Source: Chrysomallon squamiferum
Taxonomy: Eukaryota; Mollusca; Gastropoda; Neomphalida; Peltospiridae
Direction: 5' to 3'
Assembly: GCA_012295275.1 (NCBI GenBank)
Contig: CM022667.1
Span: 4,645,708 to 4,709,707, forward strand
DNA length: 64,000 nt
Shown here piece by piece: positions 1 to 64,000 of this stretch. The translations under genes and the position numbers were made by a program. The notes under the pieces were generated by a model. That model made no database searches. It was not told the DNA's origin and worked only from the letters and a program-made list of their open reading frames with translations. Within the stretch, counting starts at the first letter, position 1. Each line of letters opens with the position of its first letter.

Positions 1-165
1 AATGATGATGGTAATATTAATAATGATGGTAATAATAATAAGCTATGTTAATAATAATAGTAATAATAATATTAATGATAATAACAAAGATAATAATAAT
101 AATGACAACAATGAGTAATAATAACAATATAAATGATAACAGCAATAAAAAGACTACAACAACAA
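1..165. repeat. Imperfect AAT/ATG trinucleotide microsatellite
   Basis: The window opens in a degenerate run of AAT, GAT and AAC triplets. It lies left of the last visible NUDCD1 exon and so within a NUDCD1 intron. No gene is seen in it. Confidence 0.8.
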
Positions 166-238
166 AACGTGTAAACAAAGTTTTCACAGTAACATTTTTT
201 CCACAAAATGTTTAAAGAAAATAAAACTGGTGACAAAC

Positions 239-523
239 CTTCCACATGTAAGAGTGTTCGATGCGATTATCTGTGTCTAGGATGTAAAAACTTCCTGCTC
301 CGTCTGCTAAAACTGCCGAGTCTGTCCCACAGAAACACAGAGATGGGTTGTAACGACCTGGGACGAGCTGCTGGTTTGCCCGATCCGGAATCTGGAAATT
401 TCTGTCTCCTATCTCCAGTTTTGAAAACTTTAATTAGACAATATTAAATAATAATGATAATAATACTTAATAGTAATAGTAATAGTAATAGTAATAATAA
501 CAATAAATAATAATAATAATATA

Positions 524-572
<49 letters not shown>

Positions 573-2301
573 GTAATAGTAATAATAATAGTAATAGTAA
601 TAGTAATAATAAAAATAATAAAAATTAAAATAAATAAAGAAAAAAAAACACAGCTCAAAAGATATAATAAAGAGAGAAATAAATGAAGCTATTTTAAAGA
701 TTAAAAACTAAAAAAAAACTCTACCATTTTCACATTATAAACAAAATGAAAAGAAATATTACAAAAAATAAAAAAATGTATAAAATATATTTGTATTGAA
801 ATTCATAAATTATTTTGTGTTTTGCTGTTTACAGTGTTTGAGGATAATATTATTGTCCTTTTTCTACAAGATTCTTTGAATATGACAACTGTTTTAGGTG
901 GTTGGTATTATTTTTTTTTTTCTGATAAAGAAGAAATAAATATCAATAAATTCTCTGTTGTAAAAAGTTGTAAAAAAAATTTAGTAACATCAATAAAGAA
1001 GTAAAAATTATTATTTTCTCTTTAAGAACAATTTCTTTTTCAGATTATCCTATGATTTCTGTAAATAAATTTATAAAACAATTCACTTGCAAACGTGCTG
1101 TGTGTATTTACTCATTGATTTGTATTATCAAAGTATGGATTCAGATTAGCAATGATATAAAAAAAAAGAACTATTGATTACTCACTGTAGACAGTTGTAC
1201 TCTCCTGATATCCCATTCCGAATCTATGATATAAGCAGCATCTGGAGACCAGGGATCACAGATCAAGTGGTTGTGTATTCCAAACAACTTGGCATGATGG
1301 TATGAGTACTGACTGTCTGTTAGCTTTGCTACATCTAAACCTAGAAATAAAATAATACATAATCAAATAATTGTCACTAACATAATCAAAATAAACAGGT
1401 GCCTTAACCATTTATCTGTACTGTAAGAATATACAAACACACACACATACACACACACACACATATATAAATATATTAGAATAAATAAAAATCTTAAACT
1501 TTTGTGACATGTTAGGTTTAAATTATAATTTAAAAATAACGTTTTATTTCTTCAGACATATAATATATTAGGTCCTTCATGTTTCAGTTAGTTAAATAAT
1601 TGTTAAATATTGATTATTTAATATGATATCAAGATTAATAAAATACCCATTGTTTTTCTATCAGTCATAGATATTATTCAATAATTAATTAACATATTAT
1701 TATTATTACAATTTAAATGGTCAACATTTAACCTTTAACTTGTTTAAGAATTATTTATTAGTTATTAGACTATTACTACTTTAGCTGACAAGTCATTTAA
1801 CTCAAAAGAATCATTTAACATGTAACGTTGAAAACTTATGTTTTTATTTAATGTTTTATTTATATATAGAACTTAGGAAGTAACTAATTTGCTAGGACGA
1901 GATTGGAACTTTAACAACTGTTTTTATTTTTATTAAATTTAAAAACAACTTTTTTTTCATTACTGCATTAGCCTTTATATGTAATAGGCTTACATATTGT
2001 TGTTACAGTTGACTTCTTCTGAAATATCACTTCCGTAAATACATACAGTGTAGACGTGGAAATAATGACATTAAATGACTGCACGGTTGAATAACATCGA
2101 TGATCAACAAACATTCATCAAAATATGCATGCATTGTGCGTTTCGCTTTATGGTAACGGATAAAATCAGTTTAAGCTAATCAAACATACCTCGTTCCAGT
2201 TCTTTTGAATAAACTGGAAGAGAGTCGAGAGACAACTTGTATCCATCGAAATGTGGATTTAACAAATTTTTCTTTACTTGCAGCTCAACATGTTCAACCA
2301 T
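239..2301 (-). CDS. NUDCD1: NudC domain-containing protein 1, N-terminal part (gene continues past left edge)
   Basis: NUDCD1 (CML66) is a NudC-family protein with an N-terminal beta-propeller-like part around a CS domain, linked to COPI and Hsp90-type partners. Three exons are visible on the minus strand: 2190-2301 (start ATG at 2301), 1186-1340 and 239-427, with phases 1, 0, 0 and GT-AG junctions. They encode about 152 residues. The start resembles human NUDCD1 closely: LLNPHFDGYKLSLDSLP here against LLDPRFEGYKLSLEPLP, then a KLTDSQYSYHHAKLFGIHNH block and a DPWSPDAAYIID block. Exon 3 carries a propeller-type strand ending GAGSFYILDTDNRI. The CS domain and the C-terminus must lie left of position 1. 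The gene is head-to-head with CENPT. Human sequence was recalled from memory, not searched. Confidence 0.85.
455..645. repeat. AAT/AGT microsatellite in NUDCD1 intron
   Basis: A dense run of AAT with interspersed AGT triplets lies in the NUDCD1 intron between exons 2 and 3, just upstream of exon 3 on the minus strand. It gives a meaningless Ile/Tyr-rich reading frame on the minus strand. Confidence 0.85.
1434..1465. repeat. CA microsatellite, NUDCD1 intron 1
   Basis: A short interrupted (CA)n run followed by AT-rich sequence, inside the 849-bp intron 1 of NUDCD1 (1341-2189). No exon is seen in the rest of that intron. Confidence 0.7.
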
Positions 2302-2847
2302 TTTCTTTTATTGTTTCAAAAATTACAATCATTTTAAAACGAAACGAAATATTCTAACTGTACCACAGCAATCAAAACAGTATTTTATAAAATATTATTG
2401 TTGGTTTAAAAATACTAATGTTCCATAATATTGTACTTATTAGAAAAGTTGGAAAGAGATTTGATTATAATATTTTAAAATGTTAATCCTTTTCCATATC
2501 TATATTCATTTTATTAATTGGCGGGCTTTTAAACATTGATGTCACTGAAGTTTCCGTAATTATTTCAAAAGAGCGGGTAGGTATCTTTTATTTTAAGAAT
2601 GGATGCTTTTAAACAAACAAACAAACACAAAATATTATTATTACTCAAAACACATAATTAATGGAACTGACAAATAGTTTGTGTCAATTTATCAGTTATT
2701 GTAATTAACCTTAAAAACAAGATATTTTTCTTGGGTGGGGGTGTTTTTGTTTTTGTGATGTGTCATTGTATGCTAGTTATTATTAATAATATTCGGGCTT
2801 ATGTTTAATCAAAAGTATTATTCTCAACTTATTCCTGTTTCAGGGCC
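2302..2847. promoter_or_regulatory. Bidirectional promoter region NUDCD1/CENPT with E2F-like site
   Basis: This 546-bp spacer separates the NUDCD1 start (minus) from the CENPT start (plus). TTGGCGGG at 2518-2525 fits the E2F consensus, which would suit a cell-cycle gene such as CENPT. A GTAGGT donor near 2577-2581 and a CTGTTTCAG acceptor ending at 2843 suggest a non-coding first CENPT exon spliced to the coding exon that begins at 2844. The sites are by-eye matches only, and transcription starts are not known. Confidence 0.5.
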
Positions 2848-5800
2848 ATGTCTAATTCAAAAACTCCACGCACGCTGATACAGGATCGCACCGAGAGTGT
2901 TTCCACGGAGAAAAACATTCATTTCACTCGGAAACGGACTCCGCAGTCAACATCAACAAAATCAAAAAGTTCAATGACTTTATTACCAGGAGGATCAGCG
3001 ACTAAGAAACTTCAGTCATTGTCAGTCACTGAAGCAAGTGAATTTACACCAAGACAACTGGTAGGTATGCGAAGTTAGTAGGATTGCCATTGTCCACTAG
3101 AGCAATTCAAAAGTATATAATAATTATATATGATTATATCATCACGATAATCATAATCAGATAATGACATACATAATAATAATCACAGGGCATCAACAGA
3201 TTTAATTTTTATTAAAAATTAACATAACTTAAATTAGTCAAGCACATTAATCATCATTATTATATATATATAGCTATTGTGTTGAAAGCCTCAGTATGAT
3301 GTTTCCAATTTTGTTGTAGATATTAAAACAAAATTACAAAATTAAGAAATCAAAATATAATTTTGACTTTTCTAATGCACTGTTCTCATATTTACAGATA
3401 TCTGCTTTTCTAATGACACCCAACACCACCGTTCCTTTAACACGTCAGCAGAGTCGAATAAAAGAGGGCATGGATATGCCACCCCCTACTTCAAGTGTCA
3501 AATCTAAACAACGTCTTCGAAGATCGTCACTAGGAATCCCACGTGTTGAGGAAATCGTGAAGAAATTTACTCCTCGCACGGGTATCGAGGGACTGCTAAC
3601 TCAGGGTTTGTTACTTTTAGCTTGTTACCAGAGACTGTTAACTTTATTTCAATAAGCATTTTTATTATTTTACATTCTGTGTTTTTTTTAAATTAGTTAC
3701 ATAATGCTGTCATGTTCCTTTTCTTATATTTTTTTAAAATTTTTACATCAGGATGTATTTAATATATCTATTTTTAAAAATCTTTATGTGGAACTGAAAT
3801 ATATTATTGTGAAAAGCAACAGTCTGTTTTGTTTCTCTAAAAAATCATAGTACATAAAAATACTATCGTACTATATAATAATAGTGTTTATATTTAAGCG
3901 AAGTGAGGCTTTTTTTGTAGCACCTGAACAAACACCTGTGATAGGTAACAAAAGGAAGAGAAAATCTCGTTCTTCGCATTCACTTCCTGGAGTTGATGCT
4001 TTCCTAAAAGATGCATCATTTGAACCACTGCAAAAAAGGTTTGCATTAGCCAAACATATTTAATATGAATGTGTGTGTGTGTCTGTGGAAAACAATTGTT
4101 AAAATAAACTAATTCACCCTATTTTGTAACATTAATAACTGCAAGTGACTGATTTAATTCTTTATCTTCTTATTTATTTAAATATATTTAGAAAAAGTAA
4201 TTTTATAATCAGTAAAAGTAAAATTAATCCAGTGTTGTTGTGTTTCTAGTTCTGTGGGTAGTTTGCCTCCCTCTGAAATTCGACATGGAACTAGGAAACG
4301 TCGTCCAATTCAGATTGACATAGTACACAAAGCTGCTGATGTTTCAACAGGTAAATACTTTTTTGATATATATATATATGGATGTAGGATGTAGTGTAAA
4401 CATTATTATTTATATCTGATAAGTTATATCTGTAGTTCAAGTGATATTTTTCTTGACTGCAATAGTTAGAGAGTGTTAGCATGCCAACAGATGTAGACTA
4501 GTGGCATATTCATTTCCTAGAAATTCCTGGAAACTAGACATCAAAGGCAGCTAAATCTTATTTTAAAACAACAGAAAGTTGTTTTTTTATTTCCTTTATA
4601 ATTGTAGAAAATTATTTTATGTATCAGATGAACCAGACCTGTCTGAAAATGTTTCAGATGAAAGGGAAGCTACTCCTGTAGAAACTGATGAAGATGTTGA
4701 CATGGCAACCAGGAAGACTCCAAAGAGACGGAGATCTTCAGTAAAAGAAAGAGATAAAAATGTAAGCAGTGTGAAAGGTTTGTCTGGAAAACGCAAATCA
4801 CAGCAGACTCAGGTCAGCGACAATGAGCATCTGAATGTGAGTACAGCATCAGCGAAAAAAACAAAGAGAATCATTCTGTCTCCATACACAAAACATGTGT
4901 CACACGAAGAACCTGACAGCCCACTCCAGACACATTCTGCTCAGACATCACCAGTGGTTTCAAGAGAGGACAAAACCATTTTCTTTTCCCCTGGAAATAG
5001 GCCATTGTCTCAGAGATCAGAAAAGGAAAGTAATAACACAGACCATTATCTGTCACACTTAACTGACCACCCAGCTGAAACTGAGGCTGAGAGTCCAGGA
5101 AGGCAAGTTTCTTTACGCAGACAAGCAGTAATGCATGCCACTCACAAGGTGACTGAAAGTGACAGTCGTGATTCGACAACTGCAGGTCACAGTTTGTATC
5201 GTGGTCCCAGTGTAGGTGACGTACAAGTGACTACTTCTGTAAGCAGACGGACACTGAATCATACAGATGTTGATGTCAGTCAAGGTGAAGAGGATTTTGA
5301 TGATGTGCAGACTCGTTCAACAAGAGAATCGTTTAGAAACAAGTCGATGTTTGTTGATGGTGCTGGGTCTAAAAACTTTGACATTTCATTTGACAGCCAA
5401 AAAACCTTGCATCCAGTCAGGACCAGCACCCCAGCTGTTGGTCAGAAGTCTCCCAGGACAAGAATGAAAAACAGTGAAAGACAAAGTGCACGTCATCCAG
5501 ACGAACCTGTTGATGACCTGGTGGAAAATAGATCTCCTCAGAGACGAATTTCGCTACAGCAGTTCATCTCCAATCAGAAACAGAGTTTAGTTCACGAAAA
5601 TAGCTCTCCTCAAACATCAGTTTCTCTTCATCAAACCAAATCACATCAGAGACAAAATTCTCTTCATGAAGCAAGCTCGCCTCAAAGACAAAATTCACTT
5701 CATCAAGAAAGCTCTCCTCGGAGGCAAATTTCACTTCACCAGGCAAGCTCTCCTAAGACTCGAAGTTCACTTCGAAAGGCAAGCTCTGCTCAAAGACAAA

Positions 5801-7781
5801 GTTCTCATCATCAGACGAGCTCTCCTCAAGGACAAATATCACTTCATGAGGCAAGCTCTCCTAAGAGTCGAAGCTCACTTCGAAAGGCAAGCTCAGCTCA
5901 AAGACAAATTTTACTTCGTTACGAAGGCTCTCCTCGGGTTGTCTCTCCACGTAAAAGAAAATCACTTGAGAGTGTACGACACAGTATGGAGTTCACTGAT
6001 GACACAGATGACGGAGAGGAGATCTCAAGTGTTGTTGAAAGTGTCATAGGACAGCTGGCATCTGAAAATGATCGTGTTGCTGATGTTGAGAAAGTTGTTG
6101 ACGAGGCTGTGGGTGAGGAGATGATGGATGAAGATGGTGTTGTCGAAGAGGATGAAGAGGATGTGAGAGATCTCGGTGCTGCTGTAGACAAGCAGTTAGC
6201 TGAGGTTAGTAGGGTTACATAATAAGTCTGTGTATGTGTGAGAATTCTGTTTCTGTTTAGTGGCTTATATAGTTTTGTTAAAACACTGACTGAATGATAA
6301 ATAACTTTGTAAAAATACTGAGGGGAGAGATCCTTCCTGTTTTTCTTCTACTCAATTGTTGTTGTTGTTGTTTGTTTTATTTTATTTATTTGTTATTGCT
6401 AATTTCAGAATTTAGAAGTGCATCATTTAAACAGATTGTCAAAAGAAAAGTAAGTTTAATTGTGTAAAGGTTTTATTAAAAGAAAGTTAGTGTTATTAAC
6501 ATTGTTTTATTATTATTACTATTATTGTTATTGTTCAACATAACTAGTAAATGAAAAGTAACTTACTAAGATCTTGAAATTTAGATTAAAGAAAATATAT
6601 TATTTGTTATTATTGTTGTCATTACAATTTTTATTATTACCATTATTTTTCTTTTATGGTTATCACTATTGTTGCTTCCTTTATTTCTCCCTTTATTGTT
6701 GCACTGAGTTATAAGTTTAAAAGATATTTCTGTAAAGTACTTCATTATGGGTGTCGGGATTGTTTTTCTTAATGTTAATAATAAATTTATTTCTAACATT
6801 TGTTGCATTAAGTTGTAAGTTCACGTAAAGTATTCTATTATGTTTTTGTTATGTCAAAGTTATTTCTAACATTTATGTTATGTTTAAACATTTCTGGAAA
6901 ATATTTTACTACTTAATATCATCGTGTATGATTCTGGTTTGTGTTACAGAAAGAAAACAAAGAGTAAGCGGAAGACAGCAGACAAATCTCATCTTCCTGC
7001 TGGTGTAGTGAAACATCTGTTCACTCACTTCTGCAGAGCTCGGGTTACTAAAGAGGCCATAGAAGAAGTTGTCAGGATGTGAGTTTTTAATCTGTGAAAT
7101 TGTTTTAACTAACCTTCTTAATATCTCTGTATAATAAATAAAATAATAATAAAAAAATGAATTGTTGAAGTTAAAAATTCTTTGAAAGGAAATAATAAAT
7201 AATGTTTACATTTCGTTTTTCTTTCATTTTTCTTTATTTCTTTATTATATTTTTATTTTATTTTATTTTATTTTGTCATGTATTTAGTTCTGGAAAATTC
7301 TGGAAGTCAATGGCTGCTGATTTGGATGTTTATGCTCGACATGGACAAAGAAAAACTGTCACAGATGAAGATGTCGAACTGCTTATGAAAAGGTATCTCT
7401 TGTACAGTGTCTTCTGTTTAGATGAATTTACATTTAATTTATGACCATCTGAAAGTTTCTCATCTTAACCTCAAAAAGTCTGAGAAGCTGATGTTAATAT
7501 ACACAGAATAATTAATACTGTTCAGGAGATGATATGGTTAACATATGCTTCTTCTTTGTTGGACAGTAAGTTAGCTTACAGTAAATATTCCAGATTCCAG
7601 TCATAGCAGTGTGTTTTGAAATGTTTTCTTATTCTGTTTTTTCAGACAGGGTTTTGTGACAGAAGACAAATCTCTGAACACGCTGATACACCAATATCTG
7701 CCACTGGAAGTACAAGAACAAGTGATTCCTATAGCCAGAGCTGGAAACAGACTAGAACTCAACAAAAAATACATTACATAA
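2848..7781 (+). CDS. CENPT: Centromere protein T (CENP-T), histone-fold kinetochore protein
   Basis: CENP-T is a DNA-binding subunit of the inner kinetochore network. Its C-terminal histone fold pairs with CENP-W, and in vertebrates its CDK-phosphorylated N-terminal tail recruits NDC80 and MIS12 complexes. Nine exons: 2848-3060, 3398-3605, 3921-4038, 4250-4350, 4628-6204, 6409-6449, 6950-7078, 7288-7392, 7646-7781. All phases close, giving 875 residues (human 561). The N-terminus TPRTLIQ resembles the human TPRTLLRR start. The C-terminal exons give a histone fold (LPAGVVKHLFTHFC, then FWKSMAADLDVYARHG, TVTDEDVELLMKRQG) and the family tail LPLEVQEQVIP. The 1.6-kb exon 5 is disordered, rich in Ser, Arg and Pro, and holds a 12-residue tandem repeat, followed by a Glu/Asp-rich stretch. 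An upstream non-coding exon is likely. The extra length is all in the disordered middle. Confidence 0.9.
5545..5940 (+). repeat. CENPT: Coding minisatellite: eleven 36-bp units (12-aa Ser-Pro repeat) in CENPT
   Basis: The frame divides without gaps into eleven 12-residue units of the type R-Q-x-S-L-H-x-A-S-S-P-x. Units 6-8 and 9-11 form a three-unit higher-order repeat: each set opens with a QISLH..ASSP unit and continues with an identical RSSLRKASSAQR unit. Most units keep an SSP (minimal CDK site) and a basic-x-x-Ser motif. The repeat preserves the frame exactly. Confidence 0.85.
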
Positions 7782-8782
7782 AATAAAAAATACATTACAT
7801 AAAATTAAAAATGTATTATATAAACAAAACAATAAAAATACTTCATGTTAACTGAAATAAAATACATGACATAAACAACAACAAAACAAATGTAACATAA
7901 ACTTGACAAAAGGATCCTGATAAACATCAGCTAACAGAGCTGTCACAATGTTAATAATAAAACAGCAACAAAGAAAATAATTGAGATATATATACACACA
8001 TACACACACACCTTAGTTATGCCAATAATTTATGGATTGAAAATGTTTCTGTTGACATTTTGATAGAATTATTTTTTGTTAAGCAACAGTCGTTAGTGTA
8101 ATATAAAGATAAAAGATAAATATACATGTTTTCATATTTGTTGTTATAAACCATTTTTGGCTCAGAAGATGTCATCAGGAGCTTTATTTTTTTTGTCATG
8201 TTTTGTTTAATAATTAAAATTTTATCTTTATTTTTTATTTATTTCTTTATTATTTTATTATTTTTCTCTTTGTTTTTTCTCCTCATTGCATTTTTCTTTC
8301 AGAATCCAAAATCTGCATTGGATGTAGTGTAAAATAAATTGTACATTTTTTGTTATTAAATTGATCAAATGTTTATTTTATTAGTCTTTTGTTTACATTG
8401 TTCCTCGCATACTTAACAGATTTGTGAATACCTACAAATGTCTGTCACTTTTAATTTGGGAATGTGTGAAATGTCCTCATGACCTTGAATGAAGCATAGG
8501 ACGTCTGACACAAATAAACATTCAAAATGTAACATGGCATCATTAATATTCTTAAAGAGATGATGTTTGTATTGATACAGTATAGTACATTATTAAAGGT
8601 CCCTAGCAGATAAAGTGTTGCACTAGATAAGGGAGTAAGAATTTGAAAGTGTAAGGGGGGATAATGTGAAACTAACAAACAGTAACGCTTTTTTCATGTA
8701 AATGAAAACCAACAGCAAATTATTAATTTTTATTTCAATTTTTTTTTCTAAGACAACAAATGATTTTTATCACAGATATTAA
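7782..8782. other. Convergent intergenic region CENPT/RBFA (3' UTRs)
   Basis: Two 3' ends meet here. AATAAA occurs right after the CENPT stop (7782-7787) and again at 8333-8338. The second follows a good acceptor, CTTTCAG, with a possible exon edge at 8303, so an alternative or untranslated terminal CENPT exon is possible but unproven. The rest is AT-rich with no convincing gene. Confidence 0.5.
8729..8734 (-). terminator. RBFA: Probable RBFA polyadenylation signal
   Basis: TTTATT on the plus strand reads AATAAA on the minus strand, about 50 bp downstream of the RBFA stop codon. In such AT-rich DNA this hexamer is common, so the position relative to the stop is the main support. Confidence 0.45.
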
Positions 8783-9710
8783 TTATTTTTCATCCTCTAT
8801 GTAATATTCATCATCACTGTAATCATCATCGTAATAATCATTAGCATCATCTTGATCAGAGGGCAGAATATTCCAGAAATCTTTTCCTTCATTTCGTAAG
8901 TAATCGTTGACAGTGTACGGCACTTTGCCTTTTAGACGTTTCATCTTCTTCCTCTTTCTCAGAAATGTGCTGTAGTCTGGAACTGTCACTTCTGCAGTCT
9001 TCGAATCTCGACTTTCCTCACTGATAAAACTTAAAGTGTCTTCTGATGCACGGTGTTTGATTCTCCTTTTTTTCATAAGCAGTTTACTCATCAAACTGTC
9101 GTGTTGCAAGTTGTAGAGATCACTTCTAAGTTTCACCCCTTCCAGAAGTGAAAAATCTTTTGTGTGTTTTTTATTCTCTTCAGAAATGTTTTCGGAGTCA
9201 TAACTCTCAAAAGCTGAGCTTTGATTCTCTGTAACAGTTTCTTTTGCAGTGAAACTATCCACAATAGTATCACTTTGCTGTGATTTTTCTTCTTTCTGCA
9301 TAAAACTCTGACCCACTTTTGTCGTTTCATCTTTCTTGCTAGATTCAGAATCAAATGTTTTTCCGGCATCTTCCAAAACCACTGACCCAGTGTCGGTCAC
9401 TGTCAGAATGCCAGGGTAAGAATGGTAGTCGGTGTTTTCTAACGACATCTTTGAGAAATCTCTCATGATGTTTCTCTTTCCTGGCACTTTTTTCCAAGGT
9501 CTCACTTGTGTGGTGTAAATTGCTGGTTCATAATCGGGACCATAATCAGCGATGTTCAACAGATTTTCTACTTGTAGAATGTTAGCTTCTCTCTCATCCT
9601 TGATGAAGTTTATAACTGGTATGTGACCAAGAAGGTGATATGAAGTCAGGATGTATCTGAAGATAACAATAAATAATATATAGTGTATCTGTATCTATAT
9701 CCATCCATCC

Positions 9711-9745
<35 letters not shown>

Positions 9746-11461
9746 TAATATATATATCACAAGAAATACAAAAAATAAATAAATAAATAAAAATAATAAA
9801 CTAGAATCTGATTAAAATATGTTTACAAACAATCTTCTGTCACTCTGAGAGGTGTAAATTCTACACCATGAGCAAGTTTTAGAATGTAATGCATATGACT
9901 GTCCAGGAATCTTTTTTTTTTTTTACATTCTACATATGATTTTATTTACATTCAAAAACAATAATATGATATTTTTATTTTTTTATTTTTTAAAATGAAA
10001 GATCTATATTTACATACCTAAGTTTTCCAGAATTCTGTTTAAGTAAAGTTTCAATTCTGTCATCTTCATGTCCCCCTGTAGCCAGCCAGTGAACATTGAT
10101 AGCACTGAAGTCAGGCACCACACTCACCTGTGTAATAGCAATTATTAACTGTTACTGTGTTGCAGAATGTGAATTTTAATATATTAATCTTTAACACAAA
10201 GTAGAACATAACCTATTTAAAGAAGTCCAGTTTCCCAAATAAAAAGGTAAAATTTAAAATGTATTTTTAATTAAATATTTATGTTTGGCTGTTGATAAAA
10301 ACTAGTTATCTATCTGTAAGATCAACAAAAAATATATTTTACATCCATACTCCACTGTTAATGAAATCAAATTCTTTAATATTAACTCGCAATAATAGTT
10401 CGCTGTTAATAAAATCTAGTTACCATATCTGTGACATTAAAAAAAGTTATTTTTAAGTAAATATCTAAACTGACCTATTAATGATATCTAATAATCCCAT
10501 CTATAAAATAAAAATTAATTTGTCTAATGTTTTGTGTAAACATTTACCCTGTCTATGTTGACAGCCATGTCAGCCAGCTGGGGACAGATCTCGCCAGAGT
10601 TGATCATTTGAACAATGTATTCATACAAAACATTTCCAACTTGTACAGCTCTTCGTCTTTGACCTTCACTTGGGCCTCTCTTTCTCTTATTTTGTTGTGA
10701 CATACCAGCGGTATCCTGCAGAAATAACAAAAATATATGTAATGTAGAAATTGATTATTTCTTAATCGCTCTACTGAAGTATTTTTATGATTTTTAAACA
10801 AATAAATAATATAAATAATTTTTTGAAACTGCATTTAATTGAAACTTACCATGTTTGCTGGCTGGGAATACCATGTTTTTTTCCTGCCAAGGTAAAAAGT
10901 ATTATCAGTAAATAGATATTTACATGACTCTCATGATTTTATAATAAACAAAACACCTTGAAAAAAGTAGTTATGCTGATCAACACTGAATAAAAATTAA
11001 TGCAAAATAATTTATAATTTAATTACTGATTTAAATTGATATTTCTGCAACAGTTCATTAATAAATAATAATTTAAATTATATTAAATGGTTATATGATT
11101 TTTGTACAATCAGAACAGTGAGTAGTAAATATACTGCCACCACTATGGCAATGTGAATTTTTAATTTATATATGTTATTTATCTTATACATATATGCTGC
11201 AAACATAATAACATAAATCTTTGAAATTTTAATTGGCAATTCTTTGAAATTAATATTATCCTATGTAATAAGACGTTTTGCATTTTCAAATCAACTCTAC
11301 TAAAGACTAAAGTATACAAATAAAAATACCCACTTTGGTCCTTTATTTAACATTTTCATCAACTGTTTTGTCATTCTTACTTGACTTTTCCATCGGATAG
11401 CACTATAATTATGTCTGACCACTCCAGACACTAATCTGGAACAAATCTGTTTGCAAAACAT
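8783..11461 (-). CDS. RBFA: Mitochondrial ribosome-binding factor A
   Basis: RBFA binds the mitochondrial small ribosomal subunit during maturation near helices 44/45 of 12S rRNA. Five exons on the minus strand: 11334-11461, 10850-10883, 10548-10715, 10018-10127, 8783-9656. All phases close, giving 437 residues (human 343). The N-terminus (MFCKQICSRLVSGVVRHNY) is basic and lacks acids, as expected of a mitochondrial presequence. Exon 2 gives KKTWY (human KKFWY). The KH-like RbfA domain spans exons 3-5, with NIDRVSVVPDFSAINVHW (human VELSKVSLTPDFSACRAYW) and then the IPVINFIKDEREAN strand. LLNIADYGPDYEP matches the human LLAVADFGP motif. The tail is unusually long and acidic, ending in Asp/Tyr-rich sequence. 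The exon 1 donor is GTGGGT, chosen over the adjacent GTATTT because only it keeps frame. Head-to-head with TCF25. Confidence 0.85.
9708..9757. repeat. ATAC/AT microsatellite in RBFA intron 4
   Basis: About seven ATAC units followed by AT dinucleotides, inside the intron between RBFA exons 4 and 5. No other feature is seen in that 361-bp intron. Confidence 0.8.
10285..10510. repeat. Degenerate tandem repeat in RBFA intron 3
   Basis: Four loosely related copies of a block with a CTGTTAATAAAATCTAGTTA core and a following ATCTGT occur about 45-75 bp apart between RBFA exons 3 and 4. Copies are strongly decayed. They do not contain a recognisable RBFA exon edge. Confidence 0.4.
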
Positions 11462-11775
11462 TTCTACAAGATTAACAAAACTGAAAAAATAAAAATACAC
11501 AGTTTGACATTTGCTTTCTTATGGGAGCTGACATGTTGTCAGTCTGCAATAAAAAAAATAAAAAAAAAAAAAAAAAAAGGTAATAAAATTATATAAATCT
11601 TAATACGTTATTGAAATTTATATATTACTGTAACGGAGACATATTTTAATTATTTTGTTTCTAATCTTTAAGTTAAATTATGTTTAAAGAATCAGTAGCG
11701 AAGTAAATCATGGGATACTTCCGGTTACCTATCAAAACGAAAGTGATTAAATGATGTATTAAAAAGTGGCTTGAG
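11462..11775. promoter_or_regulatory. Bidirectional promoter region RBFA/TCF25 with ETS-like site
   Basis: Only 314 bp separate the RBFA start (minus) and TCF25 start (plus). ACTTCCGGT at 11717-11725 is the reverse complement of ACCGGAAGT, a canonical ETS/GABP-type site common in housekeeping promoters. A possible minus-strand acceptor (TTTTTTCAG) just above the RBFA ATG suggests an untranslated first RBFA exon. A poly(A) run lies at about 11550-11578. Site calls are by eye. Confidence 0.5.
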
Positions 11776-12189
11776 ATGTCGAGCAGAGCTCTGAGAAGAC
11801 GTCAAGAACAAATAGGAATTCTTGATCCTTTGGCGTTGTCTCTGACAAATGCAGGAGTTCAGGAAGAGTCGGGTTCAGATGAGAATGACGAACCATTGCA
11901 ACCATCTGGATCTAAAAAGAAGGGAAGACGAAATAAAAATTCGCGAATAACAAATCCTTTTGAATTGGTATGTAATATCACCATTTATAGATCTTGTTAT
12001 AATCCATTTATTCAAAGTCTGGTAAGCCTAATGATACAAAATATCTCCAATTAAATCTGTATGAAATGGATTACTCTTACTCGATTCCTTCTTGCCACAA
12101 ATCAGTACCTAACTGAGAGCTCAGAAACAGACACCAAACTAAAGTTTTCCTCAAATAGTTAACAGTTTGGGAAAAAGCCACGAAAACCC

Positions 12190-12225
<36 letters not shown>

Positions 12226-12999
12226 ATAATAATAATAATAATAAATAAATAAATAAATAAATAATGTGCATTTCATATTCTTATTTGTATATCTTATGCA
12301 CTTTAAATATTTCAGCTCAATGAGGATGCAAGTAATGATGATGTGAATGAGAGCAATGTGGCTGAATGTCAGGAAAATTCAGACATAGTTATAACAAATG
12401 AAAATGAAAATTCTGTAGAACAGAATACGTCTAAGAAAAAGAAGAAGAAAAAGAAGAAAAAAGGAAAAGAAAACAAGACACAAGAAGATGAAGCAGGAGG
12501 AGAGGTAAATGTTACAGCTAATGAATCAGTGAATTGACACATTTTTTATATTTATTTTTAGTTAACAAGCATACAAACATACAGACATCTACGTTTTTTA
12601 TGCAACTCATATCATAGGTATGTCTTTATGTATGTATGTATCATTGTATATACGTAGAAAAGTATTCACAGTACATAAGTATGATTTTAAGAATTGTTTC
12701 TGATAGGTTGAAGATGAAATTGAAGCTAGTATTCGTGAGGTAAACAAAATTCTGGGAGAGACTGGACCAGTTAGAAATCATCAAGTCACAGAAACAAATG
12801 TTGGTTTTGATATGAAAAGACTTCTACATGTTGAATACAGGTATTCTGTTTTATAACTCTTCTGTGACACAGGTGTTGTGAAACTATTTTATAACATCAC
12901 TGATATATTACAACTTAGGTATTAATGAAAAAGAGATGTTTTCTCTAGCTTGTTATTTACATATGATTTGTATTATTATTATCATTATTATCATTATTA

Positions 13000-13045
<46 letters not shown>

Positions 13046-13059
13046 TTTTATCATTATTA

Positions 13060-13098
<39 letters not shown>

Positions 13099-16000
13099 TA
13101 TTATTATTATTATTGCAGACATCTGAATCCAGACAATGAACTGAAAAGAATTTTTGGATCCAGAGTGGTTAGATCAGAAAACAGGTAAAAAAAAAAAAAT
13201 CACAAATGAAGAAATTATATAATCACTTGATTTATTTTCTAATCACATGTCTAAGTAGTTACTTTTAAGAAAAATAAACAGAAATTCTTCTGCTTTAAAT
13301 CATTTATTATTCTTAAGTATTTCGAAACAAAATGGCCCTATTTTGAAGTTAACAGAGTACTGTTCAAACTGAATTTTAAAAAAAATATAAACATTTGATA
13401 ATTTTATAATTTGATGTCTATTCAGAAACGTCTGGAGAATTTGTAAATAAAAACACATAAAACAGCTTTGACTCCTACAACATACAAAACAACATTCATT
13501 TTCAGTTTATTTCATTTCGTAAAAATAAATCTGTTTTTATTTTTAAGTCGATCAAGAAACAGAAATCGTCCGTACCATAGACCAACAAAACTTGTACAGA
13601 ATCGAGACAATTGGCCTCCCATTGGCAAAAGTGGTAAATAATAAACATTTCTGATTATTTGTTTAAAAAATATAACACTCTTATCCACTGTTAAACAATA
13701 ATAAAAAAAAATTATTATTGTTATTATTTTATTATATTTTTTATTATTTTTTATTTTTCCAATAAATTTTACTGATAAAATATTTTTTAAATGTATTAAA
13801 AATAATTTATTTATTATAACATAACATAACATAACATAATATAATAGCATTTAAAATATAAAAAGAGACTTTATGTTGTATTTTAGGTTTGTCTATGTCA
13901 CTACTGGAGTGTCAGTCTGGATATCAGTATTTCACGTTTGAACATAGTCATCAGTACCAGCAAATACAGTTCCAGTTTCTGGATGCAGTCGAATCCCTCA
14001 ATCCAGAAAATATTACAGTAAGTGGTGTCTGACTGTCTGTGTGACAGTATTTGTTTTTCTGTCTGTTTATTATAGTCTCAGCCTTCAGAAATAATTTTAT
14101 TTTATAATTTTATTTAAACAGTGTAGCAATTAGTAAAAATTTTTATTTCAAATTGTTCTGTTTTAGTTAGTCTGTACGTAAAATATATAATTTGTTTTAT
14201 TAACTATTGAGATTTGATGTTGTGAACTCAGTATTATATGTTTGTATATTGTTTTATTTGTAACAGAATCTCATACAAACACATCCCTATCATATAGACT
14301 CCCTGATACAGATGAGTGAGATTTTCAGAATGAGCGAAGATGTGCAAGGAGCATCTCATTTCATAGGTGAAATTATTTATTTATTTATTTATTAAGTTTA
14401 TATATTTAAAATTATTTTTATGTGGCGTGGTAATTTTATATAAATATCTTGTTATGTAATGAATAAACTACATATTGTACCTAACCGAAAGACCAGAAAA
14501 AATGAATGATTGATTTGGGGTAAATAAATTTAGAAATTTTTATAACATAACATACGATATAATACTTTAACATTTTAAATAATTTATTACAAATAACAGC
14601 AGATTTGAGGCATGAAGCAGTGCAGCTATTGAAACATCAAAATGTTGTTAAAAACTGGAGTAAATTGTATAGTATTTTGTTTTACTTCCAGAACGAGCTC
14701 TGTATGCGTTTGAAAACTCTTTCCATCCATCATTCAGTCTGACAACTGGAACATGCAGACTGGATTACAGAAGACAGGAAAACAGGTAAATTATTTCATT
14801 GTTTTCTTCTTTTGTTTGAAAACACAAGCCTTTCATAATTTGGATCTCAAGTTTTTACCATGTTTATACTGTTGTAATCATTTATTTTTTTATATGTCTT
14901 AGTTATTTCATAAATATCAAAAAGGTATCCATTAATCAATGTTTTAGTTAATACATATTTGAAAATTAAAAGTTTGCAACCAAATCAGTAATAATGCATT
15001 ATCTGTGAATTGTTAAATGACTTACAATTACCTCTACTCTGTTTTTTTAAATTATTTATATTTGATTTAATTATGATTATATGACTTCTGTAAAATTGTT
15101 ATTTTGTTACAATTCTCATTTGTCTTATTATTTAAAATTGTGATTATAAATCAAATGTAAATGTTTATAATTTATAATTATTAATATTCATGTTGTATAA
15201 GTTTTATGTTATGTTTTTAGCAGATTTTAATTCTTTTTTTTTTACAAATTTTAATTATTTTCTTTTTATATAAAAAAGACTATATATATATATATATTTT
15301 TTTTTATTTTTAATTTCAGAGCCTTCCATCTTTGTTTGTTCAAACATCTGATGTCTATAGGGCAAAGAGGGTGTTACAGAACTGCCATGGAGTTCTGTAA
15401 GATGTTACTAAGGTAACAGACATATTTTGAGATCTGTGCAGCAGTCTACATTAAGAATGTTAATTCCATAAAATGTATTTTTAAATTTTAACTTATTCTT
15501 TTACTCGTCACTTTTGTTAGAAACAGATAAAGTTGTCACAGCTTGTTTAAAACATTTTATATTTTCAATACTGATACTGTCATAGCAGGTGTAAAAAAGA
15601 TTTAAGTAATAATACTTACTAGCAGCAGTCTTATGAGAAAGAAAACCAGTCACTTCAATATACAGTGTAGCCTACAGTGATAATGAGCTATGGTATAATT
15701 TATGTGTCTCTTTAAATAAACATGAAAACACATACATTCATATTTTTATAGTTAATTAATTAATGGAGCTTTGGCTTAAACAGGAAAGAGTGTGTATGTA
15801 TTAAAACTGAATGTATGTATTTTTTTAATTATTTTTTCCAGTTTAGACCCAGATGCTGACCCAATGTGTGTCTTACTGATGATTGACTTTTACGCTCTCA
15901 GGGCTGAAGAGTTCAGTTTCCTTATTCGCATGTATAATGAATGGGAGGTGATTTATTTTACATAATTTTATTAAAAAAACAAAAGAAACCCCGATATTTT

Positions 16001-19000
16001 CACGTGACAAAATAATATAAAAATCAGAACATTATTTTTCATATATAATTTTATGATTTTCTTGATGGTTTTATTATATATTTTAATTTATTTTATATAT
16101 TTCAGGAAATTTGTTTTTATATTTCATTTGGATAATACAAGTACAGATTTTTAAAAAAGATTTTATTTATTTTATTTATACTGTGTTTATATATATAAAA
16201 GAAACTAAACAACATAAAATAAAACAACAGACAGTATGGGCTATCAGATTTCAGTGTTATTTTACATTTCAGGCTCACAGGAACCTGTCTCAGTTACCAA
16301 ACTTTGCTCTGTCAGTTCCACTGGCAATGTTTCACCAGGCACAACAGAATGACACTGACTGCGATGCTGCTGATGAAATGGTATGTTGTATCAGTGTAGT
16401 AGCTGTGTGTGTAACCTTAGAAGTATCCCATGCTTTGTGTTTCTCTCACTTTTAATGAATTTTATTGATTATTTATAAAAATAATTTTAGTGTCATTCTT
16501 CACTGATTTAATTAGTGAAATTAAAAATAATCATTTAGTGGTATCTTGTTCATGGAAAAATCTACCCACTCTGTTTTCAGGGTTCAGTTGTAATAGTCAT
16601 ATTCTAGTTGTTTATTAATCTGTCTCTGTGTGTCAGTACGTCTGTCAGTATCTCTCTGTCTATTTCTCTGTTTTCTTTTCTCTCAGACAGCACAACACCA
16701 ATTCACACTTAATCTCTTTACCTTCTTGGTGCATGTGTTTGTGTGTGCATCTCTCTTTCGCTCTCTGAAACAGTATACTGATTATTTAAATGTGTGTTTG
16801 TGTGCATATACACACACACAAACTCTTTTAGTTACTATTCAGTTTACTATGACTGTTTTTTCAAAATAAACCTAATGAAGATAACAATTATTATGTTTAT
16901 TTAGAATTAACTGTATAAAATGTAGTTATGTTTTTGTTTCTTACAGCTGCAGAAAGGGTTGATAATGTTCCCAGGTTTTCTGATGTCAGTGTTAGACAAG
17001 TGTAGTGTACATCCTGATGCAAGAGTGTCTAGTCATCCTTTCTTTGGTCCTGCATCACAGTACAGGTAATCACATTTCTGTCAGGATACACAGAGTTTTT
17101 CTTTTACAGTTTCTAATGCTGTAGTTTTGTAATAAATTATTTATTCTTAATTAGTTGTTGACTGTGAACAATTTATCATCCTGAATATTGTTATTTTCTT
17201 TTCTGTATGTTTGTTTCTTTGAATCTGTATGTTTATTTTCAGTCAATCCATGGCTTTAAAATCTATGGCTTTAAAACAGCTGATAGCTCTGTGTGTTTAT
17301 TTTCAGTCAGTCTATGGCTTTAAAACAGCTGATAGCTCTGTATTTTTACTTTCAGTCAATCTATGGCTTTAAAACAACTGATAGCTCTGTATGTTTACTT
17401 TCAGTCAATCTATGGCTTTAAAACAGCTGATAGCTCTGTATGTTTATTTTCACAGCTGATAGCTCTGTATGTTTATTTTCACAGCTGATAGCTCTGTGTG
17501 TTTATTTTCAGTCAATCTATGGCTTTAAAACAGCTGATAGCTCTGTATGTTTATTTTCACAGCTGATAGCTCTGTATGTTTATTTTCACAGCTGATAGCT
17601 CTGTGTGTTTATTTTCAGTCAATCTATGGCTTTAAAACAGCTGATAGCTCTGTATGTTTACTTTCAGTCAATCTATGGCTTTAAAACAACTGATAGCTCT
17701 GTGTGTTTATTTTCAGTCAATCTATGGCTTTAAAACAGCTGATAGCTCTGTATGTTTGTTTTCAGTCAATCCATGGTTTTAAAACAGCTGATGGCTTTAA
17801 AACAGCTGATAGCTCTGTATGTTTATTTTCACAGCTGATAGCTCTGTATGTTTATTTTCACAGCTGATAGCTCTGTGTGTTTATTTTCAGTCAATCTATG
17901 GCTTTAAAACAGCTGATAGCTCTGTATGTTTACTTTCAGTCAATCTATGGCTTTAAAACAACTGATAGCTCTGTGTGTTTATTTTCAGTCAATCTATGGC
18001 TTTAAAACAGCTGATAGCTCTGTATGTTTGTTTTCAGTCAATCCATGGTTTTAAAACAGCTGATGGTTTTTAAAACAGCTGATAGCTCTGTATGTTTATT
18101 TTCACAGCTGATAGCTCTGTATGTTTATTTTCACAGCTGATAGCTCTGTGTGTTTACTTTCAGTCAATCTATGGCTTTAAAACAACTGATAGCTCTGTGT
18201 GTTTATTTTCAGTCAATCTATGGCTTTAAAACAGCTGATAGCTCTGTATGTTTGTTTTCAGTCAATCCATGGTTTTAAAACAGCTGATGGCTTTAAAACA
18301 GCTGATAGCTCTGTATGTTTGTTTTCAGTCAATCCATGGTTTTAAAACAGCTGATGGCTTTAAAACAGCTGATAGCTCTGTATGTTTGTTTTCAGTCAAT
18401 CCATGGTTTTAAAACAGCTGATGGCTTTAAAACAGCTGATAGCTCTGTATGTTTATTTTCACAGCTGATAGCTCTGTATGTTTATTTTCACAGCTGATAG
18501 CTCTGTGTGTTTATTTTCAGTCAATCTATGGCTTTTAAAACAGCACTGATAGCTCTGTATGTTTATTTTCACAGCTGATAGCTCTGTATGTTTATTTTCA
18601 CAGCTGATAGCTCTGTGTGTTTATTTTCAGTCAATCTATGGTTTTTAAAACAGCTGATAGCTCTGTATGTTTACTTTCAGTCAATCTATGGCTTTAAAAC
18701 AACTGATAGCTCTGTGTGTTTACTTTCAGTCAATCTATGGCTTTAAAACAACTGATAGCTCTGTGTGTTTATTTTCAGTCAATCTATGGCTTTAAAACAG
18801 CTGATAGCTCTGTATGTTTGTTTTCAGTCAATCCATGGTTTTAAAACAGCTGATGGCTTTAAAACAGCTGATAGCTCTGTATGTTTATTTTCACAGCTGA
18901 TAGCTCTGTATGTTTATTTTCAGTCAATCTATGGCTTTAAAACAGCTGATAGCTCTGTATGTTTATTTTCACAGCTGATAGCTCTGTATGTTTATTTTCA

Positions 19001-21480
19001 CAGCTGATAGCTCTGTGTGTTTATTTTCAGTCAATCTATGGCTTTAAAACAGCTGATAGCTCTGTATGTTTATTTTCACAGCTGATAGCTCTGTATGTTT
19101 ATTTTCACAGCTGATAGCTCTGTGTGTTTATTTTCAGTCAATCTATGGCTTTAAAACAGCTGATAGCTCTGTATGTTTACTTTCAGTCAATCTATGGCTT
19201 TAAAACAACTGATAGCTCTGTGTGTTTACTTTCAGTCAATCTATGGCTTTAAAACAACTGATAGCTCTGTGTGTTTATTTTCAGTCAATCTATGGCTTTA
19301 AAACAGCTGATAGCTCTGTATGTTTGTTTTCAGTCAATCCATGGTTTTAAAACAGCTGATGGCTTTAAAACAGCTGATAGCTCTGTGTGTTTACTTTCAG
19401 TCAATCTATGGCTTTAAAACAACTGATAGCTCTGTATGTTTACTTTCAGTCAATCTATGGCTTTAAAACAGCTGATAGCTCTGTGTGTTTATTTTCAGTC
19501 AATCTATGGCTTTAAAACAACTGATAGCTCTGTGTGTTTACTTTCAGTCAATCCATGGTTTTAAAACAGCTGATGGCTTTAAAACAGCTGATAGCTCTGT
19601 GTGTTTATTTTCAGTCAATCTATGGCTTTAAAACAACTGATAGCTCTGTATGTTGGGCGGTCTTTTCCTTGCTGGAAGGAATCAGAAGTGATGACGTGGC
19701 TGGAGAAGAACGTCAGGATTGTGTTAGACAGAGTTGACAACAATGATCCACTGGTGGAAGAATGCAGAGAGAAGTAAGTGTTCACTTTTCAGTTTTGAAT
19801 GTATTTAGTATCTAATTCTGTTTGGTTTCTGATTTAATTTAATTTATTTAAAGATTTATTATATTTATTTCAGTTTCTAATTTTTTTTAATTTTTTTTAT
19901 TTAATTTAAATAAAGGTTTATTATATTTATTTATTTTTTTATTATTGTTTTATTTGGTTTAATTTAATTTATTAAAAAAAGTTTATTTATACATATATAT
20001 ATACACTCAATACAATACTCACAATACACATCTAATTTTCTTTTTATTTAATTTAATTTGTTTAAATGTTTATTATATTTTTATATTATATTTTTTTATT
20101 TTCCATATTATATTTATTTTATTTCTGTTTCATATTTTATTTTCTATTTAATTTAATTTAATTTATTTTTTATTTTGTTTGGTTCTAATTTTATTTTTTA
20201 TTTTTTTTTATTTATTATATTTATTTTATTTCAGAAGAAAGGTTCGTTACCAGGGAACTCCAAGGAACATTCTGAGACACATTATTTTAGCAGAAGTAAA
20301 AGATGCAACAGCAGAACTTCCTCCTGTAAGTTGAATCTTTTGTCAGTCATAAATATTATTCAGAACAATTTTATTCAAAGATTTTTTATCTAACATGCAT
20401 ACAAATACTTTAAAATTACTTACATATTTGTTTTTGTGTGTGTGTGTGTGTTTTGTAGATAGATAGATAGATAGATGCCTCAAGAATGTTTTTCTTATTA
20501 AAAAAGAAAATCATTTTCTAATTTGATCTCTAGGGATTTGAGTTCATTTAAAGATGACCATTGCAATGTATATTACAGTTTGCTTTACAAAGGTGTAGAA
20601 CATTTCCATGCATGTATGTATGCATGTATGTATGTTGTATGTGTGTATTTGTGCATGTAAATTATGTAAAATAAGATTTCTGTTTCTCAGGACCTAGCAC
20701 ACTCTCCAGTGTTGAGCTATGACCCTCTTCCTCCTCAGGATTCAGTTGCATCTTACACAAGACCTGACAGGTGAGTAACAACATTTTATCTGTAATTTAG
20801 AAAACACTGATAAGTAGACTGTTACATAAAAACAGACGTACAAACATACATACACCAAGACAAAAATATCAACACAGAGAAAACAAATATAATTATAATT
20901 TTCATTATTTTTGTTTCAGGTCTCATGGAGGCCGAACGCAGGCCAATACAATATCTCTGTTCTGGAGATCACTTCTTCCTAACTACAACCCTGAGGTAAA
21001 TTAATTTTATTTTGTTAATTACAATAAATAAATTATCATTAACAAATATTTTCACCTAAATAGCAACAAGTAATCTGCTGTTTGCTCTTTCTAATGTATT
21101 TTATAACCGAAAAATAATATTTGGAATTAAAGAAACATATACATATATTTTTATTTCATTAAATTGAGTGTTTCTATCCCATTAATATTTTGTGTGCTCA
21201 AGTGTAATAAGTTTTTTCTTCAAATGTTTAAAGTGTATGCTTTATAACATTATAACATACAGTTTGCAAAAGGTAGGTCATGTCAAACTTGTCTGTTCTT
21301 CAGGAACCTGGTGAAGAAGAGGGCGCTGCAGGAGGAGATAACCCTCAGAATAACCTGCGTCGTGGAGTTGGTGTGTTGATGGAAGCTATGAGAGACTTGT
21401 TAAACAACATTCAGTTAGTTCCTCCCCCAGTAGAAAACAGACCTGAGGGGGAGGAAAGAGAAGATGAGGAATGGGAATAA
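11776..21480 (+). CDS. TCF25: TCF25/Rqc1 homologue, ribosome-associated quality-control factor
   Basis: TCF25 (NULP1) is the animal counterpart of yeast Rqc1, which works with Listerin and NEMF on stalled 60S subunits and promotes K48-linked ubiquitination of nascent chains. Seventeen exons: 11776-11967, 12316-12504, 12707-12840, 13119-13184, 13548-13633, 13887-14017, 14267-14366, 14692-14785, 15320-15412, 15842-15947, 16273-16380, 16947-17065, 19615-19773, 20235-20325, 20691-20770, 20920-20995, 21304-21480. All phases close, giving 666 residues (human 676). Landmarks: MSSRALRRR start, a ten-lysine run in exon 2, [29 protein letters not shown]-like [45 protein letters not shown]-like [44 protein letters not shown] and the acidic end EEWE. 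Intron 12 (17066-19614) is largely a minisatellite copied from its own 3' splice site. The true exon 13 start is the last acceptor of that array. Confidence 0.92.
12187..12265. repeat. Poly(A) plus AAT/AAAT microsatellite, TCF25 intron 1
   Basis: A run of A residues of about 33 bp is followed by AAT and then AAAT repeats, in TCF25 intron 1 roughly 50 bp before exon 2. The repeat structure suggests a decayed poly(A)-tailed insertion, but no element body was recognised. Confidence 0.7.
12966..13113. repeat. ATT microsatellite forming the 3' end of TCF25 intron 3
   Basis: A run of ATT triplets of about 148 bp reaches to the TTGCAG acceptor of TCF25 exon 4 (exon starts 13119). The triplet run therefore stands in for the usual pyrimidine tract. 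Confidence 0.9.
17226..19654 (+). repeat. TCF25: Minisatellite of about 2.4 kb made of duplicated TCF25 intron-12/exon-13 splice junctions
   Basis: The unit is 49 bp: intron end TATTTTCAG, then the first 40 bp of exon 13, starting TCAATCTATGGCTTTAAAAC and ending CTGTATGTT. By eye there are about 36 copies with TTTCAG followed by TCAATC or a close variant. About 17 more are a shorter 29-bp form (TTTTCACAG then CTGATAGCTC). A variant form has an extra 18-bp block (CTGATGGCTTTAAAACAG). Copies are nearly identical. The last copy continues into the true exon (GGGCGGTCTTTTCC follows at 19655). Since 49 is not a multiple of three, splicing to the penultimate copy shifts the frame, and one of the three frames has TAA (CTTTAA), so only the final acceptor yields TCF25. 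Confidence 0.95.
20455..20476. repeat. TAGA microsatellite, TCF25 intron 14
   Basis: A short run of TAGA units after a (TG)n stretch at about 20435-20451, in the intron between exons 14 and 15. Confidence 0.8.
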
Positions 21481-23741
21481 TATATATTTAAAAACTTATT
21501 TTTTAATCTTGCTGGATTTTCTTGTTTTTTTTTCTTCAAATAAAACAGAAAATGCTTGAGTGGGCAATAAGATACTGCTTTTGTATAATTAATAAAAGTG
21601 AAGAAATAATTGTACTTTTTTTTCCCCCTGTAAGTATTGAATGAAATGAAAATAAAATACTCGTTTTTATTTCCTAGAAATATAAAAATAAAATATCCTT
21701 TCATCTTTATGAAAATAAATATGCTAATTTTATTTCCTAAAACAAATAATTTGCATATAAAAATTTAAAAAATAAAACTATTTAAAAATATTATCTGAAT
21801 TCAACTAGTCTTTCTGCAGTAATTTTTCTCAAAATATTATTTTCAAAAAAGAAAATGTATTATATAAATTAATCAGATGTACAGGGTAGGTATGAAAGGT
21901 TAATATATCTGTGATAGCTATGTGAGCAGATAAGAAATCTTAAGCATACTAAACTGAAAAGTTGGTGGCAACACATTGTGTATATCAAAATTAATTAATG
22001 ATTGTTCATATTGCAGCCTAGGTCCTTTCTGAGACTGCTGTATCGAAACAAATCATGAGAGAAATACGTAGGTTACAATTGATAGTATTTTTTATAAATG
22101 TATGTAAAGGTTTATATCAGAATGTAATAAATAAATTTTAATCATGTAGGTGGTGGAAATAGAAATGTTCTTTGAGTTATAACATTTGAAACATAAGTTG
22201 AAATAAACTTTTTTAACAACACTGTTTTCTGGTTTGTTATTTATTTAGTAAGATACTAAGCTGCAGCTAAAGGTAAATATTTATATTTGCAGATAAAGGT
22301 AAATCCATTTATATTTGTTAAAGTAAATTATTTTACTGAAAGTATGATTTGAAGTTTGTGTAAATTGTTTTCCATAGTTTTATTTATCACTGAAAAGAAA
22401 TTATTTTTAAAATGTGAGTTGTTGTTTTTTTAGTTTTATTGTTTTCACATGAAAGCAGAATATTAGATAAATGAAAAAAAAACAAATAAATTTATGTAAC
22501 ATTTTACTGACTTTCCCTGTTTTCTAACAACACTAAAATAACATAATGATGACCTTTTTCAGATTTTTATTAAACCTTTTTCTTTTTTCTCTTTTTTTTA
22601 TTAAATATATTTATTTAAATGATATTCCATGATTTTGTTTAAAAAGTGGAAGCCATTGTGGGCAGAGAAATACAAAATAAAATAAAATAAAATAAAACAG
22701 AAAATAAATGAATATCTTTTCCTAACATCAAACAAACTGGTGCAAAGTGGGATATTTTGTGATGTCAGTATTTTTTAAGTTCAGTGTATTTTAGTGCATG
22801 TTCAAGTTTAATGGTTATGTTATTGAAGGAAAGGAAATATAAATTATGTAAATGACAAAAGAAAGAAATAAAATTTGAGTATTTGTAAGTTTATTTACAT
22901 TTCTTAAAAGCAGTTTAATAAAGAAATCCATGTTCAAGAAATCTATTTCATAATGTTTAGTAACATTTACCCAGGATCACATTACTTACATATTTACACA
23001 AAAAAATAATATAATGTATATATAGACAGTTTACATTTGTTTTTTAAAATGTTTACAATTTTAATACACAAAATGTCCTCATTCAAATTCAGTTCTCACT
23101 GCATCAGTGACTCTTAACAAAAAAATCAAAAAAATATAATAACAAAATAAACAAATGTAAACAAAACAAAATTAACTGAAAATATATGGAAAATATTTTG
23201 ACACACCATAAATATTCCTCTGAACTTTTCAGTAATAATATATTTATTTAAAGTAGCAAATGTTGTACAGTTATTCTAAAAAAGTTACTCACTTTCACAT
23301 TCACATCAATGAATTCTTTCAAACTGCAAATTTTGTCACAATTTTAAAACAATTATATGACATATTCTTTACCTTTCTCATCAAATTAACAATAAAGCTT
23401 CAATTTTTGTAGCTTAGCAGTAATATTATTATTTTGTATATATGTTTTATACCACTTTGAGGTTCCAAAACATTCCTTGCAAATCTTCACAGTGTAATAC
23501 ATAATGTTCAAGTGAAACGAAACAGGTTTAAAATGTCTGACTCATACAACAGAACTGGCTGGCTAGTGAACATGGATGTGCATCACATGAAATGTTGACT
23601 TAAAACATAACACAACATTAGTCTCTTCATCTTCCACTCACAAAGATGTAAATTCCTTTCTCCCATGTTTTTTTAAAAATCAAATTTGTATTTTTTAATT
23701 CATGTCCTTTGCATATAATTTTGTCTCTTTTTTAAATGGAG
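21481..23741. other. Convergent intergenic region TCF25/FEN1
   Basis: AT-rich sequence holding the 3' UTRs of TCF25 (plus) and FEN1 (minus). No reading frame or family similarity was seen. TTTATT at 23243-23248 is a possible FEN1 polyadenylation signal on the minus strand. The rest is AAAT/AAAAT-type low complexity with a few unique stretches. Confidence 0.6.
21539..21544 (+). terminator. TCF25: Probable TCF25 polyadenylation signal
   Basis: AATAAA occurs 59 bp after the TCF25 stop and is followed by T- and GT-rich sequence. Several other AATAAA hexamers occur further on, so site use is uncertain. Confidence 0.5.
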
Positions 23742-26700
23742 TTACTTCCCTCTCTTGGAAGAACCTCCCCGGGCCTTCTTTTTGGCTCCTCCCTTTTGTG
23801 GTTCAGCCTGAAAACACAGTGTAACATATATTAACAAACATCTGACAACAGTGACAGAAACATGATCGGTTGAATACTACACATACTTAGTTTTCATTTT
23901 AATGGTATTAGATGTCAAATAGAGAGCTTTTGCAATGATTTAAAATATATATATATATACTGCCTTTTTGTAACATAATTATAACACTTGGCAGCTACAG
24001 ATTTTTTAAAATCATCTTATCTTAACTGTTTTTCTTAATTACTTCCAGAAATCAATTAATTTGCTAATTTGGTAAACAAAATAAAAAAACAAAATAATAA
24101 AAAAAAGGAAAAGAAAATAATAATAATAAAGAAAAAGAAATAATAAATAAAGAAAGAAAATATTTATTAAAGTAACTATGTTTATTAAAATTCAACTTAT
24201 TTCTTTGTATTCCTATTTGTACATTAAAGATTGCAATAACTGCTTTTACAAAAGGGAATAGAAAGAATAATTTAATTGTATTTTTAAAAATCGGGGAATT
24301 TTTTTGTTTATTATATCTGTATCCAGCTGTAAATAAAACTTGCCTTTCGCTTTGGAGTTGAGGAGGTTGAAATGATGTTGAAAAACGAGTCCATTCTGCC
24401 CTGTGTTGTTCCCTGTTTCGCCTTTGTCAGTTTCTTTATTCCATTTCGGATTCTGTCCTCACTGGAAAACAAAACATTTCAACTAATTCTCAAAAATAAA
24501 CATAATATTGGTTACATACTATTTATTTTGAGAATGTTTTCATCAAACATTATTTTTATCTGTTTATTTTGTAAACATATATTCAATGTCATGAATCAGA
24601 AAACTGTGTAGACATTATCAAATTACAGCTTTAAAATCATAAAGTACTATTAATAATATCAATCAGTTTATTTGAAATATTTAAAACAGGGATTTCAGTA
24701 GAAATATCTGAATTAAAAAAAATAAATAATGAAATTGATGAACCAAAAATAACAAAATAAAATTATTTATGCTTACCTAAAACCTTTTTCTGTAACCATA
24801 TATTCAATCAACTTCTCTTCATCTGGATCTGTCCATTTTAGCTTTTAAAAGAGAGACAAGGTTCAGAGATATAAACAACATATTACTTCCCTTACCAGAG
24901 ATCTCTATTATTTAAAAATTAGTAAATAACACATAAAGACAGTTAAAATGAGAAAACAGCCTACGATTGACTATATTCCAAGTGCAATTGATTAAAAAAA
25001 TAAAATAAAATAAAATAATAAAAATAATATATAGTTAAATTTACTGACTTAACTTACCTCAATTTCTGAAGGATCTTTTACATCAGGACTTTTAAACAAT
25101 TCTCTTGCTTCCTAAAATTAACAAAAAAACAAATAAATAAAATCCGTCCATCTATAAACCAAATTAACATTATCACATGTGTGAAGAGTTTTATGCACAT
25201 ATAGTTTATTATTTTATTTTATTTTTGTGTTGAAATGGCACTTTTTCATAGGCTAAAATACATATTTTTAAATGAGATATTCACTATTTCTTTCATATCA
25301 GAAAATGTTAACGTCAGTTAATGTAATTAAGTTATTAATCTGTTACCAATTATATGTAAGAATTAGCACAATATTGACAGTAGAAAATAAACTAGCTGGA
25401 ACAGGGAAAAGTTACAAATTACACCTTGAGATGAAATTACATCTAGGTTCAAAAATTACACACAATTCTCCAACAAAATTCCCTGTTTCAATTTCTGTTT
25501 TTTTTTTTTCATTGTGACTGCTATGAAAATTCTAAATACCTTGTACATCCAGTTCTCTGGCACTGAGTACTTCTAAAATAAAAAAACAAAAATTATATTA
25601 TTCAGTTTATGATTTAAGATAAAATGAAATCTATTTGGACAACTATGATTATCCCCTATTTTAAATATTTCAAATTATTCATTAATGTTATTAATAATAT
25701 TTTATAATTTTTACATTAATTTAAAGAATTTTAACTGATTCAGCAGAAAAGGTAATAAATTATAATTCAGTATCAGTCAGTTATTCAAAATGTGCTAATT
25801 ACTGGTTTGTTTTCCATAAGGTCAAATTAATTAATTAATTTTTACTCTAGCTGGAACTTTAGGGTTTTACCTTTTTATCGAGATGTTCAATAACACTGTC
25901 TATTGTTTTGTGCTGTTTTATCAACTCAATTGCTCGTTTTGGCCCAATTCCTCGAATTGAGTCACAGTAGTCGCATCCCAGTAAAATACACAAATCAATA
26001 AAAAAAAAAAAAAAAAATAAAAAAAAAAAATTAATTAAACAAATAAAAAATAGGGTAAAAAACAACATAATAATTTTTATTTTAAATTAAAATATACTGT
26101 AGCAGAGGTACTGAAAGAAAGGGTACAGAAACACTGACAAAACAAATAAATAAATAAATAATTAAAAGTAGATATATACATATATGAATTTTGTTTTTAA
26201 TCTAAATGTGAAAAATAATCTCATCTAATAGTAAATAATGCTATAAACTATAAAGGTAGTCAAAAATAAAATCTGAATATTAAATAAATAATAATAATAA
26301 AAAAAACAAAAACAATAATAAATAAATGAAAAATATATATGATCGTAAAAATAAATACTAAAATAGGATAAATATTAAAATATCAGAAATTCAGAAATGG
26401 CTACCATAAAAAGAAAATCACCTCTTCTTGACTTAGACCTAATTCTTCCAAAACTCTGTTCAGATGTATCTCCTTGATAGGCAGCTTTCTGAAAATTATT
26501 AAAATATTTGTATTATAGTGTTCAACATGAAAGATTTAACAAATTTATGTCATTCTGTATTTTACCACATTTTAATAATTAAATTAAATTTTGTGTATCC
26601 TCTAAACATATAAATTTCAGAAATCAAACAAAAAAAAAAAAAAAAAAAAATTAAAAAATTAAATAATTAAAATTTAATAAAAGAATAAATTTAAACACAA

Positions 26701-29699
26701 AATAAATAAATACACAACCTTGACATTTAATATTTTAAATTAATTGTTGCAATTGTTTAGATCGCAATTCTTTTTTTTTTTTTTAATATTGAATATAGAT
26801 TTCTTACATTGTAACAAAATTAAACTGGAAATATGAAATATTTTCTCTCAGTTTAGAATTATATATATAAAATAATAATTTTAGTTCCAAATAAATAAAT
26901 AAATCATAATTTAAATAATTACCGAGCTTCACTAAACGTAAGATGTCGTAACAAAATGGAGGAGCCAAATGTGAGAGCATCCATGTCTTCAGTTCCCGCT
27001 GCAAAAACTTTTCCCGCTTTTGCTAAAGCTGCACATTGAGCTTCTGCTTCACAAGGGGCCTGGAAAAAAGTAAAAAAAAATAAATAAATAAATAAATAAA
27101 TAAATAAAATAAAAAGTACAAAAAGTACATATATGATTTAAAAACATTTAGAAATTAATAAATGATTTTAAATATTATTTATCAAGCTGTTATAGATTTT
27201 TTTTAAATAAAAAGAAAGCCACCAATATATGTTATCATTCTAATTAAATGAATTGTATTTCTGCTTTACAAGATGCCTGCAGACGTAATTTTTAAATTTT
27301 AAAATATCACTCATTAAGTTTTATTTAAAAGTCTGTAGAACTCTATTTTTGGACAATTAAATTTAATGTTTTAAAAATAAAACGAGAAGAAAACAGAGAG
27401 GGAAGAACAAAATGTTAAAATAATTATTAAAACAATATATAGTAAGAAGGTAAAATGTTACCCTATAATAATATGAATTAGTTATTTCTCTTTGTAATCA
27501 TTAATATATCATTATTATATGATATAATCTAAATTTTTTCAATTCCTTTGTGGCTAACAAAAACTTTATTCATTACATAAAAATGCCATGAAATTACTCA
27601 AAATGGCTACAGTTTACCTCTACAAATGGAATGCCCATTAATGACAGAAGTGTTTTACAATCATCATTGTGTTGCTTAGTAACCTTCACCAGACGACGAT
27701 TAAACTTCTCAACATTCTCTGTGTCACCTAAAATAAAAACATTTTTAAAAATTTAAAAATAAACGAATGAATTTTGCTTGATGTTATCTCACATTTTAAT
27801 ATTTAAAAGTTATTTGGAGACAAAAATTATAAAAAAGGAAATAATTCTAATATCAGTGTACTTCTGATTAACTGGAACCAGACAACAGTGAGCAGTTGGG
27901 AAGATTTGATTTTGAGACCTGTTGCTGTCATGCTATCATACTGAGTAAACTGCAACTCTCCAGTCAGGAAGTCAGAAAGTATTTTACCTGCATCTTCTGC
28001 CTTTTCCAATTCTTTTTGTGCTTCTGCACGTTTTCTGTACGTTTTGCTAACTAAAAAGAAAAGAGAAAGAAATTGCTTATTTATTGGGTTTGATAAAAAT
28101 AAAGTTGTTTTTTTTATGTTATTTTTTTAGTGTTTAAAAATTGATATTGAAATAAAAAGCTACCAATCTTGTCAAATGTCTAAAAAAATTAATTAGTTAA
28201 TTAATGATTATCATCTGTATGAAAAGTAAATAAACAATCACAGTATAACATTAAAAGAGATTTAAATGTTTTCCATTTTAATTTTATAATTAGATTTAAT
28301 AAATAATAAAATAACTTTTGACACATGATCTAAAATTATTGCTCATTACCTCCCCTGATTTCATTTCTGGTGGTTTTCCATCAAAAACATAAACTGGTTT
28401 GATTCCATTTTCCACCATCCGAATTGTCCGATAAAACATACCCATCAGATGACTGCAAATATTAAATAATCAGAACTTTTAAAATAAAATATATCACTAA
28501 AAATGTTTTATAAAAGAATCAAACTTATTGTAACTCAAGTAGTTTGTTTAAAAAATATAATGAACAGTGCAAGTAGACTGTTTAATATACTGTATATGTC
28601 ACAGCAAAATCTTCTTCCTTAACCGTTTGCAGTCTGTGAGAAGATGCATATAAAAATGCCTTATTGATAACTAAACAAGATTATAGCAAAACAAAAATAT
28701 TCATTATTGCCATGATAAAATAATCATATTAAAATTTTCAAGATCATTATTCCATTTTCAAAACAATAAAATCCATGATTTGTTGTTTGTTGTTTTTTTT
28801 GAAAGTGGAGGCACCTTATTATTGTATTAAAAATATCTGTAAAGTTACATTAGGAACAAAATATAAATAAATATGTAATATAAATGTGTCAGGTGTTTCA
28901 ATTCTTTTAATAAGACTATAAATGATTAAATTTAAAACTTTAAAGATTCATTTCAAAATAAAAGCCATACCTGGTTGTCTCCCCTTCCTCGTTCATCAGC
29001 TGCGACCCATCTTGTCTAACAGCAATCAGAAACTGATAAATACTCATTGATGCGTCAATCGCAACTTTTCTACCTGAGAAAATAAAACAACAGTTATATA
29101 GTTATTTATATCATTTCGAACCAAAAAATATAATTACAGCTGAAAGGCGATTTTATATACATACGTTACTTACGTACATAACATACATATGATATGATAT
29201 GATATATAATTAAAAAATTAATTATATTTTATATTAAAAGTCACTCACGATAATTATAATATAATATTACAATATTTATAATTTTACCTTAATAAAATTA
29301 AAAAAAAAAAAAAAAAAATGTAAAATAAAAATTAAAAAATTGAACATTTACTTATTTTATATTTACTACTATTTTATTTATAATTTTATATTTTTTAATC
29401 AGAGCGAAGTCGGCCACTGGATGGACATAATCATGGTACCGATACACATCATACATGATACTATTGATACATCATACAGAGATAATCATAATGTTAATGC
29501 CATATCTGATATCATCATAATTCATATGTTATTATGTAAATATTAAATTTAAAACAATGTAAATGTTACAATCGTAACATCTAACAACGCCAGTGACACT
29601 GACAGTGAACAATTTACCAAAATAATTTTTCATCTCATTCTCTTTCATACTTCCTGGAGCACAGTCACCAAGTAACTTAGAAAGTCCTTGAATTCCCAT
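23742..29699 (-). CDS. FEN1: Flap endonuclease 1
   Basis: FEN1 cuts 5' flaps in Okazaki fragment maturation and long-patch base excision repair. Thirteen exons on the minus strand: 29618-29699, 28971-29073, 28350-28452, 27988-28050, 27618-27727, 26933 corrected to 26923-27059, 26422-26488, 25871-26002, 25540-25572, 25058-25111, 24777-24841, 24344-24461, 23742-23807. About 377 residues if intact (human 380). Catalytic acids are present: D34 in KVAIDAS, D86 in YVFDGKPP, the EAEA pair, both acids in TEDMD, and the aspartate of LLGCDYC. The PCNA box is QGRMDSFF and the basic end is SSKRGK. Oddities: exon 4 lacks one base (LAKRTE is out of frame with [14 protein letters not shown]), exon 8 has no AG acceptor (T18 run instead), and intron 12 has a GC donor. 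I favour sequence error at homopolymers over a dead gene, because all other residues are conserved. Confidence 0.88.
27259..27282 (-). repeat. FEN1: Decayed copy of FEN1 exon 6 acceptor and exon edge
   Basis: On the minus strand CTGCAG followed by GCATCTTGTAAAGCAGAA lies 217 bp upstream of the true exon 6 junction, CCAG followed by GCCCCTTGTGAAGCAGAA. Most positions after the AG match, and the copy keeps a usable CAG. It looks like a local duplication of the 3' splice site into the intron. Confidence 0.55.
28605..28730 (-). repeat. Interspersed repeat copy A in FEN1 intron 2
   Basis: The minus strand of this stretch is closely similar to the plus strand of 31234-31351, sharing blocks such as GCTATAATCTTGTTTAG and CATCTTCTCACAGACTGCAA and GGTTAAGGAAGAAGATTTTG. 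The two copies are therefore inverted relative to each other about 2.5 kb apart. No coding content, terminal repeats or tail were recognised. Confidence 0.75.
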
Positions 29700-29978
29700 T
29701 GCTATTGAAGATGTGTTAATACTGGAATATAAAGTAAATACTACTTCTTTTCTGATGTTTTTATTTGCCGCATGCGCAAATTCCCGCCAAATACAAAACA
29801 TTTTTCATACATAATAAGGATTACGTTTCGTATTAAACATTACAAATGTATCAGATATATATTCAAAGTGTTTTCTTTTTATTTAATATATTTATTTTGA
29901 TAAACGTGAACACATATATTATGACTATTAAATTAATTCGAAATTTACATTTTTGCTAGCTTTATTTAAAGTACCATC
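29700..29978. promoter_or_regulatory. Bidirectional promoter region FEN1/DDX27 with NRF1-like and E2F-like sites
   Basis: A 279-bp spacer lies between the divergent starts. CGCATGCGCA at 29769-29778 fits the NRF1 core, and TTCCCGCCAAA at 29781-29791 is a full E2F-type site (reverse TTTGGCGGGAA). They are two bases apart and about 80 bp upstream of the FEN1 ATG. E2F control of FEN1 is established in mammals. Control of DDX27 from the same sites is inference. Confidence 0.6.
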
Positions 29979-30537
29979 ATGGTGTCGTTAGGAGAACTGG
30001 ATCTCATTCCGACTATTTCAGAAGAAGATAATGTCGACATTCTTGATGAAAGTTCCAGCACTGATGAGGAAGTAATATTAAAATTAGTTTCAAAATAAAA
30101 TCTGAAGTTTGAATGTATATCTTTGTCTGCAATAATTCTGAATTATCAGCACCACGTGCCAGATTTTTAACAGTTTTAAGAGTTTAAGTTAATCTTTAAC
30201 TTGTTTAATTGACATTCTCATTTCACTTGATTAGGAATAAATTAATATTCTTAAAATGTTCCAGGTTTTGGCACATGTTTGAGACATCATATTATATATT
30301 TTTATAATTACTTTTATGCACTGCATTAAGTTAAAAAAAGGTTATCATCCCGTTATTTGTTATGGTTAGGTCCTAACTTAGGGTCAGTTTCTCACTTTCT
30401 GTATAATCAGTAATGTTACATGTATCATTCATGAATTGTATCATTTGTCTTCAAAATGTTATTTTATACTGGGTTAAGAAAAGGAAAGATATTATTAATA
30501 ATAATAATATGAAATTATGAAAGTTTTTGATTAAACA

Positions 30538-30586
<49 letters not shown>

Positions 30587-33500
30587 GCAGGAAACATCAG
30601 TTCAACAGCAGAAGAAGAAAAGAAAACTTCACAAACAGGACTTCAATAAAAGTTTTATTTTTTCTGACCAGGTTTGTTTTAATGTTTTATATATTTAAAT
30701 GTATGTAAACTGTAATTATTCATATAATTATAGCTGATAATTATATTGTTAACCAGTGTTGTTAATTCTTATAATAAGTAAGGCAAAATAAAATAAAAAA
30801 AGCTGTTTGTAATTTTTATTTTAAATAGTTTGAAGAAAACAATGTATTTGATTTGGACATCGCTCTCAAAATGGCCAGAAGAAAAAAGTCTGCAACTACT
30901 TTGGATGAGAAGATAGAATTAGCCAGGAGAAAGAGAAAAAAAGAGGTACACTGCTTTGTTGTGGGTTGAAGGAGGGGGGGTACATACTTACAGCATTAGT
31001 TGAGACATAGTTATAGCATTAGTTCTTATTTCTGGTAAATTTCTGGATCACATTCTAACTTGTGTCTGTTGATTGTTTCAGTAAATTTTATGTTACCATC
31101 ATATGTGAAATTTAAAAAGACAGAATATATAAGTTAAAGTTATTATTTATGTATTTTACTATTTAACATTAGTGACCTGAAACTGTGTATAATTAACCCT
31201 TTGATGAAAATATACTTTTCAGTTAGTATTTTTATATGATAATTTAATCACATCAATAATGAATATTGTTTCTGCTATAATCTTGTTTAGTGATACAGCA
31301 TTTTCATATGCATCTTCTCACAGACTGCAAAAGGTTAAGGAAGAAGATTTTGAATAATTATGATGCATTGCACAAAAATATTTCTGATACAAACTGTATG
31401 TTTAGCTGAAAGATTTAAATTTTTTGTTGTGGTTCATAATTTTGCTATGTTATCCATTTATCAATTATTGCAAGGTCATCCAGAGACACTGAAATCTTTG
31501 AAAGGTTGTTTTAATATTTATTGTTATTTCAGGGTCAGGAAGATTTGCCTCTAGACTCTTTAAACATGGATGATTCTGAATCATCTGGAGAGGATATGGA
31601 GGAGGAAGATGTTAAAGGTTGGTATGTGTTGTCCTGTACACAGGCACTGATCACTTATTCATCTTATCAAACATCAGTAAGAAACTGATATATGATCACT
31701 GATGCATCAATTTGAAATCTTCTGCCTGAGAATACAAAACATCATTGATAAAAAATTAAACATGATACTATACAGTTACAAAGTTATAAACATTAAGTCA
31801 AGTTCCATAACTGTACCAGGTTTGTGTGATTGTGAGAATGTTCAAATCATTTCATTTTTTCTTTTTACATTTACTTTTGTTAGATTTTTTTTCATTCCAG
31901 CTGGTTCTCCTAAAAGAAGCTGAAAAATAATTTAAAACTGAATATCATTTAACTTACTATCAGTGTCTTATTTCAGAAAATGAAATTTGATGTTACAATA
32001 ATGTTTTTACATTTTTTTTTTTCAGACACAATTAAAATGAAAGAAAAGAGAAAGAGAAAGAGAAAAAATCAAATATATGAAGAAGAGGAGGAAGTAAGTG
32101 TTTTGTTAAGATTGTGTTTAGAAACAGGTGTTATAATTTTTAGAGTTGAAATCCCCAATGCTAATTCACATTGATGCTAAACAGTCCAGTAAAAAGTGTT
32201 AAACAAAATTAATTTAATTATCAAAAATATACTTTAAAAATCCAAATCTGTTTATTTTTTCAGTTGGATAAAATTATTTTAACTCTGAAATCTGGAAATT
32301 TTACTTTAGAAATCATTTACATATTACTGACTTGAATAAGTATTAATATGTTTCTTTTTTTTTTCAAAATAGGAAAAGGAGAAAATAGAATTTTCAGAAA
32401 ACATTGACACGTATGATGAAAATTTGACTTTTCAAGACATGGCTGTGTCTAGACCTTTGTTAAAGGTCAGTCTAGAAATATTTATACAGTTCACCTGTGA
32501 TAATATTGGTGTTTGTGTACAGGTGTGAAAAGAAAGTTTAAATGTGTGTGTATTTGTACTATTCTGTGGATTACATTTAGCAGTGGACATGCAAGAAAAG
32601 AAGAGTATTTGTATATCTGCATATTTCTAGAGCATATTTCAAGTGTACACAGGCATAACTGTATTTCTTGTTCTTTGGTGAACTCCAATCATTATAACTG
32701 GCATTGTGGAGTATTTGATATTTAAATTCCTTTTTATTTCAAGGCTCTTGGTACACTGAAGTTTGAACGACCAACTCCAATTCAAGCAGCAACAATTCCT
32801 GTAGCTTTGAAAGCAAAAGATATTTGTGCTTGTGCTATCACTGGCTCAGGTAAAAAAATAAAATTTAATTATATTGTCAGTTTTAAGTTGTACTCCTAGA
32901 TGCATTTTGTAGTATAAAGGAGTTTTTCATTTTATTTAATATTAACAGCCTAGTTAAATTTCAAACTGTTACAATTCTGTTATTGTTTGCTAGCAATATT
33001 TCTTATTTATTTATTTATTTATTTTTAATTATTTTATTTAATTATTTATTTAATTATTATTATTTATATGTGTGTGTGTGTGTGTGAGTTTGTTATTTTT
33101 AAAATATTTTATTTATTTATTTATATATTTTCTTTTTATTTATTTATTTTTTTATATTAAATTTTTCAAGCCACCAAAGAACAGATTAAAATATCTTCAA
33201 AAAAATCAGTCAGTAATGTAGTTTGTTCATTTCTTAATTAGGTATATTTCTGTTAAGTGTAAAATCTAGCCTTCATATTACTCTTTTTGTATTATTAATT
33301 TTAGCTAAATAATAATCTGCAATTTTACACGCATACTAACTTTCTTTGTGAATGTTTAATCACATATAATTATTATTATAATTATTACTGTCATATTACA
33401 GGTAAAACTATAGCGTTCATGTTGCCTATTCTCGAGAGACTTCTCTACAGACCAAAATACGCGTCAGTGACGAGAGTTCTTGTTTTAGTTCCCACCCGAG

Positions 33501-36500
33501 AGTTAGCCGTCCAGGTCCACACTGTTGCTAGGCAACTGGCTCAATTCACAAATATTGAAATCTGCTTATCAGCCGGTGAGTTTGGAATGGATATCTTTTT
33601 TCTTTTGTGTAATTAATTAAATAAAATTTTGATTAAAAACAGTAATTACAGGATGAGTCTGTACACAGAAGAGTTAGGAATATTCATAATTTTGTTTGTT
33701 TCAGGATAACAATTTTCAAAACTGTTTGAAAAACAAATAGTATTTTACTATAAGAAATATTTTTTAACTTGTTTTCCTGTCTCACTTCAGGTGGTCTTGA
33801 TTTAAAAAGTCAGGCAGCTTCATTGAAAATGGGTCCAGATGTTGTCATAGCAACACCTGGCAGATTGATCGACCATCTTCACAACTCTCCCAACTTCAGT
33901 CTCAACAGCATCGAAATTCTAGTCCTGGACGAGGCAGACAGGTGAGATACTCAACATTTATTTATTTATTTATTTATTTTCATTCATTCATTCATTTCGT
34001 CATTCACTTACTTAGTTGCGTCCTTACATGTTTATTTATTTATTTATTTTTATTTAAAATTTTTGTTTAGTTATTGATTGAGAGAGATTTTATTTATTTT
34101 TATTATTTCATCATTATTAATTTTTTAGAAGTTTGTTGGGAATAATCATGTATAGATCTGTGTTAATAACAGCTGTATCATTTACTAGTGTGTCTTGTAT
34201 AGTGTTTAAGTAATACTGTATGAAATAATAGCTCATATTTAGTTGCAATGTTTACCTTGTTATTCATATTTGCATATTTATGTAAGTTAATAGTTACTGA
34301 CTTAAAAAGTACATGTTTGTTATATAGCATGTATAATTACATATGTACAGAAACAGTCTTGTAAAGATATCAGTTATTTCAGATTTTGTTTAATATTTAA
34401 CTGTTATATAAATGTTTTCAGGATGTTGGATGAGTATTTTGCTGAGCAGATGAAGGAGATTATCAGACTGTGTTGTAGACAGAGGCAGACGATGTTGTTT
34501 TCTGCAACAATGACTGAAGAGGTAAACACCTGAACCCAAAATACACGTTAAATGATATATTTTACCTAGTTACAAATCATTCTTGTTTTCTTTATTTTAC
34601 ATCTAATACTGAGAATAGTTTGTTGTACATTTTCCTGACATTTAAAAAATAATTTTACTGTTTTTAAATTTCATTTGTTATGTTCAGACTGGGAATGCAG
34701 AAACACACATTGCATTCACATGTACAAATAAAACAGTATATATACTCACAACAAAATGTTCAGGAACTCAAATATACAAACAAACAAAAACACATAAACA
34801 TCCAAACTTTTTTTGTTTATATCCACCTATATACTGTCTGTAAGACTAAAAAGTATATGAAACAATAAATACCTGCACATAATGTGTATACAATCATCCA
34901 CATCAGCTGTTTTTCATGTATGTAATCTCAAACATTTACTACCAGCCATGTTACACTACTAAACTTTCTAATGTTAGGTTGAGGAGCTGGCTGCTGTGTC
35001 TCTGAAGGACCCAGTCAAAGTGTTTGTCAATGAAAACACTGACATGGCTCTCAGCCTCAGACAGGAGTTCATCAGGATTCGACCTCACCGAGAGGGGGAC
35101 CGGGAGGCCATTGTGGCAGGTACGTTAGTCTTCTTCTTCTTTTAGTATTTTTAATTATGTTTATTTCTTAATTTGTTTTTCATATTGCTTAATCCACAAA
35201 TCAGTTTCATCAGTTAAACAGTTTTTATTTCAACTTCAAAACATTATCAAGATTAGCTCACTCCTGTGTCCTTCAGTTAAAGTGAAATGGTGAAATATCA
35301 CATTTCATTCTGTGCATGAATTTGTTTTATTTATACATCTATTCATTTCAGTTTTAGTAGAAACTTAAAAGATTAATTAATTATCTTTTTACATTAAATT
35401 CTGATGTGAATTTGGTTTTATTTATTATTTTTTTTTTTGTACATACATTATTGATGATTTCTAAAAGAGGCTTAAGGATTAATTATTTGAGTGATTTTCA
35501 CTGTTTCAGCTCTGGTGAGCAGGACGTTCTGTGACAAGTGTATGGTTTTCATTCAGACAAAGATTCAGGCTCACAGGATGCACATCATTCTCGGGTTACT
35601 CGGAGTTAAAGTGGGAGAACTCCATGGTAACCTGTCTCAGGCCCAGGTTAGATACCATATCAGATTTAAAAACCTCAAAACCCTCTACCAATCGCACACA
35701 CACATGTATGCACACATATGCACGCACGCACAAACACATTCACACACACAGAAAGTTATTAATATTTTTTTTACAAATCATTTCACTATTTTAAAAACAT
35801 TTAAAAAATAATTAATGATTTCCTAGTTAAATATTTAAGAATATTTATTTGCACCAGAAACTAAACTGCTGTTTAATTTGTAAATAAAAAAATCTTTAAC
35901 TTTCTGTTGCTATAGCGACTGGAGACACTGAAGTATTTCAAGGAAGGTCTGATAGATGTCCTGCTTGCCACTGATCTTGCTGCGCGAGGTCTCGACATTG
36001 ATGGAGTGAAAACTGTAAATATTATTTTTAATATTTAATAAAACAACTATTCATGATTAATTATATAGAATAAACTTCACATTTTTAACCTCATCTGAGT
36101 GAAAAACATAATTATAAATGTTTGGTAGCTTTATTATTAGAAGTATTTATTTATTTATTTATTTATTTATTTATTTTTTTTTTTATGAAAGTTATTACTT
36201 TTGGTGTGTGTGAGATTTTAAAATGCAGAGAGATAGATAGATAGAGATAAACATGTCTGTTTTTCATATTTGTGTCAGTTTTTGTCAAAAAAACATTTTA
36301 GTTAAATTAAGTTTATTTGTTGATTTATTTTCAGGTGATAAATTTCACTATGCCAAACACAGTTAACCATTACGTTCACAGAGTTGGAAGAACAGCTCGG
36401 GCTGGGAAAAAAGGAAGGTAAAAAAAAATAAAAATAAAATAAATGCATTTAGATCATGAAAAATTCTTAAAAGGGAGATAATTCTTGTTGCTTATCTGTA

Positions 36501-39086
36501 AAGAATATTTCTTTTATTATTTGAAATCTTGTGTCAAAAACTGTTCAGTTATTTTATTTTAAGGGTTTTCTAGTTGTTTTCAAGGAGAGGATATATTTAG
36601 TAGTTTTCTATGTGTTAATAAGAATTATTAATTTCTGTTTTAACACTTTTGTTGATTTCAATCTCTTTCAGATCTGTTACTCTTGTAGGAGAAAAAGAAA
36701 GGAAGTTATTAAAAGAAATTGTGAAACAAGCAAAGACTCCATTAAAAAGTAGAATAGTTCCTCAAGGTAATTTGTTGTGTTTAATTTGGAATATAAATAT
36801 CTAGAATTTATTAGTGAATATATATGTGAACTAACATTGGAACTGATGGCTTTTTATAACCTAGAAACAAATAATTTCTTGATGTCTAACAGTATAATTT
36901 TATTGGTTATGTATGATTTGAAAACACTGACATGAATATGAACATTAGTTTTAATTAGAAGATAAATTACTTATTAATTTATCAATTTATTCAAATTTTA
37001 AACATGATTTTTATCACAGTTAGCTCTTTCATGTGTCCTTCAGTTTTATTTAACACACTTCATATTGGTTCTGGAGTTTTTAAATAAAACTTGTTTGATT
37101 GCAGAGGTGATCACAAAGTACAGAGACAGAATCACTTCAATGGCTGACGAGGTGAAACTGATTGAGACTGCGGAGAAGGAGGAGAAGGAGATGCAGGCAG
37201 CAGAAAACAAGATGAACAGAGCAACGAACCTGCTGGAGAATCCTGACGATGCAAACAGAAACAAGCGAGGCTGGTTCCAGACGCACAGAGAGAGACTCAA
37301 AGAAAAAGGTAATGTACTGTGTGTATGTGTTAGTACAGAATGTGTTGTTTATGTAAGTCTGTTTTCTACGTACCAATTTAGCATGACTTGTGTATGTGTA
37401 TGCATGCATTCATGTGTATCTGTCTTTACTTGCCATGTGTGTGTGTGTGTGTGTGTAAATGTATAATATACATGGTGTGATATAGGGTTTTGTATGTATG
37501 TGAGGCTATAAACATAATGTTTATTTTGATGTGTGAAAGTACTAGTATGTTTGAAATTGTTTTAACAAAAACATATTTGATTTCTTATTCATTGTTTGAT
37601 GAAAGAGAAGTTTTAAAAAATAAATTCGGAGAGCTGTTATAAACTGAAGCCAGCATGTGGAGGTGTTTACTTATGATGACTTTGTTGATTTCAGAAAAAC
37701 TGAGACTTGGTGAGCTTACACTAGGCAAGAAGAAGAAAAAGGAAAAAAAGAAATTAACTGTAAGTAAAATATTTATTTTGAAATTATTCTATTGATGTTG
37801 TTATTCTATTGTTATCTTAACAGTGGATTAATTTTCATAAGTATACAATAAAATCATAAATTAATATGAAACACAAATATACCTGTTGTAATGAGACATT
37901 AATTGTAGTCTTCTGCTGGTGAAGCTCTGTCATTTCTGAGGTAAATAACAAAGTCCTCAAAGCTTATATAGTTATCACTAGATTTCGTCTTTTATTTTAG
38001 AGAAATCTGTCCTTTGTTTAATTCTTCAGGAAAATAAATTTTTATTGTTTATTTGTTTATTTGATTGTTTTAGCCTGAGGACAGAGTGGGTTTTGAGATA
38101 ACAAAATCACAAATGTATGCTGCTAGGGCTTCCAAGAAAGCTTTCAAACCTCAGAAACTTCGTGTCCATCCTGAAGATGTTCCAAAACAAGGTACTGTTT
38201 TAGTACCAAACAGTTATTATATTGTATTTACATACTTCATAATTCCACTGGTTTTACACTAAAATTCAGTGACTAATATTGCTACTACTATTATTACTGT
38301 TATTAGTACCTACTACTACTTTTATTATTGCTGATGCTACTTCTACCATTATCATAACTTGTATTGACTATTGTTGATATATTAAGAAATTAATCATATT
38401 AAAAATTCAGTAATAATAATAATAATAATCACTGAGATTATTTTTGTATTTCAGCTAAGAAGAAGAAGACCAAACAAAGGAAATCTGCATTTGACGAAGA
38501 GCTGACCAACACAGGGAAAAGAGCTCTCAAGAAGTTCAGATCAGGGTAGGTAATCAGGGTGGGCGGTTGGGGTGGGTAGGTGTGGCTCTATCAGGGAGAG
38601 AAAACATGTAATGTGTGGTATAAAATGACCGTCGGTGAGATCCAGTTTTGAGGCCGATGATTTGTATTATTGTTGTTGTTGTTATTATTGTTGCTGTAGT
38701 TGTTGTAGTAGTAATAGAAGTTAACTGATGATTTATCTTTTCCAGGCCTTCCTACCAGGAAAGAAAAGAATTAGGGCTGCTTGGTAACAAAAACAAACAG
38801 CAGAACAAGAGACGACGGTAAGTTTGAAAATAGTTTTGTGGGATTTGTATGTGGATGCATATTTGTTCACAAGAAATATTGGTATAATGATTTTTATCAG
38901 TCTGTTCTCAAAAAATTCATTCCAGTCTTTGCTAAATATCATCAGGTGTTTTAGATGGTGGAATATTTTTTCTTTGAAACAACAGTGATTTAAAATAATT
39001 GTGTTTTAATACCCTTTCATGTTAAATATTCTTATAATAAATAAAAATAAATAAATAAATTTTGTTCTTATTTCAGAGGCAGGTGA
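29979..39086 (+). CDS. DDX27: DEAD-box RNA helicase DDX27 (yeast Drs1 homologue)
   Basis: DDX27 is a nucleolar ATP-dependent RNA helicase that works with the PeBoW complex in 60S subunit biogenesis. Twenty-one exons: 29979-30071, 30591-30671, 30829-30945, 31533-31617, 32026-32093, 32373-32465, 32744-32849, 33402-33575, 33791-33941, 34422-34521, 34978-35119, 35510-35646, 35916-36014, 36335-36417, 36672-36766, 37105-37308, 37695-37759, 38074-38191, 38455-38545, 38746-38817, 39077-39086. All phases close, giving 727 residues. All helicase motifs are visible: Q motif PTPIQ, motif I ITGSGKT, Ia PTRELA, Ib [38 protein letters not shown]. Family-specific blocks are [45 protein letters not shown] and [11 protein letters not shown]. 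The N-terminus and tail are lysine-rich, as in nucleolar members. The last coding exon contributes only GR and the stop. Confidence 0.93.
30538..30587. repeat. ATT microsatellite at the 3' end of DDX27 intron 1
   Basis: About 16 ATT triplets run directly into the TTGCAG acceptor of DDX27 exon 2 (exon starts 30591). This is the same arrangement as at TCF25 exon 4. Confidence 0.9.
31234..31351 (+). repeat. Interspersed repeat copy B in DDX27 intron 3
   Basis: Inverted partner of the repeat at 28605-28730, with long identical blocks over about 120 bp. It may be a MITE-like or other short non-coding element present in further copies elsewhere in the genome. Confidence 0.75.
31650..31741 (-). pseudogene. 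FEN1 exon-2-like fragment inside DDX27 intron 4
   Basis: The plus-strand text GAAACTGATATATGATCACT then GATGCATCAAT and GCCTGAGAATACAAAAC resembles FEN1 exon 2 plus its acceptor (GAAACTGATAAATACTCATT, GATGCGTCAAT, ACCTGAGAAAATAAAAC). The match is roughly three quarters over about 75 bp, with small gaps, and keeps the CTCAG acceptor on the minus strand. It is out of context and carries substitutions, so it is presumably a decayed duplicate. Alignment by eye only. Confidence 0.45.
33068..33087. repeat. TG microsatellite, DDX27 intron 7
   Basis: Short (TG)n inside ATTT-rich low-complexity sequence (about 33001-33155) of the intron between exons 7 and 8. Confidence 0.75.
35310..35490. repeat. 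Two-copy diverged tandem duplication in DDX27 intron 11
   Basis: The block GTGCATGAATTTGTTTTATT (near 35310) recurs about 90 bp later as GATGTGAATTTGGTTTTATT. Each copy is followed by ACAT..ATTCAT-like sequence and a run of AGATTAATTA or GGATTAATTA. The copies are clearly diverged. Confidence 0.45.
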
Positions 39087-39126
39087 GGGCAATCAGGTGA
39101 CAAGGCTGGGACACTACAAAATGTGA

Positions 39127-39132
39127 AATAAA
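39127..39132 (+). terminator. DDX27: Probable DDX27 polyadenylation signal
   Basis: AATAAA lies 41 bp after the DDX27 stop. It is followed within 30-50 bp by TTGATTTTCTTGTTTT, a plausible U/GU-rich downstream element. The 3' UTR would be very short. Confidence 0.55.
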
Positions 39133-39862
39133 TAATTTTCAGCGACAGATTCTTGATTTTCTTGTTTTAAATAACACCCTCCAACTTCTGTATTTAGAAG
39201 ATTTAGAGACAAAAAAAAGCATCAAAGTAATAGTTTAGAGGAATTCAGTAGTAGTTATTTTTTATTTATATTTATTACAAGCTACATTTTGTCATTTTCA
39301 TTATTAGACATTTTCATGACTACTGGGAGCAAATGACACTGCATGAACTTTTTGTTTCATATTTCCATGTTATTATTTTATCTTTTTACTTTATAGAAGA
39401 AAATAAGATAAACTGGTCCACACTGTTCTTGTGATTTTAACTTCAGGACTGCAGAAAAAATGGTTATTTATGCAGTAATTCAAAAGGACTAAACTGTTTT
39501 CTTCCAGTGTATTCTGTATTTTTTTTTCTTTCTTCTTAAATTTAAATAACAACAAAAGTCACTGTGTAGGTTACAGATTTTATTAAACTCAATAATACAG
39601 TTTATTGGTACAGAAAAATTTAAAACTGTACATCTACAAATAAAATTCCTTATGTTTACGCTCCATTTCACTGAGACGGAAGTAATCTAAAATTATCCTA
39701 ATAAAAGATTAAAACAAAAATTAAAAATAAAATGAAGATTTAAAGAGCCACATAAAGAATTTTATTTAATATTATTGGTTTTAATTAAATAAAAATACAT
39801 GTACACAACGTCAATGTATAAAAGTTATTTGTTGCTTGTTTTCCTAACCAATTCGAGATTTG

Positions 39863-39901
<39 letters not shown>

Positions 39902-42057
39902 TACAAACAAAAAATAAAAATTGGGACAAAAATTTAAGTCTTAACTTGATATAAAAAAATAAAGTCTTAAACGTCTAAGATGTCGACCTTAATTAATATT
40001 CTATTTTAAATGTGGTCATAAGATCTATATTACATGATTAAAAAATAATGACTATTAAAAAATAAATATCTCCCTTCCAGCACTATTAACATTTTTAAAC
40101 GAGTAACAAATGGCACATGCAGATGTGTGAAATATCAAAATGATAAAGAACAAACATATCACAAACAAAACATGAACCAGCCTCTCTCTGGTTTCTACTT
40201 GAAATCATTATGGCACTAACAAGTAAACAAAAATATCCTTCCTCCCTATTCTAAGCACACTGTATGGCTTAAAATAACATTTACAGTGATTTGAAGAGAC
40301 TGTCACAGAAGTAAACATTTTGTTTTAAAACTAAAATACCGTACCTTCAGTTTTCTGAACTGTTATCATTGTTTTTTTTATTAAGTACTGTGTGACTTGA
40401 TGGATGCAGCAATTTGTAAATTCATCTTTAGAATTCATCTTTTGAAATTTCATTTTGTTCTATATAAAAAAAAAGTTTTTCTTTCAAAGAAAGTCAAATT
40501 TGTTTTATAAAATATAAAAAATAAAATAGTAATAACGTTAATGAGATATAATAAAAATAACTGCAGCATAATAATAATAATAAAGGGTAATAATAAAATA
40601 AAGTTCCATTTCACAACTGTAAACAAGTGGAACAAGGCACTAACAGTTTAAGCATTCATGTTTCAGAAATTAACAATAAACTAACACAGCCAGTTTATAA
40701 AATACTGTTTTCTTTCATCTCTCATTCTTTCTGGCATCATAATATCTGGTACATTTTAAACTTTATTTTGAAATATTAATTCTATTAATTCATTTGTAAA
40801 CAATTATTTTAAAAATCAGCAACAAAACACCCCCCAAAAAAGAAAAATAGAAAGAAAAACAAAAAAAAAGCAAACATAAACATTTCTATTAATTTACATA
40901 AATATTTTCATAATTTAATAAATAAGAACAATTCAGCAAATTTAAAACTGATCAGTTTAACAATAAAATTGTTTAATAATATCCTAAAATTAAATACATT
41001 TTATATCTGCATTTTCATTTTAGTTCACATCAAAAATGTTTCCTGATTTAAAAAAAAATTCAGTTAAACACATTAAAAAACTAATTATATATATATATAT
41101 ATATATTTCTTGAAATATTTTTATTAAGCTTGGGTTGTGGATGGTTTTGATTTGACAGGCACTTTTCTGAAGCTGCTTGTGTCTGAGTTAAGGCTGGGTG
41201 AACACTGGCTCATTTTAAAGTTCAGCTATCACGTGTACAGATATTTCATTTTAAAAATGGACGGGATGGTAAAATGGACGGCTATCACTGTTTTGACTAG
41301 GAGAGAAAAAGTTACAAAAAGTATTTGTAAACAGAACAGACTAAACAGAAAATAAATTAAAATAGCGTGGACGGAATTTCACAATGTTCTACACTGTGAA
41401 TTCATATTTTAATCAAAGACCGATCACAATCACAGATATTCTTAGCATTTGCTCGAGAAGATGACAGATGGTCTAGGTATCTGTTATGTTAAGGTTTACA
41501 AATCAATTTGGTTTCTTTAAAATCAAATCACCCCAATAAAAATTGGTGTCCTAATTCTTTTTCTAAACTTGTAAAAGTACATTTTGTAAAAATGAAAAAA
41601 ATAGTTAGGTAGTAAAAAGTAGTAGAAAAATGTAAACACATTCCAAATACATTTTCAAACAATTTCTCTGCATGGTAAATATTTTGAGATTCACTTGTTA
41701 AAAACAAAACAAAAAACGTTAAAGTGATTATAAAATGTCCAGATCTCTGTATAAATATATCACTGACATAAGAAAAAATGTTAAAAATAAATAATGATGG
41801 TTTTTTTTTTTTTGGGGGGGGTAAACCATCCAGAGAAGTATAAATATTTGGCACCAAATGCTTGTATCAGTTCTCAGTCTACAATAGTCAGTAAAATGTA
41901 TCATCCAGTAGTTACTGTTGAGTTTTAAACTAAAAAAAACCTAAAACGTTATTCATCATCAGATTTTTAAACTAATGGTTGTAGATAATTTAATTTACCT
42001 TCCTCATATATTATTATAACCACTGCACATATTATATAAATGATTATTTTTTTTAAA

Positions 42058-42140
42058 TAACATTGGTAGGTATACATGTAATTTACATTTTTGAAATAAA
42101 ACTGCTAGGTATACATGTAATTTACATTTATAAAATAAAT
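42058..42140. repeat. Two-copy direct repeat, about 47 bp
   Basis: The block GGTAGGTATACATGTAATTT with following ACATTT..AAATAAA occurs twice in succession, the second as GCTAGGTATACATGTAATTT. Short tandem duplication in non-coding sequence. Confidence 0.75.
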
Positions 42141-42789
42141 TATTTTACTATTAAAAGCAAAGATTTCAAGCTCTATCTGCTTTAAGCTGTTTTAAACAAG
42201 TTCTATGAAGTATTCTAGTGATGGAGCAGACTACTCTGATACACAACAAGAGAGCTGTAGAGGATGGAATATTAATATTTTAAAAGTGGTATTAGTTACT
42301 TTGTGCAGATCATTAACAATTTATCAAATACGTCTGTTCTACATTTTGTGTGTGTGTGTTTATCATGGTTCTTTTTATTCCTACCAATTTTACATTGCAT
42401 AGTTGGTTTTGCAACTTATGGACAATATAAAAAATTGTACCACCTAATCTATAGCAGTTTGACTTTGGTAGGAAGCCATTATCAGAATGTGAATACCAAG
42501 ACTTTTGAAAAATTTTGGGGGTTTTATTTACTTTTTCTGAAATTTTTACATCTTTCGAGAATTCTTTGTTTTGCAGCAGTACATTGTAAAATTTGTTTTT
42601 GTTGAGAATGTAGTAACATTTTCTTATTTATCTGACTCATTCTGTGTATGACACTTTGATTGTCATTTACAAAAATGACAGAACATTGAGGTAAGTGAAT
42701 ATACATGTATGTGTACATTATCAATAACATACTCTGCACAGACCAAAAAAAAAAAAAAAACCACTGAAGAAGACAGGTCTTATAACAGT

Positions 42790-43330
42790 GCCATTAACAA
42801 AACAATATATATTTCTGTACAATACATACACCACATACATGTTCTCTGTACAATGTAAGAACATTACTGAATATATTCATTTTGTTCAATATTAAGAACA
42901 CATAAATGTTCTTTGTACAATCTAAGAACGTATTACTGAATAGATTCCTTTTGTACAGTATTAAGAACACATACAGTTGTACATTTTTTCTTTTTTTTTA
43001 TTATTACAACATACAAATGTACATGTTCTTTATGAACATGGAAGGAAATTAAAAAATATACCTGTTTTAGTTTTTGTTTTGTACAATGAAAGAACACATC
43101 AATGTATGTGTTCCTTTTGTAAAAACATACAGTTCTGTAAAACACAGCATCTACATGATCCTTTAGTACAAGAATTTCAAACACACTGTACAATGTAGTA
43201 ACATTGCAATGAGAATTGTACAATGTAAGAACATACTCTTGAACAGCTACTTTTGTACACTATGCAAGTGGTAACAATACATTACTGTACAATAACACAT
43301 TAGTGTTTTTATTTTGGTACTGCATGCCAA
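42790..43330. repeat. Degenerate tandem repeat with GTACAATGTAAGAACA units
   Basis: More than ten occurrences of TGTACA or a close variant, most followed by A-rich sequence and AAGAACA, recur roughly every 30-70 bp. Several copies have inverted arms, for example GTTCTT, TGTACAATCT, AAGAAC, which could pair as short hairpins. It lies about 1.7 kb beyond the PSKH1 stop and may belong to its 3' UTR. Confidence 0.6.
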
Positions 43331-43380
43331 AAAATAAACACTTCAATATTATACATAGACTTTATGTACAGAGTAATAAT

Positions 43381-43417
<37 letters not shown>

Positions 43418-44980
43418 TATTATATAATCATTTATAAACTAAAATATTTTTTAAATGGTCTCTATGAAATAAAAAATAAAAACATTCATTACACTCTAAG
43501 AAACAACAAAAAAACCCACATAAGAATAAAAATCAATAAATAAAATAAAAAGAATAAATACAGGAAAATTATTTTTCTGTTTACATTATGACTAAGAAAG
43601 TTATTTATGAAACTTTGAATATAACAGTAATAATAACTTGAGATGATGTTAGTGGACCTCTACAAAACATTAAACATTTTATCTTTTCTCTTTTTAGTCT
43701 TGGAATCAGCTTAAACTAAATAAATATTCTTTAAAGATTAAACTTTTTGTAATAATAATTAAAAAAAAAATATTTAATAAATAAATGTAAACATTGTTCA
43801 CAGAATAAAATTTCAGTAATTTAAAAACAGAAAAGAAAGCAAATTAAAGAAATGAATGAACAAAAGACATTTCGAGTAAAAACATTTTTTCCAAGCTAAC
43901 ACACAACAGAATGACAAACCTTCTTCTTCCCAAAACGGTATCACAAAATGACTTATCACATAATAGCAACTGGTTGCTAGGACAACCAGTCAGTCTATTA
44001 CATTTTGCAGAGCAAACATTATTTGTGATCATTTCAATTCTTTATTATTACTTTTTAGTTTTATCTTGTGCCAGTACTTTAGAAAGTTTCTGTTACTTAT
44101 TTCTGACAACTGATAAGTTTCTTTATATCTGCTGGATCACTAGGTGCTTTATGTTTGACCCACTGTAAAGTTTCTAACCAATCAGTGACTTCATTTAAAC
44201 TGACCAATGATGACAGGCTTTGCAAAATAAGACAAGAAGTCTTATTGACAGTTATTTTTAGCACCTGTAATGTCCTTTCTGATTAGTAAAGTTAACCCAT
44301 GTGGATGAATATATATATATATATCAGTAACATCGAAATTTTTCTGTCAACAATCATTATTAAATGATCTTCTTAGCCATTATCATTATCATTATTTTAT
44401 CTTATTTTATTTATTTTCTGTCATGCATTGCAAACTGAGAAACATGTGGTCCCTGCCGAAAAATTCGTTTTCCTCTCTTCACTCATTTATCACAAAGATT
44501 CCTAACTTTTACATAAATATACTGACACTGTCAAGAGCAACCCAAAACCACTGACAACTAGAAAAGAAAGTCTGTTAAATATTAATATACTTAAAGAAAT
44601 AATTTGTAGTTTTCAATTCATCGAAAATCAAATACAAATAATTAATACAAAATTATTTCGGGTATTTTTTTTTTTAAATTGAAAACAGAATCTGGATGTT
44701 AAGGTGCTGTCATGGTTTCTTTTCTTTTCGTCATTTACTTTTTATCTTTTTAAAAATGTTTTTGACAACTTTTTTTTTTTTTTTTTAAAGGACATATTTG
44801 TTGTCAATTCTTATCCAGTCATAACATGAAAATGCCAGTCATTATTAAAAAAAACAAAAATTAATAATAATAAATAATAATAAATAAATAAAAATAAAAA
44901 TAATGTTTTAAAACGTGGTTGCTAACGTTAACTTTCACTAAACACGTAACTTCACCTGAACTTTTCAACAGCAGATTAAG

Positions 44981-46376
44981 CTATGTGTACTGGCTGATGT
45001 GACTGTAGTTGCTATGGTAACTGCCTATTGAGGCGATGTCGGCCTGAACTTCTGGGTCTTGGTGCAGCTCGTCGATCTCCTCCGGCTGGACTCGCCTGTG
45101 GTCAGACCGCAGTGACCGGGCTGACCGGTTGCTCTTGTTGGATCGGGTTGATTTCGAACTCTTTGAGCTGTTGGCTCGGGCGCTCTGTCTCTGAAGGAGG
45201 TTGCGGCTGATGGTGCGATGGAGGTTCTTGCTACTGGAGGCAGCGTGTGTGACAATCCAGGGATGTTTGAGACACTCACACGCAGTTTTGCGCTCGTTTG
45301 GGTCGAGTAGCAGAGTCTTGTCTATGAAGTCTTTGGCTAATGAGGACACATCCTTCCAGTGCTGAAAACACAAAGATTGAAAACATTCATTCAAGATGGT
45401 GATTATAATACTAAAGCATTTCTAGTACTGAAAACAGAACAATATAGTCATCACAGCAAATATTCAAGTTATTTCATCATTCCAGTGCTGAAAACACAAA
45501 GACTGAAAATATTTATTCAAGTCAGTAACAATTGGTGTTATATGCTATTACAACATTTCCAGTAATGAAAATTCAAAATTCAGACATACTGGCAAACATT
45601 TTAAGTTATTAAATCATTTCTGATGCTTAAGAGAGAAAATTTAGATATTCTAGGAATGATTTTTAAATCTTTATCAAGTTAATAATTATGTTATTAAATG
45701 ATTTCCAGTGCTGAAAAGAGAAGATTTAGATCTAGTCAAATTTAAATATTTATTCAAGTACCAAATAAAGAGTATTACACTGCTTAGAACAGAAAATTTA
45801 GATGTTCTAAAATGCATTTTAAATATTTATTCATATAAGCCGTAAACAGAGTTACATTTATTGTGTTCCAATTCAGAAACCTGAAAATGTAGACACTGAA
45901 GGATTTAAAGTATTTAGTTAAGTACTAATTGGTATAATAGTGCTTTAACCTCCTCTAAATGCTGAAAACAGACAAATAACATATCTGTACTAACTTAATA
46001 AATAAACATTTTAAATATTTAAATAGGCTACCAGCAACCCAGTTATTTAATGAGCTAAAACAGACTGTTAAATATTAATCAGATTAGCACAAAGTAGAAG
46101 GGTGTCAGTTTAAAATATTTTTATTTGTCTGGATCTAGTCAAGGGAATCCAGATCAGATGAACGTATTCTTTACTAATAAAACTATTTTAAGAAATCAAT
46201 ACAGAAAGAAGATTAAAGATAATCAAGCAGATTTGTAAAAAATATTTAAATCGATAAAGTCTCAGTACATACCAGTACATTTACATAATAAAATCTGACA
46301 TTTAGAAATAATTAGCTCAAATAAAATATTTCTCTTACAATAATCCTATGAATTTGCTGAGTTTGTTAAGCCATCT

Positions 46377-46417
<41 letters not shown>

Positions 46418-48421
46418 GATATCTGCTATACAATAAAACCAAAATCTGGAGAAATATTTTCAGTATGGTAATAAAAGAATTGTAATGCTATGAATATTTT
46501 TACATAATGAGGCTTTGTTAAACCAATGAGCTTATATTACAAAAAAAAAAGACATTTATTATTGTATCAAAGCCCGCTATCAGCATAACAAAGCGACATT
46601 ATGTAAAAATATTCTCAGCATCACAGAATAAAACCAGATACGTTATAAAATCATGCTATGTAATGAAGCCATGTATGAAGAATAAACACTGCAAGTACAC
46701 TAAACCACATACGTAATCAAATCAAACATACTAAAATGACCCATGTACCCTCAGCAGCATAATAAAAGCATTAATTGTACTAAATTACTAAAATACGTTA
46801 CTTAAATAATATATGAAAAAGTCTGTTCTGTAAATACATGCATAGAAGTATCTGCACTAAGTGTATTTTGTAGAAAGAGGTAAATCTGCAGCAGCCTTTG
46901 TCTGAGGTTTCTAGCTAGCAGCAGTGGTTGTATCTTTTGTCTGAACAAGTAAAGTAGGTAAAGTTTCCATGCACCATCAATAGGACCTAGTTTTCATTGC
47001 CCAGCTAAAAATAGCGAGAAAAAGCAGAGGAATAAGTTGATAAAGAAAGACTGGTTGTTCCACAGAAGATAACCCGAGTGAAGTAGAGAAGCAGGCCTGT
47101 ATTGGTGTACCCACAACATGGCTGCAGTTGTTTCTCCAAAATAATCATTAAAAAAAAAAAAAAAAAAAAAAGAAGTCTGTAGCTATAATGTCCAAACAGT
47201 AGATGATTATGTAAAAATTGGAATAAAAAAATAATGTTTTATCAGATATACAAACGAAGTTGATCAGAAACTGTGATGACAAAACATTAGAAAGAGAACA
47301 AAAGATTAACTAAAACAGTTAAAAATATTATTATTTTTTTTTTTAATCAGAATCAGAAAATATGTAACAAAAAAACTCAAAAACAAAAAAAAACCACAAC
47401 AAAAACAACAGAGTGTAAAAATATTATCAAAATAAAAACAATGAAACCTCCATAAATTCATAAAAACAAAACTTAAAATTAATATTACCAAAGAACTTTT
47501 TTTAAGCTTATCAAAAACTATTTTACAATGAAGGAACTGTATGAAATAAAATGAAAAAAAAAAAAAAAAAAAAAAAAATCTAAGCTTGTATCTAAATAAA
47601 TATTAAAAAGTGGAATTAGGTTAAAGAGATGAATGATGTAAGAGTTCACATAAACACACAGACACTGATGAAATGTTCAGAACAAGAACAGAATTACATT
47701 CACTGACACTGTTAGGCATAACAAAATATCATAAAACATTTTTTTAAACTTTTAAAGAGAAAATAAACAATAAACAGTATAAACAATTTAATTCAACCAT
47801 TAAAAAGAATAAATAAAATAATATAAATATATAAGAATAAGAATAATAAAAGCAATTTTTTTTTTTTTTTATAAAAATTAACAAATTTGAAATGAACTAT
47901 TTAATCACTTACATTTTACTGAATTTTCATCAAGTTAACTGAATAAGAGATATTGAAGAATTAATCAAAGAAAACTTACTTTATCTATTTGTGAATAATA
48001 CTGAAACTGTTTTTTGGAACTAATGATGTGAATCTTTTTACATTTCAAGTATTTTATAAAAAAAACTTGCAGTATACAACAGAGATATGAGGAAGAAAAA
48101 AAAAGTTTAAAGTCTGATAAATAAAAAAAAAAACAATGTTAACTACTTTCTACTGAAAAATTAAAGATTAAAAGATTAACATATTAGAAAATAAATTTAA
48201 AAACAAAATTAAAAACTAAAATATTAGAACAGCAGTCACCCAAACTTTAGAACAAATATTAAACTTTTATAACTGACAGATTAAAAACCAATTCAACTTA
48301 AGTGAATTAATTGAAGCTAAATGCTTCTCAGACACCTGAAAGTCAATTCAAAAACAAAATTAGCCACTGAAATACTAAAACGACTGCATCCATGACTGTT
48401 AAAATGACTCAGATTTAAGCG

Positions 48422-48469
<48 letters not shown>

Positions 48470-51400
48470 GTATGATTCACTGAATGAAGAAAGATAACTG
48501 AAGAGAAGTGCTGTGGCTTTGAGAAGCTTGGCACAGTCTGCAGATCACTAGATCCACTTAATGGTGCTGCTTGTTCGTGGAGATAGCAGAGAGAGGTCAA
48601 AGGGCACAGTGTACTGCCAGAGGCAAACTGTGGCATTGGGTTACACCAAGTGAATCAAACTCTCAGCGAGTGGGTGGAAATGTCTTGCTATAAATTGGTA
48701 CTATGAGCCAAAGAGCTAGATTAGTTTTTTTTTCTCTCCTTATGCAATTAGCAACTAAATGTTTAACGCATGTGAAGGTTAAAGTATAAACAATTGTTGC
48801 ATTGATACAGATTATGTTCTATGAGATGAAGCTGTGAAGTGCATATGATTAAAGTTATATTTTTAACAATTAAAATTTAAACAACTGTTGCATTAATACA
48901 GTGTGAGATAAAGCTGTGAATTGGATATAATTGAAGTTATGTGTTTGAAACAACATTACAAATTACAGCATTATTAGGTTAATGTCAAACAAATGAATGT
49001 TCCAAATAAGTGAATTTTATTCTTCTTTATTGCTTGATCAACTATATTAACATTATCAGATATAAACAAAACAAAGCAAAGCAAAGCAAAGCGAAAGTAA
49101 TGAAATATACATTAATACCAGACTTAAACTGTGCTATGGACTTTATTATTCAGACTATGTTTCTGGTGTTTATTATGCTTTAAAACTGTAATATAACAAA
49201 GATGCCTCTTGTACAAGACTGATACTCTATTTCATACTACAGAGTTGATGTTTGTCTATTATACAAGTGACTGTTCTCTTTGATTTGCATATATGTAAAG
49301 TAATGGTTTAACCACATGGATACAATACATGCTAAACTACTCCATTTGTATGTAACACATGTAATATACTGGTTTATACAGTATGTGCCAGACCATTTCA
49401 TTTGTATGTAATAGATGGAAAACACTGGTTTATACAATATTTTTTAAGATTGCTTTACTTGTAGGTCATATATGTAAAATACTGGTTTATACAATATGTG
49501 CCAAACTGCTTCACATATATGAAATTCATATAATATACTGGTTTATACAATATCTGCCAGACTTTGTGTGTAATTTATGTAAAATTCTGGTTCATACAAT
49601 ATGTGCACGATTGTTAACACTTGTATCTAATATATGTAAAATACTTGTTTACATTACATGGATACAATACATGCTAGACTGCTCCACATATAATTTATAT
49701 AAAATACTGTTTTATACAATATGTGTTAGAATGCTCTAATTGTATGTAATATGTAAAATACAGGTTTATACAATATGTGTTAAAATGCTCTACTTGTATA
49801 TAATATGTAAAATACAGGTTTATACAATGTGTTAGAATGCTCTAATTGTATATAATATGTAAAATACAGGTTTATACAATGTGTTAAAATGCTATAATTG
49901 TATGTAACATGTAAAATACAGGTTTATACAATGTGTTAGAATGCTGTACTTGTATTTAATATATGAAGGAGAAAAACTGGTTTGTATTACATGGATACAA
50001 TACGTGCCAGACTGCAGCACATCAGTAGAGGCAGGACATTTATCTACAGTTTATAGGATGGGTGAAACAGCTGAGATGCCAAAACAATGGGCAACATCCT
50101 TCTTCTCCTCTGATAAAACTGGCTGTACGAGCTGGGTGAAGAAATTAAAACATTTTACACGTTAATTTTTGTGGCGTTTCCTATTCTCAAGCACTGAATT
50201 ATAAATGTTTTCTGGAATTTTGGTTGTTTATTATTCTTTCAAATGTAGGCATAAACACACACCAAATCAAGATAATCTGAAATGAACAGCGATTTAATGT
50301 TTTCAAATCTCTTCATTGTAATAATTTTAAGAATCATGACATTAAAACTATATATATAAAAATACACACATATATTATAATATAGAAAAAGTAACTACAG
50401 GATATAAGGGGGAAAAATAAGTATATTTTGAATATTTATATACTATATATTGCATAATTTTTGTTCATTTTATTTTAAATGTGTAGAAAATTTATTTCAA
50501 GACTTAAACAGCTGCCAAGTTGAATTTAATTGGCTGGGCAATTGTAACTTTCAGATTGTGTAATAAAATTAAAATATATGTTCACTTTAATTGGAATCCT
50601 TGTGGCATCAATCTGCAACATATGAATAGAAAGATCATAAATAAAGTTTTCAACATCAAACTGGCAATAATGTTTCTGATTTTATTTTTCTGTATTCCAT
50701 AAAATATGAGGTGCCAAGCTTGAGTTTAGCACTAATTGGATGATGAATGAAATAATTAAGCATCAACTAGGTTAACCAATAACAGTTTTTTTTCTTGTTG
50801 GCATCTCTTCTTTGTTTTATAAAAGTGCTTTACATTATAAAACACTGGCTCAGTGGATGATTGGTGCTCATATTTATCATTTTCTTTTCCAAGTTTGAAA
50901 GGTGAATCAGTATTCTTTTTTTAATTTAAGTATTTGCTGTTGTTTTTTCAATTAATATTTTATGCTCATTATTTATTTTACAGTTAAAACATTATTTGTT
51001 TAAGATTAACTTTGCACTTAATCTATGTAATATATAAAATGTTTCTAAGAATTAAAGTTAGTTTATCTTTAACCAAGTGCTTGAAAGGAAGGTCCAGTCA
51101 AAAACAAGTTTTCTGTATCATTCATTTATTATGATGTGTACTTAACTGAAGAAATAAATATATTATAGGACTGTAAAATTATATATTTTTTAAAAGAAAA
51201 CGAATATTTAACTACATTTCAAAATATTATTTTTCTTACTCAGTAGAACTTTCACGGGATTCTATTCATAAGCAGTAAAGAAATTTGTACAAGCACCTTC
51301 TCCCAGGCATGAAAACAAATAGCACAGTGTTTGACAAACAAAAGACATATCACTGCCAGAACAGAAAACAGTCTGCCGGGAGTGCTGAGAAACACTGCTT

Positions 51401-54206
51401 TTCATATCATTTAGTGGAGAGAAAAAATTCAGAAGTGAATAAATAACTACATGTTGAATGTGGGATTGAAAAGGTGCGTCATATTTACAACATAGGAACA
51501 TTTAACAACAGTAAAAGATCTGTACAAGTTTCCAGTCTTATCAGACAACATGTCGAAGTTTCCCATGATAGTATCTCCTGTCGTTAGTTCATCAATTACC
51601 TTCTCAATAATTAAATCATGAAGATGTGGATTCAGTTTATAAATGAAAGATTAGAGATTTATTCTGTATATATATATATCATTTATGATCAAAGACTGAT
51701 CAGGATGAAAATGATATAGGTTTGGATAGTCAGACACTGTAGCTATGATACTGCAATATGCAAAAAAATATTCTCTCATTCAATTTGGTTTATATACATT
51801 AAAAAAGTATTAATTAATTGTGTTATAAAATTAAAATAAATATACTTTTTTGTCTTTTATTATTATTATTATTATTATTATGATCATCATCATCATCATC
51901 ATCATCATTTTATTTTTTTGGATGATTGATTTTAACTCAAGGACAGTTTCACAAAAGCAGCTGACATTACAGCAGGATTAACTTGGACAGTGAAGAAGAT
52001 TGGATGAACTCTCTAAGCTCCATCAAAAGATATTGATCAGTGGAGAAATGCCTCACATTTGTCAGTACAGGATGTGCCATTTTGCTGCTTGCAAAGAGCA
52101 ATGATCAACAACATCCGACAGAGATCAATATCGATTGTGTTACCTCAAGCAGAGGTTTAAATATTTATAAGTTACCTGTCCAGTGAAGTCCTGCTTTTGT
52201 TCACCAAACTTATGTTGCCCACAATGCTTATTCTTTTGACTTGTTCATAAATTTTTAAATATAAAAATAAAACAGCTTAGAAGGAAGATGCATTGATATA
52301 CAATAATATTAATAATAATAATAAGAAGAAGAAGAAGAAGAAGAGGAAGAAAAGCAGCAGCAGCAAAACCAATCAACAACGTTGTCATTCTGACACTTGA
52401 GATGCTAGGTTAATAGTATTTGAGACTAATACAATAACACATTTAGTTCAACAGGGCTTGTTTAGATGAGAGATAAAAGATGACAAAGCAAGAGAATAAT
52501 TATGATACCATGGAAACAAATGGTATTGACAATGACATAAAGAAACAAACACATGGAACAAAAGAAACAACATGTCTAATTCTGAAATGTTCTTGAGGAT
52601 ATGATTAAAGCAGTGAATTAATAGATATTTAAATAAACGTTATTATTACTGTTTAATCTTGGTTTCTTTTAAACTGTAATTATTTCTGTTCAGTGATGGT
52701 GGAGTTCTTTATGTGGTTTTAAGTATTTATCTGAAGTATTTATCTGCTGTTAAAAACATGACAAACTCTTTATTAACATCACTTGTTTCATTAGTTTTGA
52801 AATATTAATAGAAGGAAAAAAAATCAAAAATCTAAATCACAACTACATACCATATAATTAATAGACACATTTTAAGAAAAAAAAACAAAAAAACAATAAT
52901 AATAATAAGTGAGTTTTTTTGTTTTTTTAATTCTTTTTGTTTCTGGTTTTTTAAATGTTGAATATTCCACAAATTAAAAAAAAAAAAAACTACAAAAGCT
53001 GCCCCATTTAGAAAATCTCATTACAATACATGCAAAAAGGGATATGTACTCTTTGTACTTTGACTAGCATTGACTATTGGCAGTATTCCATTGGTATTGT
53101 CGATAGATTGCCACTCAAACAAAGATCTTTAGAAACCATCCTACAAACAGTGGCCATGCAATGCCAAGCAACCGCCATAATAACTGAGATCGCAACCTGC
53201 GAGAACCACCACAATCAATACTGTTGATATAGTTCAGCACTTGACAGAAATGAAGATTAAATGACAAACACAGAAATAAGCAAGAAAAGCAGAACATACT
53301 TTCAGATAATAGTTTTGGCACTTGTTGCCTTATTTTATTTTACTTACTAATACTAATGTGTGTGTTTTTTTTCCTTTCATTATTTTATTTATATAATTTG
53401 TTGTTGTTGGTTTTTTGTTGTGTTTTTGTTTTGTTTGTTTTTTTCATTTTCTGAAACTATCTGATAGTGAGAAAGACAATGCTTTCCCTTTTTAAAAACA
53501 AATTTACTCAGCACTGGTTAACATGTTTTATTGTATTCCTACACACACTCCAGACTTCTGAAAACATCAATTATCCTTTAAGTGTTATTTCTTTTTTCTT
53601 GCAACAATTATTATTTTACCAAAATAAGAATCAAAACAAAATACTCCAAACAATGAGACGCAAAGATTGTGCTAAGTTTGAAATGTATTTTTCATTTTAT
53701 GGACCAAACAGATAAATTAATAATCAATCTTTTACAATTTATTCCAGGTTTTCTTCAGATCTGTTTTTATTTTAGTAAATATACTCTTACAGTGTTTGAT
53801 ATTGTTGTCTTATAATATCAGTAAAACACAAGACATATACATACATATACTAAAGAGACGAGAACTCTTAAAGGTAAACATCACCACATTCTGGTTTCAC
53901 TGAATATTATATTAATCTTGAAATAATCTCAACAGTCTGCTTCAGGTATCATTTTATCTCTTCATAATTTAGACACATGAATTTTTGATAAAAAGGAAAA
54001 AAACAAAAACAAACCCCAACAAATTACTGTTTTTTTTTATTATGACTTGATTTATGTACTTTGGTATACAATTACAAAATTAAGTAACCGTAATCTTTGA
54101 AGATAATATTAAAAATTATTTTAAAAAAAATCTAATTATCAAGCCAAAAATCAGTTGTTGGCTTAAATAATTAACAGCATCTATTAACACATATAAAATA
54201 AAGTAT

Positions 54207-54241
<35 letters not shown>

Positions 54242-54959
54242 AAAATGTTATCTGCTCCAGTGAATGATGGATTATATATCTAAATGAAATGAAGCCAGTG
54301 TTAAAAATTTAATGGCTGGATATTAACTTTATTTTCTAATTATCTACAGCTTGCTTTACCAATGTCTAGTCATCACTTATCAGTAATGATTAATAGCTGG
54401 AAACAAAACAACTGCATCAGAAATCTGATTTTCACAAAGGTTTTTGATCATTAAAGCCAATTAAATATACTTGTTTTTAAAACATTTAATTTTTATTTAT
54501 TATGTTATTAGAAACAAAGGGAGAAATTTCATAATGAAACAGTTATAATGAAATTTCAAAATATTTTGATATAAATATGTATGTGTGTGTGTGTGTGTAT
54601 GTGTGTGTATGTATATTTGTATTATGGTATGAGGGTAGAAATTAAGAATTCATTAATATGAATTACTCTTACGATTAGAAAAAAGAAAGGTCACTTTTAT
54701 TTTCCATTTCAAAATGGAAAACCATCAAAAAAACACACCCAAACACGACAAAACAAAATTTATAATCATTTATAGAACAATGGCTAAAATAAAAAAAAGA
54801 ACAATGAATCTATTCTGAAATGGTACATCTCAAGCTTTATTAAATGATAAATATACAACTAAAAACAATACAAACTGATTTAAAACCCAGCGTCATGTGT
54901 AGGAATGAATTGAACATGGGAAGGAGGAGAAATAAGAATGGTAGACAATATAATAATCA

Positions 54960-55044
<85 letters not shown>

Positions 55045-58000
55045 TGTGTGAAGAGAGATACCTGATACTTACTACGTACTGGTCCCTAAATTTACAATTA
55101 TGTTTACACTTGAGATCATGTTTCTGGTGAAGCCAAAGGCTTCTCACTATTAAATAAATTTATAAAAACCATACATCAGTGCTGTTTTAAAAACAGAAAA
55201 TCCTGTTAGAGATAGTCTTATCCAGAACGGTTCAAAGAGCACAATAACAGGAGAAGGCACCACAGTTAGACCTATCTAATTACAAGACTCAGATTGTGCA
55301 GACTGTTGGGGAATTACAGATAGGGAAGATTCAAAACAGATTAATCAGCCACCACAGTCACAGGAGGACGTTGCCCCCCTTTCTGCGTATGCAATAAATA
55401 GGTTAATTCTGGTGCAAGAGGTTAGATGGGCAAGGAAGAAAGTAAATAAAATTAAACAAATTAAAAAGGAGATGATAAAGAGAAAGGAAAAAAAAAAAAA
55501 AAAAAAAGTTTTTATAATAGACTGAAATGAAATAAATAAGTCAAAAAGAAAACATTAGTCATACAACTTCATTTTTTCTCTAGTCATATAAATCTGTTCA
55601 GATACTTTTTAAATCCAGTACCAACATCCTTCATGGAATAATATTTTTATTATTATAAAAATTCAAAATTTTCGAAGCTGAAATCTACTGCCAACACTCA
55701 ATGAACAGACATCAATTATTTTCTCGAACAGTAGTCATGAAGATATGAATCCAGTTTTTAAATTATAGATTTGAGATACATTGTTTAGTGTTGATCATTA
55801 TCATCAAAGGCTGATCTGGATGAAACTGATATGTATTTGGCCACTCAGATACTGTTGCTATGATACAAAACACTGATTCACCTATTCATTCCAGTTTTCT
55901 ATACAATAGCAGCATATAAACAACTGTTTGTTACAGAAACAATAAATACAGAAAAACAATGTCAGCATTCATTCGCAAGATGGAACTCAGTACACACAAT
56001 ATTTCAACAGTGACCACTTCTTTGTTTTTTGTTTTTAAATTTAGAACTAAGAGTATCACCTTTTTATTTAGAAAATAAAGATAATTTATTTCTTTACAGC
56101 ATCACAAGTCCTGATACAAGCTAAATGACCACCACAATTTAGTAAAAAGAAAAAGCAGAGAAACAACCGATTAACAGAAATTCAGTTATTTTCAGGGCCT
56201 GTAAAAGACAACTTCCAGCCTGCTCTGTACTTAACAATCTGAAACAAATTCTGAAATGTGTTCTACTGGATACAGTGCATCTACATCCTTATTTCCAAAT
56301 ACATCTTTTAGCAGCATTGATAACATCTTGGCAAAACACCAAAATTTACTTGTATAAAAGATTTATATACAAATTAAAAAAGAAAACAGAAAGAAAGAAA
56401 GAAAGAGGTTATTTTAATATTCAAAAAAATTAGAAAATATTGTTTGATGTTCCAGTTGTTTTATTTATTACTTGACTACCTTATCTGATCACCAATATAA
56501 TACAACCCTTAAAATAAACTGTAAATAACTGAATTAAAAATGAATACTTATTTCTTTCCAGTTTTTTTCCCCCCTGTTTATTTCAGACTTTAATAATCAC
56601 AGTTATAACTTTTTTCACGCTTTATTTAAAGTATTTGGTAGCAAACAGATACTTTTCAGCTTTTAAATGATTCATATACATTTAACAATCCATTAAATTG
56701 TATGATGATGTCAATTTAGATGCTGGTTATCTATACTTACAAGCCGATAAGATTTAATAAGGTGAAACCATCTCTTTGATGTGATTACTCGTTATCTACA
56801 TTTGCACAATTATATGTTATTTAGATTAATTATTAATTATATCCTGACTGCTTTTATCACAACTGAATGATCCATGTTATCAATACAGTGGTTAATTAAA
56901 TTGTCTAGTCTGCAGTTTTTAAGGCTACACAAGAGTCTTATCAAAACTTCAACATATTGATAAGCATATTTCTGGGTGTACCAAGCAAAATTAAATTACA
57001 GTGCATGCCTAATATTAGTAATACAAAACTAGTAATTACATAAAAGGCTACTTAAAGAATGAAAAACATCTTTGTCTAACCCACAGAAACTGTCTGGAAC
57101 CAATATTTATTTTCAAATATTATATTTTGGCATTAGTTTTACCAAGCAGTGAGCACATATTAATTGAGATAGTGAAGCTGGTCTGCCCTTACATTTGGTA
57201 AAGGGTAGCATCAACCAAATATTTACTCTTGGAGGTACAGAAAGACGAAGAAAAAAGGATTGAAAACTCTGAATTAGAGCAAGTAATTACTGCTGAATTA
57301 TTTGATTTATGAATAAATAATAATATTTTAATTAGTAAAATGATGAGAAAAACAAAAAACAATACCTCTCCTGCATAACTGTATTTAGCTTTTAGGATGA
57401 GTCTGTATAGCCGTGATCTATTTTCATCATCAAATGGCATAGTCCCACTGAGTAGAATATATGTAACAACACCCACAGCCCACATATCCACAAGACAAGT
57501 GTAAGGTTTGCGAGCAAGGACTTCCGGGGCGATATATTCCGGTGTCCCACATGTAGTCCTCATGTAATTATCAGGTCCTTTCCTCATGGCACTCAGACCA
57601 AAGTCTGTTATCATTATCTTGGAATCATGTCCAGGGTGATAATAAAGTAAATTTTCCGGTTTAAGGTCTCTGTGAGTTATTCCTAGTTCGTGGAGATACT
57701 GGACGCCTTCTAGAACCATGTGCAGGACCCTGGTGGCATCCCTCTCCGTGAAACTGCCCTTAGCAATAATCCGATCAAAGAGTTCGCCACCTGTTGCTAA
57801 TTCCATGACCATGTACACTTTGTCCGCAGTTTCAAACACCTCAACTAACTGTATGATGTACTGATGCCGAACTCGCCGCAAGACGTTTAACTCCGCCTCG
57901 AAAACTTCTTTACCCTTAATCCTATCAATCATTTTAATGGCGTACGGGTTTTTTGTAACCCTATGTTCCACTCTCACAACTCTACTGAAACTTCCTCTTC

Positions 58001-58265
58001 CTATCAGTGCTTTAATGTCATATTTGGCTGTCACTCGGGGATCGAATTTATCCCTGTATTTCTTCACTTTTTTGTTAGTTCTTGGGACGCCGTCATTGGC
58101 GTTATTTTGTTTCGATGTCTGATGTGCTTTTGGTTGAGTGTGTTTGATGTTCGGATTACCATTTCTAGTGCCAGCACGGTTCTTCGCTTCCGGCCCGTAC
58201 ACCGTTTCCACTAAATGGGTATTCGGAGGACTCTCCGGTACCAATTTGCTGCTTACGCAGCCCAT
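44981..58265 (-). CDS. PSKH1: Protein serine kinase H1
   Basis: PSKH1 is a CaMK-group Ser/Thr kinase tied to the Golgi, centrosome and nuclear speckles. Two coding exons on the minus strand: 57366-58265 (residues 1-300) and 44981-45361 (126 residues plus stop), split by a 12-kb intron in phase 0. Total 426 residues (human 424). MGC at the start fits the N-myristoyl and palmitoyl sites of the human protein. The block FDPRVTAKYDIKALIGRGSF is identical to human as I recall it. Kinase landmarks: glycine loop GRGSFS (89-94), AIK lysine 111, HRDLKPEN from 198, DFG 221-223, APE 246-248, and HPWIV late in the domain. The C-terminal tail is Ser/Arg-rich like the human tail (SSKSSKSTRSNKSNRSARS) but ends in a different Tyr/Ser/His stretch. 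The exon 2 acceptor region is duplicated several times upstream in the intron. Confidence 0.93.
45355..46000 (-). repeat. PSKH1: Degenerate tandem array derived from the PSKH1 exon 2 acceptor
   Basis: The true junction on the minus strand is TTTGTGTTTTCAG followed by CACTGGAAGGATG. A second copy about 125 bp upstream reads TTTGTGTTTTCAG followed by CACTGGAATGATG. A weaker copy lies between them (GTTTTCAG, TACTAGAAATG). Further decayed copies with CCAGTGCTGAAAA- or CTGAAAACAG-like cores follow at intervals of about 60-85 bp to about 46000. Similarity falls with distance from the exon. Confidence 0.65.
46381..46414. repeat. AT microsatellite in PSKH1 intron
   Basis: About 15 consecutive AT units flanked by GT and GTAG. 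Confidence 0.9.
48423..48463. repeat. CA microsatellite in PSKH1 intron
   Basis: About 20 uninterrupted CA units on the plus strand. Confidence 0.95.
49235..50010. repeat. Minisatellite of about 55-60 bp units with a 340-bp higher-order period
   Basis: Units contain ATATGTAAAATACTGGTTTA, then TACAATATGTG and TTAGAATGCTCTA-like sequence, repeated about 12 times with drift. A distinctive ACATGGATACAATACATGC block starts at 49314, 49656 and 49989. The spacings of 342 and 333 bp suggest the array grew in blocks of several units. Confidence 0.8.
51555..51765 (+). repeat. Dispersed repeat copy 1 in PSKH1 intron
   Basis: Shares CATCAATTA..TTCTC, TCATGAAGAT, ATCAAAGACTGATCAGGATG and GCTATGATAC blocks, in the same order, with 55671-55867. 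About three quarters identical over roughly 180 bp by eye. No coding content seen. Confidence 0.6.
54961..55041. repeat. GA microsatellite in PSKH1 intron
   Basis: About 40 uninterrupted GA units, a purine/pyrimidine mirror sequence. Long frames on both strands here are artefacts of the repeat. Confidence 0.97.
55671..55867 (+). repeat. Dispersed repeat copy 2 in PSKH1 intron
   Basis: Partner of the 51555-51765 copy, same orientation about 4.1 kb away, with the blocks CATCAATTATTTTCTC, TCATGAAGAT, ATCAAAGGCTGATCTGGATG and GCTATGATAC in the same order. Confidence 0.6.
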
Positions 58266-58720
58266 AGCGTAGCGAAATGAATTCTATATAACGTTGACAT
58301 CCCCTTACATTCTTTTGTGGGGACCAGCATCCAGCGAAATGGTGAAAAAATATCCGAAAGAACGTGCCGTTATTTTTCACTCCACATGGGCTCATCCATA
58401 GTTTGCCTTTTGCTTCATAAGACTCACTAAACACGCACCTGCTATATACGCGATAAAAAGTAGTTTCCTAAACGAAATAAACATATACTGCTTTATAAAC
58501 ACAAAATAAAATTATTATTATTGCATTATTATTCATAAATCACAGCATTTTCTGTCATGAAAAATAGAAATGTAATTTTGACAAATATTTTAATGTAGGA
58601 CACAAATGGCGTATAAATATATAAATATAAACAAGGAAAAGTGACTGTGTCAAAAGGTCACGTGAACGTGACGTCATGAGTTGTTATAACAACTCTACGT
58701 GGGCTTCAAACTATCATTAC
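58266..58720 (-). promoter_or_regulatory. PSKH1: PSKH1 5' UTR and promoter with E-box and CRE
   Basis: Upstream of the PSKH1 ATG the sequence is less AT-rich. TCACGTGA, a palindromic E-box (USF/TFE-type), lies at 58658-58665, and TGACGTCA, a full CRE palindrome, lies at 58669-58676, about 400 bp above the start codon. No TATA box is evident. Functional use is inference. Confidence 0.55.
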
Positions 58721-59141
58721 ATACGATGTAGGTAAACAAGTTAAAATATTAACTAATGAAAAAATATCTGTAAATTCACATCATGAATTTATTGTCTTTC
58801 TTTCACGAGAAAATAATCCACAGGTTTGTTGTTGTGTTTGTTTTAAACTGGATATATATAAACTTTACATTATTTCCGCTGTTAAATTAATTGGTGAAAA
58901 CTGTTTTTAAATACTTATTCTAAACGCAACTAAAAATATAAGCACTAACGTAAGATTTGTTGTCTGGATTTACCTCGTCCAAAAGACTATTTTAGACATA
59001 AGAATAAGGGGGAAATAAATAAAATTCAGAATATACATGATGAACAACAAAACAAAACTAAATAAGTAAATAAATAAATAAATTCATACATACATAGATA
59101 CATACATAAAATTAATTAATTAAAAATGTAATAAAGGAAAA

Positions 59142-59172
<31 letters not shown>

Positions 59173-60412
59173 AAATTTATTAATTTATTTAAAAAATTAT
59201 TTTTATTTATTTTAATTTAATTTTATTTATTTATTTATTTTAAAAATAATTTTTATTTATTTTAATTTTATTTTATTTATTTATTTTTAAAATTATTTAC
59301 CAAATTAAAGAAAAACTTGTTGCCTGAAATCTCTTTCTGAATATAAATAAGAGATATCCATAATACGGAGACAGCTGGAAATTCCTTCTTTCATGTGATC
59401 ACTGCAGAAGAAAAACGGTTGGCTCTTATCAAATTATTATTAAATATCTAAAGCTGTCGTTATCAAAAACTTGTATATTTACTAAAATCAGCGAACAGAC
59501 TGCAGTTCGATAGCTCGCGAGCATAAAGACCATAATTATTCAAAAACTAATTTTACTCGATGCGTCCATCATTTGAATTCAGAATTTCAGAAACGAAGGA
59601 CGTCTGCATTGTAATGAAAATAAATTTTAAACATAACTTGCAAAACCGTAGGAAATAAAATTCGCTGAGATGTCGTGTAAATAAATATTAATTACTAAAA
59701 CACGACCAATGAATAATTTTAAAAATGACAAAAAACAAGTACAAAATTAAAGTTTTAAGCAGGTGCTGGATAGGTCACTTTTAAATTTTAAGTATATTAA
59801 GAACCATCAAATGGGAACACTAGGGTATACATCAAGCCGTATATATTTATCTTAAATGGTGATATGGGTTTTCTTGTCCTGAGAAAGATAAATCAAATGA
59901 CATAAATGAAGATTAGTATTGTTTATGACAGCCGATTTCTTCTGCGTGTATCAGTTACAAATGACATCAGATCTCGTTTGATAACACACGCAGCGTTAAT
60001 ACAGACCCTGTAATAAAATGTCTAACAACTGAAATAGCTGAACTGTGATATGATCGTTATTGGTCAAGGATCATCGGTATTTAGATCTCCGGACTATTTT
60101 TTATTCAGATCACTGACTCGGAATAGTTTTATTAAAACCGATGGTATGTAGAGTTGTATTGTTATTATAAAGGAGAATGGTTTGCTGAGAACGGCGATTT
60201 TTTTTTTTTTTTTTTTCTTTCTTAATATTTATGATTATTGTTATTTTGGACAATAGCGCTCATGTAGTAATTTTAATTATGCAAATCATAAACTCTGAAT
60301 AAGGCACCTTGCTGTCTTTGTGAACAATCATTTTTTCTACTTTACAAGTTTGCACACATTCAGAATCTGTATTTATATTAGCACTGTGGGTCCCCTCTTG
60401 GGAGTAGCCATA

Positions 60413-60414
<2 letters not shown>

Positions 60415-60447
<33 letters not shown>
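60415..60447. repeat. TG microsatellite
   Basis: About 16 uninterrupted TG units in the intergenic region. Confidence 0.95.
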
Positions 60448-60448
<1 letters not shown>

Positions 60449-60544
60449 AATGGGCAAAATACAAAAACGCATTAATTTATTATTGTAGAAAGAAATTAAA
60501 ATCGGAGTTTCTGGGAAACGAATGCAATAAAATAAATAAATGGT

Positions 60545-60598
60545 ATAATAATAATAAAATAATAATAATAATAGTAATAATAATAATAATAATAATGT
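60545..60598. repeat. AAT microsatellite
   Basis: A run of AAT with a few AGT and AAAT interruptions. Confidence 0.9.
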
Positions 60599-62618
60599 GA
60601 TAAAATCACAAATAAAAATGGATATTGTATTTCTTCTTTTTCTAAGAAAACTCTATTTGGTATTTGTCTTCGTCAAAATAATTGTTTTACCTGCCGATAT
60701 GATGATCTAATGAAAAAAAAAAAAAAAAAAATTTTTTATTTGAAAAACGAAAGTATTTTTATGTCTAAAATCACATCAGAATTATTGTGAAAAATCAGTC
60801 AAAGTGATTATATTCTCATTAGACTTATAATAAGTATTGTTATACTTCATTATTATCGAGGCTTTATTACAAACAACGAACAGAAGTATTGAAAATTATA
60901 TTTAGTCCAACAAAAGTTCACTGTAACATATAAATCCTTTAATTCGGCACACCTAGTCATATCCCGATTACCAAACAACCGCACATCTGTGTGTGCAACA
61001 TTTATCATTAAATTTGATTTATTTATAATTTTTATTATTCACCTTGTCGTCGGACACCATCAATGACTGAATCACACAGATATCCTTTATGCATTTTATA
61101 TTCCACACCCAAGAAATAACCATTATTCAGTCTATCTAAATTTTAACCTCAAAGGTTATTGACTTTCTTTTTTTTGTAAATAACGTATTCTTCTTGCCCC
61201 CCAGTCTTCCCACCTCTGAGTCAGTTGTTTATATACAGATCCGGCAGAGGTCGATGCTTGTAAAAGAAGATAGAGCGTAAGAAAGTAGTATTTAGAACGT
61301 CGAGGGGGTCTATGAACAGATGTACCCGCAGACAACCCGTTCCCGAGACAAACGAGTCTTTGTGCTGGTGTTCTATTCTTGCCACACTCCTCTACAAAAT
61401 AAGAATATGGCGCTAAATATAGGTTGTTTATAATAGGAATCATCGTTCTGAAGGGTCGTAGCGTGTATATTCCTCGAAAAAGTTCGAAGTCATTAAAGTG
61501 TTTTCAAACTTGCGGTTGAATAGAGCTTCTATTTGACTCGCAGTCGTTAATGTTAATATTATTTATATTTTTTTTGTTGGTATTCATATGTAACTTTTTT
61601 TACCTGTAGCTGTTTACTCCAGTAGTCTTTCCTCCAAATAATATATATTATTAAAATAAAAAACATCGTCATGCAAATGAAATTGAGCGCAGATATTTAG
61701 TTATTTAAAAAATAATTTTCGCCAGTAAAATAAAAATAAATATTGCTTACTCATTATTATCTTAATTGCTTTAAATTCGCATACGTTATTCATACTGTTA
61801 AATCAACATATTAACACATCGAAATTTCATGAGTATTACTTCTGCAGTACAATATACTCTCCACACCCACCCCCCAAAGAGAAAGGAAAATAAGAATATT
61901 TAAAACAGAAAATAATAAATTTTTATTTTCCAATTATTAAAACAAGTTGGTCTTGCATTTTTGGGTGTGATAATATTTTAAAGATTCAGCATATCAAGGT
62001 AAAAATAAATATAAAACATTCATTATGTACAGTCACATATTTATTTAACTTGTGTTTGTTTCTCCCTCATTCTCTTAGTCTTTCTGATGAACTGTTAATT
62101 CACAGAAGAATTTTGAAAATCCTTTTAAGGAGAATCTGACTGTACAGCTTACATGGTACAGTTGCTGACAAAGACTGAGCTGTTTTCATTTTTTAAATTC
62201 CTTTTTATACAAAAATTAAAAGATATTTTCATTTGCTTGCATTACAGCAGTACCAAGTTTGACTACAGTTAAATATTAACTGAATCTAGAGAAGTAGTAT
62301 GGATAACAGATATCATTACTATCTTTAGTTTCAATTAGGACATGAGTCTACATTTTCTGAAATTAATTTTTACAGACTTTGTAGTTTGCATTATAAAATT
62401 CTTCCGTAGTACTTCATGTATCTCCATGTGTAAAACAGAACTCGTTTAAAGGTCACCTGACATTTATAACTATTTGTTTAGAAAATAATATCACAGTCCA
62501 GTTGAGTTATACATTGTAATATTAACTGAAATATTATTTTCTATAGCCATTTTTTTGTAGGGTGACTCTGTACCTTCCATGGTGACATGTTGTCTAGTAC
62601 TTAACATTAATGGATATT

Positions 62619-63627
62619 TCAATAAGGAGTTCCCTTTTTGGGTGATTTCTTCTTTGTCTTCATTTTACTCTGGAAAAATACAAGATGAAAAATGCATATA
62701 CAAAAAAATAAAAATAAATAAATAAAATAATATAATTAAAAAAAATAAATAAAGGGAAAATAAACTGAAATATTATTATCCTTGAATTGAAACAAGTAAT
62801 AATAATAGAAAATTAAATTTCATTTCAATATAAATTTGATGGGTTTTTTTAATTGTTTTCTTATTTTCATTTAACTGAAAAGCTGTTAAGGGAGATTACT
62901 CTACCATATTAACTGTTTTTTCTATCTGGCCAATAATAGACCACAGACACAAGAGTGAATCTTCTCCTCCTGTTATCATTTTCTCCATCTACAAATACAC
63001 AGAGAAATATAAACAATGAAACAACAATGGTGATTTTTATATTATACACAAACAATGCTTCCAAGAAAGATATAAAAAGAAAAGAAAAAATGTATTACTA
63101 AAAAAAAAAAAAATAAAGAAACTGGTCATGATTGTGCTCTTGATTTCCTTTTTCTCTTACAAAAATGTACCATGTAATTTATATCCCAGAAATATTTAAA
63201 AAAAAATAATAACAAACTGTTAGATAAAATAACTTGTCTAATGATTTGTGATAAAATTATAAGCAAAAATTTGGCAGTTTTAGAATCCAGTCATCTGGTT
63301 TTGTTTACATTTCTGTACACATTTTAACATCATAAATTAACAACAAAAATATTTATAGCTAAAAAAAAAAAAAAAAAAATGATAAAATTTATTTAGGTTC
63401 TATGTTTTTAATCATCTTAGGATACAACTTTATATCAGCAATATATTTAATACTTTTAATAATTTACTTTAAAAAAAAATAAAAAAATAAATACAACTTC
63501 ATGAAATTCAGTGTGATTTACCTGTGAATTCCAGTAACAGCATCGGATTCGATCTCGGTGACCTCCAGCTAGTGATGTCACTATTTTAATTTCATCTTGT
63601 GACACATCCAATACACGTACTACTCCA
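62619..63627 (-). CDS. WDR89: WD repeat-containing protein 89, C-terminal part (gene continues past right edge)
   Basis: WDR89 is a conserved WD40 beta-propeller protein of poorly defined function. Three exons on the minus strand are visible: 63522-63627, 62905-62988 and 62619-62669 (stop at 62619), all ending in phase 0. The first two give the last propeller blade: IKIVTSLAGGHRDRIRCCYW followed by NSQ, then ITGGEDSLLCLWSI. The human protein, as I recall it, has VTSLQGGHAATVRSFCWNVQ and LLTGGEDAQLLLW at its C-terminus. The last exon encodes a short Lys-rich tail (KMKTKKKSPKKGTPY), similar in character to the basic human tail. Earlier blades must lie beyond position 64000. The 63627 boundary rests on an AATAG acceptor and is the least certain. 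Confidence 0.75.
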
Positions 63628-64000
63628 CTATTGTCAGAAAATTAAATATAGAAATAAATTAAAATTTTATAATTGTAAAAAAGAAGCAAATTATTTATGT
63701 TACTTATTTTTCAAAGTGATAATCAACAAATCAAATTTTTAAAATATTATGCTATTTGACATATACTTATAACAAAATAAAAAATATTTTTCTCACATCT
63801 TTTAAAATACTTGTTATATTATTATTTTAAAAAGAAAGAAAGCAAAAAGATAGTCTTTGACATAAATGTGTCAATGAAATCCATATTATCATAGAAATAA
63901 TAATCAGAAGATGTACTTGAACAGAAAATACTGGGTTGGAACAAAAATGTATAGCATGTGATGTTTGAGCATGTGATTTCATTTTGTACATGATTGAAAT
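63628..64000. other. WDR89: WDR89 intron to right edge
   Basis: AT-rich intron sequence upstream of the first visible WDR89 exon. No further exon is recognised before the window ends. Confidence 0.5.

Follow-up and report, generated by a model that had tools for sequence, protein, structure and literature searches.

A minisatellite built from the intron 12/exon 13 boundary of the TCF25 gene in the scaly-foot snail Chrysomallon squamiferum

Results

The window, i.e. the whole stretch of 64,000 nucleotides analysed here (C3:4645708-4709707, in a genome of 404.6 Mb in 22 contigs), harbours the gene TCF25 on the forward strand at 11776-21480. The spliced model consists of 17 coding exons separated by GT-AG introns and comprises 667 codons, stop counted, and the predicted protein matches Pfam Tcf25 with E = 2.4e-130. 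The closest TCF25 relative among the listed matches is that of Gigantopelta aegis (snail family Peltospiridae; 78% identity), and no near-identical protein was found among the listed matches when either the full protein or its last 270 residues were used as queries. Elsewhere in the window a DEAD-box helicase exon (33305-33616, +; Pfam DEAD, E = 1.3e-11) and protein kinase pieces at 57189-58283 and 44981-45421 (-) were identified; the latter correspond to 1-212 and 223-263 of the Pfam Pkinase profile, the second match being below the cut-off, lie about 12 kb apart and may belong to one gene. Two further repeats are present, one of 36 bp with about 8 copies (5646-5937) inside a 551-codon stop-to-stop frame (4567-6222) that has no Pfam match at E 0.001, and an AT-rich 52-bp minisatellite of about 12 copies (49320-49965). 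No known RNA family was matched within the window at gathering thresholds.

When comparing the introns of TCF25, intron 12 is 2549 nt long while the 15 others range from 149 to 566 nt. The difference is due to 2372 nt in which its boundary with exon 13 is repeated in tandem, and with positions 17243-19614 removed the intron measures 177 nt. The features of the region are as follows.

11776..21480 (+): TCF25 coding exons 1-17, stop included (spliced model, Pfam Tcf25, identity to Gigantopelta aegis)
16947..17065 (+): exon 12, donor CAG/gtaatc (spliced model)
17066..17242 (+): unique stretch of intron 12, 177 nt, closing with the first acceptor; presumed ancestral intron end
17202..17211 (+): TCTGTATGTT, further intron copy
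17224..17233 (+): TCTGTATGTT, intron copy of the 10-bp direct repeat
17243..19614 (+): array derived from exon 13 start and intron 12 end; its 52 units measure 27-70 bp, and 20 of them 49 bp
19570..19574 (+): branch-point-like CTGAT whose A is position -42 relative to the true acceptor
19588..19592 (+): second branch-point-like CTGAT, its A being position -24 relative to that acceptor; derived from codons CTG ATA of exon 13
19613..19614 (+): final acceptor AG, the sole tested site with an open TCF25 frame (frame tests, homologue spacing)
19615..19773 (+): exon 13, donor GAA/gtaagt (spliced model)
19645..19654 (+): TCTGTATGTT, exon 13 copy; array/exon homology stops here
19655..19773 (+): exon 13 body beyond the repeat, 119 nt, with 8 GAA-type hexamers

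With the first acceptor, the 52 units provide 53 acceptors between 17242 and 19614, in agreement with the coordinates and copy counts of a preliminary description of this DNA. Its division into 36 full and 17 shortened copies was also recovered; 36 finish TTTCAG while 17 are 20 bp shorter, giving TTTCACAG. The same description had assigned one acceptor sequence to all units, and every copy does close with an acceptor, but three variants exist among the full copies: TATTTTCAG in 17, TACTTTCAG in 12 and TGTTTTCAG in 7. A unit length of 49 bp, as proposed, applies to 20 of the 52 acceptor-to-acceptor units and not to the full range of 27 to 70 bp. In these twenty, the first 40 bases share 92.5-100% identity with the opening 40 bases of exon 13, in line with the suggested composition.

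When 19600-19774 was searched against the genome, 43 matches were obtained, counting exon 13 itself, and every one was situated at the TCF25 locus (best-scored candidates only, so that matches elsewhere are possible), the top array-copy match having E = 8.9e-19. The match to exon 13 and the single locus found bear out the earlier view that the array derives from the gene's own boundary and, for the best-scored candidates genome-wide, rule out an unrelated satellite. An array forming one coding exon was likewise ruled out, no forward frame being open for more than 82 codons.

The units fall into 20 types arranged as a mosaic in irregular order, and ten are singletons, five at the edges (units 1, 2, 48, 50 and 52) and five internal (19, 21, 29, 32 and 37). 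Mean identity among the twenty 49-bp units is 95.6% and exact segment repeats of up to 311 bp occur within the array. This points to an array that is young or kept homogeneous; length and identity were both taken from one assembly, in which polishing of repeats could also inflate the identity between units. In the first 33 columns of the twenty 49-bp units two are variable, both at third codon positions. The 67-bp units contribute two more changes (determined by eye), one of them synonymous and the other not; these numbers are too small to judge constraint. As a base rate, 13 arrays with a period of 20 or more, three or more copies and a score of 150 or more were found in 264 kb, made up of the window and four sampled 50-kb blocks; the one in TCF25 is both the longest and the top-scoring.

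Analysis of the array edges revealed a direct repeat of 10 bp, TCTGTATGTT, in the intron and in exon 13. Once the array is removed, the two copies are exactly 49 bp apart, i.e. one unit, and a 10-base match at one given junction is expected by chance at ~5e-6 (window composition). The third copy, at 17202-17211, indicates that the tract was already repetitive.

The preliminary description held that only the last copy leads into the conserved TCF25 frame, and indeed 19614 alone of the 53 acceptors is open through exon 13. When 145 AG dinucleotides between 17076 and 19640 were tested, 19614 was the only one giving an open TCF25 frame. Stops had earlier been expected from three full units back, which understated the effect, as none of the 52 upstream acceptors reads through to the end of exon 13 without a stop. 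For the penultimate acceptor the predicted frame shift was retrieved, with a stop at 19735 in exon 13, but the distance is 67 bp and not 49. Joining exon 12 to 19615 gives a junction spacing of 19 residues between the chosen marks, as in 100 of 120 homologues (the best 120 of 1263 matches, from 8000 scored candidates); of the others, 13 had 18 residues, 6 had 16 or 17 and a single one had 67. From frame and homology we infer that the productive mRNA joins exon 12 to 19615, and on the same grounds the spliceosome would choose the most distal of about 50 acceptors.

Local strength was ruled out as the reason for this choice. With a matrix built from the 15 other TCF25 acceptors (the splice-site matrices rest on 15-16 sites only), 19614 scores 5.7, the lowest of the 53 and tied with 14 others, while 38 score higher. 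Moreover, the decoy at 19498 equals the true acceptor exactly from -42 to +35 (77 nt) and ten other decoys match it over at least 27 nt upstream and at least 21 nt downstream, making 11 that are identical over at least 20 nt on each side. Selectivity, if any, would therefore have to rest on the position or order of the sites or on the exon body. RNA folding of the last 162 nt (19499-19660) was no better than that of shuffled sequences (z +1.22; 185 of 200 shuffles equally or more stable).

CTRAY is the branch-point consensus. The motif CTGAT is present in all 52 units and precedes every acceptor except the first (52 of 53) at a distance of 24 or 26 nt; the first keeps the old intron end. The last acceptor, which would otherwise have lost its branch region, may thus have gained one through the duplication. 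At 15-50 nt upstream, CTRAY was found for 52 of 53 array acceptors versus one of 15 other TCF25 introns; given its rarity in the latter, the snail may use looser branch points and CTGAT may then be unused.

A list of 12 enhancer-like motifs was used to count GAA-type hexamers, giving 8 in the 119-nt exon 13 body versus 0 in the 2372-nt array. Ten of 16 other TCF25 exons contain no such hexamer, so it is not a general need and the motif argument is weak.

Discussion

We consider it probable that the array is a minisatellite of the 'mirage' type, grown from the TCTGTATGTT repeat and neutral, with the last acceptor chosen by exon definition. The simplest founding event would be slippage or unequal exchange between the TCTGTATGTT copies spanning the splice site, 49 bp apart, producing the first 49-bp duplication; the repeat and its spacing can be read from the sequence, while the route is deduced. 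Further exchange would have led to growth to 53 acceptors. With the exon start included in the unit, each upstream exon copy would offer its CTGAT to the next acceptor, so that from the second acceptor onward the components of a 3' splice site are in place. In this way the last acceptor would be workable although the original intron end is 2.4 kb away, the motif being observed and its use presumed. Most likely, exon definition by the exon 13 body sets the productive acceptor: 19614 belongs to the sole copy fused to that body, with its purine-rich stretch and GTAAGT donor, and would be picked for that reason. Transcripts spliced to other copies carry a computed premature stop and would probably be removed by nonsense-mediated decay. 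The array itself is most likely neutral and has, we think, no function of its own.

An array with so many competing acceptors could instead act as a regulator, a steady share of TCF25 pre-mRNA being spliced to upstream copies with premature stops and the array length tuning TCF25 output. Every upstream acceptor does yield such a stop, 38 of them outscore 19614 and all are transcribed earlier, but amphioxus mirages are reported to yield no aberrant mRNA (PMC3087553, PMC3902484), and we regard this reading as unlikely. As for the assembly, an array invented or grossly mis-sized through assembly and polishing would explain the exact repeats of up to 311 bp, and nanopore assemblies with short-read polishing are probably weak in repeats. 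The scaly-foot snail was assembled from nanopore reads with short-read polishing (PMC7142155), which speaks for such an error. The 20 unit types in irregular mosaic order, the founding repeat still visible at both array edges and the single genomic locus found among the best-scored candidates argue against it, as does the statement in the same source that reads under 3 kb were dropped, so that the reads could span the array; an artefact appears extremely improbable.

The units also contain donor-like sites, GTATGT or GTGTGT, in 51 of 52 cases. Were this site, 16 nt ahead of the next acceptor, used as a donor, a full unit would become an in-frame microexon, mostly of 33 or 51 nt, and add peptide repeats to TCF25. 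From acceptor to donor-like site, 33 of 36 full copies (exon 13 start included) are stop-free and a multiple of three, and a potato gene has gained an intron by duplication across an intron-exon boundary with the donor taken from exon sequence (PMC4974935); none of the 17 shortened copies is open in a multiple of three to the next donor-like site. Against microexons, the donor-like sites score 3.2 and 2.4, under all 16 real TCF25 donors (3.8-11.2), and across the window a score this high is reached by 16-21% of GT dinucleotides; adjacent full copies would be separated by an intron of just 16 nt, and the shared frame stems from one founding unit and not from 33 independent cases. In addition, an insertion at this junction was seen in the Nucella prediction only, among the best 120 homologues. 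Splicing of this kind is thus very unlikely. We give equally little credence to the wider proposal that the array is a store of splice cassettes (branch-like motif, acceptor, open exon and donor-like site), whose units would enter TCF25 as 11- or 17-residue repeats or become introns, with the exon 13 boundary a recurrent site of duplication in gastropods.

In Nucella lapillus, the predicted TCF25 (P0044) is longer by 48 residues, at about 475-522, inserted where exons 12 and 13 meet. The insertion is composed of one extra repeat of the start of exon 13 together with a segment, marked by eye, that reads as a frame-shifted copy; shared DNA explains 14 of its 23 residues on one template (0 of 300 shuffles as good) and 13 of 23 on the other (2 of 300). 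When the Nucella region served as query, 259 candidates were scored and three proteins retrieved, P0044 and two without the insertion. This protein prediction makes a boundary duplication in a second gastropod possible, although the insertion may also have been predicted in error; its repeated stretch is not of the same length as that of the snail array, and the event would therefore be independent.

Returning to the mirage reading, judged by its sequence the TCF25 array is real, and it represents a large, well-formed mirage minisatellite within a conserved gene, probably of ordinary mutational origin. Mirage minisatellites have been described in amphioxus, in the globin genes BflGb6 and BflGb9 and in Adh3 (PMC3087553, PMC3902484), with troponin C and, with imperfect repeats, PGBD5 cited as further examples (PMC3902484), and regular splicing is reported as undisturbed (PMC3087553, PMC3902484). 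These reports argue against the alternative of much mis-splicing raised in the preliminary description, and with mirages already found in amphioxus genes its view that it is unusual for a constitutive 3' splice site to carry a minisatellite is less well supported. The literature searched, which covered few subscription papers, yielded no description of a comparable array from a mollusc. The mirage phenomenon would extend from amphioxus to a mollusc, on a larger scale, and the array would offer a natural test of 3' splice site choice.

According to the same papers, the amphioxus mirages and the TCF25 array are alike in being tandem repeats across an intron-exon boundary that keep splice signals in many units: here the repeat unit spans the boundary of the host gene, and AG or GT signals are found in many units (the 53 acceptors and the donor-like sites in 51 of 52 units). 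BflGb6 is like TCF25 in that the 3' intron end and the 5' part of the next exon are repeated (PMC3087553), and internal homogenisation that leaves out the edge units, a feature of mirages, may have its counterpart in the internal exact repeats of up to 311 bp, the singleton units being divided equally between edges and interior. In a mirage the authentic gene section is situated at one edge and yields the regular mRNA, a place that 19614 would take by frame and homology; mirages are also marked by lengths that vary between haplotypes or somatic cells. In size they differ, the two BflGb6 haplotypes carrying 3 and 6 units, each 150-160 bp long, against 53 acceptors and units of 27-70 bp in the mollusc. 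Unlike the amphioxus cases, the origin of the TCF25 array can be traced, putatively, to a 10-bp direct repeat and its branch-point-like motif to copied codons.

Two further systems can be set beside it. In the human gene IFI6 (6-16, G1P3) a minisatellite provides one gene with multiple splice sites (Turri, Cuin and Porter 1995, via PMC4526556); these are splice donors, of which downstream repeat units are used (PMC4526556), in contrast to the acceptors of the TCF25 array, where donor-like sites exist but score under all 16 real donors. In potato, the RdRp gene gained an intron by a tandem duplication spanning the intron-exon boundary, the new intron inheriting putative branch site, pyrimidine tract and acceptor while the donor came from exon sequence (PMC4974935). 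A clear founding event, such as the short direct repeat across the splice site proposed for TCF25, would fit the view that new introns can arise by tandem duplication, the potato gene representing one duplication with the intron used and TCF25 tens of copies with weak, putative donor-like sites.
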